A stretch of DNA of 64,000 nt from Geomonas paludis (GTDB lineage Bacteria; Desulfobacterota; Desulfuromonadia; Geobacterales; Geobacteraceae): assembly GCF_014193585.1 (NCBI RefSeq), contig NZ_BLXY01000003.1:372001-436000 (forward strand). Direction: 5' to 3'. Positions 1 to 64,000 of this stretch are shown here, in pieces. The translations under genes were made by a program, and so were the position numbers. Numbering within the stretch: the first letter of the stretch is position 1; each line of letters opens with the position of its first letter. The notes under the pieces are model-generated. The model saw only the letters and a list, made by a program, of their open reading frames with translations, ran no database searches and was not told the DNA's origin.

Positions 1-56
1 TGTTCGACCTGCAGGTCGCCGCGGCGAGGGTCAAGAGGGCAACGGGCGAACTGTAA
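1..56 (+). CDS. C-terminal end of a TolC-like outer membrane efflux protein (partial)
   Basis: Only the last 17 codons are in the window, read in the frame that ends at the TAA at 54-56. The residues end in AAARVKRATGEL, which resembles the C-terminal helix of TolC-family outer membrane factors. The next two genes on the same strand encode the periplasmic adaptor and inner membrane exporter of a tripartite pump, which supports the call. Identity rests on a very short piece plus context. Confidence 0.5.
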   Translation, partial: FDLQVAAARVKRATGEL

Positions 57-123
57 GCGACTCACACCACCAACCACGGGACAGCGCCCGGTCACCCGGC
101 CGCACCCGATACCGGAGCTACAC

Positions 124-1206
124 ATGGCAGACGAAACCACAACCACTGAACCGACCACGCCCCCCGCAAAAGGCGGACTCACCAAGAAACAGCGCGGCGC
201 CATCATCCTCATAATCCTCATCCTGGTTGGCTCACTGTTCGGCCTGCGCCAGTGGGTGCGCAGCAAGACCCACATCGAGACCGACAATGCCTTCGTCGAG
301 GCCCATGTCCATTCGGTCGCGAGCCGGATACCGGCGCTGGTGCAGCGGGTCGCCGTGGCGGACAACCAGTTCGTGCACAAGGGCGACCTGCTGGTCGAGC
401 TGGACCCGGCCGATTACCAGGCGCGGCTGAAGAGCGCCGCCGCCTCCCTGGAAATGGCCAAGAACGAAACCTCCGGCGACTACGCCGAGGTCGAGAGCGC
501 CCGCGCCAACGTCGGCCTTGCCTTAGCCCGGCTGGAACAGGCCAGCCTCGACCTGAAACGCGCCGAGGCGCTCTACGCCAAGGAAGTGATCCCGAGGGAG
601 CAGTTGGACCGCGCCCGGACGGCGCACAAGGTGGCCCAGGCCCAGGTGAGAGAGGCGCAGGAAGCGGAAAACCGCGCCAAGGCCATGATCGGCATGTCCG
701 GCAGCGGCTCCAAGGATGCCAGGGTCGCCCAGAAGCAAGGTGACCTGGAGGCGGCCAAGCTGAACCTCTCCTATACCCGCATCGTCGCCCCCAGTGACGG
801 TTTCGTCACCAGGAAAGGGGTCGAGGTCGGCAACTACGTGCAGCCCGGACAGGCGCTCATGGCCATCGTCCCGCTCGAGGACGCCTGGATCACCGCCAAC
901 TACAAGGAAAGCCAGCTGACCAACGTGCGCCCGGGGCAGGAGGTTGATTTCACCGTGGACGGCTATCCCGGCCGGCATTTCACCGGCAAGGTCGAGAGCA
1001 TCATGGCCGGCACGGGCGCCGCCTTCTCGCTGCTCCCCCCTGAGAACGCCACCGGCAACTACGTCAAGGTGACCCAGAGGATCCCGGTGCGCATCGCCAT
1101 CGACAAGAGGAGCGATCCCGAGCATCTGCTGCGCGTCGGCATGAGCGTGGTTCCCACCATCCTCACCGGGCAGACCTTCGGGCAGGTTTTAGGGTTCGGG
1201 CATTAA
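124..1206 (+). CDS. HlyD/EmrA-family periplasmic adaptor of a multidrug efflux pump
   Basis: This 360-residue membrane fusion protein should bridge an inner-membrane exporter and a TolC-type channel. A short acidic cytoplasmic N-terminus is followed by one membrane anchor (about residues 26-45). A biotinyl-lipoyl-like half motif (AHVHSVASRIPALV) comes next, then an alpha-helical hairpin rich in Ala/Glu/Arg (about 100-210), the second lipoyl half (VAPSDGFVTRKGVEVGNYV) and a C-terminal beta-barrel. Length and order match EmrA. A GGAG lies just before the ATG. It sits between the TolC-like tail and the EmrB-type exporter, so the three probably form one pump. The substrate cannot be read from sequence. 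Confidence 0.93.
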   Translation: MADETTTTEPTTPPAKGGLTKKQRGAIILIILILVGSLFGLRQWVRSKTHIETDNAFVEAHVHSVASRIPALVQRVAVADNQFVHKGDLLVELDPADYQARLKSAAASLEMAKNETSGDYAEVESARANVGLALARLEQASLDLKRAEALYAKEVIPREQLDRARTAHKVAQAQVREAQEAENRAKAMIGMSGSGSKDARVAQKQGDLEAAKLNLSYTRIVAPSDGFVTRKGVEVGNYVQPGQALMAIVPLEDAWITANYKESQLTNVRPGQEVDFTVDGYPGRHFTGKVESIMAGTGAAFSLLPPENATGNYVKVTQRIPVRIAIDKRSDPEHLLRVGMSVVPTILTGQTFGQVLGFGH

Positions 1207-1243
1207 CGCTAGCCGTACCCTTTTCCGCCATGCACACGCGGCT

Positions 1244-1268
1244 GGGCGAATGATTATTCGCCCCTACA
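1244..1268. repeat. 25-bp GTAGGGGCGAAT palindrome, copy 1
   Basis: A near-perfect inverted repeat reads GGGCGAATGATTATTCGCCC with a CTACA flank. Four more copies lie at 3798-3824, 3879-3903, 12145-12169 and 12206-12230. This copy sits between the adaptor and exporter genes. Confidence 0.75.
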
Positions 1269-1272
1269 GCCC

Positions 1273-1427
1273 CCCTCTCCCTCTGGGAGAGGGTTGGGGT
1301 GAGGGCGCCCCTCCCCTCTGAAGATGTTGCTGCCCCGGCGACAGCACCCCCCCACCCGGCCTGCGGCCACCCTCTCCCACCTGCGGGCCGAAGCCCTACG
1401 GTGGGCGAATGCCCGCAGGGAGAGGGT
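1273..1427. repeat. REP-like CCCTCTCCC/GGGAGAGGG palindrome pair
   Basis: Two imperfect palindromes (1273-1307 and 1352-1427) share CCCTCTCCC...GGGAGAGGG cores followed by GGGTGAGGGC-type tails. The same element recurs near 3138-3248, 3938-3976, 6521-6634, 14959-15060 and 32131-32249, always between genes. It fills the gap between the adaptor and exporter genes and may form a strong hairpin in their shared transcript. Confidence 0.75.
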
Positions 1428-1460
1428 ATGGATGGCGAACGTAACTCAACTGGCGGTTCG

Positions 1461-3020
1461 ATGAAAAAGAGCGCTGAAGAAAAAAACGTCAACAAGTGGC
1501 TGATCACCATCACGGTGATGCTGCCCGCTATCATGGAGATCGTCGACACCTCCGTCGCGAACGTGGCGCTCCCGCACATGCAGGGGAGCCTCAACGCCGG
1601 CACCGACGAGATCACCTGGGTGCTCACCTCCTACCTGGTGAGTAACGCCGTGGTGCTCCCCATGACCGGGTGGCTGGCGCGCATGTTCGGCCGCAAGCGC
1701 TTCCTCATCACCTGCATCACCCTCTTCACCCTCGCCTCCCTCATGTGCGGCGCCGCGCCCTCGCTGGGGCTGCTCATCTTCTTCCGGGTGCTGCAGGGAG
1801 CAGCCGGCGGCGCACTCATCCCGATGAGCCAGGCCATCATGATGGAGACCTTCCCTCCCTATCAGCAGGGGATGGCGATGGCGATCTTCGGCGTCGGCGC
1901 CATGTTCGGCCCCATCATCGGCCCGGCGCTCGGCGGATGGATCACCGACAACATGAGCTGGCGCTGGATCTTCTACATCAACATCCCCATCGGCATCATC
2001 GCCGTGGTCATGGCCACCTTCTTCATCTACGACCCGAGTTACCTGAAACGGGCCAAGGCGAGCATCGACTACTGGGGCCTGGCCCTTCTGACCGTGGGAC
2101 TCGGCGCGCTGCAGATCGTGCTCGACAAGGGGCAGCAGGATGACTGGTTCAACTCCGGCTTCATCGTCGCATGTTCCATTCTCACTGCCGTTTCGCTGGC
2201 GGCGCTGGTCTACGTCGAGCTCACCCATCCGCACCCGATCGTGAACCTGCGCCTGTTCAAGAACGTCTCCTTCTCCGCGGGCAACCTGGTCATGTTCGCC
2301 GTCGGCTTCTGCCTGTACAGCTCCATCATGCTGATCCCCCTCTTCCTGCAGACGCTCATGGGGTACAACGCCACCATGGCCGGCATGGTGCTCGCCCCCG
2401 GCGGGGTCGCCACGCTGGTATGCATGCCCTTCGTCGGGGCCATCATCCAGCGCTACGACGGCAGGAAAGTGGTGTTCGTCGGCCTGCTCATCGCCGCCTG
2501 GTCGATGCACATCATGCAGGGCTTCACCCTGGAGGCCGCCTACCGCGATTTCGTCTGGCCCCGAGTAGTTCTCGGCATCGGCCTCGCCATGATCTTCGTG
2601 CCGCTCACCACGGTCACCCTGGCCACCATCTCCAAGGAAGAGATGGGCAACGCCACCGGGATTTTCAGCCTGTTGCGAAACATCGGCGGCAGCGTCGGCA
2701 TCGCCATTTCCGCCACCCTTCTGGCGCGCTACTCCCAGTTCTACCAGACCACCCTGGTCGCCCACGTGAACCCGTACAACCCGATGGCGCAGTCCCAGGT
2801 CGCCGTGCTCAAGGGGGCCATGCTGAACCGGGGATTGGGTCCCGCCGCTGCCGAGCAGGGCGCCTTCGCCATCATCTACGGCAAGGTCGTCAGGCAGGCC
2901 TACATGCTCTCCTACAACCGGATCTTCTTCATTGTCGGCATCGCCTTCCTGATCATCATCCCGCTCCTTTTGTTGCTGAAAAAGCCGCAGAAACACTTGC
3001 CGCCCGGCGCGGTGCACTAG
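1461..3020 (+). CDS. EmrB/QacA-type DHA2 major facilitator exporter
   Basis: This 519-residue, probably 14-helix drug:proton antiporter belongs to the DHA2 family. It carries motif A (GWLARMFGRKR) after the second helix, the antiporter motif C region (GPIIGPALGG), and WRWIFYINIP, typical of EmrB. It ends in a lysine-rich cytoplasmic tail. The ATG at 1461 (MKKSAEE) was chosen because upstream in-frame codons run through the REP-like element. A second ATG at 1428 is possible. It follows the EmrA-like adaptor and would be its inner-membrane partner. Substrate unknown. Confidence 0.93.
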   Translation: MKKSAEEKNVNKWLITITVMLPAIMEIVDTSVANVALPHMQGSLNAGTDEITWVLTSYLVSNAVVLPMTGWLARMFGRKRFLITCITLFTLASLMCGAAPSLGLLIFFRVLQGAAGGALIPMSQAIMMETFPPYQQGMAMAIFGVGAMFGPIIGPALGGWITDNMSWRWIFYINIPIGIIAVVMATFFIYDPSYLKRAKASIDYWGLALLTVGLGALQIVLDKGQQDDWFNSGFIVACSILTAVSLAALVYVELTHPHPIVNLRLFKNVSFSAGNLVMFAVGFCLYSSIMLIPLFLQTLMGYNATMAGMVLAPGGVATLVCMPFVGAIIQRYDGRKVVFVGLLIAAWSMHIMQGFTLEAAYRDFVWPRVVLGIGLAMIFVPLTTVTLATISKEEMGNATGIFSLLRNIGGSVGIAISATLLARYSQFYQTTLVAHVNPYNPMAQSQVAVLKGAMLNRGLGPAAAEQGAFAIIYGKVVRQAYMLSYNRIFFIVGIAFLIIIPLLLLLKKPQKHLPPGAVH

Positions 3021-3137
3021 CGGCTGAAAACCCACCCAATCCAGCAAACTCTCAAGATCAATGGCCGCCTTTGCCCCCTACGCTCCCCCCTTTGGCTTAC
3101 TTCGATTAGCATGATCTTCCGCCGAATGCTTCTACAT

Positions 3138-3248
3138 CCCCTCTCCCTCCGGGAGAGGGCTAGGGTGAGGGCGTTGCTCAAAGCAGATTATCCGAGCCGG
3201 CAGAGCCCTCACCCGCCCGTTGGGCACCCTCTCCCACAGGGAGAGGGA
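3138..3248. repeat. REP-like palindrome pair in inverted orientation
   Basis: The left arm (3138-3172) has CCCTCTCCCTCCGGGAGAGGG followed by GGGTGAGGGC. The right arm (3204-3248) has GCCCTCACCC followed by CCCTCTCCC...GGGAGAGGG. The arms face each other, giving a BIME-like dimer downstream of the exporter gene. Confidence 0.75.
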
Positions 3249-3258
3249 CTATTTCCTG

Positions 3259-3369
3259 GTTCCCAAGCTCCAGCTTGGGAACCCCATATGGCGCAAAGCT
3301 CCAGCTTTGCATCCGAGGGAAGTTGAAACTTCGGCGAGGCTTTGCGTTCCCAAGGAGGACCTTGGGAAC
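3259..3369. repeat. Cluster of three related palindromes built on CTCCAG or GGAGGAC centres
   Basis: Three inverted repeats lie in a row: 3259-3282 (GTTCCCAAG arms), 3293-3310 (GCAAAG arms around CTCCAG) and 3346-3369 (GTTCCCAAGG arms). The outer two have the same arms. With the flanking elements they fill the 474-base gap at 3021-3494, which holds no credible gene. Confidence 0.6.
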
Positions 3370-3388
3370 GAGATCAACCAGGTATTCC

Positions 3389-3431
3389 CTTTGCGTCTTA
3401 GCGTCTTGGCGCCTTTGCGTCAGGTCTTTGA
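3389..3431. repeat. TTTGCGTC/CTTAGCGTC degenerate repeat
   Basis: Short runs of TTTGCGTCTTAGCGTCTTGGCGCCTTTGCGTC-like sequence (an 8-9 base degenerate unit). The same type recurs at 27310-27540 and 47856-48018. It is intergenic and non-coding in appearance. Confidence 0.6.
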
Positions 3432-3435
3432 GCCA

Positions 3436-3468
3436 TAAAAAAAGGCGGGGGATCACTCCCCCGCCTTT
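3436..3468 (-). terminator. Rho-independent terminator of the small membrane protein gene
   Basis: An 11-bp stem (AAAGGCGGGGG with CCCCCGCCTTT) is followed on the minus strand by a run of seven T. It lies 27 bases past the stop codon of the 3495-3764 gene. Confidence 0.9.
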
Positions 3469-3494
3469 ACTATTTCCATTCAGCCATCCGGCCG

Positions 3495-3764
3495 CTATTT
3501 CTTCTTTTCCGCCTCATCCGCCATCCGCTTCTCGTGGGCCTGCCGGGCCTGATCCATCTCGGCCCAGTGCGCGTCCCAGTCCTTCTTCCTGATGAAGTGC
3601 AGACCGACGCTGCCCAGCACGATGCAGACTCCGAAGAAGAACTGCATGACCTTGAAGCCCTCGGCCACGCCGTAGATCATGCACCCCACGCCGACCAGCC
3701 CGAGCAGAACCGGTGCGCTGAAGATAAGGCTGACCAGGGATTGCTTCTCGTTGTTATCTGCCAT
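3495..3764 (-). CDS. Small two-helix membrane protein of unknown function
   Basis: I do not recognise a named family for this 89-residue protein. It has two hydrophobic segments (about residues 11-31 and 37-56) and a charged C-terminal tail rich in Lys, Glu, Asp and Ala (DWDAHWAEMDQARQAHEKR). The ATG at 3764 is preceded by GGAGG at good spacing, and a strong terminator follows the stop, so it is a real single-gene unit. The tail may be a short cytoplasmic helix. Confidence 0.75.
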   Translation of the reverse strand: MADNNEKQSLVSLIFSAPVLLGLVGVGCMIYGVAEGFKVMQFFFGVCIVLGSVGLHFIRKKDWDAHWAEMDQARQAHEKRMADEAEKKK

Positions 3765-3797
3765 CAAGTTCCTCCGTGTTAACAACCGGTGTCCACC

Positions 3798-3903
3798 TGT
3801 AGGGGCGAATAATTATTCGTCCCCCTGTTCCGCGTCTCCGCCTGACTTGCCATGGGCACAGGTGAGGCACCTGTGGCTGGGTGAATGATCATTCGCCCCT
3901 ACA
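3798..3903. repeat. Inverted pair of 25-bp GTAGGGGCGAAT palindromes
   Basis: One copy reads TGTAGGGGCGAATAATTATT (3798-3824). The second reads the opposite way, ending ATTCGCCCCTACA (3879-3903). They flank 54 bases with no gene. Confidence 0.75.
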
Positions 3904-3937
3904 AACCCTGAAAAATGCGCCGCTGACGCGGTGCGCG

Positions 3938-3976
3938 TCCCCTCCCCCGGAGGGGGAGGGTCAGGGAGGGGGAAAA
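3938..3976. repeat. Short REP-like CCCCTCCCCC/GGGGGAGGG palindrome
   Basis: A reduced relative of the REP-like element, just past the parvulin stop codon on the minus strand. Confidence 0.55.
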
Positions 3977-3981
3977 CAACA

Positions 3982-4263
3982 CTACGCCGTGCGGCTGGTG
4001 ATCAGGATCAGGTGGTAGCCGAACTGGGTCTTGACGGGGCCGAGCACCTTGCCCACTTCGCCGCTGAAGACGACCTCGTCGAACTCCCTGACCATCTGCC
4101 CCGGGCCGAACTCGCCCAGGCGCCCCCCCTGGTTGCCGGACGGGCACTGGGAATGGGCGCGCGCCACCTCGCTGAAGTCGGCGCCTGCCTCGATCTGGTT
4201 CTTGAGTGCCACGCATTCCGCCTCGGTTGCCACCAATATATGACTTGCTGTTGCTCTTGCCAT
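3982..4263 (-). CDS. Parvulin-type peptidyl-prolyl cis-trans isomerase (PpiC-like)
   Basis: This 93-residue stand-alone parvulin domain catalyses cis-trans isomerisation of prolyl peptide bonds. It shows ASHILVATEAE at the start, the GGRLGEFGPGQMVREFDEVVF core and the C-terminal FGYHLILI strand with the conserved His. There is no signal peptide, so it should be cytoplasmic like E. coli PpiC. It lies downstream of pdxJ on the same strand but is separated from it by two GGGACTGGCTCCGCAGG elements, so co-transcription is uncertain. Confidence 0.92.
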   Translation of the reverse strand: MARATASHILVATEAECVALKNQIEAGADFSEVARAHSQCPSGNQGGRLGEFGPGQMVREFDEVVFSGEVGKVLGPVKTQFGYHLILITSRTA

Positions 4264-4282
4264 TACTATCTCCTTTGTCTGG

Positions 4283-4361
4283 GGGGGACTGGCTCCGCAG
4301 GTGCCTGTCCCCCTTGCTTTTCGTCTGCCTAGGGACTGGCTCCGCAGGTGCCTGTCCCCCT
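4283..4361. repeat. Two copies of the GGGACTGGCTCCGCAGGTGCCTGTCCC element
   Basis: Direct copies at 4283-4313 and 4332-4361 have GGGAC/GTCCC ends around a GGCTCCGCAGGTGCC core. Related copies lie at 25361-25547 and 32060-32092. They sit between pdxJ and the parvulin gene. Confidence 0.7.
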
Positions 4362-4403
4362 TACTCTCAGGTTACTTACAAAAGTAGCCTGTCCCCTTTT
4401 TCT

Positions 4404-5123
4404 TTAGGCGTAGCGCACCAGCTCGGACATATCGCGCACGGCGCGGTCCAGGCCGACCAGGATGGCGCGGGACATGATGGAGTGGCCGATGTTGAACTCC
4501 TCGATGCCGCCGATGGCCGCCACCTTCTTCACGTTGGTGTAGTTGAGGCCGTGCCCGGCGTTGACGCCAAGCTCGAGCTTCCTCGCCAGTTTCACCGCGT
4601 TCTCGATCTTGATCAGCTCCAGGTTCTCTTCCTTCCAGGTGGGGGCGTCGGCAAAGGAACCGGTGTGGATCTCGATGTAATCGGTGCCGATCTTGTTGGC
4701 TACCTTGATCTGGTCCGGGTCCGGATCGATGAAAAGGCTCACGATGATGCCGCCCGCCTGCAGCTTCTCGATGGCGACCTTCAGCGCTTCCTGGTGGATC
4801 CTGACGTCGAGCCCACCCTCGGTGGTAAGCTCCGCACGCTTCTCGGGGACCAGGGTGCAGCATTCCGGCTTGACCTTCAGCGCGATGGCCACCATCTCGT
4901 CGGTGGCGGCCATTTCCAGGTTGAGCCGGGTCTTCACGGTCTCACGCAGGATCTTCAGGTCGCGGTCCTTGATATGCCTTCTGTCCTCCCGCAAGTGGAT
5001 GGTGATCTGATCGGCTCCGGCCAGCTCGGCTATGGCGGCAGCGGCCACCGGATCGGGCTCGGCCCCGCCGCGCGCGTTGCGCAGGGTTGCTACGTGGTCG
5101 ATGTTGACACCCAGTCTAGCCAT
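4404..5123 (-). CDS. pdxJ: Pyridoxine 5'-phosphate synthase
   Basis: PdxJ (239 residues) condenses 3-amino-2-oxopropyl phosphate with 1-deoxyxylulose 5-phosphate to make pyridoxine 5'-phosphate in the DXP-dependent vitamin B6 pathway. Family signatures are [13 protein letters not shown] at the N-terminus, [28 protein letters not shown] and [14 protein letters not shown]. The ATG at 5123 follows GGGAGGTGAG. Its first codons overlap the last 8 bases of glmM, suggesting translational coupling. Confidence 0.97.
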
Positions 5124-6483
5124 GGTTCTCACCTCCCAGGGCGGCGGATGCGGTCTGAGCGATCTCATCGGCCCAGTTGCGGATGGTCGTTTCGTCGTTT
5201 CCTTCCAGCATGATGCGCAGCAGCGGCTCGGTGCCGGACCAGCGGATCAGCACCCTCCCCTCCCCTTTCAGCTTCTCCTCGACGTCGTTGATAACCTTGG
5301 CGATCTCGGGGACCTGCATCACGTCGGTCTTCTGCGGCAGGCGCACGTTGACCAGCACCTGGGGCAGGGAGTGCATGACCAGGGCAAGTTCGGAGAGGCG
5401 CTTCTGGCGCCGCTGCATGATGGCGAGCACCTGCAGCGCGGAGAGGATACCGTCGCCGGTGGTGTTGTGATCCAGGAAGATCATGTGACCGGACTGCTCG
5501 CCGCCCAGGTTGTAGCCTCCCTTCAGCATCTCCTCGACCACGTAGCGGTCGCCCACGGCGGTCTTGATCACCTCGCCGCCGGCGCGCTTCATGGCGATGT
5601 CCAGGCCCATGTTGCTCATCACCGTGGCGACCAGGGTGTTCTGCTTCAGCGTCCCCAGTTTCAGCATGTCGGTGGCGCAGATGGCCATGATCTTGTCGCC
5701 GTCCACCACGTTGCCGTACTCGTCCACGAAGATGACGCGGTCGGCATCACCGTCGAGGGCGATGCCCAGGTCGGCGCCGTGCTGCTTCACCGCCTCGCTC
5801 ATCACCTCGGGATGCAGCGAGCCGCAATCCGCGTTGATGTTGGTGCCGTTAGGCTTCACGCCGATGGTGATCACCTCGGCCCCCAACTCTTCGAAGACGG
5901 CCGGGGCCACCTTGTAGGCGGCGCCGTTGGCGCAGTCGAGCACGATCTTCAACCCGGAGAGGTCGAGATCCTTGGGGAAGGTGCTCTTCAGAAAGACCAC
6001 GAAACGCCCCTGGGCGTCATCGATGCGGTACGCCTTGCCCACTTCTTTCGCGGTCGGGCGCAGCGAGTCGATGCGTTTGGAGAAGATCAGCTCCTCGATC
6101 ATCAGTTCGGTCTCGTCCGGCAGCTTGAAGCCATCGCGCGAGAAGAACTTGATGCCGTTGTCCTCGAAGGCGTTGTGGGAGGCGGAGATGACCACGCCTG
6201 CGTCGGCGCGCATCGAGGAGGTGATGTTGGCGATGCCCGGGGTCGGCAGCGGGCCGACCAGGAGCACGTCCACGCCCATGGAGCAGATGCCGGCCATGAG
6301 GGCGCTCTCCAGCATGTAGCCGGAAAGGCGGGTGTCCTTGCCGATCACGATGCGGTGCCGTTTCTTGCCGTTTTTGAATATGTAGGCGGCGGCGCGGCCG
6401 ATCTGCATGGCCATCTCCGCCGTCATCGGGTAGACGTTGGCCACTCCGCGGACCCCGTCGGTACCGAACAGTTTCTTCATCAC
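5116..6483 (-). CDS. glmM: Phosphoglucosamine mutase
   Basis: GlmM (455 residues) interconverts glucosamine 6-phosphate and 1-phosphate on the route to UDP-GlcNAc for peptidoglycan and LPS. It begins [13 protein letters not shown], has the active-site phosphoserine loop [12 protein letters not shown] near residue 100, the metal loop DGDADR near 245 and the phosphate-binding [11 protein letters not shown] near the C-terminus. It follows cdaA-cdaR, the conserved arrangement in which c-di-AMP synthesis is tied to cell-wall precursor supply. A REP-like pair separates it from cdaR. Confidence 0.98.
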
Positions 6484-6520
6484 TTCACCTCTGATTGATT
6501 TATTTGCTGATTCACCACAT

Positions 6521-6634
6521 ACCCTCTCCCCCTGGGAGAGGGTGGCCGAAGGCCGGGTGAGGGGGTGTTATCCGCCACGTCATCCTGAACACAAGCCCTC
6601 ACCCCGGCCCTCTCCCGAAGGGCGCGGGAGAGTG
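6521..6634. repeat. REP-like palindrome pair between cdaR and glmM
   Basis: The left arm (6521-6564) has CCCTCTCCCCCTGGGAGAGGG. The right arm (6595-6634) has CCCTCACCCCGGCCCTCTCCC. Both have the GGGTGAGGG/CCCTCACCC boundary. It lies inside an otherwise tight operon. Confidence 0.75.
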
Positions 6635-6650
6635 GGCAGGAAACTGGTAG

Positions 6651-7040
6651 TTATTTTCCCTTGGGCGCCAGCACGATGCTCGCCGTAGCCGGCGCCACGT
6701 GCATCACCTTGATCTCCGCATCAAGGTTGAATTCTGCCTCCTTCAGCGAGACCAACTGCTGCCCGGCCTGCGCGCCGGCCAGGTCGATGCCGCACCTGGT
6801 CTGGTGAAAGGGGAGCAGAAAGAGCAGGATGCGCGGTCCCGAGACGACCACCTCGGCCTCGGCAGGAGCCGTGCCGTCCAGTTGCAACCCCGGCGGCATC
6901 CGCTCCAGCTCCACCGGGACCGTGAGCAGCATCTCCCCGGGACGCTCCAGGATCACGCTGAGCCAGATCAGCACCGCCAGGAGCACCGAGAGGAGCTTCA
7001 CCCCCTTCAGCCATTCGTGTCCCTTGACGTGCACGGTCAT
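6651..7040 (-). CDS. cdaR: YbbR-domain regulator of diadenylate cyclase
   Basis: This 129-residue membrane-anchored protein has one N-terminal helix (about residues 13-31) and a single YbbR-like beta domain. CdaR proteins regulate the membrane cyclase CdaA. The Bacillus protein carries several YbbR repeats, whereas this one has room for only one. Its ATG overlaps the cdaA stop region by 4 bases, so the two are translationally coupled. Family assignment comes from the anchor-plus-YbbR layout and the cdaA-cdaR-glmM order. The binding mode is inferred. Confidence 0.88.
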   Translation of the reverse strand: MTVHVKGHEWLKGVKLLSVLLAVLIWLSVILERPGEMLLTVPVELERMPPGLQLDGTAPAEAEVVVSGPRILLFLLPFHQTRCGIDLAGAQAGQQLVSLKEAEFNLDAEIKVMHVAPATASIVLAPKGK

Positions 7041-7795
7041 TTAAGCCACCTCGGCTCCACCAGCCTTCTCAGCGTCTTGCCCAGCGAGGGCATGTCGACC
7101 ACGTCGGTCTTCTTGCCCCCCACGATGACCGAGGCGGTGCCGGTCTCCTCGGAAACGACCACGACCACGGCATCGACCAGTTCGGTGAGCCCGATCGCCG
7201 CGCGGTGCCGGGTCCCCAGGCTCTTGCTCACCTCCAGGTTCTGGGTGAGCGGGAGGAAGCAGCCCGCCTTGGTCAGCTTGCCGTGCTGGATGATCACGGC
7301 GCCGTCGTGGATGGGCGAGTACGGCAGGAAGATGGACGAGATCAGTTCGCTGGTCACCTTGGCATCGATGTCGGTCCCGACCGCGAGATAGCTGTCCACC
7401 GAAATGGCACGCTCGATGACGATCAGGGCGCCGATCTTCTTCTGTGCCAGCCCCGCCACCGCGAACACCAGTTCGTCGATCACGTCGGACATCTCGACGT
7501 CCTTCTCGGTGCGGCTTCTGGCCAGCGTCGCAAACGCCCTGCGGATGTCGGTCTGGAAGATGACCGCAAGTCCCACCACGGACGACCCAAGGATGAGGTC
7601 GACGATGATCCGGACGGTCTGCAGGGAGAAGAAGCGCGCCAGGAGGTGCAGGGCCACCAGGCCCGAGAGGATGGCGAGGATGCGTAGCGCGAGCACACCC
7701 TTCAACAGTCGCGCCAGCCTGGAGACGATCAGTATCGCGAGCGACAGGTCCAGGAGGTCCCGCAGTATGCCTATGTTTTGCAGGAAAGAGTTCAT
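7037..7795 (-). CDS. cdaA: Membrane diadenylate cyclase
   Basis: CdaA makes cyclic di-AMP from two ATP. The N-terminus carries about three membrane segments (DLLDLSLAILIVSRLARLL onward). The DAC catalytic domain follows with both signature motifs, DGAVII and GTRHRAAIG. The ATG at 7795 (MNSFLQNIG) was preferred over an upstream TTG because it gives the usual family N-terminus. The ribosome binding site is weak. It lies 45 bases past folP and is coupled to cdaR. Confidence 0.96.
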   Translation of the reverse strand: MNSFLQNIGILRDLLDLSLAILIVSRLARLLKGVLALRILAILSGLVALHLLARFFSLQTVRIIVDLILGSSVVGLAVIFQTDIRRAFATLARSRTEKDVEMSDVIDELVFAVAGLAQKKIGALIVIERAISVDSYLAVGTDIDAKVTSELISSIFLPYSPIHDGAVIIQHGKLTKAGCFLPLTQNLEVSKSLGTRHRAAIGLTELVDAVVVVVSEETGTASVIVGGKKTDVVDMPSLGKTLRRLVEPRWLK

Positions 7796-7840
7796 CCGCA
7801 CCGGTCGGGAAGCCAAAGCTTCCGGTTTTGGTCCCGCGGC

Positions 7841-8676
7841 CTACATGAGCGCCCGCGTCATCAAGGCGACGTCCCTCATGGCTGCCACGTCATGCACCCG
7901 AATTATGGTGGCCCCGTGCACGATCGACATTGCGACCGCGGCAGCGGTGCCGAATACCCGTTCTCCCCCGTCGCGGCCAGTGATGGCGCCGACGAAGGAT
8001 TTGCGGGAAGGTCCCACCAGGATGGGCCGTCCCAGCGGCAGAAATTCCTCCAGCCGCTTGATCAGTTCCAGGTTGCCCTGGACGCTCTTGCCGAAGCCAA
8101 GCCCCGGGTCGATCGCTATGCGCTCTTCGGGGAGCCCCGCTTTCCGGGCCAGCGCAATGGAACCGGCCAGGTACTCTTTCACGTCCGCGATCAGGTCGTC
8201 GTAGCCGGTGTCCTTCTGCATGGTGTCGGGCATGCCGCGGGTGTGCATCACCACCACGCCGGCATCGGCCTCGGCCACCACCGCCGCCATCTCCGGGTCG
8301 AACATCAGGCCGGTGACGTCGTTGACGATCTCGGCACCGGCGGCACATGCGGCGCGCGCCGCCCCGGCCTTGTAGGTATCGATGGAGATGGGAACGGTGA
8401 TGCGCCCCTTGAGGGCCTCTATAACGGGAAGCACCCGGTCCAGTTCCTCCTGCAGGCTGACCGCGGGAGCATTGGGCCGGGTGCTTTCACCCCCGATATC
8501 TATTATGTCGGCACCTTCCCGCTCCAGCTCACGGGCCCGCTCCACGGCGGCTTCCAGGGAGAAGAAGCGCCCCCCGTCCGAGAAGGAGTCCGGAGTCACG
8601 TTCAGGATGCCCATGATCTGCGGACGCTCCAGGGACAGGGTGCGTCGGGAAAGTTCCCAAGTCTTCGCCTTCATCA

Positions 8677-8677
<1 letters not shown>
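7841..8677 (-). CDS. folP: Dihydropteroate synthase
   Basis: FolP joins 4-aminobenzoate to 6-hydroxymethyl-dihydropterin pyrophosphate to make dihydropteroate, the sulfonamide target step. All family motifs are visible: MGILNVTPDSFSDGG, GGESTRP, SIDTYKA, NDVTG, GLGFGK, GPSRKSF and the C-terminal RVHDV. The start overlaps the ftsH stop as TGATG, so it is probably translated by reinitiation. About 278 residues, normal length. Confidence 0.97.
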
Positions 8678-10515
<1,838 letters not shown>

Positions 10516-10694
10516 GTTTCCTCCCGATCAATCGGTATGCTGCAAACACTCAATCTGCAATGGTTTTGACATGACACAGAAAGCGTGCTGCTTGGTTGAA
10601 CGGTCGCCTATGTCGGCTTCCTTATGAGAATGAAGAAAAAAGCGTTCAAATGAGTAAAAAGGATTACCATAAAGGGTGCAGGTTGACAAGAGCT
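10516..10694. other. Spacer between tilS and ftsH, no gene seen
   Basis: A 179-base gap on the minus-strand run. It is AT-richer than its surroundings and probably holds the ftsH promoter, but no clear box, hairpin or reading frame was found. Confidence 0.4.
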
Positions 10695-12086
10695 TTAAGG
10701 TGTAATTTCAAGAATTTCCACCCGTAAAACCGCGCCAGTCGCGGAAGTTACCCGTCCCTTCTCCCCGACTCTCACCCCGGCCACCCAGATGATCTCCCCC
10801 TCGCTGAAAACGAGCGGCACGCGGCTGCGCTCATGAAGGGGCAGCTTCTCGTTGATAAAAAGTTCCTTCACCTTCTGGGATCCTGTCATCCCAAGCGGCG
10901 TGAAACGGTCGCCTGGGGTGAAGGGACGCACCAGCCACGGAAACGGCGCCGCCTCCGTCGACAGGTACACGATCCTCTTCGACCCGGTGGCAAGGTCCTC
11001 GGGACGCTCCACCCGGCGCACCGTAAGCGCCATGTCGTTGTCGAGGTGGTAGCGCCCCTCACCCGGCACCACCTGCTCCCAACGTTGTGCGGCCTGAGGC
11101 GCGGCGCAGGTGAAGCTGAGCCGGTCGTAGCAGCGCTCGACCCGAAGTGTTCCCGGCAGTTTCAAGCTCGCGTTGGGGCGACCGGAACTCGCCAGGCGGT
11201 CGATGGCCTCCAGGTGTGCGAGCCCTATGCGCATCAGGTCCCCGCGCAGTTCGTGCAAACCGTGGCGGTAAAGACGCAGGCGCAGTCCACGGTGTTCCTT
11301 GAGGAGAGCTTCGATATCGAAGGCAACCGTGTCGTCATCCTGAGAGGCCAGGCGGTCGAAGGCACTGCCGGTGAGGTGTTCCAGGAGTTCCTCGTCCGCG
11401 GCGAGGATCTCCGCCGTGGCGGCGAGCCGTTCGCTGATCCGAGGGTTGTACTTCCTGAGGGTGGGAATGAGCTCGTGCCGGATGCTGTTGCGCAGGATGG
11501 TGGTATCGGAGTTAGTCGAATCCGTGCGCCAGGTTAGGCCGCGGCCGTTCAAGTAAAGCTCAAGCTCCGCGCGGCTCACCTGCAACAGCGGGCGTTTCAC
11601 CAAGCTGTCGCCGCTGGCCGTCATGGCGCTCAGGCCGGTGCCGCCGGCCCCGCGCAGCAGCCGGATCAGGACCGTTTCCGCCTGATCGTCGAGATGGTGC
11701 GCCACCGCGATGCTGGAAGCGCCGCGCCGTCTGGCCACCTCGTGAAAGAAGGCGTAGCGTGCCTGTCGGCCGGCGTCCTCTAGGGAGAGGCCTTCAGCGG
11801 CAGCGAAGGAAGCAACGTCGACGCGGATGGCGACGAAAGGGAGATGGTGGCGGGTGGCGATGTCCGAGACGAATTTCTCGTCGTCGTCAGATTCGGAGCC
11901 GCGCAGGCAGTGGTTCAGGTGGGCGACCACGAGGTTCAGGCGTTCGTCCGCGAGTCGGGACATGATGTCCAGTAGAGCCACCGAGTCGGCGCCCCCCGAC
12001 ACCGCGACCACCACGGTCTCGCCAGGAGCGAATAAGTGTTGGGAGCGGACGTGAGTGACGAGGTCTTTCAAATGGGGAGGCTCCAT
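10695..12086 (-). CDS. tilS: tRNA(Ile)-lysidine synthetase
   Basis: TilS (463 residues) attaches lysine to C34 of the AUA-reading isoleucine tRNA, changing both codon and amino acid identity. The PP-loop ATPase motif AVSGGADSVALLD is at residues 28-40. HHLDDQAETVLIRLLRG is the family substrate loop. The C-terminal TilS domain contains RPFTPGDRFTPLGM and ends in a beta-rich tail. It heads the minus-strand run ending at pdxJ. Confidence 0.96.
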   Translation of the reverse strand: MEPPHLKDLVTHVRSQHLFAPGETVVVAVSGGADSVALLDIMSRLADERLNLVVAHLNHCLRGSESDDDEKFVSDIATRHHLPFVAIRVDVASFAAAEGLSLEDAGRQARYAFFHEVARRRGASSIAVAHHLDDQAETVLIRLLRGAGGTGLSAMTASGDSLVKRPLLQVSRAELELYLNGRGLTWRTDSTNSDTTILRNSIRHELIPTLRKYNPRISERLAATAEILAADEELLEHLTGSAFDRLASQDDDTVAFDIEALLKEHRGLRLRLYRHGLHELRGDLMRIGLAHLEAIDRLASSGRPNASLKLPGTLRVERCYDRLSFTCAAPQAAQRWEQVVPGEGRYHLDNDMALTVRRVERPEDLATGSKRIVYLSTEAAPFPWLVRPFTPGDRFTPLGMTGSQKVKELFINEKLPLHERSRVPLVFSEGEIIWVAGVRVGEKGRVTSATGAVLRVEILEITP

Positions 12087-12144
12087 ACGAGATGAGTTAT
12101 TGACGGCAGTGCAGGCGAGTTCAGCAAAGGGGTCGGGCAGTGTT

Positions 12145-12230
12145 GGGCTAATGATTATTCGCCCCTACAGAGTCTGCGGCAGTTCACCCAAGAAATGAGT
12201 CCGTTTGTAGGGGCGAATAAATATTCGCCC
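12145..12230. repeat. Second inverted pair of 25-bp GTAGGGGCGAAT palindromes
   Basis: Copies at 12145-12169 (ending ATTCGCCCCTACA) and 12206-12230 (beginning TGTAGGGGCGAAT) point outward from a 36-base centre. This is the opposite arrangement to the pair at 3798-3903. Confidence 0.75.
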
Positions 12231-12290
12231 AGCCCAAGCGGCAACAACCGTTGCGGCCACGCCAAGGCAAGCAACTTTCCCGGGCACCCA

Positions 12291-12316
12291 AACGTAGAAC
12301 GTAGAACGTAGAACGT
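12291..12316. repeat. AACGTAG heptamer array 1
   Basis: Three full AACGTAG units and a partial one end four bases before the stop codon of the minus-strand gene 12320-12832. Confidence 0.7.
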
Positions 12317-12319
12317 CCG

Positions 12320-12832
12320 TTAGTCCTTAAGCGTGCACTCCCTCTCCCAGGTGTTGTACCCGTCCCCCACGATGTCCCAGAACGACTCGATGCGCCCGGC
12401 GTAGTAATCCAGTTCCGAGCATTCCGACTCGATGGCCTGGAGGAACTTGAGCGAGATGAGCTGGTGGCCGAAGAGGAAGCGGTAGAACTCGCGGATCCCG
12501 GCCAGGTATCCCTCGATCTCGGAGGCCAGCGGCTCCATGGTGTTGACGATGTACCAGTTGCCGGCGAACTGGCGCACGATGCCCGGGCGCTCGTCGAAGA
12601 TGCTGCGTCCCTTGATGGAAACCACGAAATCGCGGGTAAAGTAATCCGCCGCCCCCGCGAGCGCCGTCGCCTGTTCCGGCGACATCCCCGTCAGCTGTAT
12701 TTCCTCGTAGAAGCGGTGCAGCAGGTCGCTCACCAGCTTATCCACCCGCACCTCGTCCTCGAGGGTCGTCGGCACGTAATCCCTTTTATCAACCTTCAAC
12801 ACGTCGAATGCCTCTTCGCAAAGTTCAGCCAT
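12320..12832 (-). CDS. Conserved-looking protein of unknown function
   Basis: A 170-residue soluble, acidic, mostly helical protein I cannot assign to a family. Visible features are a run of aromatic and charged residues (FYRFLFGHQLISLKFLQ) and a C-terminal segment with FWDIVGDGYNTWERECTL. There is no signal peptide or membrane segment. Good codon usage and a clean start at 12832 (MAELCEEAFDVL) support a real gene. It is flanked by AACGTAG heptamer arrays on both sides and lies downstream of the peptide ABC permeases, from which the arrays separate it. Confidence 0.75.
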   Translation of the reverse strand: MAELCEEAFDVLKVDKRDYVPTTLEDEVRVDKLVSDLLHRFYEEIQLTGMSPEQATALAGAADYFTRDFVVSIKGRSIFDERPGIVRQFAGNWYIVNTMEPLASEIEGYLAGIREFYRFLFGHQLISLKFLQAIESECSELDYYAGRIESFWDIVGDGYNTWERECTLKD

Positions 12833-12852
12833 GTGCTCCTCTTATGAAACAT

Positions 12853-12992
12853 GTTCTACGTTCTATGTTCTAAGTTCTACGTTAACTGCTCTTACACCAA
12901 CGCTCTCAGTTCTGTCCTCTGCACTAGCAACCAAGACAGAAGAGGTTCATGGTTCTAACAACGTAGAACGTAGAACCTAGAACGTAGAACGT
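12853..12992. repeat. AACGTAG heptamer arrays 2 and 3, in opposite orientations
   Basis: Array 2 (12853-12883) has CTACGTT, CTATGTT, CTAAGTT, CTACGTT, the reverse complement of array 1. Array 3 (12960-12992) has AACGTAG, AACGTAG, AACCTAG, AACGTAG. They lie between the orphan gene and the stop of the ABC permease gene. Confidence 0.7.
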
Positions 12993-13008
12993 CTGTTAGA
13001 CTTTTGTG

Positions 13009-13863
13009 TTAGCCTTGTCTTCTCGGATCCAGCGCGTCCCGGATCCCCTCCCCTACCAGGTTGTAGGAAAGCACCGTCACCAGGATGGCCACGCCCGGGA
13101 ACAGCGACAGCCACCAGGCGAACTCTATGTAATCCTTGCCGGAGGTCAGGATGTTGCCCCAACTCGGCGTCGGCGGCTGCACCCCGATCCCCAGGAAGGA
13201 GAGCGCGGACTCCGTCAGGATGGCGCCCGCCACCCCGAGCGTCGCGGAGACCAGCACCGGCGACAAAGCGTTGGGCAAAATGTGCCGGAAGATGATGCGC
13301 AGGTCCGACGCACCCAGCACGCGGGCCGCCAGGATGAAGTCGCGATTCTTCAGCGACAACACCTCGGCACGCACCAGTCGTGCCACCCCCATCCATCCCG
13401 TCAGGCCGATGATCACCATGATGTACCAGATGGAAGGTTCCAGCATGGCGATCACGGCGAGAATCAGGAAGAAGGTCGGGAAGCAGAGCATGATGTCGAC
13501 CAGCCGCATCAGCACCGAGTCCACCCAGCCGCCGTAAAAGCCTGCGAAGAGTCCGATTACCGTCCCGATGACCACCGCGATGCCGACGGCAACGAAACCG
13601 ACCTTCAACGAGACGCGGGCGCCGTACACGACGCGGGTGAAGACGTCGCGCCCAAGCTCATCGGTCCCGAACCAGTGACTGGCGGAAGGGGGCAGCAGTA
13701 CGTGCCACGCGTCGATGGTGTCGGGGCTGTACGGCGTCACCAGCGCCGCAGCTAAAGAAAGCAGGAACAGGACCACGATCACCACCAATCCCGCCGTCGC
13801 AAAGCGGTTGGTCGTGAAGCGCTCCCAGAATTCCCTAAATGGGCTGCTCACCTGCTCACGCAT
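13009..13863 (-). CDS. Peptide/nickel-type ABC transporter permease (OppC/DppC family)
   Basis: A 284-residue permease with the OppC N-terminal cytoplasmic tail (FREFWERFTTNRFATAG), six predicted helices and the ATPase-contacting EAA loop (DFILAARVLGASDLRIIFRH). The ATG at 13863 gives the usual length. It pairs with the OppB-type permease upstream and the family-5 binding protein. No ATPase subunit (OppD/OppF) lies in the run, so one must be encoded elsewhere. Confidence 0.93.
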   Translation of the reverse strand: MREQVSSPFREFWERFTTNRFATAGLVVIVVLFLLSLAAALVTPYSPDTIDAWHVLLPPSASHWFGTDELGRDVFTRVVYGARVSLKVGFVAVGIAVVIGTVIGLFAGFYGGWVDSVLMRLVDIMLCFPTFFLILAVIAMLEPSIWYIMVIIGLTGWMGVARLVRAEVLSLKNRDFILAARVLGASDLRIIFRHILPNALSPVLVSATLGVAGAILTESALSFLGIGVQPPTPSWGNILTSGKDYIEFAWWLSLFPGVAILVTVLSYNLVGEGIRDALDPRRQG

Positions 13864-13897
13864 ACAGCCCCCGCAGCGCCCGCCTTCCCGGGTTCTC

Positions 13898-13926
13898 AAT
13901 CTTAATCTTAATCTTTATCTTTATCT
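13898..13926. repeat. Hexamer tandem repeat between the two permease genes
   Basis: AATCTT-type hexamers (AATCTTAATCTTAATCTTT then ATCTTTATCT) fill much of the 81-base gap. On the coding strand of the operon this is a purine-rich AAGATT stretch just ahead of the OppC-type start. Confidence 0.6.
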
Positions 13927-13944
13927 CAGTTTTAATCTGCCTCA

Positions 13945-14925
13945 TCATCCCCTCCCGTGCCTGATGCGGGGATCCGCCACGGCGTAGCAGAGGTCTGCCA
14001 ACAGGTTACCGATCAGGGTGAGGCAGGCGCCGATCACCAGGATGCCCATCACCAGCGGGTAGTCGCGCGCCATGACGCCCTGGTAGAAGAGCTGCCCCAT
14101 CCCGGGGATGGAGAAGATGGTCTCGAAGATGACGCTGCCGCCGATCAGGGCCGGGAGCGAGAAGCCGAGCAGCGTGATCACGGGAAGCAGCGCGTTCTTC
14201 AGGGCGTGGCGGTAGATGATCACCCGCTCGCGCACCCCCTTGGCCCGGGCGGTGGTGATGTAGTCCTGCGACAGCACCTCGATCATGGTGGAGCGCATGT
14301 AGCGGGACAGGCCGGCCAGGGAGCCGAAGGTGGCGATGGAGATGGGAAGCACCAGGTGCCGGGCGAGGTCCGCGCTGCGCCAAAAGAAGGACCACTGGTC
14401 GCTTCCCAGCGAGTGGATCCCGGAGATGGGGAGCCAGCCGAGCTTCACGCCGAAGAGGTACATGCACAAAAGCGCGAGCCAGAAGGTCGGCACGGCAAAG
14501 CCGACGAAGACGAACACCGAGATGGCGCGGTCCAGCAGCGTGTCCCGGTGCACGGCAGCCATGATGCCGATCGGCAGCGCCAGGCCGAACTCCAGGATCA
14601 GGGCGATCACGTTGAGCGAAATGGTGATCGGGATCCTTTCCTTGATCTTGTCCAGGACCGGCCGGTTGTCGGGCGCGAAGGAGCGGCCGAAGTCCAGTCG
14701 CGACAGGTTGGAGAGCCACATGCCGTACTGCACGTGCAGCGGCTTGTCCAGCCCGTAGAACTCGCGCAGCCGGGCCCGCGTCGCGGCCGAGGCCTTGGGA
14801 CTCATGGCGGTCGCCATCTCCACCGGTTCCCCCGGCGCGAGATGGATCACCGTGAAGGTGATCAGCGTGATCCCCAAAAGGAGCGGGACCAGCATGAGTA
14901 TCCGTTTGATCAGGTAGTTGGCCAT
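13945..14925 (-). CDS. Peptide/nickel-type ABC transporter permease (OppB/DppB family)
   Basis: This 326-residue permease begins MANYLIKRILMLVPLLLGI, the standard DppB start, with the first helix then a long periplasmic loop (about residues 30-100). The EAA loop is YITTARAKGVRERVIIYRHA. It forms the other half of the transmembrane channel with the following OppC-type gene. The preceding gap carries a REP-like pair. Confidence 0.94.
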   Translation of the reverse strand: MANYLIKRILMLVPLLLGITLITFTVIHLAPGEPVEMATAMSPKASAATRARLREFYGLDKPLHVQYGMWLSNLSRLDFGRSFAPDNRPVLDKIKERIPITISLNVIALILEFGLALPIGIMAAVHRDTLLDRAISVFVFVGFAVPTFWLALLCMYLFGVKLGWLPISGIHSLGSDQWSFFWRSADLARHLVLPISIATFGSLAGLSRYMRSTMIEVLSQDYITTARAKGVRERVIIYRHALKNALLPVITLLGFSLPALIGGSVIFETIFSIPGMGQLFYQGVMARDYPLVMGILVIGACLTLIGNLLADLCYAVADPRIRHGRG

Positions 14926-14958
14926 AATTCTCTAAAGTAGTAGCTGCAACAGGTTGGT

Positions 14959-15060
14959 ACCCTCTCCTTCCGGGAGAGGGTGCCCGAAGGGCGGGTGAGG
15001 GCTTTCTCTTGCACCGGCTCTCCCTCACCCTGGCCCTCTCCCGGAGGGAGAGGGGATGTG
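14959..15060. repeat. REP-like palindrome pair between binding protein and permease genes
   Basis: The left arm (14959-15003) has CCCTCTCCTTCCGGGAGAGGG and GGGTGAGGGC. The right arm (15019-15060) has CCCTCACCC and GGCCCTCTCCCGGAGGGAG. The right arm is the same as that of the 32131-32249 copy. Its place after the binding-protein gene may help unequal expression of the operon. Confidence 0.75.
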
Positions 15061-15102
15061 GACGTATGTGTCGGAAGACCGTCCATAAACGGCAAACATT
15101 GC

Positions 15103-16683
15103 CTAGTCGACGTACCACTTGATGAAGTTGTGCATTATTCCCGCGGGCGCTGGCTCTATCCCCTTGATCCTGGACGTCACTACCGGCAACGCATCCGGCA
15201 CGTACAGGAACGTGTAAGGCTGGTCCTTGGCCAGGATCTCCTGGATCTGGTAGTAGCAGTCGCGCCGCTTGGCCATGTCGAAGGTGCCGCGCCCCTCCAC
15301 GATGAGGCGGTCCAGTTCCGGGTTCAGGTAATGGATGAAGTTCAACTCCTTGGGCCCGGTCTTGGAGGAGTGCCAGACGTCGTACAGGTCGGGGTCCTGG
15401 GAGATGGTCCACCCCATGAGCACCACCTCGAACTTCCCCTTGTCAATGAAGTTGGTCAGAAACGACGCCCACTCCATCACCCGGATCTTCACGTCGATGC
15501 CGACCTTTTTCAGGCGCATCTGGATGATCTGGGCGCATTTCAGGCGCTGGTCGTTGCCCTGGTTGGTCATGATGGTGAAGCTGAGCGGCTTGCCCCCCCG
15601 CGTCATGATACCGTCCGCCCCCATCCGGTACCCCGCCTCCTCCAGCAGGGCCTTGGCACGGGCCGGATCGTAAGCAGGATCGTTGTCCACCTTGGCCTTG
15701 TAGGCCCAGGTGCCGGGCTTGTAGGGGCCGTGGGCGATCTGTCCCATGCCGAGCAGGACCCCCTGGATGATCTCTTCCTTGTTGATGGCGCAGGTGATGG
15801 CCCGGCGCACCCTGACGTCCTGGAACATGGGCAGGCGCAGGTTGTAGCCCAGGTAGGTGTAGGCCGAGGCCGGGTAGCGGTACTTGTTGAAGCGCGCCAG
15901 GAATTCCTTGCCGGTGGTCTGGCGCTGGTACTGCACCGGGGAGAGTCCCATCATGTCCACCCCGCCCGCTTTCAGCTCCATGTACATGGTCGAGTTGTCG
16001 GGGATGATGCGATAGACGTAGCGGGAGAGACGCGGCGCCCCCTCCCAGTACTTCGGGTTTGCCTCCAGGATTACCCTCTGCCCCGGGACCCACTCCTTGA
16101 AGATGTAGGGGCCGGTGCCCACCGGGTTGCGCGAGAGCGGACTCTTGGTGATGTCCTTCCCCTCCAAAAGGTGCGCCGGCAGGATCGGCATGCCCCATGA
16201 GGCAAGCGCCGGGGCAAAGGGTTTGGCATAGGTGACCCGGAAGGTGTAGCTGTCGGGGGCCTGTGCGCTCTGCACCTGCTTGAAGTCCTCGGCGTATGCG
16301 GTCGGGGTCTTGGGATCGACGGTAACGCGATAGGTGTACAGCACGTCGCGCGAGGTGAAGTCGTGGCCGTCGTGCCACTTCACCCCGCGCCGCAGGTGGA
16401 AGGTGATCTGCAGCCCGTCGCGGGAAACCTCCCAGGATTCGGCAAGGTCCCCTTCCAGCTTCAGGTTCTTGTCGTAACGCACCAGGCCGTTGTACACCAG
16501 GCCCGAGATGTCGCTGGAGGAACTGTCCGAAGCGAGGATCGGGATCAGGTTGGAAGGCTCGCCGATGCTCCCGGTGACAAACTGGGCGCCCCCCTGTGCC
16601 TGTGTCTTATTCCAGGGTGCATCCTGTCCGCAGGCGGCCAAGCATAGGAAGAGCAGGAGGCAGACGGTGCGTGCCAGGCTCAT
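15103..16683 (-). CDS. Family-5 extracellular solute-binding lipoprotein (peptide/nickel type)
   Basis: This 526-residue binding protein begins with a lipoprotein signal (lipobox LAAC, Cys18), so it should be tethered in the periplasm. Family-5 features include the GLVRYDKNLKLEGDLAESW segment near residue 75, FHLRRGVKWHDG and KALLEEAGY. It delivers its ligand (peptide, nickel or another small molecule) to the permeases that follow. Its ATG overlaps the stop of the TPR lipoprotein gene by 4 bases. Confidence 0.94.
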   Translation of the reverse strand: MSLARTVCLLLFLCLAACGQDAPWNKTQAQGGAQFVTGSIGEPSNLIPILASDSSSSDISGLVYNGLVRYDKNLKLEGDLAESWEVSRDGLQITFHLRRGVKWHDGHDFTSRDVLYTYRVTVDPKTPTAYAEDFKQVQSAQAPDSYTFRVTYAKPFAPALASWGMPILPAHLLEGKDITKSPLSRNPVGTGPYIFKEWVPGQRVILEANPKYWEGAPRLSRYVYRIIPDNSTMYMELKAGGVDMMGLSPVQYQRQTTGKEFLARFNKYRYPASAYTYLGYNLRLPMFQDVRVRRAITCAINKEEIIQGVLLGMGQIAHGPYKPGTWAYKAKVDNDPAYDPARAKALLEEAGYRMGADGIMTRGGKPLSFTIMTNQGNDQRLKCAQIIQMRLKKVGIDVKIRVMEWASFLTNFIDKGKFEVVLMGWTISQDPDLYDVWHSSKTGPKELNFIHYLNPELDRLIVEGRGTFDMAKRRDCYYQIQEILAKDQPYTFLYVPDALPVVTSRIKGIEPAPAGIMHNFIKWYVD

Positions 16684-18398
16684 TTCTCACCGGCTTCCTG
16701 GCGGCAGTGCTTGATCTTCTCGGCCAACTCGGCGCTCTGCTCGGGCTCCATCTTCTGCAGCTTCTTGTAGAGCGGCAGCGCCTTCTTGAAGATGCGAGCG
16801 GCGCAGTAGACGTCGGCCAGGTGCAAAAGCACGGTGGCATCGCCGCCGGAAAGCTCGGCAGCGCGCTCCAGTTGGATCATGGCGTCGTTGTAGCGCTTGA
16901 GCTTGAAGTAGGTCCACCCCAGGCTGTCCAGAATGAAACCGTCGTCCGGCCTCAGGCTCACCGCCTTTTTCAGGTAGGTCAGCGCCTCCTCCAGGTTCAC
17001 CCCCATCTCGGCGTAGGTGTAGCCGAGGTAGTTGAGCGCCTGCGGGTCGTCGGGAGTGGCCTCCAGCACCTTCTTCATCATGCCGACCGACAGTTCCTTC
17101 TGCCCCATCTTGTCGTAGAGGATGCCCAGCCGGAACAGCACGCGCGCGTCGGACTGCAGCTTCGGGTCCATCGATTTAAGCGTGTCGATGCCGCGCTGGT
17201 ACTGCTCCATCGACTCGTAGAAGCCGGCCAGGTGTAGGTAGGGCTCGATGCGGTTAGGCTGCTCGCTGATCTCCTGCAAGAGCAGGGCGACGCCCTTCTC
17301 CGGCTGCCCCTTCTCCTTGTACAGGTAGGCCAGGTGCCCAAGTGCATCGAAATAGTAGGGCGAGTCCCGGGAGATCTGCTTGAACTGCTCGATCGCCTGG
17401 TCCACATCCTCCTTCTCCTCGAAGGCCGAGGCGAGGTAGAAGCGGACCTGCTGCGCGGCGGGTTCCACCGCGAGGATATCCTGAAAGGTCTTGATGGCCT
17501 CGTCGTAACGCTCGAGTTCCAGCAGCAGCAAGCCGATCTTGCGCGAGGTCTCCAGCGACTTGCCCCCCTTTTGCTGCAGCAGGGCAAGGGCCTCGTCGAG
17601 ACGCTTCTGCTGGATGTAGAGCTGCGCCAGGTGCTGAATGACGTTGGCGTTGTTGGGGTTGATCTCCAGGAGATCCTTGTAGCTGTCGATGGCGTCCGGG
17701 ATCAGCCCCTGGGTCTCCTGGGAGATCCCCATCTCGATCAGGGCCTGTTCGAAATCCGGCTTCAGTTCGACCGCCTTCTTGTAGTAGGCGAGCGCCTCCT
17801 TGGGGAGCCGCATCTGCTCGTAGGTCTTGGCGAGGTAGTAGTACCCCAGCGCGGAGTCCGGGGAGGCCTTCACCAGCGCCTTCAGGGTGTCCACCGCCTG
17901 CTCGTACTCGAAGCTCTTCAAGTAGTAGATGGCGATGTGCAGGTAGACCTCTTCCTTGGTGGGATCGATCTCGATCACCTTCTTGTAATGCGGGATCGCT
18001 TCCTTCTCGCGCTGCAGGCTCATCAGGATGTTGCCGCACAGCTGCTGGGCCTGCAGGGAAGCGGGATCGATGGCGATGGCGGCCTGGCACTCGGACAGGG
18101 CATCGTCCGGGCGGTTCTGCTGCAGGTAGATCTGTGCTGCGGCATTGTGCAGGTACGCGGAGTTGGGATCGGCGGCGATCGCCTCGCGCAGCAGGAGCAG
18201 CGCCCCCTCCTGGTCCCCTTCGGCGGCGCGCAGTCTTGCCATGGCGAACAGGGAAAGGTTCTTCGCTTCTCCGGGGGGAGGGGTCGGCGCGATAACCGCG
18301 CCCCGCTCGTTAAGCGGTGACGAGACCGAAGCTTGCTCGGTGGCGCAGGCGTTGATCAGCAGGGGCAGGAAAAGGAGCGCTAGACACTTCTTGGTCAT
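16680..18398 (-). CDS. TPR-repeat lipoprotein
   Basis: A 572-residue protein with a lipoprotein signal (lipobox INAC, Cys18) followed by about fourteen tandem tetratricopeptide repeats from about residue 45 to the end. Typical repeat cores are LHNAAAQIYLQQNRPDDAL and LDSLGWTYFKLKRYNDAM. TPR solenoids hold partner proteins, so it is likely a membrane-bound scaffold. It is translationally coupled (ATGA overlap) to a peptide-type binding protein, which hints at a shared process, but no specific function can be read. Confidence 0.9.
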   Translation of the reverse strand: MTKKCLALLFLPLLINACATEQASVSSPLNERGAVIAPTPPPGEAKNLSLFAMARLRAAEGDQEGALLLLREAIAADPNSAYLHNAAAQIYLQQNRPDDALSECQAAIAIDPASLQAQQLCGNILMSLQREKEAIPHYKKVIEIDPTKEEVYLHIAIYYLKSFEYEQAVDTLKALVKASPDSALGYYYLAKTYEQMRLPKEALAYYKKAVELKPDFEQALIEMGISQETQGLIPDAIDSYKDLLEINPNNANVIQHLAQLYIQQKRLDEALALLQQKGGKSLETSRKIGLLLLELERYDEAIKTFQDILAVEPAAQQVRFYLASAFEEKEDVDQAIEQFKQISRDSPYYFDALGHLAYLYKEKGQPEKGVALLLQEISEQPNRIEPYLHLAGFYESMEQYQRGIDTLKSMDPKLQSDARVLFRLGILYDKMGQKELSVGMMKKVLEATPDDPQALNYLGYTYAEMGVNLEEALTYLKKAVSLRPDDGFILDSLGWTYFKLKRYNDAMIQLERAAELSGGDATVLLHLADVYCAARIFKKALPLYKKLQKMEPEQSAELAEKIKHCRQEAGEK

Positions 18399-18442
18399 GG
18401 GTTACCTGTGGCTTCGGTAGATTTCGGGCAAAATCTAAAAAA

Positions 18443-18481
18443 CGCGGCACCCCGGTGGGATACAGTATCCGGGGTGGCGCG
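18443..18481. other. GC-rich 13-bp hairpin in the divergent intergenic region
   Basis: CGCGGCACCCCGG and CCGGGGTGGCGCG form a stem with one mismatch around a 13-base loop. It lies between the divergent TPR lipoprotein and APH/AAA genes, without a T-run on either side. It could be a 5' leader structure of the minus-strand transcript or a protein site. Confidence 0.5.
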
Positions 18482-18549
18482 GTTTACTACATGAAAGCTA
18501 GCATAAATAGGTAACAGCGTCAAACAACATTTAGATGCATTTTAGACTG

Positions 18550-18577
18550 TTGCACCTCAAATGCGGTATGGTACTAT
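18550..18577 (+). promoter_or_regulatory. Possible sigma-70 promoter for the APH/AAA - partner-switch operon
   Basis: TTGCAC (18550-18555) and TACTAT (18572-18577) are spaced by 16 bases, about 35 bases ahead of the ATG at 18612. Found by eye only. Confidence 0.4.
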
Positions 18578-18611
18578 TCTTAAGTGAAATCATTGGTTTA
18601 CCGGCAAAACG

Positions 18612-20174
18612 ATGGATCAAAAGCTTATAAAATCGCTACTTGAAGCACCAGCCTACCCAGAGCCGACGGCAGAGGTGCGCCTGGTCGAGACCCACGTCTC
18701 CTTCATCTTCATCACCGACCACTTCGTATACAAGGTAAAAAAGGCCGTCGATTACGGCTTTCTGGACTTCACCACGCTGGACCGGCGCCGCTTCTACTGC
18801 GGCGAGGAGGTGCGCCTGAACCGGCGCCTGTGCCCCGACGTCTACCTGGGGGTGGTCGAGCTCCGGGAGACCCCGCAGGGCGCTGCCTTCAACGGTTCCG
18901 GCAAGGTCATCGACTACGCCGTCAAGATGAAACGCCTGCCCCAGGAGCGCATGCTGGACCAGCTCCTCAAGGACGGGGCCGCCTGCGCCGCCGACATGGC
19001 CCGCATCGCGACCGCCGTGGCCTCCTTTCATGCCGCAGCGGAGCGAGATCCGCAGATCGAGGCCTGCGGCTCCCCCGCCGAGATCGGACAAAACTGGGAG
19101 CAGAACTTCCGCCAGAGCGCCCCCTTCGTCGGGACCACGCTGCTGGCCGGGGAACTGGCGGAAATCCGCCAATGGGCCATCGCCTTCCTGTCCGAAAACG
19201 AGACGCTGTTCCAGGCCCGGATCGCGGAAGGCTTCATCAGGGATTGCGACGGCGACCTGCACTCCGGCAACATCTGCCTCACCGACCCGGTCTGCATCTT
19301 CGACTGCATCGAGTTCAACGAGCGCTTCCGCTACATCGACACCGCCGCCGACCTCGCCTTCCTGCTCATGGACCTGGAGTATGCCGGCCGCCCCGACCTG
19401 GCGCGGGAACTGCTGGCCGCCTACTGTGCGGCAAGCGGCGACCGCAGCATGGCGCCGCTGCTCGACTTTTACAAGGCGCAGCGGGCCTTCGTGCGCGGCA
19501 AGGTCACCAGCCTGCGCCTGGGGCAGCCGGGGATGAGCCAGGAGCAGTCCGCTGCGGTGCGGGAAGCCGCCCGGCGCTACTACCGCTTGGCGCGCGGCTA
19601 CACACTGAGAAGCCGGCTCGCGCCGACGCTCATCCTCACCTGCGGCCTGAGCGGCTCCGGCAAGAGCAGCCTGGCCGCCGAGGTCAGCCGCGAACTCGGT
19701 TTCGACCTCGCCCGCTCCGATCTGCTGCGCAAGGCGCTGGCCGGCGTGCCGGCTGCAGGCGTCGAACCGGACGCAACCTACCGCGCCGGGATCTACAGCG
19801 AGGCCATGGACCGGGCCACCTACGACGCCCTCCTGGTCGAAGCCGAGCGCTCCCTTGCCGGCGGCAGGGGCATCGTGGCGGACGCGACCTTCCAGCGGCG
19901 TGCCGACCGGGAGCGCTTCAGGGAACTCGCAGCCAGAATGGGCGTCCCCTTCCTGGTCGTCGAAACGCGCTGTCCGGAAGAGGTTACCCGCGAACGGCTG
20001 GAGCGGCGCCGCCACGACCCGACCGAAGTCTCCGACGCCCGTTGGGAGCAGTACCAGCAGCAGCGCGCGGAATTCCAGGCGCCGCAGTCCGGGGAAAGCC
20101 TGCTGCTCGACAGCACCCTTCCGGTCTGGGACGAGGCGGAGCGGGTGCTCTCCGCCATGGGGTTGACGGCATGA
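18612..20174 (+). CDS. Fusion of an aminoglycoside-phosphotransferase-like domain and an AAA/P-loop kinase domain
   Basis: A 520-residue two-domain protein. Residues 1 to about 330 look like an APH/choline-kinase fold, with the catalytic loop CDGDLHSGNICL and the metal-binding IFDCIEFNERFRYIDTAADL. Residues about 340-520 are a P-loop kinase-like domain with Walker A GLSGSGKS (345-352) and the basic ATFQRRADRERFRELA segment. Proteins of this layout are common but largely uncharacterised. The substrate is unknown and drug resistance should not be assumed. Its stop overlaps the next start (ATGA), so it heads the partner-switch operon. Confidence 0.85.
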   Translation: MDQKLIKSLLEAPAYPEPTAEVRLVETHVSFIFITDHFVYKVKKAVDYGFLDFTTLDRRRFYCGEEVRLNRRLCPDVYLGVVELRETPQGAAFNGSGKVIDYAVKMKRLPQERMLDQLLKDGAACAADMARIATAVASFHAAAERDPQIEACGSPAEIGQNWEQNFRQSAPFVGTTLLAGELAEIRQWAIAFLSENETLFQARIAEGFIRDCDGDLHSGNICLTDPVCIFDCIEFNERFRYIDTAADLAFLLMDLEYAGRPDLARELLAAYCAASGDRSMAPLLDFYKAQRAFVRGKVTSLRLGQPGMSQEQSAAVREAARRYYRLARGYTLRSRLAPTLILTCGLSGSGKSSLAAEVSRELGFDLARSDLLRKALAGVPAAGVEPDATYRAGIYSEAMDRATYDALLVEAERSLAGGRGIVADATFQRRADRERFRELAARMGVPFLVVETRCPEEVTRERLERRRHDPTEVSDARWEQYQQQRAEFQAPQSGESLLLDSTLPVWDEAERVLSAMGLTA

Positions 20175-20419
20175 AGACCAACTTGAAGCAAATCGTGCTG
20201 CACCGGCTCAAGCTGAAGGACACCTGGGTGATCGCCTTCATCCTCGGCCTGGTGATGATGAACTACCCCTTCATCAGCATCTTCAACAAGCCGACCCTTC
20301 CCTTCGGCATCCCGCTCCTCTACCTCTACCTGCTGACCGGCTGGGTCTTCTCCATCTTCATCGTCTACCTGTTCAGCCGGGCGGCACGCAAGGACAGCGA
20401 CACCAAGGGGCACATGTAA
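20171..20419 (+). CDS. Small two-helix membrane protein coupled to the SLC5-phosphatase gene
   Basis: This 82-residue peptide has a basic N-terminus (MKTNLKQIVLHRLKLKDTW), two hydrophobic helices (about residues 20-37 and 45-68) and a charged tail ending at TAA 20417-20419. It overlaps the gene before (ATGA) and the one after (TAATG), so expression must be closely linked to both. Small genes with this layout also precede some SLC5-linked sensors such as CbrA (the CbrX-type ORF), which suggests a partner subunit of the transporter domain. That parallel is from memory and positional. Confidence 0.8.
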   Translation: MKTNLKQIVLHRLKLKDTWVIAFILGLVMMNYPFISIFNKPTLPFGIPLLYLYLLTGWVFSIFIVYLFSRAARKDSDTKGHM

Positions 20420-23400
20420 TGCTGGACGTGAACTGGGTCTGGGGCACCGCCCTGCTCTACATAGCATTTCTGTTCCTGGTCGCCTACTACGCCGACCAGC
20501 GCCAGAAGGCCGGCCGCAGCATCACCGCCAACGCCTGGGTCTACGCCCTCTCCATAGCGGTCTACGCCACCTCCTGGACCTTCTACGGCTCGGTCGGCAA
20601 GGCGGCCACCACCGGCATCGATTTCCTCCCGGTCTACCTGGGCCCCACCCTGACCGCCTTCAGCTGGTGGTTCCTGCTCAAGAAGATGGTGAGGATCTCC
20701 AAGGAAAACAACATCACCTCCATCGCCGACTTCATCAGTTCCCGCTACGGCTCCTCGCAGTGGCTGGGCGGCATCATCACCGTCATCACCCTGATGGGGG
20801 TGATGCCCTACATCGCCCTGCAGTTGAAAGCCATCTCCACCTCCTTCACCATCATCACCGGCTACCACGACTTCCACGTCGGCTTCATGGAACGGGTCTA
20901 CATGCCCTCCCCCCACCCGGGCCTGTTCACCGCGCTCTTTCTCGCCGTGTTCAGCGTGCTGTTCGGGGCGAGGCACCTGATCTCCACGGAGCGCCACGAC
21001 GGCCTGGTGGCGGCGATCGCGCTGGAATCGGTGGTGAAGCTGTTCGCCATGCTCACCGTCGGCCTGTGCGTCACCTACTTCGCCTTCGACGGCATGGCCG
21101 ACATCTTCCAGCGCATGCAGGTGAAGGATCCGCAGCTCCTGGCGCGGCTCACCACCTTGAGCGACCGCGGCAACAACTCCTACGCCTCCATGTTCAGCAT
21201 CCTGACCCTTTCCATGGGCGCCGTGATGCTCCTGCCGCGCCAGTTCCAGATCATGGTGCTGGAGAACGCGCACGAGTCGCACCTGAACACGGCATCCTGG
21301 CGCTTCCCGGCCTACATGTTCCTGATGAACCTGTTCGTGATGCCCATCGCCCTGGCCGGCGTGCTCATGAACGGCAACAACACGGGGGCCGACTACTTCG
21401 TGCTCACCCTCCCCATGCAGCTTGGCTACCCCTGGCTCGCGCTGGTCGCCTTCCTGGGCGGCTTCTCCGCCTCGGCCGGGATGGTGATGGTGGAATCCAT
21501 CGCCGTCTCCACCATGCTGTTGAACCACGTGCTGCTGCCGGTGGTGATCAAGCTCAAGCCGCGCACCTGGTTCCCGCTGCTGCTCATCAACCTCAAGCGC
21601 TTCGGCATCGTGCTGGTCATCCTTTTGGGCTACCTGTACCAGAGCGTGGTCGGCGAAAGTTACATGCTGGCCAACATGGGGCTCATCTCCTTCTCGGCGG
21701 CGATCCAGTTCGCACCGGCCCTGGTGGGCGGCCTCTACTGGCCCCGCGGCAACAAGGCGGGCGCCATCGTGGGGCTCTTGGCCGGCTTCGCGGTCTGGTT
21801 CTACACGCTGCTCATGCCCTCGCTGTTGCAGGCCGGCGGCTGGCAGGGGAATTTCCTGCTCCACGGCCCCTTCGGCATCGCCCTGCTGCGTCCCCAGGAG
21901 CTGTTCGGACTGACCGGCCTGGACCCGTACACGCACACCCTGTTCTGGAGCATGTTCATGAACATCTCCGCCTACGTCTCCCTCTCCATCCTGTTGGGCC
22001 AGGGGGAGAAGGAGCGCGAGCAGGTGAACCGCTTCGTCCGCGTCTTCACCCCCGAGAGCGCCGAGCCGCAGTGGGAAACCAAGCGCCTTTCCAAGCCGGT
22101 CACCATCGTGCAGTTCGTGAACCTCATGACCAAGTTCATCGGCGAGCAGCAGGCCAACGCCGCCATCACCGACTACCTCGGGGACCGCGAGATCGACAGC
22201 AAGGGGGGCGTCTCCGAGTTCGAGCTCCCCAACCTGAAGCGCTTCGTGGAGAAGACCCTGGCCGGCTCTCTGGGCGGGGCGGCGGCGGGGGCCGTGGTCG
22301 AGAGCTTCCTCTCCGACATCGGTTCGCGCATGGAGCCGGTCTACGACATCTTCTCCACGGTGCGCACCTCCCGCGACCAGAGCCGGGAGGCCCTCTTCGT
22401 CAGGCTGCGCGCCTCGGAGATCATGAACCGGTCGCTGGAGCTGGACATCATCATGGGCGACCTCCTGGAACTGTTGCTGCGCGAGTTCAAGCTCGACCTC
22501 GCGGTGATCCGCCTTTTGAACCAGGAAGCGGTGCTGCAGGTGCGCTGCTTCCGCGGCATCGGCGGGGAGCGGCTCACCGCGGAGGACCGCATCCTGGAGA
22601 TCGACACCCACGTCGGCGAGGCCTTCCTCGGGCGACGCACCGAGTTCTTCAACGACACCGCCTTCATCAGCAAGCCCATCGCCAAGGAGATCTTCCGCCG
22701 CGAGGGGATCAAGTCCTTCGCCCACATCCCCATCGCCAGCGAGGGATCCCAGCCGGTCGGCATCCTCTCGGTCTTCTCGCGCTCCATCGTGGGGCTTTTC
22801 ACCGAGCAGTTCGTGGAACTCCTGGAGAGCCTCGCCGGGCAGCTGGCGCAGGCGGTGCGCATCGTCGAGGAACGCGAGGCCAAGGAACGGGAGCGGCGCC
22901 AGAAGGAAGCGGCCCTTTTGGAGAATGCCCGCGTCACGCGCGACCTGGAGCTCGCCAAGCAGATCCAGCTGTCCCTGCTCCCGGAGGCCCCCCCCACCCT
23001 GCCGGGGGTGCGCATCGCCAGCCGCTGCGTCCCCGCCGCCCACGTCGGGGGGGACTACTACGACTTCTTCGAGCGCGGCGACCAGGTGGTGGACCTGGTC
23101 ATGGCCGACGTCTCCGGCCACAGCGTGGGTGCCGCGCTGATCATGGTGGAAACGCGCAGCGTGCTCAGGGCGCAGATCAAGGAGCCGCGTTCGGCGAGCG
23201 ACCTCCTGAAACTCCTGAACGAGCTCCTCCACGACGACCTGACCGGCGCCGAACTGTTCATCACCATGTTCTGCGCGAGGTACGACAGCGCGACCCGGAC
23301 GCTCAGGTACGCCAACGCCGGCCACACCCGCCCGCTTCTGTTCCGCGCCGGGACTGCCATCGAGCTGGACGCCGAAGGTCTCATCCTCGGGGTCGAGCGC

Positions 23401-23655
23401 AACGTCGCCTTCGAGGAACAGCACATGGCGCTGCAGGCGGGGGACCTCCTCTTCATCTACACCGACGGCATCATCGAGGCCGAGAACGGCGCCGGCGAGC
23501 TCTTCGGCATCCCGAGGCTGTGCGGGCTGCTCGAAACCATGCTGGAACTGGAGCCCGAAGTGGTGATCGAAAAGGTGCTCTCGGAGGTTTCATCCTACGC
23601 CTGGCCCAATCCTTTACAGGACGACATATCCATGGTAGTCATGAAAGTTGCCTGA
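20419..23655 (+). CDS. SLC5-type sodium symporter domain fused to STAC-like, GAF and SpoIIE/PP2C phosphatase domains
   Basis: A 1078-residue sensor-like protein. Residues 1 to about 530 form a sodium:solute symporter (SLC5) fold with about 13 helices. Residues about 540-625 resemble the STAC linker that follows SLC5 domains in CbrA-type kinases. A GAF domain spans about 674-818, a coiled coil about 815-857, and a PP2C/SpoIIE serine phosphatase about 858-1078. Metal-binding acids are all present: GGDYYD (D879), MADVSGH (D897), YTDG (D1016), DDIS (D1068-1069). It should dephosphorylate the STAS protein encoded next in response to a solute, ion or GAF signal. The family norm is a histidine kinase at this place. 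Ligand unknown. Confidence 0.93.
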   Translation: MLDVNWVWGTALLYIAFLFLVAYYADQRQKAGRSITANAWVYALSIAVYATSWTFYGSVGKAATTGIDFLPVYLGPTLTAFSWWFLLKKMVRISKENNITSIADFISSRYGSSQWLGGIITVITLMGVMPYIALQLKAISTSFTIITGYHDFHVGFMERVYMPSPHPGLFTALFLAVFSVLFGARHLISTERHDGLVAAIALESVVKLFAMLTVGLCVTYFAFDGMADIFQRMQVKDPQLLARLTTLSDRGNNSYASMFSILTLSMGAVMLLPRQFQIMVLENAHESHLNTASWRFPAYMFLMNLFVMPIALAGVLMNGNNTGADYFVLTLPMQLGYPWLALVAFLGGFSASAGMVMVESIAVSTMLLNHVLLPVVIKLKPRTWFPLLLINLKRFGIVLVILLGYLYQSVVGESYMLANMGLISFSAAIQFAPALVGGLYWPRGNKAGAIVGLLAGFAVWFYTLLMPSLLQAGGWQGNFLLHGPFGIALLRPQELFGLTGLDPYTHTLFWSMFMNISAYVSLSILLGQGEKEREQVNRFVRVFTPESAEPQWETKRLSKPVTIVQFVNLMTKFIGEQQANAAITDYLGDREIDSKGGVSEFELPNLKRFVEKTLAGSLGGAAAGAVVESFLSDIGSRMEPVYDIFSTVRTSRDQSREALFVRLRASEIMNRSLELDIIMGDLLELLLREFKLDLAVIRLLNQEAVLQVRCFRGIGGERLTAEDRILEIDTHVGEAFLGRRTEFFNDTAFISKPIAKEIFRREGIKSFAHIPIASEGSQPVGILSVFSRSIVGLFTEQFVELLESLAGQLAQAVRIVEEREAKERERRQKEAALLENARVTRDLELAKQIQLSLLPEAPPTLPGVRIASRCVPAAHVGGDYYDFFERGDQVVDLVMADVSGHSVGAALIMVETRSVLRAQIKEPRSASDLLKLLNELLHDDLTGAELFITMFCARYDSATRTLRYANAGHTRPLLFRAGTAIELDAEGLILGVERNVAFEEQHMALQAGDLLFIYTDGIIEAENGAGELFGIPRLCGLLETMLELEPEVVIEKVLSEVSSYAWPNPLQDDISMVVMKVA

Positions 23656-23746
23656 ACCAAAGGCGGCGCCACTTGCTAAATGTCGGCACTTATTGCACAA
23701 TAAATCTGGCGGTATACCGTACGGACCTCACTACAAGGAGATGGAC

Positions 23747-24088
23747 ATGAACCTAGCGACCGAGACGAGGAACGACGTTGTAATCATATACGTCAAGGAG
23801 GAAAGGCTGGACGCACACAACTCAACCGAGCTTAAGAGCGCGGTACAGAAGCTTTTTGAGGACGGCAAAAAGAATGTTCTGGTGGATCTGAAGGATGTAC
23901 GTTTTATTGACAGTTCCGGGTTGGGTGCGCTGGTTTCGGGGTTCAAGAATGCCATCTCGCACCAGGGCAACCTGAAACTTTCCTCGCTGCAGTCCCAGGT
24001 CAAGTCGATGTTCGAACTGACGCGCCTGCACCGGGTTTTCGAGATCTTCCCTTCCACAGTGGAGGCGGTGGAGAACTTTCAGTCCTAG
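23747..24088 (+). CDS. STAS-domain anti-sigma factor antagonist (RsbV/SpoIIAA-like)
   Basis: A 113-residue single STAS domain with the phosphorylation motif FIDSSGLGAL. In partner switching, the unphosphorylated form binds the anti-sigma kinase and frees its target, and the SpoIIE-type phosphatase restores that form. The ATG at 23747 stands 6 bases after AAGGAG. An ATG at 23741 would leave no spacing. It follows the phosphatase gene by about 90 bases and precedes the kinase gene by 31, completing the pathway. Confidence 0.95.
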   Translation: MNLATETRNDVVIIYVKEERLDAHNSTELKSAVQKLFEDGKKNVLVDLKDVRFIDSSGLGALVSGFKNAISHQGNLKLSSLQSQVKSMFELTRLHRVFEIFPSTVEAVENFQS

Positions 24089-24119
24089 CGGGTCGGGCGG
24101 CGGCAAAGCGAGGCATCAG

Positions 24120-24542
24120 ATGGGAAACACGATCGAGGTCGACATAAAGGTTCCCAACAAGACCAGGTACCTGAGTCTCATCGGGAAGATCGGGGAGGAC
24201 ATCGCCCGGGAGCTGGAGCGTTACAGCGGCGACAAGGAGGTGCTGGCCTACCATCTGAACCTGGTTCTCACCGAGGCGATGGTGAACGCCATCAAGCACG
24301 CCGGCCCCAAGGAGCCGGAGAAACTGGTGCGCATCGTGATCACCCTGCACCGGGATGACCTGACCATCAGGGTGTACGACGACGGCCAAGGCTTCGACAT
24401 CAACGCCATCCCGGCCCCCAACTTCGAGGAGTTGGAGGACCGGGGCCGGGGCATCTTCCTGATCCGCACCCTCATGGACTCGGTGGCCTACCGCAAAAAC
24501 TGCAAGGAAAACATGCTGGAGATGAAGAAGAAGCTGGCTTGA
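24120..24542 (+). CDS. RsbW/SpoIIAB-like serine kinase, anti-sigma factor type
   Basis: A 140-residue HATPase_c domain protein without the HisKA region of histidine kinases. The N box is LVLTEAMVNAIKHA, the G1 box is VYDDGQGFD, and the GRGIFLIRTLMD helix is typical of RsbW-type kinases. It should phosphorylate the STAS protein and hold a sigma factor or other target. No sigma factor gene lies nearby, so the target is elsewhere. Its TGA abuts the stop codon of the convergent lgt gene. Confidence 0.94.
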   Translation: MGNTIEVDIKVPNKTRYLSLIGKIGEDIARELERYSGDKEVLAYHLNLVLTEAMVNAIKHAGPKEPEKLVRIVITLHRDDLTIRVYDDGQGFDINAIPAPNFEELEDRGRGIFLIRTLMDSVAYRKNCKENMLEMKKKLA

Positions 24543-25316
24543 TTACCCCCGCCTGCAGCGATAGCGCACCATCGCCACGCCCAGCAGGAACATCGGCAAA
24601 CTAAGCATCTGCCCCATCGACAATCCCCCCACCACGAACCCGAGCTGCTCGTCGGGCTGCCTGACGAACTCCACCAGGAACCGGAACAGGCCGTACAACG
24701 CGATGAAGGACCAGACCACCGCGCCGTCACAGCGCACCCGCTTGGAGACCTGGTACAGGATCAGGAACATGATCGGCCCCTCCAGGAACGCCTCGTAAAG
24801 CTGCGAGGGATGGCGCGGCAGCGGGCCGCCGCTGGGGAAGACGATCCCCCAGGGGGCATCGGTGACGCGGCCGTAGAGTTCGCCGTTGATGAAGTTGCCG
24901 ATCCGGCCGAAGCCAAGCCCCACCGGTGCCGCCAGGAACCCGAGGTCGGCCAGCGGGTAAAAGCCCAGCTTGAACTTGCGCACGTAGTAGATGCTGGCCA
25001 GCAGCGCGCCGATCAGGCCGCCGTGGAAGGACATCCCCCCTTCCCAGACCGCGAACAGCTTGAGCGGGTGGGCGAGGTAGAAGTCGAAGTTGTAGAACAG
25101 GATGTAACCCAGGCGCCCGCCCAGGATCACCCCGACCGCGACCGTGAAGATCAGGTCGGCGACCTGGTCCCGGTTCAGGGGGAGCCCCTTTCTCTTCACC
25201 CCGGACAGGATGATGAAGTAGGCGGCGACGAAGCCGCAGATGTACATGAGACCGTACCAGCGGAATTCCAGCGGCCCCAGGCGCAGGAAGACCGGGTCGA
25301 TGTTCGGGAAGATCAT
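24543..25316 (-). CDS. lgt: Phosphatidylglycerol-prolipoprotein diacylglyceryl transferase
   Basis: Lgt moves diacylglycerol from phosphatidylglycerol to the lipobox cysteine of prolipoproteins, the first step of lipoprotein maturation. The 257-residue protein has about seven helices and the Lgt signature GRIGNFINGELYGR. RWYGLMYICGF near the N-terminus and the later HPSQLYEAFLEG are also characteristic. The ATG at 25316 (MIFPNIDPV) follows GGAGA. An upstream extension would run into the repeat region. Several lipoproteins in this window would be its substrates. Confidence 0.97.
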   Translation of the reverse strand: MIFPNIDPVFLRLGPLEFRWYGLMYICGFVAAYFIILSGVKRKGLPLNRDQVADLIFTVAVGVILGGRLGYILFYNFDFYLAHPLKLFAVWEGGMSFHGGLIGALLASIYYVRKFKLGFYPLADLGFLAAPVGLGFGRIGNFINGELYGRVTDAPWGIVFPSGGPLPRHPSQLYEAFLEGPIMFLILYQVSKRVRCDGAVVWSFIALYGLFRFLVEFVRQPDEQLGFVVGGLSMGQMLSLPMFLLGVAMVRYRCRRG

Positions 25317-25354
25317 GCTGCATTCTCCAAGGTGAAAGTTATTGTGCCCGACTC

Positions 25355-25547
25355 GGCAGAAGGGACAGGCTCCGCAGGTGCCTGTCCCTCTAGCGGAACG
25401 CTCCATTCAGCTCAAGCATCTGCCCAGCACCAAGGGGACAGGCAGAAGGGACAGGCTCCGCAGGTGCCTGTCCCTCTAGCGGAACGCTCCATTCAGCTCA
25501 GCCACCTGCCCAGCACTAAGGGGACAGGCACCTGGCGGAGCCAGTCC
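25355..25547. repeat. 86-bp tandem duplication containing GGGACAGGCTCCGCAGG elements
   Basis: Unit 1 (25355-25440) and unit 2 (25441-25526) are nearly identical and differ at a few bases such as CAAGCATC versus CAGCCACC. Each carries a GGGACAGG...CCTGTCCC palindrome. A further inverted copy (GGGACAGGCACCTGGCGGAG) closes the run at about 25520-25547. It fills the gap upstream of lgt. Confidence 0.8.
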
Positions 25548-25554
25548 CCCTGAG

Positions 25555-26052
25555 CTACTTCCGGTATTCGGGGGGGACGCCGAGACGATCGGCACTTTCC
25601 CGCAACTGGTCGAGCTTTTGCTGTTGCGCCTGGACCCGGTCCTCCGCGTACTTGATGCTGTTCTGGATGGCGAGGTACTCGGAGCGGGGCATGCGCGAGG
25701 TGTCGGCGAGCCTACCCTTGAGTGTGGCGAGGTCGGTCTGGGCGTTTTTCAGGTTGAACTCGGCCTGCAGGAACTCCCTGCGCCACACCGTCTCGTCCTT
25801 GCCGCCGTAGAGCTTCTTCGCCCCCTGGGCATCCTCCCCCTTGACCTTGGCAGGTTCCGCCGCACCACTTTCGATAACCTTGGGACTGGTGTCTTCCTGC
25901 CCCAGCCTGCGCGCCTTCTTGCGGTACTTCTTGGGTACCTGCCCCAGGTCGTCGGCGAAGTTCACTGTACCCCGTTCATCGGTCCACTGGTAGGTTTCCG
26001 CCGCTGCGGTCAGCGGGTAGAGCAGGAGCAACAACACGAGCAATTTCTTCAT
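25555..26052 (-). CDS. DUF4124-domain exported protein with coiled-coil C-terminus
   Basis: A 165-residue protein with a cleavable signal peptide (MKKLLVLLLLLYPLTAAAET). A DUF4124 segment follows (YQWTDERGTVNFADDLGQVP), a short periplasmic beta module of unknown role. A lysine-rich linker leads to a helical stretch (about residues 95-155) likely to be a coiled coil. It probably acts in the periplasm or at the cell wall. Function unknown. Confidence 0.85.
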   Translation of the reverse strand: MKKLLVLLLLLYPLTAAAETYQWTDERGTVNFADDLGQVPKKYRKKARRLGQEDTSPKVIESGAAEPAKVKGEDAQGAKKLYGGKDETVWRREFLQAEFNLKNAQTDLATLKGRLADTSRMPRSEYLAIQNSIKYAEDRVQAQQQKLDQLRESADRLGVPPEYRK

Positions 26053-26115
26053 TTTGGTTCTCCTTTAGCCGTACCTCCCGGTATCGGCACCTCGCAACTG
26101 GCTCCGGTGCTACGG

Positions 26116-26460
26116 CTAGCCCGGAGGCCACCCGAGTTTGCGGCCCGCCAGCAGGTGGAAATGGATGTGCCACACCGACTGTCCGGCCCCGGCGTTGTTG
26201 TTGTTCACCAGGCGGAATCCCTCCTGGTCGAAGCCGCGCTCGCGGGCCAGCGATGCCGCCACCCGGTGTACCGCCCCGATCAGCTGGTCGTCAGCCGGGG
26301 TCAGCTCCAGTGTGTTCACCACGTGTTTTTTCGGGATGATGAGGATATGGACCGGCGCCACCGGGTTGATGTCCTCGATAGCGAACAGGAGGTCGTCCTC
26401 GTAGACCTTCTTTACCGGGATGGCGCCCTCGGCCATCTTGCAGAACAGACAATCACTCAT
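26116..26460 (-). CDS. HIT-family nucleotide hydrolase (HinT-like)
   Basis: A 114-residue histidine-triad protein. It has the N-terminal CLFC zinc-type pair, the long central strand-helix core (VHILIIPKKHV) and the catalytic triad motif VWHIHFHLLAGR near residue 97. HinT-type enzymes hydrolyse nucleoside phosphoramidates and adenylated substrates. The start follows GGAGG. It is transcribed with or near the TlyA gene. Confidence 0.95.
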   Translation of the reverse strand: MSDCLFCKMAEGAIPVKKVYEDDLLFAIEDINPVAPVHILIIPKKHVVNTLELTPADDQLIGAVHRVAASLARERGFDQEGFRLVNNNNAGAGQSVWHIHFHLLAGRKLGWPPG

Positions 26461-26497
26461 GATTTCCTCCAGTTGTCAGTGAGACCTCGAGCGTTGG

Positions 26498-27262
26498 TCA
26501 AGCCTCCGGCGCGGCCGGGGCAGGCTCGGCTATCCCTCGTTTTTGCAGGTGGATCAGGAATTCCTTGTTCCCTTTGGGGCCCAGGATGGGAGACTCGCAC
26601 ACCCCCAACACCAGGAGCCCCAGCCCTTGGGCCAGTTCGGTCACATTCTCCACGACCTCCTGGTGCTTCTTCTCATCCCTGACCACGCCCCCCTTCCCCA
26701 CCTGGCCGCGCCCCACCTCGAACTGCGGCTTGATCAGGGCCACGATGGTGGCGTGATCCTTGAGGAGGCGCAGCGTCGGGGGGAGCACCTTGTCCAGCGA
26801 GATGAAGGAGGCGTCGATGACGGCGAGGTCGGGCAGTTCCGGCAGCGACTCCAGGTGCCGGATGTTGGTCTTCTCAAGGTTCACCACCCGCGGGTCCTCG
26901 CGCAGTTTCCAGGCCAGCTGGCCGTAGCCGACGTCGACAGCGTAGACCCTTTGGGCGCCGCGCTGCAAGAGGCAATCGGTGAACCCGCCGGTGGATGCGC
27001 CCACGTCGACCGCGATCACCCCCTCGACGGCAATGGCGAAGCGGTCCAGCCCCTGGGCGAGTTTGAGACCGCCGCGGCTCACGTAGGGGAGCGGTTCCCC
27101 TTTCAGGCGGATCTCCGCTTCCAGTGGCACCATGAGTCCCGCCTTGTCCGCCAGGTGGTCGTCCACCACCACCTGTCCCGCCATGATGAGCGCCTTGGCC
27201 CTCTCCCGCGAGGGAGCCAGTCCCCGTTCCATGACCAGCTTGTCCAGTCTTTCCTTCGCCAA
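26498..27262 (-). CDS. tlyA: TlyA-family rRNA 2'-O-methyltransferase / S4-domain protein
   Basis: A 254-residue protein with an N-terminal S4 RNA-binding domain ([20 protein letters not shown]) and an FtsJ-like methyltransferase domain ([34 protein letters not shown]). Family members methylate ribosomal RNA and some also lyse membranes. I chose the TTG at 27262 because GGGAG lies just ahead and the product then begins with the usual KERLDKL. The real activity here is inferred from family. Confidence 0.9.
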
Positions 27263-27309
27263 CCTGACTCCCTTATTCAACAGCAGCAAAAAGCAAAACA
27301 GGCATTGTT

Positions 27310-27540
27310 AACGCAAAGACGCAAAGGCGCAAGGAACTACAAAACCCTTTTGAAGGGTCTTACCTCTTTGTCTTGGTGTCTTAGCCCCAATGGCGTTAAT
27401 TCATGGCCTGATAGGTTTTGCAGTACCCCGTATTTGTATTGTCTTTGCGGCCTTGCGTCTTTGCGTTAAATACAAAGCCTTTGCAGTTCCCGTAGTTGTT
27501 TATCTTTGCGTCTTAGCGCCTTTGCGCCTTGGCGTTAAAG
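27310..27540. repeat. Degenerate TTTGCGTC-type repeat block
   Basis: Several stretches of ACGCAAAGACGCAAAGGCGCAAGG and their complement (CTTTGCGTCTTAGCGCC) occupy most of the gap between tlyA and the UbiD gene. Similar blocks lie at 3389-3431 and 47856-48018. I see no gene in the 287-base gap. Confidence 0.65.
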
Positions 27541-27549
27541 CCTTTCAGG

Positions 27550-29391
27550 TTAATACAACCCATGCAGCGGTCCGCCCGGTGCGGCGAGCTCATCCACCCT
27601 CTTCTCCACCGCCGGATCCTCGATCAAGGGGGGCGCGTGGTGCGGCTTCACCCTGGCGTCGATGACCAGCGGCCCGCTGCAGCCCCACTGCTTGCAGACC
27701 GTGCTGGCGCCCACGCCGTAGATGTCGGCGGCCGGATCGGAGCGGGTGAAGGTGACCCAGAGGAAGTTGTTCAGTTCCGCCGCGGTGAAACGGCTGTCGT
27801 CGCAGACCACGATGAGCGGGAAGGCGTCCAGCCCCTGCACCCCCTCGAGCGCCCGGCACAAGGCCTCCATCTGCGCATCCGCCTCCCCCTTGGGGGTGCT
27901 GCACGCCGGCCCCTGCACGGCGATGACGCCGGGAAGACACAGCGCCGGCGACGAGAAGCCGGGGGCAAGCCTGAGGGCCGCGGGGAGCTCGGTCCCCAGC
28001 GTGCGCCGCTTCTCTCCGATCGCAGCGAAGACCACCTTGGAGCCGCTGTTCAACCCGGAACCGGAGTAATCCAGGGTATCCATGGTGGTGGCGGTCTGGA
28101 AGTGGAGGTCGCGGCGCGGGTCGATCCGCTCCAGGACGTGCCCCAAAAATGCGGGAATGTCGTGGATGTCGAGCCTGGGCGCGTCCTCGTGGGCTGCGAT
28201 CATCAGGTACTTGGCCAGGGAGAGCTGCCCCTGCCCCAGCACCGCGTTGGCGATGGTCAACAGTTCCTGCGGGGTGCGCCGCTCCCCGTACGGCACGTAG
28301 CGCTCGCTCCCCATGGCGAACAGCAGCGGATGCACCCCCGCCGCGTCCACGGCGTGCACCGCCTTCACCCCCGGGATCACGGTCGGGATCAGCGGTCCGG
28401 TCAGTTCGTGGATGAAGGCACCGAAGGAGGTGTCCTCCTGGGGCGGGCGCCCAACCGTGGTGAAGGGCCAGATGGCGCCGTCGCGGTGGAACACCTCCTC
28501 CACCTTGAGCACCGGGAAATGGTGGGCCAGGCTGTAGTAGCCGAAGTGGTCCCCGAAGGGCCCTTCGGGCAGGGTCTTGGCAGGGTCGATGACGCCGGTG
28601 ATGCAGAAATCAGCCTGGGCCGGAATGGGAAGCCTCCCCTCGCGTCGCACCATCTCGATGCGGTGCCCGGCCAAAAGACCTGCAAAGGAGAGCTCGGGCA
28701 TCCCTTCCGGGAGCGGCATCACCGCGGCCACGGTCATCGAGGGGGCGCCCCCGACGAAGATGTTGACCCGGAACGGCTCACCCTTGGCGATCGCCTCGGC
28801 GTGGTGGAAGCCGATGCCGCGGTGGATCTGGTAGTGGAGGCCTATCTCCTCGTTGTGCCGGTACTCGCCACCCGAGAGCTGGACCCGGTACATGCCCAGG
28901 TTGGAATGGCGCAGACCCGGCTGCAGCACGCTTTCGGAGTAGACCTGGGGCAGGGTGATGAAGGCGCCGCCGTCGTCGGGCCAGGACTTCAACTGGGGGA
29001 GTTTGTCGATGGTGGTGCGGTTGGCCATGACGGGGCCGTCGCTCACGCTCTTGGGGAGCAGGTGCCAGGCGGCGGGAACGGCGCCCACGAGGGTCGCGGG
29101 TTCCCGCAGCGCGCAGCGCGGGTCGACCTTGAGCTTCACCAGGCGCTCCACCGCTTTCAGCGTGTCCCTGAAGATGTACCTGGTCCGCTCCAGGGTGCCG
29201 AACAGGTTGCCCAGCATGGGGAAAGAACTCCCCTTGACCCGGGTGAAGAGCAGTGCCGGCCCGCCCGCCTGGTACACCCGGCGCTGAATGGAACCGATCT
29301 CCAGTTCCGCGGATACTTCGCAGTCGATCCTGACCAGGGCGCCGGTGCGCTCCAGGTCAGCCACGCAAGATGCAAGGTCTTTATATCCCAA
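27550..29391 (-). CDS. UbiD-family prenylated-FMN decarboxylase
   Basis: A 613-residue member of the UbiD superfamily, whose enzymes use prenylated FMN for reversible decarboxylation of aromatic or unsaturated acids. Family segments include GNLFGTLERTRYIF near the N-terminus, YRVQLSGGEYRHNEEIGLHY in the centre, FGDHFGYYS and the later conserved YVPYGERRTP. It is larger than E. coli UbiD (about 497) owing to its C-terminal part. No UbiX flavin prenyltransferase lies beside it. Substrate not determinable, and a role in ubiquinone/menaquinone or aromatic metabolism is possible. Confidence 0.9.
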   Translation of the reverse strand: MGYKDLASCVADLERTGALVRIDCEVSAELEIGSIQRRVYQAGGPALLFTRVKGSSFPMLGNLFGTLERTRYIFRDTLKAVERLVKLKVDPRCALREPATLVGAVPAAWHLLPKSVSDGPVMANRTTIDKLPQLKSWPDDGGAFITLPQVYSESVLQPGLRHSNLGMYRVQLSGGEYRHNEEIGLHYQIHRGIGFHHAEAIAKGEPFRVNIFVGGAPSMTVAAVMPLPEGMPELSFAGLLAGHRIEMVRREGRLPIPAQADFCITGVIDPAKTLPEGPFGDHFGYYSLAHHFPVLKVEEVFHRDGAIWPFTTVGRPPQEDTSFGAFIHELTGPLIPTVIPGVKAVHAVDAAGVHPLLFAMGSERYVPYGERRTPQELLTIANAVLGQGQLSLAKYLMIAAHEDAPRLDIHDIPAFLGHVLERIDPRRDLHFQTATTMDTLDYSGSGLNSGSKVVFAAIGEKRRTLGTELPAALRLAPGFSSPALCLPGVIAVQGPACSTPKGEADAQMEALCRALEGVQGLDAFPLIVVCDDSRFTAAELNNFLWVTFTRSDPAADIYGVGASTVCKQWGCSGPLVIDARVKPHHAPPLIEDPAVEKRVDELAAPGGPLHGLY

Positions 29392-29556
29392 CCAATTCCT
29401 CCGCCGCTCCCAAGCCTTAGTACCGCATTACTTTTAATGCACCCCCGCAACCAAGTCAATATAAAACACCCCCGTCCCCGGCGCCTGAAAGCAACGCTGT
29501 TCGTGACCGCCGTTTTGTGCTAACCTGCTGCCCTGATTACCTTGCGGGGGAGCCTC

Positions 29557-32055
29557 TTGCCACGTTTCACCATCTTCAAAAAGATCCTGGTCATCACGCT
29601 GCTGCTCTCCCTGCTGCCGCTGCTGGTCTCCTCCGCCATCCTGCTGGCCAACCTGCAGTCGACCAGCGCCAGGCTTTCCGCCGAGATCAGCGCATCCGAT
29701 GACCGCCAGGCGGTCGAATCGCTGCAGATGAAGGCGCGCGACCTCGCGGAAAACATCAAGGATTTCCTGCACCAGTGCGAGTGCGACCTCCTCTTTCTCT
29801 CCCGCTCCCCCCTCTCCCAGCCGTCGCTCATGAACTTCTACCAGACCCGCCTCTCCGAGGTGTGGCAGCGCGGCGGCAGCTCCACCGCCGCCCAGGGAAC
29901 CCACGAGTTCCTCCCCATCTACCGCTCCATCGCCCTCATCGACAGAAACGGCCAAGAGCAGGTGGTGATCCGCAACGGCCGCTTCGTCCCCAGGGAGCAG
30001 CTTGCCGACGTCTCCGCCCCGGCCAATACCGAGTTCAAGAGCGAGGAGTACTTTGCGCGGGTGCGCGCGCTGAAGCCCGGAGAGATCTACGTCTCCCACC
30101 TGACCGGCTTCCACATCGGCAAGCAGGAACAGCTGGCGGGGGCCGCGGACCCCGAGAGCGCCTACGACGGCAAGATGTACCAGGGGGTGATCCGCTTCGG
30201 GGCGCCGCTGTTCGACCCCGCCGGCGCCTTCAATGGGATGGTGCTCCTCTCCCTGGACCATCGCCACCTGATGGAATTCACCCAGCACATCGACCCCGGC
30301 AAGAACGCCTCGTCGCTCTTTCCTTCCTACCAAAGCGGCAACTACGCCTTCCTCTTCGACGACGAGGGATGGATCATCACCCACCCCAAGTTCTGGGACA
30401 TCCGCGGCGTGGACCCGCTGGGGCGGCTGGTCCCTCCCTACACCGCCCGCTCCGGCAAGGCCGAGATCGAGAGCGGCCGCATCCCCTTCAACCTCGACCA
30501 CGCTGGCTTCATCCACCCCGGCTACCCCAAGGTCTCGGCGGCGGTGCGCGCCAAGCAGGAGGGATCCGTCGACATCACCAACGTCGGCGGGGCCAAGAAG
30601 ATCATGGCCTACGCCCCCATCTTCTACGACACCGGCGACTACGCGAAACACGGTGTCTTCGGCGGCGTCACCATCGGCTTCCAGGTGGACCGGTTCCACG
30701 AGGCGTCGCGCAAAGGGAGCAGGCTCATCGCCAGGCAACTCGGTGAGCACCGTCGGACCAGCGCCGCCATCATCCTCCTGACGGCACTGGTATCCGCACT
30801 CTCCGCCTGGCTCCTCTCCCGCGGCATCAGCGTTCCGCTGCGGCAGCTGACCGAGAACGCCGGCAAGCTCGCCGCGGGCGACTTCGCGGAAAGGGTCGCG
30901 GTCAACTCGGCCGACGAAATAGGTGTGCTGGCGCAGACCTTCAACAACATGGCCGACGAGTTGGACCGCCGCAAGCTGAGCCTGCTCTCCACCCTGGAGG
31001 AGCTGAAGCAGTCGCGGCTGGAGATCATGGACGAGCGCAACTTCAAGGCGAGCGTGCTGGAAAGTATCTCCAGCGGCATCGTCACCTTCTCGCCGCATGG
31101 CTTCCTCACCTCCATCAACCGCACCGGCCGGCTCTTTTTGGGCGATGACGTGGCCGAGGGGATCCACTACCGCGAGCTGTTCCGGGACTGGGAGGGGTTG
31201 AGCGAGCGCATCGCCGCGGTCTTCGCCACCAACTCGGGGTACGGCCGGGAGACCTTCCGCTTCGACCACGAACCGGGCAAGACCCATTTCGACGTCGGCT
31301 TCTTCCCCATCGGGCATGATTCCGAGCACGGGCTCACCATCACCCTTAGAAACGAGACCGAGCGGGAGAACCTGCACGAGGAGATGATGCGCCTGGACCG
31401 GCTCGCCTCGCTGGGCAAACTGTCGGCGGGGATCGCGCACGAGGTGAGAAATCCCCTCACCGGCATCTCGCTGCTTTTGGACGACCTGCACGACCAGGCG
31501 GCCTCCAACAGCGCGGACCGCGAACTGATCAAGAAGGCCCTGGCCGAGATCGAGCGGGTGGAAAAGCTGGTCAACGCCCTGTTGAATTACTCCTCGCCGG
31601 TACGCGCCGAGTTCCGCGAGTGTGACCTGAACCGGCTGGTGAACGACACGGTGCTGTTGCTGCGGCGCCCCTGTGAGAAGCAGCAGGTGCAGCTCCTCCT
31701 TGACGAAGGCGAGGTGCCGCCCTTCAGGCTCGACCCGGAAAAGATCAAGCAGGCGGTCCTGAATATCATCAGGAACGCGCAGCAGGCGCTCCCCCAGGGG
31801 GGACGCATCGAGGTGCGCACCGCGGTGCGCGACGGCCACGCGGTGATAGAGATCCGCGACGACGGCCCCGGCATCGTCCCGGAGGATCTCCCCCTCATCT
31901 TCGAGCCGTTCTTCACCAGGAAGGGCGCCGGTACCGGGCTCGGCCTCTCCATCACCCAGCGCATCATTGAGGAACACCAGGGGAGGGTCCAGGTGGAGAG
32001 CGCGCCGGGCGAGGGAACCCGTTTCACCGTGGAACTGCCGCTGGACGTGCCATAG
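29557..32055 (+). CDS. DctB-like membrane sensor histidine kinase (Cache-HAMP-PAS-HisKA-HATPase)
   Basis: About 832 residues. An N-terminal helix, a large periplasmic Cache-type sensor (about residues 30-400) and a second helix (RTSAAIILLTALVSALSAW) come first. A HAMP linker (SVPLRQLTENAGKLAAGDF), a PAS region and the kinase core follow. The H box is LSAGIAHEVRNPLTG, the N box LNIIRNAQQALPQGG, and G boxes DDGPGI and GAGTGLGLSI. The TTG at 29557 follows GGGGGAG. An upstream TTG at 29542 is less well placed. The sigma-54 regulator and TRAP genes that follow suggest it senses the transported acid. Confidence 0.93.
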   Translation: MPRFTIFKKILVITLLLSLLPLLVSSAILLANLQSTSARLSAEISASDDRQAVESLQMKARDLAENIKDFLHQCECDLLFLSRSPLSQPSLMNFYQTRLSEVWQRGGSSTAAQGTHEFLPIYRSIALIDRNGQEQVVIRNGRFVPREQLADVSAPANTEFKSEEYFARVRALKPGEIYVSHLTGFHIGKQEQLAGAADPESAYDGKMYQGVIRFGAPLFDPAGAFNGMVLLSLDHRHLMEFTQHIDPGKNASSLFPSYQSGNYAFLFDDEGWIITHPKFWDIRGVDPLGRLVPPYTARSGKAEIESGRIPFNLDHAGFIHPGYPKVSAAVRAKQEGSVDITNVGGAKKIMAYAPIFYDTGDYAKHGVFGGVTIGFQVDRFHEASRKGSRLIARQLGEHRRTSAAIILLTALVSALSAWLLSRGISVPLRQLTENAGKLAAGDFAERVAVNSADEIGVLAQTFNNMADELDRRKLSLLSTLEELKQSRLEIMDERNFKASVLESISSGIVTFSPHGFLTSINRTGRLFLGDDVAEGIHYRELFRDWEGLSERIAAVFATNSGYGRETFRFDHEPGKTHFDVGFFPIGHDSEHGLTITLRNETERENLHEEMMRLDRLASLGKLSAGIAHEVRNPLTGISLLLDDLHDQAASNSADRELIKKALAEIERVEKLVNALLNYSSPVRAEFRECDLNRLVNDTVLLLRRPCEKQQVQLLLDEGEVPPFRLDPEKIKQAVLNIIRNAQQALPQGGRIEVRTAVRDGHAVIEIRDDGPGIVPEDLPLIFEPFFTRKGAGTGLGLSITQRIIEEHQGRVQVESAPGEGTRFTVELPLDVP

Positions 32056-32059
32056 CAGG

Positions 32060-32092
32060 AGGGGGACTGGCTCCGCGAGGTGCCTGTCCCCT
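32060..32092. repeat. GGGACTGGCTCCGCGAGGTGCCTGTCCCC element
   Basis: A single copy of the family seen at 4283-4361 and 25355-25547. It starts five bases after the kinase stop. Confidence 0.65.
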
Positions 32093-32130
32093 TGCTCTTG
32101 GCTTGGATACTAAATAGCAATAAGCCGCTC

Positions 32131-32249
32131 CCCCCCTCGCCCTCCGGGAGAGGGGGCCCGAAGGGCGGGTAAGGGCCAGCCGGCTGCAGCCATCGTGCCA
32201 CTGGCAACGCCCTTACCCTGGCCCTCTCCCGGAGGGAGAGGGGATGTGG
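32131..32249. repeat. REP-like palindrome pair between kinase and regulator genes
   Basis: The left arm (32131-32177) has CCCTCCGGGAGAGGG and GGGTAAGGGC. The right arm (32207-32249) has GCCCTTACCCTGGCCCTCTC and CCGGAGGGAGAGGGG. It falls inside a two-component operon, 18 bases ahead of the regulator start. Confidence 0.75.
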
Positions 32250-32266
32250 ACAGAAAAAAGGAAACC

Positions 32267-33643
<1,377 letters not shown>

Positions 33644-33996
33644 CTCGACCTTGGCGACCGTCGCCCCCAGGCGGCAGTCGCCTTCTCTCCCCCCTCTCCC
33701 CCCTCTCCCCCCTTCCGCCCCCACTCGCACACGGCTCCATCACTCGCCCCCATCACTCGCCCCCATCACTCGCCCCCATCACTCGCCCCCATCACTCGCC
33801 CCCATCACTCCCATCACTCCCATCACTCCCATCACTCCCATTCCCCCCCCCGCAATAGAACCACGTCCCCTCCCCGCAACCACCTGTTCTATTTTTAGCA
33901 CCCGTGCGACATTAAAAGCAGCCAACCACCTCTTCGCCCGTCACTCGCCTTCTCGCCCTCGTCCTAATCCAGCTCCCGCACCCTACGCTGGCAACT
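33644..33996. other. Intergenic region upstream of the TRAP operon
   Basis: No convincing gene is present. It is C-rich on the plus strand and contains the tandem repeat at 33739-33839. A 175-codon open frame spanning it from 33651 is low complexity and lacks a ribosome binding site. Confidence 0.5.
33739..33839. repeat. Composite tandem repeat: five 13-bp units then four 9-bp units
   Basis: Five perfect copies of ATCACTCGCCCCC (33739-33803) run straight into four perfect copies of ATCACTCCC (33804-33839). The shorter unit is the longer one with four bases lost. The array is about 260 bases upstream of the sigma-54 promoter. Confidence 0.9.
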
Positions 33997-34018
33997 ATCC
34001 GCCACCGCAGTGGCGGAT
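33997..34018. promoter_or_regulatory. Perfect inverted repeat, candidate activator site for the TRAP operon
   Basis: ATCCGCCAC and GTGGCGGAT, 9 bp each, are separated by CGCA. The centre lies about 92 bases upstream of the -24 element at 34099, the normal distance for a DctD/NtrC-type upstream activating sequence. Confidence 0.65.
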
Positions 34019-34098
34019 TTCAGCCACGATAATTCGCCACAACCATCATTCTGCCAAGAGCACACCATATAGAACAGCACGTTACATCACCACGCCAG

Positions 34099-34114
34099 TG
34101 GCACCGCAGTTGCA
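34099..34114 (+). promoter_or_regulatory. Sigma-54 (-24/-12) promoter of dctPQM
   Basis: TGGCAC, five bases (CGCAG), then TTGCA match the sigma-54 consensus exactly. It lies about 112 bases ahead of the dctP start, with a sigma-54 activator gene immediately upstream. Confidence 0.88.
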
Positions 34115-34226
34115 ACAAAACAATGTATCGTATACGCGTCACCATCAACGGCGCAGAATTCATGATGCATTGAGTTAATCAATCAGCTCTAACACCAGCA
34201 GCACACACCCCAAGGAGGAGTACCGT

Positions 34227-35237
34227 ATGAACCTGAAAGCCTGTTTTAAAAGCTTGGTAATGGCCGCAGCCCTTGCCCTGCCCGTTACCGCATGGGCCGC
34301 ACCCGCACCGATCGTCATCAAGTTCAGCCACGTCGTCGCACAGCACACCCCGAAAGGGCAGGCCGCCGACTACTTCAAGAAACTGGCCGAGGAGCGCACC
34401 AAGGGGCGCGTCAAGGTCGAGGTTTACCCGAACAGCCAGCTCTACAAGGACAAGGAAGAGATGGAGGCGCTGCAGCTGGGCGCAGTCCAGATGCTGGCGC
34501 CGTCGCTGGCCAAGTTCGCTCCGCTGGGCGTGAAAGAGTTCGAAGTATTCGACCTCCCCTTCATCTTCGACAACTACCAGGAACTGCACAAGGTGACCCA
34601 GGGTCCGGTCGGCGCCAAGCTGCTGAAGAAACTCGAGCCCAAAGGGATCCTCGGTCTCGCCTACTGGGATAACGGCTTCAAGGTGATGAGCGCCAACAAG
34701 CCGATCAAGAGCGTCGCCGACTTCAGGGGGCAGAAGATGCGCATCCAGTCCTCCAAGGTGCTCGACTCCGAGATGCGCTCGGTAGGGGCCATCCCGCAGG
34801 TGCTCGCCTTCTCCGAGGTGTACCAGGCGCTGCAGACCGGCGTCGTCGACGGCACCGAGAATCCCCCCTCCAACCTCTACACCCAGAAGATGCACGAGGT
34901 GCAGAAGTACGTCACCCTCTCTGACCACGGCTACCTGGGCTACGCGGTCATCGTCAACAAGAAGTTCTGGCAGGGTCTGCCGGCCGACATCCGCACCATC
35001 CTGGAAGGGTGCATGAAGGACGCCACCAAATTCGCCAACGACGTGGCCAAGAAGGACAACGACGAGGCCCTGGCCGCCGTCAAGAAGTCCGGCCGCAGCC
35101 AGCTGATTTCCCTGACCCCGCAGGAGCGCGCCGCCTGGAAGAAGGCGATGGACAAGGCGCACAAGGACAACACGGCACGTATCGGTGCCGACATCGTCAA
35201 GGAAGTCTACGCCGCCACCGGCTACAACCCGAACTAA
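34227..35237 (+). CDS. dctP: TRAP transporter substrate-binding protein (DctP family)
   Basis: A 336-residue periplasmic binding protein with a Sec signal peptide (MNLKACFKSLVMAAALALPV, cleavage after TAWA). DctP-family segments are IKFSHVVAQHTPKGQAADYF, VYPNSQLYKDKEE, the conserved arginine region FRGQKMRIQSSK and EVYQALQTGVVDGTENPPSN. It should capture C4-dicarboxylates or a related organic acid for DctQM. A strong AAGGAGGAG ribosome site precedes the start. Control by sigma-54 and the adjacent kinase/regulator pair is likely. The ligand is inferred from family. Confidence 0.95.
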   Translation: MNLKACFKSLVMAAALALPVTAWAAPAPIVIKFSHVVAQHTPKGQAADYFKKLAEERTKGRVKVEVYPNSQLYKDKEEMEALQLGAVQMLAPSLAKFAPLGVKEFEVFDLPFIFDNYQELHKVTQGPVGAKLLKKLEPKGILGLAYWDNGFKVMSANKPIKSVADFRGQKMRIQSSKVLDSEMRSVGAIPQVLAFSEVYQALQTGVVDGTENPPSNLYTQKMHEVQKYVTLSDHGYLGYAVIVNKKFWQGLPADIRTILEGCMKDATKFANDVAKKDNDEALAAVKKSGRSQLISLTPQERAAWKKAMDKAHKDNTARIGADIVKEVYAATGYNPN

Positions 35238-35258
35238 CCACACCACACCTGCACGTCA

Positions 35259-35284
35259 CGGCCGCCCGCCCGAGCGGGCGGCCG
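35259..35284 (+). other. Perfect 11-bp GC stem-loop between dctP and dctQ
   Basis: CGGCCGCCCGC, a CCGA loop, then GCGGGCGGCCG. There is no T-run, so it is more likely an mRNA 3'-end stabiliser or partial attenuator than a full terminator. Confidence 0.75.
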
Positions 35285-35312
35285 TTTGAACGAGTTCCAG
35301 GAGAAGCCCATC

Positions 35313-35987
35313 ATGATGAAGTATCTTGACCATCTTGAGGAAATCATCATCACCTTCCTCATCGCCGCCGCCACGGTGATCATCGCCCTGGCAGTCGGCC
35401 ATCGCTATCTGTCCGGCCTGCCCATCCCGGCACTGCAGGACTGGCTGCTTACCATTAACATGAGCTGGGCGCAGGAGCTCTGCATTTACATGTTCGTCTG
35501 GATGGCCAAGTTCGGCGCCGCCTACGGCGTCAGAAGCGGCATCCACGTCGGCGTTGACGTCATCGTCACGAGACTCCCCGACTCCTGGCGCAAGGTGACC
35601 GTGATCATCGCCATCCTGGGGGGCGCGCTCTTTACCGGCCTGATCGGCACCCTGGGCGCCAAATTCGTCTGGGAGAACGGCATGCACTACGCCGTCTTCA
35701 ACAAGCTGGGCATGAACATTACCGACCTGATCGAAGGGCCGATCACCCCGGACCTCGAGTGGCCGACCTGGATCATCTACTCCGCCGTTCCGCTGGGCTC
35801 GTACCTGATGTGCTTCCGCTTCCTCCAGGTGGGCGTCGCCTTCCTGCGCACCGGAGAGCTGCCGCACCACGACCATGCCCATGTCGACGGCATCGACGAG
35901 ATCGGCACGCTGGACGCCACCGAAGCACTGGAAGAGTACGAGCAGCACAAGTTCAACCATAAGCAAGAGCAGGGGGGTGTGAAATGA
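35313..35987 (+). CDS. dctQ: TRAP transporter small permease (DctQ family)
   Basis: A 224-residue four-helix membrane subunit that links the binding protein to the large permease. Helices start at YLDHLEEIIITFLIAAATVI. The conserved WAQELCIYMFVWMAKFGAAYG and the RSGIHVGVDV loop are family features. An unusually long acidic/His-rich cytoplasmic tail follows the last helix. The ATG at 35313 has AGGAG upstream. It overlaps dctM (ATGA). Confidence 0.94.
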   Translation: MMKYLDHLEEIIITFLIAAATVIIALAVGHRYLSGLPIPALQDWLLTINMSWAQELCIYMFVWMAKFGAAYGVRSGIHVGVDVIVTRLPDSWRKVTVIIAILGGALFTGLIGTLGAKFVWENGMHYAVFNKLGMNITDLIEGPITPDLEWPTWIIYSAVPLGSYLMCFRFLQVGVAFLRTGELPHHDHAHVDGIDEIGTLDATEALEEYEQHKFNHKQEQGGVK

Positions 35988-37363
35988 GTACTGCAGTAGT
36001 TGGCTGGGAACAGTTTTCCAAGAAAAAGGCGGCCACCTGGCTGTTGGGCATCGCCGTCATCCTTGGAGCGATAGCCACCCTCGGCAGCACCGGCATCGTC
36101 TTCGCGCTGTTGCTGGCGCTCATGCTGACCGGCATGCCCATTTCCATCGCCCTGGGCCTTACCGTCCTCACCTTCCTGTTCTTCTTCTCCGAGGTGCCCA
36201 CCGAAGCGGTGGCCATGAAGCTCTTCACCGGCATCGAGAAGTTCGAGATCATGGCGATCCCGTTCTTCATCCTGGCGGGCAACTTCCTGACCCACGGCGG
36301 CGTGGCCAAGAGGATGATCAACTTCGCCACCTCCATGGTCGGCCACTGGCACGGCGGCCTGGCCCTTGCCGGCGTCATGGCCTGCGCCCTCTTCGCCGCG
36401 GTCTCCGGCTCCAGCCCCGCCACGGTGGTTGCCATCGGCTCCATCATGATGCCGGCCATGGTGCGCGCCGGCTATCCCAAGCGCTTCGGCGCCGGCGTCA
36501 TCACCACCTCGGGCTCTTTAGGCATCCTGATCCCCCCCTCCATCCCCATGGTGGTCTACTGCGTCGCCACCAACTCGTCGGTCGGCGCGCTGTTCATGGG
36601 TGGTGTCATCCCGGGCCTCATGCTGGCCTCGTTGCTCGGCCTGGTGGCCTGGTGGAGGGCGAAGCAGGGTAACCTCCCCCGCATGAAAAAGGCGACTTGG
36701 GGCGAGCGGGCCAAGGCCCTGCGCGAAAGCATCTGGGGCCTGTTCCTGATCGTCATCGTATTGGGCGGCATCTATTCCGGCATGTTCACCCCGACCGAGG
36801 CGGCCGCCATGAGCGCGGTCTACGCCTTCGTCATCGCCGTCTTCGTCTACCGCGACGTACCGTTCAAGAAGGTCCCCAAGGTGCTGCTCGACTCGGCCAG
36901 CATGTCGGCGATGCTCCTGTACATCATCACCAACGCCGTGCTCTTCTCCTTCCTGATGACGCACGAGAACATCCCGCAGCTCATGGCGGACTGGATCCTC
37001 GGTCACAACCTGGGCGTGGTCTCCTTCCTGCTGGTCACCAACGTGCTGCTGCTTCTGGCCGGCAACGTGATGGAGCCCTCCTCCATCATCCTGATCCTCG
37101 CCCCGATCCTGTACCCGGTCGCCATGAAGCTCGGCATCGACCCGGTGCACTTCGGCGTGCTGATCACGGTGAATATGGAGGTCGGCATGTGCCACCCGCC
37201 GGTGGGCTTGAACCTCTACGTCTCCAGCGGCATCACCAAAATGGGGATATCGGAACTCACCATTGCGGTCTGGCCCTGGCTCATGGCGATGCTCGGCTTC
37301 ATGCTGCTGGTGACCTACGTGCCCATAATCTCGCTCTGGCTGCCGCGAGCGCTGGGGTACTAG
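35984..37363 (+). CDS. dctM: TRAP transporter large permease (DctM family)
   Basis: A 459-residue membrane protein with about 12 helices that forms the sodium-driven transport channel. Family segments are FALLLALMLTGMPISIALGL, IPFFILAGNFLTHGGVAKR, SGSSPATVVAIGSIMMPAM and IPPSIPMVVYC. The NMEVGMCHPPVGLNLYV region near the C-terminus is strongly typical. Its start overlaps the dctQ stop and a terminator follows. Confidence 0.96.
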   Translation: MSTAVVGWEQFSKKKAATWLLGIAVILGAIATLGSTGIVFALLLALMLTGMPISIALGLTVLTFLFFFSEVPTEAVAMKLFTGIEKFEIMAIPFFILAGNFLTHGGVAKRMINFATSMVGHWHGGLALAGVMACALFAAVSGSSPATVVAIGSIMMPAMVRAGYPKRFGAGVITTSGSLGILIPPSIPMVVYCVATNSSVGALFMGGVIPGLMLASLLGLVAWWRAKQGNLPRMKKATWGERAKALRESIWGLFLIVIVLGGIYSGMFTPTEAAAMSAVYAFVIAVFVYRDVPFKKVPKVLLDSASMSAMLLYIITNAVLFSFLMTHENIPQLMADWILGHNLGVVSFLLVTNVLLLLAGNVMEPSSIILILAPILYPVAMKLGIDPVHFGVLITVNMEVGMCHPPVGLNLYVSSGITKMGISELTIAVWPWLMAMLGFMLLVTYVPIISLWLPRALGY

Positions 37364-37389
37364 CATCAGCGTTAGCAGGTGCAGTAATC

Positions 37390-37428
37390 AAAAAAGGGGC
37401 CTGTCCTTTGGGACGGGCCCTTTCTCTT
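37390..37428 (+). terminator. Rho-independent terminator of the dctPQM operon
   Basis: A 10-bp stem (GGGCCTGTCC with GGACGGGCCC, one G-T pair), a 4-base loop and a TTTCTCTT tail, 30 bases after the dctM stop. Confidence 0.8.
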
Positions 37429-37522
37429 CGCGGACGTAGCGTCCGAAAATCCTTTACCCTGCGCTGGAGTTGGGCTATTTATGCCAAGTTCACCTTAGCG
37501 CCACTCCCAGGAAGCCACGGAC

Positions 37523-38806
37523 ATGACATCACTGCTCATTGCTATCTTTCTCGTTGCCTATGCTGCCATTGCCCTGGAGCACCCCATCAGGATCAACAAG
37601 TCATCGTCGGCACTGCTTGGCGCCGGGCTGCTCTGGTCCGTGTACGCCCTCTTGAGCCCCGACAGCCACCTCGTCGTGCATCAGTTGAACGAATCGTTGG
37701 CCGCTACGGCACAGATCGTCTTCTTTCTGATCGGGGCCATGACCATCGTGGAAGTGGTGGATGCCCACAACGGTTTCGAGGTGATCACGGCACATATCAA
37801 GACCCGCAAACTGTCATCGCTGATGTGGCTGGTCGGCTTTGTCACTTTCTTCCTGAGTGCCGTCCTCGACAACCTCACCACCACCATCGTGATGATCTCG
37901 CTGATGAAGAAGCTCCTGGACCGCCAGGAGGACCGCCTCTTCTTCGCCGGGCTCATCGTCATCGCCGCCAACGCCGGTGGCGCCTGGACCCCGATCGGCG
38001 ACGTGACCACCACCATGCTCTGGATCGGCGGACAGATAACCACCCTCGAGATCATGAAGGGGGTACTTGCCCCTTCCCTGGTAAACCTTTTGCTGCCATT
38101 GGCTGTCGTTGCCTACCAGCTCAAGGGGCGCGAGGTGGTGGCCCCGGTGCGTCTGGAGAATGGCGACCTCCCCCAGACCACGAACTTCGAGCGCAACCTC
38201 ATGTTCTTCCTGGGCATCGGCATCCTGGTTAGCGTTCCCGTGTTCAAGACCGTCACTCACCTCCCCCCCTTCATGGGGATCCTGCTCGGCCTTGGCGTCC
38301 TGTGGCTAGCGGGCGACCTGGTGCACCGCAACAAGGAGGAGATGGACAAGCGCCATTTCACCCTCGCCCACGCACTGGAGAAGATCGACATGAGCTCCAT
38401 CGTCTTCTTCATCGGCATCCTGCTCGCGGTGGCCACCCTCGAGCATACCCACATCCTGGCGGCGATCGCCTCCTGGCTGGACCGGGCCATCGGCCGCCTG
38501 GACCTGATCGTGACCCTCATCGGGCTGGTGAGCGCCATCGTGGACAACGTACCGCTGGTCGCGGCCAGCATGGGGATGTACAACCTGGCCCAGCACCCGG
38601 CGGACAGCTTCCTTTGGGAGTTCATGGCCTACTGCGCGGGGACGGGAGGCTCGATCCTGGTGATCGGCTCGGCCGCCGGGGTCGCGGCCATGGGGCTGGA
38701 GAAGCTGCATTTCTTCTGGTACATGAAGCGGATCAGCGGCCTCGCCCTGCTCGGCTACTTCGGCGGCATCGGCGTTTACCTGCTGCAAACCAGGCTGTTC
38801 GGCTGA
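37523..38806 (+). CDS. nhaD: NhaD-type sodium/proton antiporter
   Basis: A 427-residue ion transporter of the NhaD/IT superfamily with about 12-13 helices. Typical segments are ALEHPIRINKSSSALLGAG, FFLIGAMTIVEVVDAHNGF, SAVLDNLTTTIVMI and NAGGAWTPIGDVTTTMLW. A matching second-half SAIVDNVPLVAASMGMY reflects the inverted repeat of the fold. It exports sodium against proton uptake. It is a single gene between the TRAP operon and the DUF882 gene, and sodium cycling would suit the sodium-driven TRAP and SLC5 proteins nearby. Confidence 0.95.
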   Translation: MTSLLIAIFLVAYAAIALEHPIRINKSSSALLGAGLLWSVYALLSPDSHLVVHQLNESLAATAQIVFFLIGAMTIVEVVDAHNGFEVITAHIKTRKLSSLMWLVGFVTFFLSAVLDNLTTTIVMISLMKKLLDRQEDRLFFAGLIVIAANAGGAWTPIGDVTTTMLWIGGQITTLEIMKGVLAPSLVNLLLPLAVVAYQLKGREVVAPVRLENGDLPQTTNFERNLMFFLGIGILVSVPVFKTVTHLPPFMGILLGLGVLWLAGDLVHRNKEEMDKRHFTLAHALEKIDMSSIVFFIGILLAVATLEHTHILAAIASWLDRAIGRLDLIVTLIGLVSAIVDNVPLVAASMGMYNLAQHPADSFLWEFMAYCAGTGGSILVIGSAAGVAAMGLEKLHFFWYMKRISGLALLGYFGGIGVYLLQTRLFG

Positions 38807-38921
38807 TTCCCCAGCTGTGGCAGGTTGAAGTTCATCGTAGCATTAAACGTTCGGTGCCACGAATTCCACGTCCGCTCAGATGCCTGTTAAATATATACGG
38901 CCAGCCGGAGACGGTTCGGGT

Positions 38922-39482
38922 CTACCAGGTTCGGAACAGGCCGGAGTCGATGTGGACGAAGCCGGACTGGGGGTAGTAGCCCACCCCTCCGGCGGCGAGG
39001 GCGATGGCGGTGCGCCTGATCCGGTCCAGCCCGATACGCGGGATGGCGAGGTCGATGGCCATCCCCTTCATGTGCAGGCTGTCCTTGGCCACCCCGGCCG
39101 ACCTGCTGCGCAGACGCGCGTTGTACTCGGGCGAGCGATAGCCGGAGATGATGTGGATCTCGTTGTCCCCGCCCAGGCAGTTGTCCAGCCGGTTCAGGTA
39201 CTCGAGCACGCGCAGGTCCATGGCGGTGATCTCGTTGGTATGGTGGCAGCGGAAGATCCAGTTCAGAGCCTGGAGCGCCTCGTCGCAGTACTCGCCCAGG
39301 CTGTTGCGGTAGGTGACGGAGAGCCTTTCCTTGCAGTTCACGTTGTAAAGGGAGAGCTTCCCCTCGGGTGCCCCGCCCCCTTCCATGAATTTGGCGAAGG
39401 CCGATTTGGCACCCAGCACCGTTGCTGCGAAAAAAGCTGAGGACTTGAGAAACATCCTGCGGCACAACATTGTATCTTTCAC
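38922..39482 (-). CDS. Tat-exported DUF882 / YcbK-like peptidase-fold protein
   Basis: A 186-residue protein with a twin-arginine signal (RRMFLKSSAFFAATVLGAKS) and a DUF882 (peptidase M15-like, DD-carboxypeptidase fold) domain. Zinc-site motifs SLHMKGMAIDL and GFVHIDSG are present. ISGYRSPEYNARLR is the standard family segment. It probably acts on peptidoglycan in the periplasm. The GTG at 39482 follows AGGAG with 5-base spacing. An ATG at 39470 lacks a ribosome site. Confidence 0.92.
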   Translation of the reverse strand: MKDTMLCRRMFLKSSAFFAATVLGAKSAFAKFMEGGGAPEGKLSLYNVNCKERLSVTYRNSLGEYCDEALQALNWIFRCHHTNEITAMDLRVLEYLNRLDNCLGGDNEIHIISGYRSPEYNARLRSRSAGVAKDSLHMKGMAIDLAIPRIGLDRIRRTAIALAAGGVGYYPQSGFVHIDSGLFRTW

Positions 39483-39658
39483 ATAAACTCCTATAAATCA
39501 AAGAGTTAGCCGGCAAACAAGGCTACCCCTTGCTACCACAAAGCCTCCGTCCCTGTCAACCGCGGCGTGCCGGCAACCGTTCCCTAACTTGCTAATGTGG
39601 CGCGGTATGCTTTGCTCTCTTGGTCGGCACCCACCCTCCCAACTCAGGGGGACTGGCC

Positions 39659-39970
39659 ATGAAAATACCCTACGCCACCAAGACCTCGTCGCTGCTCTCC
39701 GGCATGACCCTGGCACTGATGCTCTCCACCGGCGAGCACCTCACCGGCCCGGTAAGCGCCCTCTGCACCATAACCGGCGCCATCTGGTTTCCCGTCTCCA
39801 TCGCCGTCTTCGTGCACGGCAAGCAGAGCATCGAGTACAAGATCCAGTCGCTGCGCGGGGAGCGCCCCTACATCGATATACCCAAGGACATCACGCCGCG
39901 GGCGCTGGTCTGGTTCTGCTCGACGCTGGCCACCGCCTGGCTGCTCAGCCTCTTCTACCAGCACCCCTGA
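39659..39970 (+). CDS. Small membrane protein of unknown function
   Basis: A 103-residue protein with about three hydrophobic segments (residues about 10-24, 27-50 and 80-98) and a basic loop (HGKQSIEYKIQSLRGERPYI) between the last two. I do not recognise a family. The ATG at 39659 (MKIPYATK) follows a GGGGG tract, and a hairpin follows the stop. It stands alone between minus-strand neighbours. Confidence 0.7.
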   Translation: MKIPYATKTSSLLSGMTLALMLSTGEHLTGPVSALCTITGAIWFPVSIAVFVHGKQSIEYKIQSLRGERPYIDIPKDITPRALVWFCSTLATAWLLSLFYQHP

Positions 39971-39975
39971 ACGCA

Positions 39976-40006
39976 AAAAGGGGAGTTCATTGCGAACTCC
40001 CCTCCC
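39976..40006. terminator. Bidirectional terminator between convergent genes
   Basis: A 9-bp stem GGGGAGTTC/GAACTCCCC (39980-39988 and 39994-40002). On the minus strand it is followed by CTTTTTGCG, so it serves best for the XRE-receiver gene but can also end the small membrane protein gene. Confidence 0.75.
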
Positions 40007-40047
40007 CTTCAGCAGAGAGCACCTCTTGGTGCTCTGTCCCTTTGCCG

Positions 40048-40740
40048 TCAGTCGAACATCGGCTCCGAGTCCGACTCCAACGCATTCCTGATCGCCTTGA
40101 TCATCTCGACCGGCGAGAAGGGTTTCTGGATCAGGTGGAAATCCTCCTTGGCCTGCAGGTGGTCCGGCCGGTAGCCGCTCATAAAGACCGCCTTGGCGTT
40201 CGGGTTCACCTTCCTGATCTCCTTGAAACAGCTGATACCGTCCTTGCGCGGCATCACCACGTCCAGTATCACCAGGTGGATGGGGCCGTTCTCCGTGTAC
40301 TTCTCGATGGCATCCTGGCCGTCTTCGGCGGTGATGACCTTGTATCCGTAGCTGGCCAGAAAGTCGGACAGCATCTCGCGGAGCTGCTTCTCGTCGTCGA
40401 CGATGAGGATGGTCTCCGACCCCTGGTAACTGTTGTTGATCTTGTTCATCATGATCTCCATGCTACTGATCCAGTCTATCTTGGAACCTTCGCTCCTCAG
40501 CCGGTCAGGCGTGTTGATCTTCAGAATGAATTCAGTCTCGTAGATGATGCTGGAAGCGGAAGTATTGAGGGCACTGGCGAGGGCAAAGATGGAGACCAGG
40601 CTCGGCTGCTGCTTCCCCCCTTCAATATTGGAGATGAACTTGCGGTCCAGGCAACTGGACATGGACAACTTGTCCTGGGAAAGGTTGCGTTCCCTTCTCA
40701 ATCTGCGGATCACAATGCCAAAAGCTTCTTCAATAGTCAT
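40048..40740 (-). CDS. XRE helix-turn-helix - receiver fusion regulator
   Basis: A 230-residue protein. An N-terminal XRE/Cro-type DNA-binding domain (about residues 5-65, RRERNLSQDKLSMSSCLDR and FISNIEGGKQQPSL) joins a C-terminal receiver (about 105-225: ILIVDDEKQLREML, phospho-acceptor VILDVVMP, IQKPF). This reverses the usual receiver-first order. The ATG at 40740 follows GGAGG. No kinase lies beside it, so it is an orphan regulator. Confidence 0.92.
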   Translation of the reverse strand: MTIEEAFGIVIRRLRRERNLSQDKLSMSSCLDRKFISNIEGGKQQPSLVSIFALASALNTSASSIIYETEFILKINTPDRLRSEGSKIDWISSMEIMMNKINNSYQGSETILIVDDEKQLREMLSDFLASYGYKVITAEDGQDAIEKYTENGPIHLVILDVVMPRKDGISCFKEIRKVNPNAKAVFMSGYRPDHLQAKEDFHLIQKPFSPVEMIKAIRNALESDSEPMFD

Positions 40741-41092
40741 CAATCATCCTCCACGTGGGAAGCTTTTATAGCAAATCTTCATATAAATTGCTGTAGACAA
40801 TTACCCCCACGAATTAGAACCGATTACATGAAGACGCCGCCGACATGTCAGCCCCGGCCCCACAACCTTTCTGCAAAGCGACCATAAGTACCGGATACAG
40901 ATAACAAAAGCATGGAGCGCAGGTCAAGATAATCCATCCGACAGTAGTTCGCTGCCTGCCAAAGACATTTCTTCTATATCTAAAGTTATAGAGATTTATG
41001 CCCCCCAGTATATTCAATTCTTTGCACCTATGGCGTATCAGTAGATCATCTACAACCAGAGACTATGCCTGCAGGGTTTCGGACGTGACTAT
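40741..41092. other. AT-rich intergenic region, no gene seen
   Basis: 352 bases between the divergent XRE-receiver and PilZ genes. It should hold both promoters. I found no clear -35/-10 pair, riboswitch or strong hairpin. Confidence 0.45.
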
Positions 41093-41410
41093 ATGAAAAG
41101 TTTCGCTGAGAGAAACGCGGTCCGGTTTAAAGGGGAGATCCCGCTGGAGATCAAGCAGGGCATGGGCATCACCCGCGATTTCAGCGCCTGCGGCCTCTAC
41201 TTCTTCACCGATCAGCAGGTCTCTTTGGGGGAAAACCTGGAACTGGTCATGCTGCTGGAGCACCTGAACCAGGAGCACAAGGTGCGGCTGCGCTGCCAGG
41301 CAGACGTGGTTAGGGTCGAGCCGGAGGCCGACCGCTTCGGCATCGCCGTCGCCATAACCAGACATCTGGTAGATCCGGCGGGAGATACTGCCGCTACCGT
41401 AACCGGCTGA
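41093..41410 (+). CDS. PilZ-domain protein
   Basis: A 105-residue single-domain protein resembling PilZ, the c-di-GMP receptor fold. The N-terminal ERNAVRFKGEIPLEI recalls the arginine motif region, and RDFSACGLYFFTD fits the D/NxSxxG motif. The first motif has fewer arginines than the RxxxR consensus, so c-di-GMP binding is not certain. The ribosome binding site is weak. It precedes the large secreted HYR protein by 57 bases on the same strand and may be co-transcribed. Confidence 0.8.
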   Translation: MKSFAERNAVRFKGEIPLEIKQGMGITRDFSACGLYFFTDQQVSLGENLELVMLLEHLNQEHKVRLRCQADVVRVEPEADRFGIAVAITRHLVDPAGDTAATVTG

Positions 41411-41466
41411 CACTATTTTTCACTGATGCGCGCACGTGATACTAACTGGAGAAGGAGGACCTGGAG

Positions 41467-44157
41467 ATGAGAAGAGAACTACTTTCCGCGATGGTTTGGT
41501 TGCTGATGGCATCGCCCGTACTGGCTGCACCACCGGCTTGCAACGTCGACCCGCAGATTTCTCCGGCAAACCAGGGTGTCCCCGAGAAGGACTCCAGCGG
41601 CGTCCCCACCCTGGTGAAGCTAAACGGAAAATCGTCCAAGGACGATGCGACCTTCCTCTGGGAGCAGACCGCGGGCCCGGCCGTGACCCTGGACGATCCC
41701 ACAGCCGCCCAGCCCAAGTTCTCCGTCCCCGAGGTCGGTCCGTCCGGAGCCACCCTCACCTTCAAGCTCACGGTCACCGGGTGCTCCCCGCTGCAGAGCA
41801 AGAGCCTCACCACCAACGTGGTTGTGGCCAACGTGGTCACCAACCGTCCGCCGGTGGCGTCGGCGAGCTACGCACCGAGCCAGGTGTACGAGGGCACCAC
41901 GGTCACCCTGGACGGCAGCACCTCCTCCGATCCAGACGGCGATAACCTGACCTACACCTGGTCCCAGTTGACCGGACCCGGGGTCACCTTGACGGCCGAC
42001 GGCGCCAAGGCGAGCTTTACCGCCCCCACGGATGTTCCTTTCCCCAACGGCACCTCGCTCAGCTTCCAGTTGGCCGTTTCCGACGGTTCCCTGGAAAGCA
42101 GCACGGAGCAGATCGTCAACGTACTCTGGGTAAACGATCCTCCTAAGGCTGCCCTCTCCTGCCCGCAGACGGTGAACGAAGGGGCACAGTTGACCCTGGA
42201 CGGCTCCGGATCCACCGACGGCGACAACGGCATCGCGAGCTACAACTGGAGCCAGGCTTTGGGCACGCCCAACGCCGACCTGCCCAGCTACGACGAGGGG
42301 ACCGCCAAAACCTTGAGCTTTGCCGCTCCGCACCTGGACTCCCTCAACGACACCATGACCTTCAAACTTCTGGTCACCGATGCCGGAGCCCTCACCGACA
42401 GCAAGCAATGTTCCGTCAAGGTGCTCGACGTAACCGCACCGGTACTGGCCAACCTCTCCTCCGACATCACCGCCGAAGCGACCTCCGCGGACGGCGCCGA
42501 GGTCGGCTTCACGCTCCCCAGCGCCAAGGATAACGTCGACGGCGATCTCACCGTCACCTGCACCCCCGGCTCCGGCGCTACCTTCCCGCTGGGGGCCTCC
42601 ACCGTCACCTGCAGCGCTTCCGACGCGGCCCAAAACGGGGCCAGCGGCAACTTCTCCATCACGGTACAGGACACCACCGCCCCGGCGGTGACCGCTCCCC
42701 CCGCAGTGGTCGCCGAGGCGACCGCACCGGAGTCCCCCGTCGCCATCGGCACCGCCAGCGCCACCGACGCCGTCGGGGTCAAAGAGATCACCAGCGACGC
42801 TCCCGCCCTGTACCCGGTCGGCACCACCACGGTCACCTGGTTTGCCAGCGACAACGCCGGCAACGTAGGCAACGCCAAGCAGTCCGTCACCGTGCAGGAC
42901 ACCACCGCACCGGTCGTAACCGCCCCCGCGACAGTAGTGGTCGAGGCGACCGCCCCCAACTCCCCGGTCAGCATCGGCACCGCCACCGCAACCGACGCCG
43001 TCGGGGTCAAGGAGATCACTAGCGACGCCCCCGCCCTCTACCCGGTCGGCACCACCGTGGTTACCTGGTTTGCCAGCGACGCGGCCGGCAACATCGGGAG
43101 CGCCAAGCAGAACGTCACCGTGCAGGACACCACCGCACCGGTCGTCACCGCCCCCGCGGCAGTAGTGGTCGAGGCGACCGCCCCCAACTCCCCGGTCACC
43201 ATCGGCACCGCCAGCGCGACCGACGCCGTCGGGGTCAAAGAGATCACCAGCGACGCCCCGGCCCTGTACCCCGTCGGCACCACCGTGGTCACCTGGACCG
43301 CACGCGACGAAGCGGGCAACGCGAGCACTGCAAAGCAGTCGGTAACCGTGAAGGACACCACGGCACCGGTAGTGACCCCGCCCGCAGCGGTCACCGTTGA
43401 GGCCACCGGCCCCACTACCTCCGTCGCCACCGGCAGCGCGAACGCAAGCGACGCGGTAGGCGTCATCAGCCTGACCAGCGACGCACCGTCCGTCTTCCCG
43501 GTCGGCACCACCACCGTTACCTGGACCGCGAAAGACGCCGCAGGCAACACCGGCACCGCCACCCAGTCCATCACGGTGAAGGACACCACCGCACCCAAGC
43601 TCGAAGGCGTGCCCAAGGGGCTCACCCTGATCACCGGCCAGGCCGCTACCTACGAACCGACCGCGACCGACCTCGTTGACGGCAACGTCCCGGTCAGTTG
43701 CACACCGGCTTCCAGCAGCAGCTTCGCCCTGGGCACCACCAGCGTCACCTGCAGCGCCAAGGACAACCACGGCAACGGCGCCAGCGCCAGGTTCGACGTG
43801 AACGTACAGTACGGCTTCAACGGCCTCTTGGCTCCCTACGACGCCAACAAGGCCTACAAGATCAAGAGCGCCATCCCGCTCAAGTGGCAGTTCACCAACA
43901 GCACCGGTACCGTCCTCGCCAGTGCCGGCGCCCAGCCCGTCGTCATTATCTACCAGGTGAGCAACGGCAGCGATTTTGGCGACGCCATCACCCTGGACGA
44001 TGCCGGGGCCAGCGGGCTCCAGTACGACAGCCTGACCAACACCTGGCAGTTCAACTGGAAAACCACCGGACAGGCTACCGGCACCTACAACGTCTATATC
44101 CAGAGCAACCTCACCGGACAGAAAACCGGCCCCTTCCCGATCAAGCTCGCGAAGTAA
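41467..44157 (+). CDS. Secreted HYR/PKD-repeat surface protein
   Basis: An 896-residue exported protein with a signal peptide (MRRELLSAMVWLLMASPVLA). PKD-like beta domains span about residues 30-320. Six HYR domains follow (about 322-781), the last five on an exact 76-residue (228-base) period, with DTTAPVVTAPAAVVVEATAP and YPVGTTVVTW in most copies. A C-terminal domain of about 115 residues ends PFPIKLAK. HYR domains are extracellular immunoglobulin-like folds, so an adhesin or matrix role is likely. A strong AAGGAGG precedes the start. No anchor or sorting signal recognised. Confidence 0.9.
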   Translation: MRRELLSAMVWLLMASPVLAAPPACNVDPQISPANQGVPEKDSSGVPTLVKLNGKSSKDDATFLWEQTAGPAVTLDDPTAAQPKFSVPEVGPSGATLTFKLTVTGCSPLQSKSLTTNVVVANVVTNRPPVASASYAPSQVYEGTTVTLDGSTSSDPDGDNLTYTWSQLTGPGVTLTADGAKASFTAPTDVPFPNGTSLSFQLAVSDGSLESSTEQIVNVLWVNDPPKAALSCPQTVNEGAQLTLDGSGSTDGDNGIASYNWSQALGTPNADLPSYDEGTAKTLSFAAPHLDSLNDTMTFKLLVTDAGALTDSKQCSVKVLDVTAPVLANLSSDITAEATSADGAEVGFTLPSAKDNVDGDLTVTCTPGSGATFPLGASTVTCSASDAAQNGASGNFSITVQDTTAPAVTAPPAVVAEATAPESPVAIGTASATDAVGVKEITSDAPALYPVGTTTVTWFASDNAGNVGNAKQSVTVQDTTAPVVTAPATVVVEATAPNSPVSIGTATATDAVGVKEITSDAPALYPVGTTVVTWFASDAAGNIGSAKQNVTVQDTTAPVVTAPAAVVVEATAPNSPVTIGTASATDAVGVKEITSDAPALYPVGTTVVTWTARDEAGNASTAKQSVTVKDTTAPVVTPPAAVTVEATGPTTSVATGSANASDAVGVISLTSDAPSVFPVGTTTVTWTAKDAAGNTGTATQSITVKDTTAPKLEGVPKGLTLITGQAATYEPTATDLVDGNVPVSCTPASSSSFALGTTSVTCSAKDNHGNGASARFDVNVQYGFNGLLAPYDANKAYKIKSAIPLKWQFTNSTGTVLASAGAQPVVIIYQVSNGSDFGDAITLDDAGASGLQYDSLTNTWQFNWKTTGQATGTYNVYIQSNLTGQKTGPFPIKLAK
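42667..43806 (+). repeat. Five tandem 228-bp coding repeats (HYR domains)
   Basis: Repeats start at 42667, 42895, 43123, 43351 and 43579 with an exact 228-base period. The second and third are close to identical over most of their length, showing recent duplication or gene conversion. Confidence 0.88.
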
Positions 44158-44180
44158 GCAACGCCGGCATCAGAACAAAA

Positions 44181-44209
44181 GGAGGCGGGGAATTCCCCGC
44201 CTCCTTTTT
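44181..44209 (+). terminator. Rho-independent terminator after the HYR protein gene
   Basis: GGAGGCGGGGAATTCCCCGCC followed by TCC and five T, a perfect 12-bp stem. A near copy ends the next gene at 47806-47837. Confidence 0.93.
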
Positions 44210-44458
44210 CGTTGGAGCGCTGCAGCAGTTGCCCTTGCTCCCGCCGAATCACATCCTCGTCATGTTCCGGCACATTCATTTCCATAGCTGCCAGTATCCA
44301 GCGGCTAAAAGATCAGGTTGTCAGCAGTATTCACAGTTGTCCTGCCGCAACTCCATTATTCTAAATTCATAAATTTATAGTTAAGCACCTCCTGGTATGG
44401 TAGAGTGGCTGGCCTTTGTTCAAGCTGATGGCCACCTATTGTTTCTAAAGGAGATGCT
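44210..44458. other. Spacer upstream of the FN3-repeat protein gene
   Basis: No gene seen. The stretch 44340-44390 is AT-rich (CATAAATTTATAGTTAAG) and may hold the promoter. The start codon is preceded by AAAGGAG. Confidence 0.45.
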
Positions 44459-47400
44459 ATGACGTTAGGGAGAGCCGTTGCACTGTTGCTTTTAGGTGCA
44501 ACGTTGGTAACGGAAAGTTCCGCCTTGGGAGCTGTTTCTGCAGCCTCGGTTGCAGGAACCTACAGCTTCGTCAACCAGGAAAGCGGTTTTGTCGTCGGGG
44601 ACCGGTACAGCCGTGTCTTTGGCTCCACCGGGACCATCAGCTTCGACGGCACCGGCACATGTACGTTTTCCTACTCCGGGACCGGCTATGAAGTAGCCAG
44701 CGAAGGCCCGGGAGCTGTCACCGTGGCTGGCTCCCATTTAAGCAAGACGGCAACGACCTGCAGCTACACCGTATCTCCGACCGGCATACTCGACGTCAGC
44801 GCCGACACGGATACCTTCTCCTTTTTCTTGAGCCCCGACAGCAACATGTTTACTACCGGCGCCGCCGCAGCGCGCTCTGACGTCGGCGGGCCAGCGGGGC
44901 TGTCAGCGAAACAGATGGTCGCAGTAAAGAATGGCAGCAGCCTCACCAATGCGTCTCTCGCCGGCACCTACCGCTTCGTCGGTCAGGACTTCGGCCTTCG
45001 GCAGGCGGCTCCTGGTACCGTTTCCGATCTCCTGCGGGAGGTCGCCGGCTCGCTGACCTTCGACGGCAACGGGGGATGCTCGATAAGCAGCGAAGGGAAA
45101 GAGTTCGTCCACGGTGATTCCTTCGCCGCCAACACGATTACCAGCCCCCCCGCTTCTTGCAGCTACTCGGTTGCCGCGACAGGCCTGGTAACCCTCACGA
45201 CGACCACCGGGACATCCGCGCTGCTGATGACGCCCGACGGCGGCACCCTCATCGGCGGCGGGGCGGAGACAGTAAATCAGGATTATCTCAGCCGCAAGCT
45301 CGTGGCGGTAAAAGCACCTGCAGACATGTCCGGAACCAGCCTGAAGGGTAGCTACAACTTCTCCTACCAGGAGGCACGCTTCTACGCCCCGAGTGTCGGC
45401 GACGGAAGCGGCACCTCCGGCCTGGACAAGGGCATCTCCGGCGGCAACGGGCAGATAGAGTTCGACGGCGATGGGATGTGCTACTTCACCTATGGCGGGC
45501 AAGGGCTCGGGAACAGCCTATGGGAGGAGCTACCGGTCAACGACCCGATCCTGTGCAGCTACGTGGTTTCCCCTGACGGCCAGGTCGACGTCGCCCCGTT
45601 GATTGGAGACGGCTTCTCGTTCTGGCTCGAGAACGGCGCTCGAAGGGGTACCGGCGGCACCCCGCTCGGCTACAACGCTGCGGTTGGCGACATCTACAAG
45701 GTAAGGCAGATCGTCCTGGTACAGCCGACGCCCATAGCCGCAGCACCGCAAAGCATCACCGTACCCGCCGCCGATGCCGATGGCAGCTACCTGGTAACCT
45801 GGAGCGCTTCCGCAACCAACGGGGCAGCGTACATCCTGCAGGAGGCGACCGATGCGCACTTCACGCAGAACGTGCAAGAGTATCAGGCCACCGACCCCAG
45901 TCTGCTCCTCACCGGTAAAACGGCAGGCCGTTATTACTACTACCGCGTCAAGGCGTCCCTGACCGGCTACGCCGACAGCGAGTGGACGAACTCCGCTACC
46001 GGCTGTGCCGTCCCCGGGACGCCCGTCCCCTCCGTCGGCTCGCTCAACGTCCCCGCCCAAAGCAGCGACGGCAACTTCACCGTTACCTGGAGCGCGTCGG
46101 CGGTCAATGGTGCTACCTACGTGCTGCAGGAAGCCACCGACCCGACCTTTTCCGGCAGTCTGCGTGAGGCGTATCAAGGCACTGCGACCGGCACAACAAT
46201 TACCGGCGCCCTCGTCGGCACCACCTTCTACTACCGCATCAAGGCGTTTGCCCCTGCCTATCAGGACTCCTCCTGGCAAACCTCGGAGACCGGCTGCAAG
46301 GTCGGCCCCAACCCGGCGGCTGCACCAGCGGACATCACCGTTCCCGCCGTCGGACCTGATGGAACTTTCCAGGTCAGCTGGAGCGCATCGGCTACCCAGG
46401 GCGCAACCTACCTGCTGCAGGAAGCAACCGACGCCAACTTCGCCACCGGGCTCAGAGAGGCATACCGCGGCAGCGCGACCAGCACCGCCATAACCGGAGG
46501 CGTCGTCGACAGCACCTACTACTACCGGGTTAAAACCGTGGCATCCGGCTACGAGGACAGTGCCTGGCAGGCATCTGCGACAGGCTGCAAGGTAACCGCA
46601 CTGGTTCCGGTCGCTGCACCGCTCACCATCACGGTTCCCGTGGGTGATCTCGACGGCAGCTACACGGTCTCCTGGGGGGCGTCCGCCACCAAGGGAGTCA
46701 CCTACCTGTTGCAGGAAGCCGCCGATGCGGCATTCACACAAATGGTGCAGGAGTACCAGGTGGCGACCCTCGGCAAGCTCGTCACCGGCAAACAGCTGGG
46801 GAACCGGTACTTCTATCGCGTCAAGGCCGTGCGTGAGGGCTACGCGGACAGCACCTGGAAGACGGCAGCAGCGCCCTGCGCGGTGCCGGGCACCACATTG
46901 GCGCCCTTGGCATCCCTCACCGTACCCACCGTCGATGCTGACGGCAGCTACACGGTCAGGTGGAGTTCCCCGGTGACAGGCGGCGTGACCTACGTGCTGC
47001 AGCAGGCGACCAACGCGACCTTCACCGCCGGGGTCACCGAGGCCTACCGCGGCAGCGAGACCAGCGCCTCCATCAGCGGGGGGGTCACCGGCACCACCTA
47101 TTTCTACCGCGTGCGCGCTGTGAAGAGCGGGTACAAGGACAGCGCCTGGAAAACCCAGGCGGTCGGCTGCAAGGTAATCGGCATGGGCGTCGCCGCAGCC
47201 GTCCCGCTCACCCTGGCCGTTCCGACCGCTGACATCGATGGCATCTACGCAGTTTATTGGGGCGCCTCCGCGACCAAAGGCGTTACCTATCTGCTCCAGG
47301 AAGCAACCGACGCTGCCTTCACCCAGAGCGTGCAGGAATACGCCGTATCCGGGCTCAGGCAGGCCATTACCGGGAGGAGCCAGGACACCGTCTACTACTA

Positions 47401-47770
47401 CCGGGTGAAGGCCGTTCACCCAGAGTACGCCGACAGCGCGTGGAAAACGGCTGCTGCCGCATGTGCCGTACCGGGGGCCCTCCTTCCCGCGCTAACCATG
47501 CTGACCGCATCGGCGACTCAGCAAGATGGTTCCTACCAGCTATCCTGGAACAGCTCTTCCAAAGCCGGTGTCACCTACGTGCTGCAGGAGGCCAACAACT
47601 CCACCTTTACCATGGGGGTTAGAGAGGCGTACCGTGGCGAGGCAGTAACGGCCCCCATCAACGGCCGCTCCCCCGGGGTCTCCTACTATTACCGGGTCAA
47701 GGTCGTGAAAACGGGATACAAGGACAGCACCTGGAAGATGATGACCGGGTTCAAGAAGCTGCCACTATAA
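44459..47770 (+). CDS. Large secreted protein with N-terminal triplicated domain and seven FN3-like repeats
   Basis: A 1103-residue exported protein with a signal peptide (about residues 1-23). Residues 30-420 hold three copies of a beta-rich module beginning AGTYSFVNQESGF, AGTYRFVGQDFGL and KGSYNFSYQEARF, each with a Cys-containing CSYxVxxxG strand. From about 430 to the end there are seven fibronectin-III-like repeats of about 96 residues (ITVPAADADGSYLVTWSAS, YILQEATDAHFTQ, YYYRVKA), most ending in a single Cys. It is probably extracellular or surface-bound. Function unknown. Confidence 0.88.
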   Translation: MTLGRAVALLLLGATLVTESSALGAVSAASVAGTYSFVNQESGFVVGDRYSRVFGSTGTISFDGTGTCTFSYSGTGYEVASEGPGAVTVAGSHLSKTATTCSYTVSPTGILDVSADTDTFSFFLSPDSNMFTTGAAAARSDVGGPAGLSAKQMVAVKNGSSLTNASLAGTYRFVGQDFGLRQAAPGTVSDLLREVAGSLTFDGNGGCSISSEGKEFVHGDSFAANTITSPPASCSYSVAATGLVTLTTTTGTSALLMTPDGGTLIGGGAETVNQDYLSRKLVAVKAPADMSGTSLKGSYNFSYQEARFYAPSVGDGSGTSGLDKGISGGNGQIEFDGDGMCYFTYGGQGLGNSLWEELPVNDPILCSYVVSPDGQVDVAPLIGDGFSFWLENGARRGTGGTPLGYNAAVGDIYKVRQIVLVQPTPIAAAPQSITVPAADADGSYLVTWSASATNGAAYILQEATDAHFTQNVQEYQATDPSLLLTGKTAGRYYYYRVKASLTGYADSEWTNSATGCAVPGTPVPSVGSLNVPAQSSDGNFTVTWSASAVNGATYVLQEATDPTFSGSLREAYQGTATGTTITGALVGTTFYYRIKAFAPAYQDSSWQTSETGCKVGPNPAAAPADITVPAVGPDGTFQVSWSASATQGATYLLQEATDANFATGLREAYRGSATSTAITGGVVDSTYYYRVKTVASGYEDSAWQASATGCKVTALVPVAAPLTITVPVGDLDGSYTVSWGASATKGVTYLLQEAADAAFTQMVQEYQVATLGKLVTGKQLGNRYFYRVKAVREGYADSTWKTAAAPCAVPGTTLAPLASLTVPTVDADGSYTVRWSSPVTGGVTYVLQQATNATFTAGVTEAYRGSETSASISGGVTGTTYFYRVRAVKSGYKDSAWKTQAVGCKVIGMGVAAAVPLTLAVPTADIDGIYAVYWGASATKGVTYLLQEATDAAFTQSVQEYAVSGLRQAITGRSQDTVYYYRVKAVHPEYADSAWKTAAAACAVPGALLPALTMLTASATQQDGSYQLSWNSSSKAGVTYVLQEANNSTFTMGVREAYRGEAVTAPINGRSPGVSYYYRVKVVKTGYKDSTWKMMTGFKKLPL

Positions 47771-47805
47771 AGGGGTATCTTGGAGCCAACGCATGGTTAA
47801 TAAAA

Positions 47806-47837
47806 CAGGAGGCGGGAAATTCCCCGCCTCCTGTTTT
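47806..47837 (+). terminator. Rho-independent terminator after the FN3-repeat protein gene
   Basis: An 11-base CAGGAGGCGGG arm pairs with CCCGCCTCCTG, followed by TTTT. Arm sequence nearly identical to the terminator at 44181-44209. Confidence 0.9.
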
Positions 47838-47855
47838 CGTTCGAGCAAAACAAAC

Positions 47856-48018
47856 CGTTATTTAACGCAAAGGCGCAAAGGCGCTAAGAAACCGTTTTCA
47901 CCCCCAAGATTTTGTTTTCTTTGCGACTTTGCGACTTTGCGTTACAAAATGGGTTTTGTCGCTTGTCCCCGAGGTTCATCCCGATTTTGTTTCCTCTGCG
48001 GCTTTGCGTTGCAATCCT
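47856..48018. repeat. TTTGCG(A/T)C degenerate repeat block
   Basis: ACGCAAAGGCGCAAAGGCGC and complementary CTTTGCGACTTTGCGACTTTG stretches. Same family as 3389-3431 and 27310-27540. Confidence 0.6.
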
Positions 48019-48020
48019 GT

Positions 48021-49928
48021 TCAACGGATGCTGTCAGTGTCGCGGAGCCCTTGCGCCAGCGGTTGGTGGTGGACGATGTGCAGGGTCTTGCAGGCACGGG
48101 TGATGGCGACGTACAGGAGATTCCGGTCCGGCTCAGTCTGGCGGTAATCGTAGGAGCTGGGGTTGTAGAGGATGACGTTGGAGAACTCCACCCCTTTGAT
48201 GGCGTGGGCATGGATGACCTGGACGCCCGGCGTGAAGGAAACCTCCCCCTCCGCGTGCAGCCCCGGTACGCCGGCGAGCGCGGCGTGCAGCGCCTTGACA
48301 TCCGCCTTCTTCTTGCAGATGACGCCGGTAAGCGAGGTGGGTGCCGCCTGCACCAGCCCCTCCACCAGCTCCCGAATCTTGACCATCGACTGAGCGGCAT
48401 TGTTGGTGGAGTGGAACTCAACCACACCGGAATGGGCCTTGGTGGTGTCGGCGCTGCGCCCGATGACTTGGGCGGCCAGATCGACGATCTCCTTGGGACA
48501 GCGATAGGAAACCGTCAGGTTCTCCTTTTCGAGTCCCTGGGAATGGAGCTGGGCCATCACACTGGAGAACCCTTGCGAGTCGAGGAAGCTGAGGATCTGC
48601 TGCTTCTCATCGGCGCAGATGGTGATGCTGCGCGCCGCGGAGGTGGCGGCCACGATGGTGCGCAGTTCCAGTGAGGAGAGATCCTGCGCCTCATCGACCA
48701 CGATGTGGTCGTAGGCGTTGAGCGCCCCGATGACCACGGCGCCGGCCGGGCGCCGCAGTTGGGCCAGGCGGAGCAGGATACTGACATCCGAGAACGAAAC
48801 CGTCCGCTCCTTGGCCGCGAACTTCCTCTGCGCCGCCTGCTGGAACTCCGCAGCGGAGTCCGTGCAGAGGGCGGCGACGACGTAGTCCTGCATGAGGAAG
48901 CGCCACAGGTCGGTAACCGGCTCGATCTTGGTGGTTTCCTTCACGTACTTCGCAAGCAGTGCCGGAACTCGGCTGCTTTTCTTCTGAGCGCCGAAGGGAT
49001 CATCAAAGACCGTCTTCAGCGAATGGACACCGAGGGCGGCGAGCGCCGTCAGGGACCAGGCGCTGTAGGTATCGACCCGGACCGGGCCAAGGAGGGTGTC
49101 GCTGCTCTGTTTGACGTAGTCGCGCAGGACGCGGTTGAACATGAGCACGATGCACCGCTCCGGGCGGTACTTCTCCGGAGCGTCGAACATGAGGAACGAG
49201 AGCCGGTGCAACGCGACCGTAGTCTTGCCCGCTCCGGCCGCGCCGTTTATGACCACCACGCCGTCCCTGAGCTTGGTGATGGCCCGGAACTGTTCCGGTG
49301 AGATCAGTGCCGCGATGGAATCCACCATGCGGTGATCCTCGGTCCGCTCCTTGGTGTCGGCGGTAGACTCGACCGCACCGCCGTTCTTCTGCCAAGCGTC
49401 CCCGCGCAGCTCGTAGGTTTCCGCAGGAGTCTCGATGCGGTTCAGGGCCTTCCTGGTGATGGTGACCTTGTCCCGGCGGGTGATCACCCCTTCCCTCTCG
49501 ACGCCCCTGATGGTGAGCTCATACTCCTCGCCGATGTCGTACCCCTCGTAGAAGGGGCCGGTGATCTCCGCCTTTCTCCAGTCGATGATCACCACCCGCT
49601 GCCCGTCCATGAGGGTCTGGTTGCCGATCAGGTACTCCTTCTTCCCGATCCTGCGATCGTTGTCGTGGATGCCGAGGATGCCGAAGTAGGGAGACGCCTG
49701 CTGGGTGAATTCGTGCAGGTATTTGCGCGGCGAGTGGTGTCCATGCTCGATCAGTTTCTCCGCGAGATCATTCTTCTCACGCCAGTCCACCGACGCCAGG
49801 CGTTGCTGTTCCAGCTCCTTTGTGTAGGCTTCGTGTCTCCCGATGGTCTGCAGCCGGTCCACCGCGTAGCGCTCGATCGCCTCATGCACCCTGTCCAGCC
49901 GCTCAATTTCCTGTTGTACAATTTCCAT
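48021..49928 (-). CDS. HelD/UvrD-like superfamily I helicase or RNA polymerase-associated ATPase
   Basis: A 635-residue protein. An N-terminal coiled-coil-like segment (EIVQQEIERLDRVHEAIERY) precedes a HelD-type region. The helicase core has Walker A GAAGAGKTTVALHR, Walker B DHIVVDEAQDLS and C-terminal UvrD motifs such as VAITRACKTLHIVHH. HelD proteins release stalled RNA polymerase in Gram-positive bacteria, while UvrD/Rep act on DNA. This looks closer to HelD in its N-terminus. The ATG at 49928 follows GGAGA. It is a single gene. Confidence 0.88.
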   Translation of the reverse strand: MEIVQQEIERLDRVHEAIERYAVDRLQTIGRHEAYTKELEQQRLASVDWREKNDLAEKLIEHGHHSPRKYLHEFTQQASPYFGILGIHDNDRRIGKKEYLIGNQTLMDGQRVVIIDWRKAEITGPFYEGYDIGEEYELTIRGVEREGVITRRDKVTITRKALNRIETPAETYELRGDAWQKNGGAVESTADTKERTEDHRMVDSIAALISPEQFRAITKLRDGVVVINGAAGAGKTTVALHRLSFLMFDAPEKYRPERCIVLMFNRVLRDYVKQSSDTLLGPVRVDTYSAWSLTALAALGVHSLKTVFDDPFGAQKKSSRVPALLAKYVKETTKIEPVTDLWRFLMQDYVVAALCTDSAAEFQQAAQRKFAAKERTVSFSDVSILLRLAQLRRPAGAVVIGALNAYDHIVVDEAQDLSSLELRTIVAATSAARSITICADEKQQILSFLDSQGFSSVMAQLHSQGLEKENLTVSYRCPKEIVDLAAQVIGRSADTTKAHSGVVEFHSTNNAAQSMVKIRELVEGLVQAAPTSLTGVICKKKADVKALHAALAGVPGLHAEGEVSFTPGVQVIHAHAIKGVEFSNVILYNPSSYDYRQTEPDRNLLYVAITRACKTLHIVHHQPLAQGLRDTDSIR

Positions 49929-50114
49929 CAACTCTCCAGCCGAAAAACATAAAAAAGCACCCACAGGATACCCCGTAAGTGCCTTGTAATCGTGCCCCCT
50001 GAAACAGGCGGTTACCGCCCCATCTCACACGCTCAACGCGGTGTAGATATACCCAGATTGATACCCTCTTTCAAGCACTTTCTTCAACACCTCTCCTCGG
50101 CTGTGCCGGTGGGG

Positions 50115-50384
50115 TCAGTCAAGTGGCTTGATTGGCAGAGGCGTCTGCCCCGAGACGGCCAGACACCAGTCCGCTTGGAGGTCTTCCTTGTGAATCTCTA
50201 TCCAGGCTTGGACAAGTATTTGTTTGTTTTCAGGTAATTTACCCTCAAGGAGGACACCGTCTTGGATTGAAAATATGGCATAGTCATCTCCATATGCTGC
50301 ATGCACATGAGGTGGAGAGGGACCCTTTTCCTCGTGAGAGAACATGTAGACAATGACGCCGAAAAACATCGAAATAATAGGCAT
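50115..50384 (-). CDS. DUF4160-domain small protein
   Basis: An 89-residue protein matching the DUF4160 pattern: PIISMFFGVIVYMFSHEEKG, the His-containing PPHVHAAYGDDYAIF, then EGKLPENKQILVQAWIEIH. Such genes often stand beside a DUF2442 gene in toxin-antitoxin-like pairs, but I see none in the next 100 bases downstream. It starts the AT-richer region. Function unknown. Confidence 0.82.
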   Translation of the reverse strand: MPIISMFFGVIVYMFSHEEKGPSPPHVHAAYGDDYAIFSIQDGVLLEGKLPENKQILVQAWIEIHKEDLQADWCLAVSGQTPLPIKPLD

Positions 50385-50537
50385 TTTGGATGCTCAAGCC
50401 TGTCGTTGAAAAAGGACCGGCAACGACGCTGCGACAGGGCGCCCAGCATTGGTTAGTGAAGCCGGATTATCTTCCACACTCCCGACTCCGGTCCTCAATG
50501 TTTAAATACTTGTCAGTGACCGCTACGCTGCAACATG

Positions 50538-50870
50538 TTACCGCAACCAGCTTAACAGGTGCAGAAAATGTGGCCAACCGACCTCTTGTGTTTGCGCACT
50601 TTTTGCACTTCCACAAGTGATCTTAGCCGTTTCTTTGGTATACCTGCGCGTCTGCTCCGCCTGTCTTTGTGCATATAGATTGTGAGACATCCTGCCAATC
50701 ACGGAGGATAGCGCTAAGCAGTTTGTTGATGCGCAGGTGGGACAGCAACTCCCAGAGTGGATGGTATCGCAATTGACGCATAGTCTTGCGTCATCCAGAT
50801 GAAGGTGGATTACATCCGGATAGAGCCTAGCTCTCTTAAGAAGCGTCTCCTTGTTAACGGCTAAGGTCAT
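50538..50870 (-). CDS. Small cysteine-rich (zinc-ribbon-like) protein of unknown function
   Basis: A 110-residue protein. Residues about 30-50 hold CVNCDTIHSGSCCPTCAS, two CxxC pairs that could bind zinc. The C-terminal part has no clear motif. The ATG at 50870 follows GGAGG with a 5-base gap, a strong start. Family unrecognised. It is an isolated gene with non-coding sequence on both sides. Confidence 0.7.
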   Translation of the reverse strand: MTLAVNKETLLKRARLYPDVIHLHLDDARLCVNCDTIHSGSCCPTCASTNCLALSSVIGRMSHNLYAQRQAEQTRRYTKETAKITCGSAKSAQTQEVGWPHFLHLLSWLR

Positions 50871-51360
50871 TGTTGCCTCCTTTTCGCGCAGTGTCATAGA
50901 GAAGCTGTCCACCTTATTATATGTGAGAATTTTAACTTTTATGCCAGTTTTGTAAAGAGAAGTTGCATTGCTACTGGCAAGTGGGAATGGAATGCGATCG
51001 CTGCAGGGCGTTCACATAACGCCGAATAAAACCGACACTTATCGTTCCACGGCACCGAAACATTGCATAATTCTCTCATCAAACCAAACACAATCCCGTA
51101 CGCCAGGCATCAGATCTTCTCTTAGATGGTGATTCTTTTCTCTCAATGACCTGAGGAAATACTCTGTCGGTGTCGGATAGTGGCAGCACTAGAACGGTTA
51201 CCGATTAGACGACATTTGCATTTGAATCAACAAATGTGAAGATTGTAGAGTTGAGAAGGGAGTCGCAGGTGGACAAAGGGCATCAGAAAGAGCATGGGAC
51301 CTCGTACGCGTCAGTTGCAACTGCGGTCTAATGACAGCTGTACCCCATAAAGGAGGTGTT
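50871..51360. other. 490-base AT-rich region between divergent small genes, no gene seen
   Basis: It contains a hairpin GGCGTTCACATAACGCC (51007-51023) and an inverted repeat ACATTTG/CAAATGT (51212-51237). Base composition is far from the high-GC flanks. I see no credible ORF or known RNA motif. Confidence 0.45.
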
Positions 51361-51666
51361 ATGAGTCCACAATACCAAGTGATCAAGCAGTGCATGCAGC
51401 TACTGAAAGAAAGCAACATATCTGCGGTTAAAAAACTGAGGCTTGAAATTCAATTCATGCAGTTGCTGAGGGTGATGCTGAACCAGGACCTGACTGACGA
51501 TGTCCGAGGTATCTGCAGCAAAGACGCGTTCGATCAACTCCACCTCGAAGTGAGAGCACTGCGTCAGGGAGGCAGGAACGAGAATGTCAACGAGCTCATG
51601 GAGCATATTGGCAACATCCTGGTCGCCCTCTCTGAAAGAGAAAGGCAATTTGACAGTTACAACTGA
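51361..51666 (+). CDS. Small helical protein, paralogue of the 52791-53105 gene
   Basis: A 101-residue helical protein (MSPQYQVIKQCMQLLKESNI start) without known family. It aligns by eye with the minus-strand gene at 52791-53105: a shared Y at 5, C at 11 and KKL...E....Q..R..L pattern, 12 identities over the first 40 residues. AAAGGAGGTG stands right before the ATG. It precedes a diverged riboswitch-like leader and another orphan gene on the same strand. Confidence 0.78.
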   Translation: MSPQYQVIKQCMQLLKESNISAVKKLRLEIQFMQLLRVMLNQDLTDDVRGICSKDAFDQLHLEVRALRQGGRNENVNELMEHIGNILVALSERERQFDSYN

Positions 51667-51732
51667 CGTCATGCGGGGGATCCACCGCAGCTCAGGCAAT
51701 CAACTCTTTCCCGGTATCCACCGTAGCAGATA

Positions 51733-51800
51733 TCCAAAGTAGTATCCGCGAGGTTGGGACGGAACCTAAGGTCTCTCAAAGACAGCCGGGTCGCCGAAAA
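51733..51800 (+). ncRNA. Diverged GEMM-I-like (cyclic dinucleotide) riboswitch aptamer
   Basis: TATCCGCGAGGTTGGGACGG and GACAGCCGGGTCGCCGAAAA match the GEMM-I core, including the GCGA tetraloop. The AAACC that normally precedes it is absent, and GGAAAGCC is reduced to GGAACC. The paired bases of the first stem are largely lost. A terminator and a gene with a good ribosome site follow. It is either a decayed riboswitch or one with changed ligand preference. Confidence 0.6.
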
Positions 51801-51832
51801 ATCATGAACACTTTTCGGCATCCGGCTTTTTT
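51784..51832 (+). terminator. Terminator in the leader of the 51859 gene
   Basis: AGCCGG...GCCGAAAA pairs with TTTTCGGC...CCGGCT, followed by TTTTTT. Its left arm overlaps the aptamer 3' side, the arrangement of a transcriptional riboswitch. Confidence 0.88.
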
Positions 51833-51858
51833 GTCTCAAAAAACAGAGGTGACAAATC

Positions 51859-52146
51859 ATGGGTGCGATTATCGATATATTGTTTGTTGGCAAGACTGGA
51901 ATCCGGACAGTATTGGAAAAATACCCGGGCTGCGTGGTACGCAAGATGGCTGACTCGCATCGGAAATACCGAATAATCATACCTCACCATGAACCCGAGG
52001 AAGAATATTACAATTTCCTTGTCGATGCGAGGATGGCGCTGGCCTCCTCCAATTTCCGAATGAGAATGCAAAGCGATGCACGTTTTAAAGAAAGAATGAT
52101 TTTACGGGCAAATGCAGCAAGAAATGGAGAACCTGCGTCGATCTAG
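51859..52146 (+). CDS. Orphan small protein under a riboswitch-like leader
   Basis: A 95-residue soluble basic protein (MGAIIDILFVGKTGIRTVLE) without recognised family. The second half is helical and rich in Arg and Met (ASSNFRMRMQSDARFKERMI). An AGAGGTGAC ribosome site precedes the ATG. A terminator with a GEMM-like aptamer lies just upstream, so its expression may answer, or once answered, to a cyclic dinucleotide. Confidence 0.72.
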   Translation: MGAIIDILFVGKTGIRTVLEKYPGCVVRKMADSHRKYRIIIPHHEPEEEYYNFLVDARMALASSNFRMRMQSDARFKERMILRANAARNGEPASI

Positions 52147-52197
52147 CAGTCTGCACCGAAGCCAGGTTGCGCCGGCACAGCAAGCAAAGGTGGGGTA

Positions 52198-52527
52198 TTA
52201 TCGATACGCGGCGGCCTCTATGAGAGCCCGGTAAATGGTATGCCATCGATCAATGCTGTCATCGGAAATGCTGCGAAACCGATTAGATGGAAAATTGGAA
52301 CGGATCTCGTAACCACGGCCTGGCCTGGTGGGAAAGAACATGCGGTGATTACTCAGTGGCGGGTTGTCGATGCCTGGCGTGAGGGTCCTATCATGTAACT
52401 TAGAAGAGGAGATGTAGCCGATAGAGCTGCCGTTGTCTCGAGAGCTGTTCCATGGCGATACAGAACCAACAGCATGGCCGGAGGACGGCAACAGAATGCA
52501 AATGACGATGCAACCTATTCCCCTCAT
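52198..52527 (-). CDS. Small exported protein of unknown function
   Basis: A 109-residue protein with a signal peptide (MRGIGCIVICILLPSSGHAV) and a polar Ser/Arg-rich body without known motif. The ATG at 52527 is backed by AAGGAGG with 5-base spacing. It is convergent with the 51859 gene. No family recognised. Confidence 0.65.
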   Translation of the reverse strand: MRGIGCIVICILLPSSGHAVGSVSPWNSSRDNGSSIGYISSSKLHDRTLTPGIDNPPLSNHRMFFPTRPGRGYEIRSNFPSNRFRSISDDSIDRWHTIYRALIEAAAYR

Positions 52528-52790
52528 GTCTTCCTCCTTGACGCTGCAATTCAGACAGCTGTTCAGATCAGACGATAGATAAAGAGGCACAGCAATATTC
52601 CTGCGATTATGATCTCTCCTGCCCCCCCTGCTCGTCTGCCCAACGCCCTGCGCCGAGTTCTCCCCTGCGCCGCGATCTCAGCTAGAACCCAGTATGGCAG
52701 GCACCCTCCTGATCTGGCTGTTTGGAAATAACACTCCTTTTTTCTTCGCATCGCTCAGCTCCGCTGGATCAACAGACAAACGGTAAAGGC

Positions 52791-53105
52791 TCATGGACCT
52801 TGTTCATTGTCGCAAGGTGTGTTTTTCTGATCGAGTTGCCACAGCATAACGTCGATACGATCGGTGACAGTTGCCAGCACGTCCTGCTGATACTCTTCAG
52901 AGCATGCAGCATACACCATCAGGAGCAACTCGGTGAACGACTGCACACTGCTACTATCGCTTGACATAGCCGCGCTATTGCTCTTTAGAAGAAGCCGCTT
53001 CATCTGGTAAAGCAAAGTCTCGACGTGCAATTTTTTTTTTACAGGCATATCGCACTGCCTGACCAGAACTAGACAATCGTTTATGATGTTATACCGTAAA
53101 TCCAT
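52791..53105 (-). CDS. Small helical protein, paralogue of the 51361-51666 gene
   Basis: A 104-residue protein (MDLRYNIINDCLVLVRQCDM) sharing size, Tyr5, Cys11 and the KKL...E....Q..R..L pattern with the 51361 gene. It has an acidic, Ser-rich middle. Function unknown. It is divergent from the receiver-GGDEF gene. Confidence 0.72.
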   Translation of the reverse strand: MDLRYNIINDCLVLVRQCDMPVKKKLHVETLLYQMKRLLLKSNSAAMSSDSSSVQSFTELLLMVYAACSEEYQQDVLATVTDRIDVMLWQLDQKNTPCDNEQGP

Positions 53106-53421
53106 TACACCCTCACCTTGATTCAACAGCCTTCGCCGAGTTACATAGCTGGACGTCCCCCCGGCATCATATCCGTCTCAAAATGTACATTGCACTTTAC
53201 ACATTAACCCATTCTTTGTCACTATGGCAAAAATCTTAGCTGCGAATACTCCTTTCACTTCTATCTGGATCAAGCGGATGTTGATCAATGAATTAAGGGA
53301 ATGGAGCAGGGTATTTCAGGACTGTACCGGTGGCAGGATAGCTTTATCGTGCCTCCCCCCTCTGCTGCCAAATAAAGGTTAATATATATTAACCATATCA
53401 AATACAGGTATCGGGGGGAAT
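53106..53421. other. Divergent promoter region, no gene seen
   Basis: 316 bases between the paralogue gene (minus) and the receiver-GGDEF gene (plus), AT-rich. The only strong feature is the palindrome at 53377-53394. Confidence 0.45.
53377..53394. promoter_or_regulatory. Perfect 18-bp palindrome upstream of the receiver-GGDEF gene
   Basis: GGTTAATATATATTAACC reads the same on both strands and ends 27 bases before the ATG. It suits a dimeric repressor site near a promoter. Confidence 0.55.
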
Positions 53422-54453
53422 ATGTACGGCGAGGCTATAACAGGTAGCGTACTGCTTCTGGACTGCGATACTCTCACTCGCGTACTTACGCGGACGGTCC
53501 TGGAACAGACAGGGTTCTCGGTACGAGAGGCGACAGGGTATGAAGAGGCAGTCGAGCAGCGTTCCATAATGGCTTCGGACCTTATCGTGGTGAACCTTAT
53601 GAAGACCCCGGAGGTTGGCCTCTCCTTTTGCACGCACATACGTCAGCAGGTGAGGGGGTGGCAGGAGCCTGTCCTCGCTGCGATCTGGATCTACCAGGAA
53701 CAGGCGATCAGGTCGGCTTACGACGCAGGTGCTACTGACATCCTGCCCCTGCCCTGTCATCGTCTTGTTCTACAGTTGAGATTGCGGTGTGCGATACGGG
53801 CTCACCGAATGCTGGGCATGCCTCAAGTCATTCACGCTGAAAATGCGTCACCACCGCATCTTCTCGAACCTGCTGCGTCAAGCTATTCCGTAGCGCGCAT
53901 CCACCTACCCGGAACGAGGGAGGTACCGGCACTACCTGGAACGTGCGCCAGTTTCCCCGGCATGCCCGACAAGGGCGCCTTTGAAAGCCTCCTGCGTGGT
54001 GCTATAACGTCATCAAATGATCAATCATTGACAGTTTATTTTATGGAGATCGAGGATGCCGTGGAAGGCATCGATAACGCCTTGGAGAGAGTTGTCGAGG
54101 TTTTTATCGGCAGAATGACCAGCAGGTATTTTCCAGTCGGCCATCTCGGTCCGCGCCGGTTCACCATGTTGCTGGTCGGCGTGGTCACCTGGAGTGAAGT
54201 GAGAAGGCATGCCTTGTCGATCATCAATGACCTGGCGGTAGCTTGCGGCAGAGATAAAAACCATGCGCAGGCGACGATCAAGATAGGGGTTAGCGTTTCC
54301 CCCGATGACGGGACCGATGCCGCAGTCTTGCTTAAAAAAGCGGAGATAGCAAGGTATCTCGTGAATGAACCTGCCGGTACTAGCGGCTTTCATTTCTACA
54401 GTTCACTGTGCACGGACTCATCGGTCCGCTACGATTCGCTGATGATCACCTGA
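53422..54453 (+). CDS. Degenerate receiver - GGDEF-like protein (probable pseudo-signalling protein)
   Basis: A 343-residue protein. The N-terminal domain has the receiver fold (VLLLDCDTLTRVLT), but the phospho-acceptor position is Asn58 (DLIVVNLMK) and the usual Lys-Pro is LP (ILPLPC). The C-terminal domain has a GGDEF layout (VGHLGPRRFTMLL; IKIGVSVSPDDGTDAAVLLK; AEIAR) with GPRRF in place of GGDEF. It should neither be phosphorylated nor make c-di-GMP. It may act as a binding or scaffold protein. Isolated gene. Confidence 0.8.
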   Translation: MYGEAITGSVLLLDCDTLTRVLTRTVLEQTGFSVREATGYEEAVEQRSIMASDLIVVNLMKTPEVGLSFCTHIRQQVRGWQEPVLAAIWIYQEQAIRSAYDAGATDILPLPCHRLVLQLRLRCAIRAHRMLGMPQVIHAENASPPHLLEPAASSYSVARIHLPGTREVPALPGTCASFPGMPDKGAFESLLRGAITSSNDQSLTVYFMEIEDAVEGIDNALERVVEVFIGRMTSRYFPVGHLGPRRFTMLLVGVVTWSEVRRHALSIINDLAVACGRDKNHAQATIKIGVSVSPDDGTDAAVLLKKAEIARYLVNEPAGTSGFHFYSSLCTDSSVRYDSLMIT

Positions 54454-54456
54454 GCA

Positions 54457-55098
54457 TCAGGTTCTGGCGACAATCCCATCCTGAACGGCATGATTGACAA
54501 GTTGCGCGATATTGGTCACCTTGAGCTTCTTCATTACCTTGAGTCGGTATGTTTCGACGGTTTTGATACAGAGGTTCAATTCGTAGGCAATCTCCTTGCA
54601 GTTCTTGCCTGTGACCAACAGTCGATACGTCTGCTCCTCGCGCTGGGTCAGGTTGTAGCCCTTAGAGATGCTGCGCTCGTCTGTGAAGCCGGAAATTATG
54701 ATGTCGCTGAGGCGGTGGCTGAGGTAAGAGGAATGGCCGGCGACACAGCGTACCGCCGTTACCAGTTCATGAAAAGCCCACTCCTTGAGTATGAACGACT
54801 TAACCCCCAACTTCAGGGCTTCTACAACGTACTGCCTGTCGTTGTGCATGGTCAGGATGATAGTTTCGACGTGCGGCGCTCTTTCCATGATTCTGCTCGC
54901 CACCTCCGTGCCTTTCAACCCCGGCATGCTCAGATCCAAAACAGCGACATCCGGTAAAGTCTCCGAGGCGAGCTCCAGTGCCGAAAGGCCATCCTCCGCC
55001 TCAGCTACGACCGTCATGTCATGCTCACGCTCGAGCAGGGCGCGCATGCCTTCCCTGAACATGTGATGATCATCTGCCAATAAAATTTTGATGCTCAT
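54457..55098 (-). CDS. NarL/FixJ-family response regulator
   Basis: A 213-residue regulator. The receiver has ILLADDHHMFREGM, phospho-acceptor AVLDLSMP and ILTMHND. The C-terminal LuxR-type helix-turn-helix is LTQREEQTYRLLVTGKNCKE with IKTVETYRLKVMKKL. The ATG at 55098 (MSIKILLADDH) was chosen to give the standard start. It is divergent from the PAS/HisKA_3 kinase at 55315, the likely partner. Confidence 0.95.
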   Translation of the reverse strand: MSIKILLADDHHMFREGMRALLEREHDMTVVAEAEDGLSALELASETLPDVAVLDLSMPGLKGTEVASRIMERAPHVETIILTMHNDRQYVVEALKLGVKSFILKEWAFHELVTAVRCVAGHSSYLSHRLSDIIISGFTDERSISKGYNLTQREEQTYRLLVTGKNCKEIAYELNLCIKTVETYRLKVMKKLKVTNIAQLVNHAVQDGIVART

Positions 55099-55314
55099 AC
55101 CGCCCCCTCGTCGTATCAAAATTAAGTTTTTATTAATAAAACTACATAGACAAGTACCACAGGGGAAGAATCATGTCAATTTTGCGGCGCTTTCGGAGAA
55201 AATCGTGTTTCATCCCCACCAAGACCCGGACAGTACAAAGAGGTTGAATTATTATGAAAATATATTTACATTAGGCCAACATAACTCCAGCCAAGGAAAT
55301 GAGGTCGAGATACA

Positions 55315-56535
55315 ATGCCCACTGAATGCCTCCTTGATCAGGAAAAGGATTATACAGCAGTCGACAACACAAGCGTTCAACACCTCCTGACTCTGACCCG
55401 ACATATGCCTGCCGCCATCTTCCAATACCGGATATTCTCCGACGGCAGCAAAGAGATAACCTATGCGAGTCCGAGCATACAGGACATTTTCGGTGTTTCT
55501 CCAGGTGAGGTAAAGGCGGACGCCACCGCCCTATTCACCTACCTGCACGAGGAGGACCGCCAAGTGGTGCTCAGTTCCATCGACCATTGCAGTAGGAGCG
55601 GATTGCCGTGGTCACGCGAGTTCCGCATTGCCATTCCCAATCAGAAGCCGCGCTGGGTTGAAGCAGATGCTCAAGTACAGGTCTGTGAGGACCATGTCAT
55701 CTGGCACTGCCTGGCGCGCGACATAAATGAACGGATGGTGCTTGAAAACGAACTCCGCGAAGCCCAGGATTGCCTGATGGTTCTTGTCGAGGAGCGGACC
55801 GAAAAGCTAACCAAGGCGAATAAAAAGCTGGCCCGCCTGAATCAGGAGGTGCAGGCAGAAATCCAGGAGCGCATTGTTCTTGAACGCAAACTAAAAGACT
55901 CATACGACCTACTGTCCCAACTCACCGCAGACCTGGTGCAATCGGAAGAGCGGGAACGCCGTCGAATCGCAGTGGAACTGCACGATAACGTGGTACAGCA
56001 TCTTGCGCTGGGCAAGCTAAAACTCGATATGTCGCAGGAAGAGGGGGGACTCCAAACAGAACAGCTCCAGGTATTAAGCGACCTGATAGTCAGCGCGATG
56101 CATCAAATCAGGCGCGCCTGCAACGATCTCAGCCCTCCCCTGCTCTACGACCTTGGCGTAGTGCAGGCCATCGAGAGCCTGGGAGAACGGCTGGCTCGCG
56201 AACACCACTTTCATTTCGAGCTCTCGAGCAATATGAGTAAAATGAAAACATCAGAACAGTTACGCACGGTCCTGTACCAGACCGCCAGCGAACTGCTGAT
56301 AAATGCCGTAAAACACGCAAAAGCCAAAAACATCAAGGTCCGGTTGCACGCCAGGCAAAATCAGTTGCGACTTTCGGTGTTGGATGACGGGATCGGATTC
56401 CCGGCTTGTTATAGCAAGGGTTTCGGTCTTGCGCATATCAACCAGAGGATCGAGTGCTTCAAGGGGAACTTGTCTGTACGCTCCAAGCCCGGCAAGACGG
56501 CTGTAGCTGTCATCCTGCCGCTAGAAACACAGTGA
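55315..56535 (+). CDS. PAS-containing NarX/DesK-type sensor histidine kinase
   Basis: A 406-residue cytoplasmic kinase without membrane segments. A PAS domain spans about residues 30-145 (AIFQYRIFSDGSKEITYASP), a coiled coil about 150-205, and a HisKA_3 dimerisation domain follows with RRIAVELHDNVVQHLALGKL. An HATPase domain has ELLINAVKHAKAKNI and DDGIGF. The PAS may bind a small ligand or cofactor not identifiable here. It is divergent from the NarL-type regulator, matching the usual pairing of HisKA_3 kinases. Confidence 0.94.
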   Translation: MPTECLLDQEKDYTAVDNTSVQHLLTLTRHMPAAIFQYRIFSDGSKEITYASPSIQDIFGVSPGEVKADATALFTYLHEEDRQVVLSSIDHCSRSGLPWSREFRIAIPNQKPRWVEADAQVQVCEDHVIWHCLARDINERMVLENELREAQDCLMVLVEERTEKLTKANKKLARLNQEVQAEIQERIVLERKLKDSYDLLSQLTADLVQSEERERRRIAVELHDNVVQHLALGKLKLDMSQEEGGLQTEQLQVLSDLIVSAMHQIRRACNDLSPPLLYDLGVVQAIESLGERLAREHHFHFELSSNMSKMKTSEQLRTVLYQTASELLINAVKHAKAKNIKVRLHARQNQLRLSVLDDGIGFPACYSKGFGLAHINQRIECFKGNLSVRSKPGKTAVAVILPLETQ

Positions 56536-56538
56536 ACA

Positions 56539-56970
56539 TTAAATATCCAATGCCACCTTACCAGTTTGGTTTGTGACATAGCCGTTTTGCATAAGAAAGA
56601 GTCTGAATTCTTGGTTAGTACTGCAGAAGTGCTGCACCATCCAGCTTTCCAGGAAAGACACCAATCCCTTACTTACCGCCTCTCCCTTCATGAAAGCCGT
56701 CCTATATGATGTAACCCGGGCGACGAAGGCATCGTGCTCCTCTTTATGGAGGCCTGCCCCTGCGAAGGCAAGTCTCGTCATCCAATCCTCTTCGCACCTG
56801 AAGTGGCACATGCTCAACGTCAACAGCGCCGTCAGCAAGGCGACCATGCCTTCACCGGAGCAGGTCGCCTCGGCATCTATTATGTGCAGCAGTTTGAAGA
56901 GAAGTTGATGGTTGTCGTCCAACTGCTTCAACCCTACAGACAGTTGTGAACTCCACTGTGGCAAGACCAT
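56539..56970 (-). CDS. Bacteriohemerythrin-like protein with one altered iron ligand
   Basis: A 143-residue single-domain hemerythrin, a non-haem di-iron oxygen-binding protein. Ligands seen are His in LDDNHQLL, His and Glu in CHFRCEED, two His in LHKEEHDAF and His in VQHFCSTNQEF. The last position, normally Asp (HxxxxD), is Asn. Six of seven ligands remain. The ATG at 56970 follows AAGGAG. The leader carries a GEMM-I riboswitch and terminator, so expression should respond to a cyclic dinucleotide. Confidence 0.9.
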   Translation of the reverse strand: MVLPQWSSQLSVGLKQLDDNHQLLFKLLHIIDAEATCSGEGMVALLTALLTLSMCHFRCEEDWMTRLAFAGAGLHKEEHDAFVARVTSYRTAFMKGEAVSKGLVSFLESWMVQHFCSTNQEFRLFLMQNGYVTNQTGKVALDI

Positions 56971-56982
56971 GAGCAACTCCTT

Positions 56983-57034
56983 AAAAAAAACAAGCCGAGG
57001 CCGATATATCTGTAGATATTTCGGCGTCCCGGCT
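56983..57034 (-). terminator. Riboswitch-controlled terminator ahead of the hemerythrin gene
   Basis: On the minus strand AGCCG...GCCGAAATATCT pairs with GATATATCGGC...CGGCT, followed by TTGTTTTTTTT. The left arm is also the 3' part of the aptamer, so the two folds exclude each other. Confidence 0.88.
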
Positions 57035-57096
57035 GTCTCGTGGAGACCCTGTGGGCTTTCCGTCCCACCCTCGCGGATGGTTTAGTTTTGTCGTCT
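57020..57096 (-). ncRNA. GEMM-I cyclic-dinucleotide riboswitch, cGAMP-type (GEMM-Ib)
   Basis: The minus strand reads ACAAAACTAAACC, then ATCCGCGAGGGTGGGACGG, AAAGCC, a GGGTCTC/GAGAC stem and AGCCGGGACGCCGAAA. This is the GEMM-I fold with GCGA tetraloop and its receptor. The position that is G20 in c-di-GMP-I aptamers falls in an all-A run (ACAAAAC), so A, the change that marks 3',3'-cGAMP sensing in Geobacter. Ligand class is inferred from alignment by memory. The fold is clear. Confidence 0.88.
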
Positions 57097-57185
57097 ATCT
57101 ATGAAGGAAAAATATGTGGACTCACAATTAGTACATTCTGCTTTTTTAGTCAACATTTTTTAATGCAAATGTCGTCATTGTAACA

Positions 57186-57632
57186 TTAAAACCTGTCGAG
57201 AGCCCGTCTCTGTGCCCTGCCCTGCTCCAACCGCTTCAGGAAAATTTGAACCATCGTGTTGTCCAGTTCGTAAAACAGTGCTGCAAAGTCGATAGGTTTG
57301 CGGAAATAGCCGGCACAACCTGTGTTTTTGCACATCCTTATCGTCTGTTGGTCATCGTACGCCGAAAGGAAAACGATGGGGCCAAGGTAACCTTCCCTGA
57401 CGATCTCCTCCGCCAGTTGAATCCCGCTTACGTATGGCATGCATATGTCGAGGATGAAGAGGTCAGGATTGAACTGCCTGGTCTTGACTAATGCATCAAA
57501 TCCGTTTTCTGCATGTAGTATCTTGTGCTTGGGATAGTTGATCCTGAACATGTGGCCGAACATGTTACTCACTTCAATATCGTCATCAACATGAAGAACC
57601 GTCATCAGGCAGAGATCTTTTACTTTTGCCAT
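57186..57632 (-). CDS. Stand-alone receiver-domain response regulator
   Basis: A 148-residue CheY-like protein. It has VLHVDDDIEVSNMF (acidic pocket), phospho-acceptor LFILDICMP, VFLSAYDD and FRKPIDF, followed by a short helical tail (KRLEQGRAQRRALDRF). There is no output domain. The ATG follows GGAG. It is about 90 bases downstream of tadC on the same strand and may be part of pilus control, though the base composition suggests the edge of the AT-richer region. Confidence 0.92.
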   Translation of the reverse strand: MAKVKDLCLMTVLHVDDDIEVSNMFGHMFRINYPKHKILHAENGFDALVKTRQFNPDLFILDICMPYVSGIQLAEEIVREGYLGPIVFLSAYDDQQTIRMCKNTGCAGYFRKPIDFAALFYELDNTMVQIFLKRLEQGRAQRRALDRF

Positions 57633-57723
57633 GACATAGCTCCATCCATCTGTTCGACATGCGCCCAGACTCCTTAGCTACTTGCAGGCATCAAAAGGGG
57701 ACAGGTGCAAAGCCTGCGAAGTT

Positions 57724-58635
57724 TCAGTGCTTGAACAGTTTGAGCGCCCTGAAAAAAGCCGGCGCCAGCATCACCACCAAGAGCCCGGGGAAAATGCAAA
57801 ACGTTAGCGGGAAAAGCATTTTGACTGCGGTTTTGGCTGCTCGTTCCTCTGCAAGTTGTTTTCTCTTGGTGCGCAGCGAGTCCGAGTAGATCCGCAAGGT
57901 CTTGCCAAGGCTCGTACCGAGTTTATCCGTCTGCACCAGCATCGAAACCAGGGCTTTTATGTCATCCACCGCGGTCCTTTCAGCAAGCCCCCTGAGCGCC
58001 TCGGGCCGAGGCCTCCCTGCGCCGATCTCGAGTATCACGATATCCAGCTCTTTAATCAGAGGGCAGTTTTTGTCCTGGAAATTTTCGACTGTCTTGACCA
58101 GGGCAGCGTCCAGCCCCAGGCCGGCTTCGACGCAGATGGTCAACAGGTCGAGCACGTCGGGCAGGGCATGAAAGATAGCCGTTTTGCGGGCGCTCGCCCG
58201 GTGATCAAGCCAGAGGGTAGGGAGAAGATACCCTGCAATGGCAAGAGAGAGGGTGATAATGATCGAAGTGCCACTGGCCACAGTGCCACGAGGTAGCGCC
58301 AAAAGCACCAGGTATCCGGCAGCAAAGGCCATGGCCAGGACCACCTTGGCACCCAGAAAAGCGAAAACGGCTTCCTTTTTATAGCCTGCTGCGGTGACTG
58401 TCTCACGAAATAGGTGCAGTGCGCTTGATTTCCCTTGCAGCCGCGTGCCTACGCTGGCCAGCGCGCTCTGCCATTTTTCCGGCTCCGCCACCAATGACGG
58501 CGTGTCATCCTTGACCGGAATAAGTTTGGACAGCCGGTTGCGCAAGGCCTCCCGCCTGCTCAGCAAAGGGTACAATAGCGCGCCGACCAGGGCCGTCACG
58601 CTGACGAAGATCGAAATCATGATAAACGTGAGCAT
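57724..58635 (-). CDS. tadC: Flp/Tad pilus inner membrane protein TadC
   Basis: A 303-residue type II secretion F-domain protein of the TadC class: an N-terminal helix, two central helices (about residues 90-140), the T2SSF motif LPDVLDLLTICVEAGLGLDAAL and a C-terminal helix (PLTFCIFPGLLVVMLAPAFF). With TadB it forms the membrane platform for pilin assembly. It starts 12 bases after the tadB stop, with AGGGGGG at good spacing. Confidence 0.95.
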   Translation of the reverse strand: MLTFIMISIFVSVTALVGALLYPLLSRREALRNRLSKLIPVKDDTPSLVAEPEKWQSALASVGTRLQGKSSALHLFRETVTAAGYKKEAVFAFLGAKVVLAMAFAAGYLVLLALPRGTVASGTSIIITLSLAIAGYLLPTLWLDHRASARKTAIFHALPDVLDLLTICVEAGLGLDAALVKTVENFQDKNCPLIKELDIVILEIGAGRPRPEALRGLAERTAVDDIKALVSMLVQTDKLGTSLGKTLRIYSDSLRTKRKQLAEERAAKTAVKMLFPLTFCIFPGLLVVMLAPAFFRALKLFKH

Positions 58636-58647
58636 TTTGCGACCCCC

Positions 58648-59598
58648 CTAGATGGATATGTTGACGATCCTCCGGATCATCAGGTACCCCGCGACCTGTC
58701 CCAACACCGCAGCGCCAAGCAAGTACTGGCAGATTCCCTCCGTGAAAAATACGTCCAGGTAGCCTGGTCGAAGCAGGTAGAACACCACGAACATCGCCGC
58801 TGGCAGGGCGACAAGTATGTGCCCGGAGATACGCCCCTCCGCAGTAAGAACGTCGACCTGCCTGCGTATCTGCAGCCGGGCCCTGAGCGTGTCTGCCAGC
58901 TTGTCGAGAATCTCGGAGAGGTTGCCACCGGACTCCCTGTTGATCCGGATGATGGTGATGAAAAAGTTGAAGTCCGGACTTTCAATCTTTGCCTTAAGCG
59001 ACAGCAGGCACTCGACCATCCTGACGCCGAGTTTTTGCTGCTCGTACGCCTGCCTGAACAGCCCTCCCACCGGCTCCGGCAGTTCCTGCCCCACCAGTTC
59101 CACCGCAGCCGCCAGGGAGTGCCCTGCCCTCAGGGAGCGGGACACCATGGTGAGAGCATCAGGCAACTGTTCGGCAAAGAGCTCGTTGCGCCGGTGTTTG
59201 GCCTTAACGATATAGGCAAAGGGAAGCGCGCCAAAGGCAAGCGCCGCCAGGAATGCGGCGGCCATGCTTTCTTTCCAGATGTACAAAACAACGAACCCGG
59301 TAACCCAGGCCATTACCACCAGTAGCAGAAACTGCGTTGTCGAAAGCTGAACCCCGGAGAGGTCCACCTGCGTCTTTATGGACCTCGTTATCGGCAGACG
59401 TGCCAGTACCTGCTCGACCACAGTAGTCTCGCGCAGCAGCGCATAATCGGATCCCTCATCCCGGACGCCTGCGCTCACGGCCAGCTTCCGGACCCTGCGC
59501 CTTATCTGATGCGCCTGCCTTGTCGCCCGCACTGCCGCTACCAGTGGGAACGTGCCGACAAAAACACTGATGAAGACCAGCAGCAAGGTCACCCTCAT
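58648..59598 (-). CDS. tadB: Flp/Tad pilus inner membrane protein TadB
   Basis: A 316-residue T2SSF-domain protein. It has LPDALTMVSRSLRAGHSLAAAVELV with the later FFITIIRINRESGGNLSEIL, and hydrophobic segments at both ends and in the centre. It partners TadC. The ATG at 59598 follows GGGGGG and starts three bases past the tadA stop, so translation is coupled. Confidence 0.95.
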   Translation of the reverse strand: MRVTLLLVFISVFVGTFPLVAAVRATRQAHQIRRRVRKLAVSAGVRDEGSDYALLRETTVVEQVLARLPITRSIKTQVDLSGVQLSTTQFLLLVVMAWVTGFVVLYIWKESMAAAFLAALAFGALPFAYIVKAKHRRNELFAEQLPDALTMVSRSLRAGHSLAAAVELVGQELPEPVGGLFRQAYEQQKLGVRMVECLLSLKAKIESPDFNFFITIIRINRESGGNLSEILDKLADTLRARLQIRRQVDVLTAEGRISGHILVALPAAMFVVFYLLRPGYLDVFFTEGICQYLLGAAVLGQVAGYLMIRRIVNISI

Positions 59599-59600
59599 CA

Positions 59601-60914
59601 CTACCCCCCTTGGAAAATGTTCTGCTGCAGAGTGAACCCGTGGGTCTTCAGGTGGTCTGCAAAACGGGGCCGGACACCGGTGGTATGGAATCGGCCCTGC
59701 ACCCGCCCCGCTTCGTCCACCCCGGTTTGCTGAAAGCAGATGATGTCCTGCATAGTGATGGTTTCGCCTTCCATTCCGATTACTTCCGCAAACTTGACGA
59801 TCCTGCGGGTGCCATCCGGAAACCGCACCAGGTGGATGATGATGTTGATGGCCGATGCGATTTGTTCCTTGATGACCCGGTCCGGCAGTTCCATGCCCGC
59901 CATCATGACCATTGTCGAAAGCCGTGACAAGGCGTCGCGCACCGTGTTGGCGTGAATGGTGGAAATGGAGCCGTCGTGCCCGGTGTTCATGGCCTGCAGC
60001 ATATCCAGTGCTTCCCCGCCACGCACCTCGCCCACTATGATCCGGTTCGGGCGCATGCGTAACGCGTTGCGTACCAGGTCGCGCTGATTCACTTCACCGG
60101 TACCTTCTATGTTTGCCGGGCGAGTTTCCAGCCGCACCACGTGGTCCTGTTTCAATTGCAGTTCGGCCGAGTCCTCGATGGTGATTATGCGTTCACTTTC
60201 CGGGATGAATTCGGAGATGACGTTGAGCAGCGTGGTCTTGCCGGTGCCAGTGCCACCACAGACCAGGATGTTCAGTCGCGTTTTCACGGCCCCCTCGATG
60301 AGGGCCGCCAACCGGTGGTCGAGCGTTCCCAACTCGATGAGGTTGGTCATCCTGAGCGGCACCGTCCCGAACCGCCGAATGGAGAGGGCCGGCCCGTCCA
60401 GTGCCAACGGCGGAATGATTGCGTTGACCCGGGAGCCGTCGGGCATGCGGGCATCGACGAAGGGGGATGACTCGTCGATTCTTCTTCCCACCCGGGTAAC
60501 GATGCGCTCGATGATCTGTAGCAGATGCGTATTGTCGCGAAAGGTTACAGTGGTCTTTTCCAGTTTGCCGTTGCGCTCGATGTAGGTGCTGAAGTAGTTG
60601 TTCACCAGAATATCCGATATGTCGGGGGAACTCAGCAGCGGCTCAAGAGGACCATACCCGAAAGTCTCGTGCTGCACCTCCATGACGAGCCTCTCCTTTT
60701 CCTGCTTGCTTAGTGGTACTCCTTCCTCGACGATGAGTTTCTCAATCACAGCGCCGATCTCGCCTTCCAACTCACCGCTTCTCAAGAGCTCAAGTTTAGT
60801 CAGGTCTATTCGATCTATGAGCAGGCTGTGGATACGGCTTTTCAAATCCTGGAAGGAAAGCGGTGCACGGTGCGGTGACAGTGCATGATTTGTTTGATAG
60901 CTGGTAAAGACCAT
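59601..60914 (-). CDS. tadA: Flp/Tad pilus assembly ATPase TadA (CpaF)
   Basis: A 437-residue hexameric secretion ATPase that powers pilus assembly. Its CpaF-type features are [20 protein letters not shown], Walker [14 protein letters not shown], the Asp-box [11 protein letters not shown], Walker [17 protein letters not shown] and the His box [17 protein letters not shown] precedes the ATG. It lies in the tad operon between tadZ and tadB. Confidence 0.97.
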
Positions 60915-60924
60915 ATGCCCTCCA

Positions 60925-62073
60925 TTACGGTGCGGTTTTGGCGTTGGCCTTTTCCGGGCACAACAGCCGGGCCAGTTGGTCCATCGATTTACTGAAAGGC
61001 GACTTGGGGAGACAGCGGATCACCGGCGTCCCCCTGGTTATGGCCACCCTAAGGTCGGCGTAGCTGTTGGGTAACACGTGAAGAGCCCTGGTCCCCATCA
61101 CCTTCTCGGCATCCGTCACCTTGATTTCGTCTCTGGGAAGGTGCCTGTTCACCACCAATTTAACCCGTTCCGGACCATGCCCTTCGCCCGCCAGCGCGCG
61201 CAGGTAGCGTTGCCCGGTCCTGAGGCCGGGGATGTTCAGCACTGTTGTGAAGAGCACGCGGTCCGACAACTCGAAGGCGGCAAGATTTTTTTCAGAGAGC
61301 TCGCCGCCGGTGTCGATGACTGTGTAATCGAAACAGGTACGGAGCAGGGCAAGCGTCTCCTGGATCAGACCGGGACCGATCCGGCTCGCCTCCCTGGGCT
61401 GATCAGGGCCGTCCAAAATCTCGACACCGCAACTGTGCGGCATCATGATGCTCTTCAGGAAATTCGCGTCGACCTGTCCGGCCTTGGGCACCATGCAAGC
61501 CATGGTGTAACGGGGCGTCAAATCCAGATACGCGCTGACATCGGCGCCGCAAAAGTTCAGGTCCATCAAGGCGGTGCTGTATCCCCTAACTGCCAGCGTC
61601 GCGGCCAGATTAACAGCTACGGTGGTGGTGCCTACCCCGCCTGAAGGGTGATACACCGCAAAAATCTCTCCCTTGTGGCCGACGGAACTACTCGACACGG
61701 CGTGAGACTTGGCGACTTTTCTGACCGCATCGGCAAGCTCGGAGGCCGAGACAGGTCTGCTCAAGTATTCGCTGGCCCCCGCCCTGATCAGCTTGAGAAT
61801 CCACTCCGGACTGAGCGTGGCGCTGCTTACAAAGGTTGCACTGTTCGGGCAGCGCGAGAGCAGGAACTCCGTTTCCTTGGCTCCCCTTTCCAGGTCCTTG
61901 ACCTCCAGAAGGACTATGTTGGGGTGGCAGGTCTGAATGTCCTGCAGTCCTTCCTGCAGTGTCCTGGCGGCCCCCAACAGGCGCACGTTGTCAGCCATGC
62001 TGCCCAGCATCTGCCTGATGTGGGCCGTAGCATCCGCATCGCTGTCAACCACATAAGCCGTTACTTGTTTCAT
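60925..62073 (-). CDS. tadZ: Flp/Tad pilus localisation protein TadZ (CpaE)
   Basis: A 382-residue protein with an N-terminal receiver-like domain ([34 protein letters not shown]) and a C-terminal ParA/MinD-type ATPase with deviant Walker [16 protein letters not shown]. The receiver has Glu (LLEVKD) at the place of the phospho-acceptor Asp, as is usual in atypical CpaE receivers. It positions the Tad apparatus at a pole. It is 10 bases upstream of tadA. Confidence 0.94.
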
Positions 62074-62103
62074 GCGAAGGTTCCTTTCTTGATCAGGGCG
62101 CTT

Positions 62104-63171
62104 CTACTGCACCAAGACCGGCAGGGTCAAGGCGCCGGAGAAGGGGCCGCCTGGCGTGGCCCCCGGGGGGGTGGTGGAAAACCCGATGAAATGGCCATAG
62201 ACGGCCTTGTCACTTCCGCCGACAGCCGTGTCGATGTGAAAAGTTGCGAAACCTGTTATCTGAAGTTCTCCTTTGGAGGAGAGTGGGTCGCTGCCGTCAC
62301 TGGTGTAGGTGTTGACTACGGCCATGATGACGTCCTTTCCTCCTTCCGGGAGCCAGTTGGTCAGTATGGGGCTGTAGGCAGCGGCCTTGGCGCCCGGTTC
62401 TATAAAAATGTAATCTCCGGTTGCCAGCGTGCCCGAATTGCCTTCGTACATGAGATCCCTGAGAGTGTCGGTATCGCTGGCGCCGGTTTTAAACGAGGTC
62501 CACTGACCTGAGTAGCAGTTCGGCCCCCCGGGCCCATAAGGGCCATAGATCTTTATCGTCGGCGGAGGGTCCGGCAGAGGGTTCTGTTTGAAGTAGGAAT
62601 CGGTCATGCAACTGGAGAGTGCCATGGGGAAAAGCCCTCCCGGGGGCATGGCGCTGGGCGCGCCCTTTACTGCGACAGCGGGCCGTGAACCAACTGCAGT
62701 CTCTGGCTCTTTGAACAACTGCATGAAGAAATTGGCCACCGGGCCGCCGTTGTTTCCCGCCGAGCGGGAGGCCACAACCCTGACCGCAGGAACATCATGT
62801 GCGGTAGGAGCAGCCAGGGTCGTCGACTGCAGCGTATGGCTGCTCATGTTCCAGTACCCGACCTCGACTACGGCGTCTTTGAGCGCGATGTTGTCCGAGC
62901 GGTTTTCCGTGATCATCTGCTCGGCCTGCAGGCGGGCCACGTCCCACTGCAGCACTGGAAGCTCGGTGGGATCCGTGGGCACCGTGTAGAGGTGATAGGC
63001 TCCTTTCAAGGCCGCGGCATCGGCGGCGTTTTGCAGTTCAGTGCGCACCTTGAAAAGGCGCCCAGTGTCCACTGCCAATCCCAAAAAACCGAACAGGAGC
63101 ACCACCAGGATGGCCACGTAGATCAGCACCATCCCCTTCTCGTTACGACCTACTTGGGCAGGGGTATCCAT
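62104..63171 (-). CDS. TadG/TadE-like pseudopilin-type Flp pilus protein
   Basis: A 355-residue protein with a basic N-terminus, one helix (GMVLIYVAILVVLLFGFLGL) and VDTGRLFKVRTELQNAADAAALKGA, the hallmark of TadG/TadE N-terminal segments. The extracytoplasmic part is Pro/Gly-rich and beta-like (YGPYGPGGPNCYSGQ). It is a minor pilus or surface component. Its ATG overlaps the secretin stop by 22 bases. I see no separate TadE or flp pilin gene in the window. Confidence 0.88.
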   Translation of the reverse strand: MDTPAQVGRNEKGMVLIYVAILVVLLFGFLGLAVDTGRLFKVRTELQNAADAAALKGAYHLYTVPTDPTELPVLQWDVARLQAEQMITENRSDNIALKDAVVEVGYWNMSSHTLQSTTLAAPTAHDVPAVRVVASRSAGNNGGPVANFFMQLFKEPETAVGSRPAVAVKGAPSAMPPGGLFPMALSSCMTDSYFKQNPLPDPPPTIKIYGPYGPGGPNCYSGQWTSFKTGASDTDTLRDLMYEGNSGTLATGDYIFIEPGAKAAAYSPILTNWLPEGGKDVIMAVVNTYTSDGSDPLSSKGELQITGFATFHIDTAVGGSDKAVYGHFIGFSTTPPGATPGGPFSGALTLPVLVQ

Positions 63172-64000
63172 TGAAACTCCTTTTCCTGCTCGGGAGTGAG
63201 CGGTTTGTCCGTGGGGAGCGGGATCTTGCTGCCGGGGGCATTGGCCATGGCCAACCTTGGGGTGATGAAAAAGACAAGCTCCTTTTCCTTGATGTCGTCC
63301 TGGGTGGAGCGGAACAGGGCGCCCAAAATGGGTATGTCTCCCAGGATGGGGATCTTGGACATCGCCTTTATGGCCTCTTCCTGCAGCAGCCCGGCCAGTA
63401 TCAGGCTTTCGCCGTTTCTGAGCTTCACGCGGGTGCGCACTTCGCGGGTGTCGATGATGGGATAGCCATTCACCGCCAGCACTCCTGTAATGCTGCTTAC
63501 CTCAGCTGGTTCGATTCGCAACGAAATCAACCCGTTTTCCAGGACCTCCGGCCTAAAGTTGAGCTTCACCCCGACATCGATGAACTGGATCGATGTACTG
63601 GAAAGGGCTCCGACACCCGAGACGTAAGAGAAAGGGATTCTGCTGCCGGCGAGGAATTTCCCCGCCTGCCCGCTTTGCACCATGAGGTTAGGCTCGGCCA
63701 GGACCTTCGCGAGGTTCTTGCTGACAAGGGCCCTCAGGACGGCCCCTACCCCCGCATCGAAGAGGGATACGCCCAACTGGTACTGATCAAGGGGGTTGAA
63801 ACTGGCCAGCCCCGGAACAGGCCCGGCTATGCCGGTAGCCTGGGATCTTATGGAACCATCCGGGTTGCGTACTGTGAGCTGACCAGACGGAGCTCCGACC
63901 AGATTTGAGAATCCTTCGGCGCTGTTCCCTCGCACAAAGGCGCTGATGCCCAGGGATTTGAGAGCGCTCTTGTCCACCTGGGCGACTTTCACCTCCAGAA
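63150..64000 (-). CDS. cpaC: Flp/Tad pilus secretin RcpA/CpaC (partial, cut at window end)
   Basis: The C-terminal 283 residues of a secretin. The frame continues past 64000, so the start is outside. It has LEVKVAQVDKSALKSLGI, the secretin core (AEPNLMVQSGQAGKFLAG, VGVKLNFRPEVLENGLISLR), VRTRVKLRNGESLILAGLLQ and the end domain (LGDIPILGALFRS). It forms the outer membrane channel for the Flp pilus. The tail ends in a Pro-rich segment. Confidence 0.95.
   Translation of the reverse strand, partial: LEVKVAQVDKSALKSLGISAFVRGNSAEGFSNLVGAPSGQLTVRNPDGSIRSQATGIAGPVPGLASFNPLDQYQLGVSLFDAGVGAVLRALVSKNLAKVLAEPNLMVQSGQAGKFLAGSRIPFSYVSGVGALSSTSIQFIDVGVKLNFRPEVLENGLISLRIEPAEVSSITGVLAVNGYPIIDTREVRTRVKLRNGESLILAGLLQEEAIKAMSKIPILGDIPILGALFRSTQDDIKEKELVFFITPRLAMANAPGSKIPLPTDKPLTPEQEKEFQWIPLPK

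Follow-up and report, generated by a model that had tools for sequence, protein, structure and literature searches.

Layout of the locus

Within the window, the stretch of 64,000 nucleotides of Geomonas paludis DNA that was analysed, four genes lie in one direction between positions 20171 and 24542. They encode a small membrane protein, here called X, a fusion of SLC5, STAC, GAF and PP2C domains, a STAS protein and an RsbW-like kinase (Table 1). A preliminary description of this DNA had placed the last three open reading frames at these positions; domain matches and conservation bear them out and rule out chance or miscalled reading frames. It had overlooked X, whose gene lies upstream of the fusion gene, overlaps it and is kept with it.

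Table 1. Features of the proposed partner-switch locus and its neighbours
Feature	Position	Strand	Basis
APH/AAA_33 two-domain predicted kinase gene	18612..20174	+	Pfam AAA_33 1.1e-29, APH 7.7e-7
X, small membrane protein, 82 aa	20171..20419	+	two hydrophobic stretches (read from sequence)
SLC5-STAC-GAF-PP2C fusion, 1078 aa	20419..23655	+	ORF and domain matches
SLC5 (CbrA-like) transporter/receptor domain, ~residues 1-530	20419..22008	+	alignment/profile with CbrA structure
STAC domain, ~residues 548-638	22060..22332	+	profile comparisons
GAF domain and start of helical linker, residues 661-838	22399..22932	+	2qyb_A match, E 5e-66
SpoIIE/RsbU-type PP2C (PPM) phosphatase domain, residues 889-1077	23083..23649	+	Pfam SpoIIE; aspartates conserved
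STAS protein, RsbV/SpoIIAA type, DSSGLG site	23741..24088 (start 23741 or 23747)	+	Pfam STAS
RsbW/SpoIIAB-type serine kinase (HATPase_c_2), 140 aa	24120..24542	+	Pfam HATPase_c_2
lgt, prolipoprotein diacylglyceryl transferase	24543..25316	-	Pfam LGT 1.3e-79

The stop of X and the start of the fusion share one base, and 4 bases are common to the stop of the APH/AAA_33 gene and the start of X. The APH/AAA_33 gene is the first of the apparent operon. Of the 23 four-gene units with called genes, 15 have it at position -2 relative to the fusion, and we treat it as a context gene and not as a proven part. Common transcription is presumed from homologous systems, although 91 bases separate the fusion and STAS genes; no consensus promoter site before the STAS gene was found in 18400-24700. 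The convergent neighbour, lgt, recurs at many other loci of the class, where it lies downstream by no more than 3 to 4 genes.

Domains and motifs of the four proteins

Pfam matched SpoIIE (2.1e-48, residues 889-1077) and GAF_2 (3.4e-12, residues 673-813) in the fusion and made no call in its SLC5 part. The SLC5 part aligned over residues 14-479 to CbrA chain 10ed_A, with an E of 6e-67, and a profile of the sensor half aligned to CbrA through the STAC domain (E 3.1e-112). When only STAC was compared, 15 phosphatase-type rows made into a profile gave no PDB match even at E 10. The region was also modelled with AlphaFold (101 residues, mean pLDDT 67), and no solved structure resembled the model at E<=0.001. 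The STAC domain of CbrA was recovered with broader profiles: for 14 rows with kinase or GGDEF-EAL outputs, the first match of the STAC-only profile was CbrA 518-592 (E 1.3e-3), and hhalign related 12 phosphatase-type rows to those 14 at 99.7% (E 8e-26). The GAF and linker part matched the crystal structure 2qyb_A, annotated as "Membrane protein, putative". An AlphaFold model of the whole fusion, with a mean pLDDT of 36, was useless and was set aside. Together, these matches agree with the domain architecture proposed earlier, with STAC placed behind the final SLC5 helix. The PP2C aspartates D879, D882, D897, D1016, D1068 and D1069, which we take to be the metal ligands, are invariant in 15 fusion rows, so the predicted metal site appears intact, as had been claimed. 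As Pfam finds SpoIIE and not HisKA plus HATPase_c, the fusion is not a member of the SLC5/STAC histidine kinase family.

The partner proteins matched Pfam STAS (4.3e-21) and HATPase_c_2 (3.2e-24). In alignments filtered by length, with near-copies and paralogues left out, the D56-S57-S58-G59-L60-G61 motif of the STAS protein was invariant in all 31 rows, and residues E52, N56, D87, G89, G91, G109 and G111 of the kinase, whose N, G1 and G2 boxes are present, were invariant in all 33. The DSSGLG site occurs in only one of the four STAS genes of this genome. The STAS protein resembles TM1442, SpoIIAA and RsbV, and the kinase resembles SpoIIAB and RsbW 6m36 (E 2.5e-7). Against NCBIfam, the RsbW, SpoIIAB and RsbA-type anti-sigma models scored with the kinase, below their cut-offs, and no other family reached E<=0.001. 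The identities first assigned to both partners are thus upheld. Of the full phosphatase-antagonist-kinase loop that was postulated, all parts are present in one direction, whereas the activities and the switching are predicted by analogy. RsbU/RsbP/RsbZ-RsbV-RsbW and SpoIIE-SpoIIAA-SpoIIAB are likewise built from a PP2C phosphatase, a STAS antagonist and a HATPase serine kinase whose motifs are conserved; unlike in those systems, the sensor here is a transporter-like transceptor and no sigma factor gene was seen beside the unit.

X appears CbrX-like by place and size, its helices being read from the sequence, and its gene lies -4 to 9 bases from the fusion gene in 23 units. As to a relationship to CbrX by sequence, the X profile matched nothing relevant in the PDB, X scored below the cut-off against DUF3311 (E 7e-4), and weak DUF3311 matches occurred in 4 of 27 X rows. 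Growth on histidine does not depend on CbrX (PMC13022988); an earlier study reported translational coupling for it and judged a role of the peptide itself highly improbable (PMC6591292). X may therefore matter only for translation.

CbrA/CbrX, CrbS and RpuS, which are SLC5-STAC histidine kinases, have the SLC5 and STAC domains in common with the fusion, and CbrA/CbrX also shares the small overlapping upstream gene and a lysine at the Na2 site. In contrast, the output of these proteins is a histidine kinase with a response regulator, whereas that of the fusion is a PP2C serine phosphatase partnered by STAS and RsbW, and the CbrA group has PAS where the fusion has GAF. CbrA is a proton-coupled transporter whose Na2 site is occupied by K196; K207 of the fusion is at the matching position and is kept in 23 of 24 SLC5-STAC rows. 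In a remote alignment, S340 and T341 of PutP, presumably Na2-site residues, correspond to G354 and M355 of the fusion. The sodium-solute transporter of the preliminary description is therefore doubtful. As read by hand off the alignment, the CbrA pocket residues Y51, W55, F71, Y75 and F406 correspond to Y49, W53, F69, Y73 and F425, whereas the pocket differs at S53/T51, A56/T54 and F248/S265. Across the 24 SLC5-STAC rows, which have different outputs, 70 columns are invariant, all but four of them within SLC5.

Distribution of the unit and origin of its output

Among the genomes of the class, which we take to be Desulfuromonadia, 205 of 244 carry the fusion (E<=1e-170) and 226 carry the kinase (E<=1e-15). 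Both are found in 203 genomes, the fusion only in 2, the kinase only in 23 and neither in 16 (Fisher p 1e-12 for co-occurrence, with descent ignored). X, STAS and kinase are all present in 28 of 30 six-kb loci, the locus of this genome included, and 23 of the 27 loci where SLC5 and PP2C share one ORF have the three next to the fusion in order. The other four comprise three without an adjoining STAS or kinase gene (L126, L135, L145) and one that ends at a contig edge (L136); three further fusion copies have no partners. L173, whose gene is split by a stop, was counted among the bare PP2C loci in this comparison. One genus has lost the sensor half: a bare PP2C precedes STAS-RsbW at four of four loci. 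In family f15, STAS-RsbW occurs without a phosphatase at the locus, as seen in 4 of the 12 such genomes looked at. The transporter input is thus dispensable to the core switch.

In a phylum sample of 395 genomes, the full fusion is restricted to the class: the 17 in-class genomes with a match all reach residue 1077-1078, whereas all 35 rows from the 31 out-of-class genomes with a match stop at residue 700-846 and cover only the sensor. For the kinase, the 17 in-class genomes gave E<=7.4e-36 and the best out-of-class match 8.8e-18. We fetched 15 loci from the 31 out-of-class genomes, and HisKA plus HATPase_c were joined to the sensor in 7 of 7 proteins scanned. These SLC5-STAC-GAF histidine kinases have the same sensor half, at 41-47% identity, and X was matched upstream of SLC5 in 9 of 13 out-of-class loci with a called SLC5 gene. 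By eye, REC proteins stand beside several of them. The survey of genomes for SLC5-PP2C fusions proposed earlier thus found them class-wide, with only the sensor matched in the rest of the phylum sample. Apparent SLC5-PP2C fusions in Ignavibacteria and kin, with 3-kb match spans, were set aside, as the matched query residues begin at 729 at the earliest and comprise the PP2C end only. No single place covering 80% of the fusion was found in a plasmid collection (370 of 72,556 records matched) or a phage collection (10 of 50,697).

In a tree of the sensor half, all 29 PP2C rows lie on one side of a 100/99 branch, and did so in 200 of 200 bootstrap trees; the tree contains fetched rows only, and the position of the root limits the claim of a single swap. 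Absent from it are a near-copy (L034), fusions of <850 aa, and L222 and L229, for which the gene caller took the wrong strand. Most simply, this output would stem from one swap, followed by sensor-deleted and phosphatase-less versions; most likely, an older SLC5-STAC-GAF sensor had its histidine kinase replaced by PP2C at or near the base of the class. Separate STAC-PP2C fusion events or lateral transfer would fit the several chromosomal places at which the unit sits and the occurrence of PP2C domains of the same clade behind REC-PAS-PAS (L141) and in L156. We nevertheless consider such origins very unlikely given the tree, and the neighbours APH/AAA, lgt and TPR recur across families. Linker activation of PPM phosphatases is described in PMC12143880, together with the swapping of sensors between PPM, kinase and GGDEF outputs.

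Proposed signalling and candidate targets

The domains, motifs, unit conservation, tree grouping and class restriction within the sample are read directly from sequence; the activities, switching, linker action and binding by X set out below are modelled on homologous systems. The four genes probably form a transceptor-driven partner switch that signals via SLC5, STAC and GAF to PP2C. SLC5 with its partner X would bind a small metabolite and perhaps transport it, coupled to protons; STAC would read the conformational state of SLC5, and GAF would add a second, cytoplasmic signal. Through the helical linker, the combined signal would reach the PP2C domain. When on, PP2C would remove phosphate from the STAS protein, at a site within D56-S57-S58-G59, and the bare STAS protein would bind the RsbW-like kinase and pull it off its target. 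When PP2C is off, the kinase would rephosphorylate the STAS protein and hold the target.

The SLC5 domain could instead be a membrane anchor that no longer senses, with GAF alone in control of the phosphatase. According to a review (PMC7918813), the kinase of CbrA can function without the SSS domain; deletion of STAC gave no visible phenotype in P. fluorescens, though in P. putida it lowered a target. Moreover, the GAF part of a close relative was crystallised (2qyb), so that GAF is a compact domain that might sense by itself, and one genus does without both SLC5 and GAF. We find this reading unlikely, as it sits poorly with the concentration of invariant columns in SLC5 across different outputs, the kept CbrA pocket residues and lysine, and the persistence of X beside the fusion.

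For the target of the proposed transceptor switch, the earlier statement that it is not encoded nearby stood, as no sigma gene was recognised by eye beside any unit examined. The four Sigma70_r2 proteins of this genome are RpoD, an RpoS-like protein, RpoH and FliA, with no SigB/SigF-family protein among them. The kinase may be an ordinary anti-sigma factor that acts on RpoS or FliA, which would make the unit a switch for general stress or motility; an RpoS-like protein and FliA are both encoded here, and there is precedent, since RpoS is under partner-switch control in Shewanella and in P. aeruginosa, where the switch also controls FliA by way of FlgM (PMC6482189). We regard this as possible but short of probable. 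One single-contig genome with the unit (G060, unit L174) has no FliA match, and a draft rated 100% complete (G037, unit L134) has no RpoS, its four sigma matches being, partly by eye, RpoD-sized, ECF-like, RpoH-like and FliA. Among the 16 genomes that have neither fusion nor kinase, an RpoS-range score persists in 11 and a strong FliA match in 10. Across the class, neither factor therefore appears to be obligate as a target. Absence is not proved by a weaker RpoS score: G050 carries an RpoS-like protein, and absence read from weak scores was dropped as a rule. Alternatively, the bare STAS protein or the kinase might act directly on an enzyme or another regulator, as partner-switch proteins do on non-sigma targets in the SiaC and SypA systems. 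The lack of a neighbouring sigma gene and of any single sigma factor that tracks the unit would suit this, whereas the kinase scores with anti-sigma models and with no other family; we rate it as rather unlikely.

More tentatively, a nutrient transceptor may have exchanged two-component signalling for a serine-phosphorylation partner switch in a single rewiring at the base of the class. The transporter-gated phosphatase would since have been the main input of the class to RsbV-RsbW, with REC-PAS phosphatases grafted on, and substrate occupancy of a proton-coupled LeuT-fold protein would directly set how much of a core transcription factor, possibly RpoH or RpoD, or of another global regulator is available. 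For the Geobacter group, the unit is a candidate global switch, of which we found no description in the literature searched. In that literature, the claim that no system with this layout had been described held for the layout as a whole, but SSS/SLC5 joined to PP2C is already in print: in section 14 of the 2021 review PMC7918813, Actinobacterial SSS plus HATPase_c proteins also carry GAF and PP2C_SIG domains. As here, SSS is joined to GAF and PP2C_SIG; there, the HATPase_c is said to lie in the same protein, and that section gives no partners or conservation.

How the transporter-like domain signals is still unsettled for CbrA. The locus offers a natural, class-wide output swap, in which one sensor module, SLC5-STAC with its GAF and X, is coupled to histidine kinases in sister classes and to a serine phosphatase here, so that signalling by this domain becomes testable through a simple soluble read-out, the phosphorylation state of the STAS protein. 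An Azoarcus plasmid protein with no GAF match has SLC5-STAC followed by a GGDEF-EAL output.

Domains of the fusion and the protein encoded upstream

Each open reading frame named in a preliminary description of this DNA was recovered in its place, and the description had overlooked one component, the small protein X (see table). Pfam assigned no family to the N-terminal part of the fusion, the predicted SLC5-STAC-GAF-PP2C protein. By phmmer, its residues 14 to 479 aligned (E = 6e-67) with 10ed chain A, a histidine kinase chain of the CbrA type with a solved structure. From its residues (K196 and pocket residues at the paper's positions), we equated this chain with the CbrA SLC5-STAC structure of PMC13022988. 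The GAF part (residues 661 to 838) aligned with 2qyb (E = 5e-66), whose deposited title is "Membrane protein, putative"; a close relative's GAF part has thus already been crystallized. The source of 2qyb is Geobacter sulfurreducens, and the class and phylum are Desulfuromonadia and Desulfobacterota. RsbV/SpoIIAA structures matched the STAS protein and RsbW/SpoIIAB structures the partner kinase. Among named organisms, Geomonas species are the closest relatives (up to 96% identical).

Locations of the features discussed (window positions unless a locus is named; G000 is the genome of the window)
Feature	Location	Strand	Description
X	20171-20419	+	82 residues, two hydrophobic stretches
Fusion	20419-23655	+	C-terminal SpoIIE-type PP2C, preceded by GAF (Pfam)
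L141	G000:C2:366000-378000, 4239-6176		orphan REC-PAS-PAS-PP2C
L143	G000:C3:151000-165000, 6196-6639		stand-alone RsbW-like kinase
APH/AAA_33 gene	18612-20174		predicted two-domain kinase
L160	Azoarcus sp. KH32C plasmid pAZKH, 5968-9159		SLC5-STAC then GGDEF-EAL
L173	G126:C1:2781000-2800000		fusion gene with one in-frame TAG
TRAP-type locus	29557-38806	+	sensor kinase, response regulator, TRAP-type transporter gene set (read from translations)
Tad/Flp-like cluster	57186-63776	-	genes resembling a Tad/Flp pilus cluster (read from translations)

The preliminary description had proposed a search for STAC, and the STAC domain of 10ed was indeed matched by broader profiles. A profile of 15 phosphatase-type rows alone gave no PDB match. 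One of 24 SLC5-STAC rows with mixed outputs could be aligned with 10ed as far as residue 593 (E = 3.1e-112), and for the TM13-plus-STAC part (21 rows) 10ed was the sole match below E = 0.5 (E = 2.4e-4). When the profile was limited to STAC and built from 14 rows whose output is a kinase or GGDEF-EAL, 10ed residues 518 to 592 were the top match (E = 1.3e-3). Phosphatase-type STAC matched this 14-row profile with a probability of 99.7% (E = 8e-26). We regard the STAC domain of the fusion as established by sequence, not structure; a low-confidence structure model of the region matched no solved fold.

The stop codon of X and the start of the fusion overlap by one base, and a relative of X (motif NYPFxxIFN) precedes SLC5 fusions whether the output is a phosphatase, a kinase, or GGDEF-EAL. 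The GGDEF-EAL type, found at L160 behind a small X-like gene, gives the SLC5-STAC sensor a third type of output. X resembles CbrX in its placement directly before an SLC5 fusion gene, that of CbrA. CbrX is translationally coupled to CbrA (PMC6591292), and the structure shows it bound to the CbrA SLC5 domain (PMC13022988). Two observations speak against the protein having a role of its own: growth on histidine persisted without CbrX (PMC13022988), and an earlier study considered it highly improbable that the peptide has a function (PMC6591292). Profile searches did not demonstrate a sequence relation between X and CbrX.

In CbrA, K196 fills the Na2 site and transport is proton-driven (PMC13022988). 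Because fusion K207 lies at the K196 position and S340 and T341 of E. coli PutP fall, in a remote alignment, on G354 and M355, the sodium wording of the preliminary description is unsupported, though not disproved. K207 is kept in 23 of 24 rows; the exception, L134, also has the only end branch that was flagged as long in the sensor tree. Since several CbrA histidine-pocket residues are identical in the fusion and others differ (alignment read by hand), the SLC5 domain likely has a small ligand, though not necessarily histidine.

Conservation of the four-gene unit

From a search of 39 genomes of relatives, own genome counted, we derived 30 six-kb loci. X, STAS, and kinase all lay within 1.5 kb of the fusion in 28; in the remaining pair, L032 and L033, the fusion copy has no partners, nor do three further copies (L232 to L234) whose genomes have a second fusion elsewhere. 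With called genes, and SLC5 and PP2C in one ORF, X stood at -1, STAS at +1, and kinase at +2 in 23/27 loci. The genomes of three exceptions (L126, L135, and L145, the last with its N-terminal side beyond its contig) each also carry a complete unit (L127, L129, and L028, respectively); the fourth, L136, ends at a contig edge. The chromosomal settings vary: the unit lies next to lgt and the APH/AAA gene, or next to mreB, rpsT, or hydrogenase genes (these three identified by eye). Such variety speaks for conservation of the unit in its own right. The APH/AAA_33 gene adjoins 15 of 23 units and also occurs at loci that have lost the fusion. At L173, the PP2C part was called as a separate 374-aa ORF; the in-frame TAG could mean that the gene is broken or that the assembly is wrong here.

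Distribution, probable origin, and later history of the phosphatase output

The interest of the system lies in a probable class-wide output swap and in its target. Of the 244 class genomes surveyed for SLC5-PP2C fusions, as the preliminary description had suggested, 205 had a match at E ≤ 1e-170 (many of the genomes are incomplete drafts, and the matches are not necessarily all full length); matches outside the class stop short of the phosphatase end. Among 395 phylum-sample genomes, 48 met this threshold: in the 17 in-class genomes the match extends to residue 1077 or 1078, and in the 31 out-of-class genomes all 35 matches end between residues 700 and 846. Gene calling recovered the SLC5 gene at 13 of 15 out-of-class loci fetched; all seven proteins scanned contained HisKA and HATPase_c, and six a GAF match, one below cut-off. 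The partner kinase was found in 226/244 class genomes at E ≤ 1e-15 (203 genomes have both proteins, 2 the fusion alone, 23 the kinase alone, and 16 have neither; two lists combined by hand). In the phylum sample it matched at E ≤ 7.4e-36 in 17 in-class genomes and at best at 8.8e-18 in 11 out-of-class ones, a gap that places its break at the same class border.

We built a maximum likelihood tree from only the SLC5-STAC part of 53 rows, 29 of the phosphatase type and 24 of other types. In it, the phosphatase-type rows all lie on one side of a 100/99 branch, adjoining out-of-class kinases. The simplest reading is one replacement of a histidine kinase by PP2C, at the base of the class or close to it. 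Activation of PPM phosphatases through a linker, and the swapping of sensors among PPM, kinase, and GGDEF outputs, are described in PMC12143880; the present family looks like a natural case of such swapping. Long hybrid kinases from same-genus genomes (L151, L152, and L153, the last with PAS, HisKA, HATPase, and REC by Pfam) belong to a distant SLC5 clade on a separate branch.

In one genus of the same family, 4/4 fetched loci lacked X and SLC5-STAC-GAF, and a bare PP2C (254 to 267 residues) stood between the APH/AAA gene and STAS-RsbW. Since these PP2Cs sit inside the fusions' 100/95 clade in the PP2C tree, the sensor half was probably deleted. Family f15 kept STAS-RsbW with no phosphatase at the locus in the 4 genomes looked at (of 12), preceded by the APH/AAA gene in 3 of the 4 loci.

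The literature searched held no description of an SLC5-STAC-GAF-PP2C system with STAS and RsbW partners, in agreement with the preliminary description, whose author knew of no experimentally described system with this exact layout. GSU1427/Gmet_1229, a frameshifted anti-anti-sigma gene with phosphatase and kinase domains mentioned in the G. metallireducens genome paper, appears to be a gene other than those of the unit. Actinobacterial SSS proteins with GAF and PP2C_SIG domains are mentioned in PMC7918813.

Other phosphatases and the target of the proposed switch

The PP2C domain of L141 shares 54% identity with its counterpart in the fusion and falls within the fusions' PP2C clade, with a weak (80/74) placement inside it; L141 is probably a second input to the window's STAS protein. 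A third phosphatase (L142) lies outside this clade. As the window's STAS alone of the genome's four has the DSSGLG site, several phosphatases probably feed a single STAS switch. The choice of STAS protein by a PPM phosphatase is set by docking loops (PMC11418112).

The preliminary description held that the target is not encoded nearby; likewise, reading gene starts by eye, we recognized no gene adjacent to the units that would encode a sigma or anti-sigma target. The genome's four Sigma70_r2 proteins are RpoD, RpoH, FliA, and an RpoS-like protein whose top NCBIfam match, RpoS, is below its cut-off. By domain matches, partly read by eye, one unit-bearing genome (G060) has no FliA and another (G037) no RpoS, so it looks from gene content as if no single alternative sigma factor is an obligate target across the class. 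A second RsbW-like protein is encoded elsewhere in the genome (L143), with no STAS or phosphatase match among its called neighbors. Within the window, the TRAP-type gene set 5 kb downstream is possibly a separate nutrient-sensing locus, and the Tad/Flp-like cluster lies farther on.
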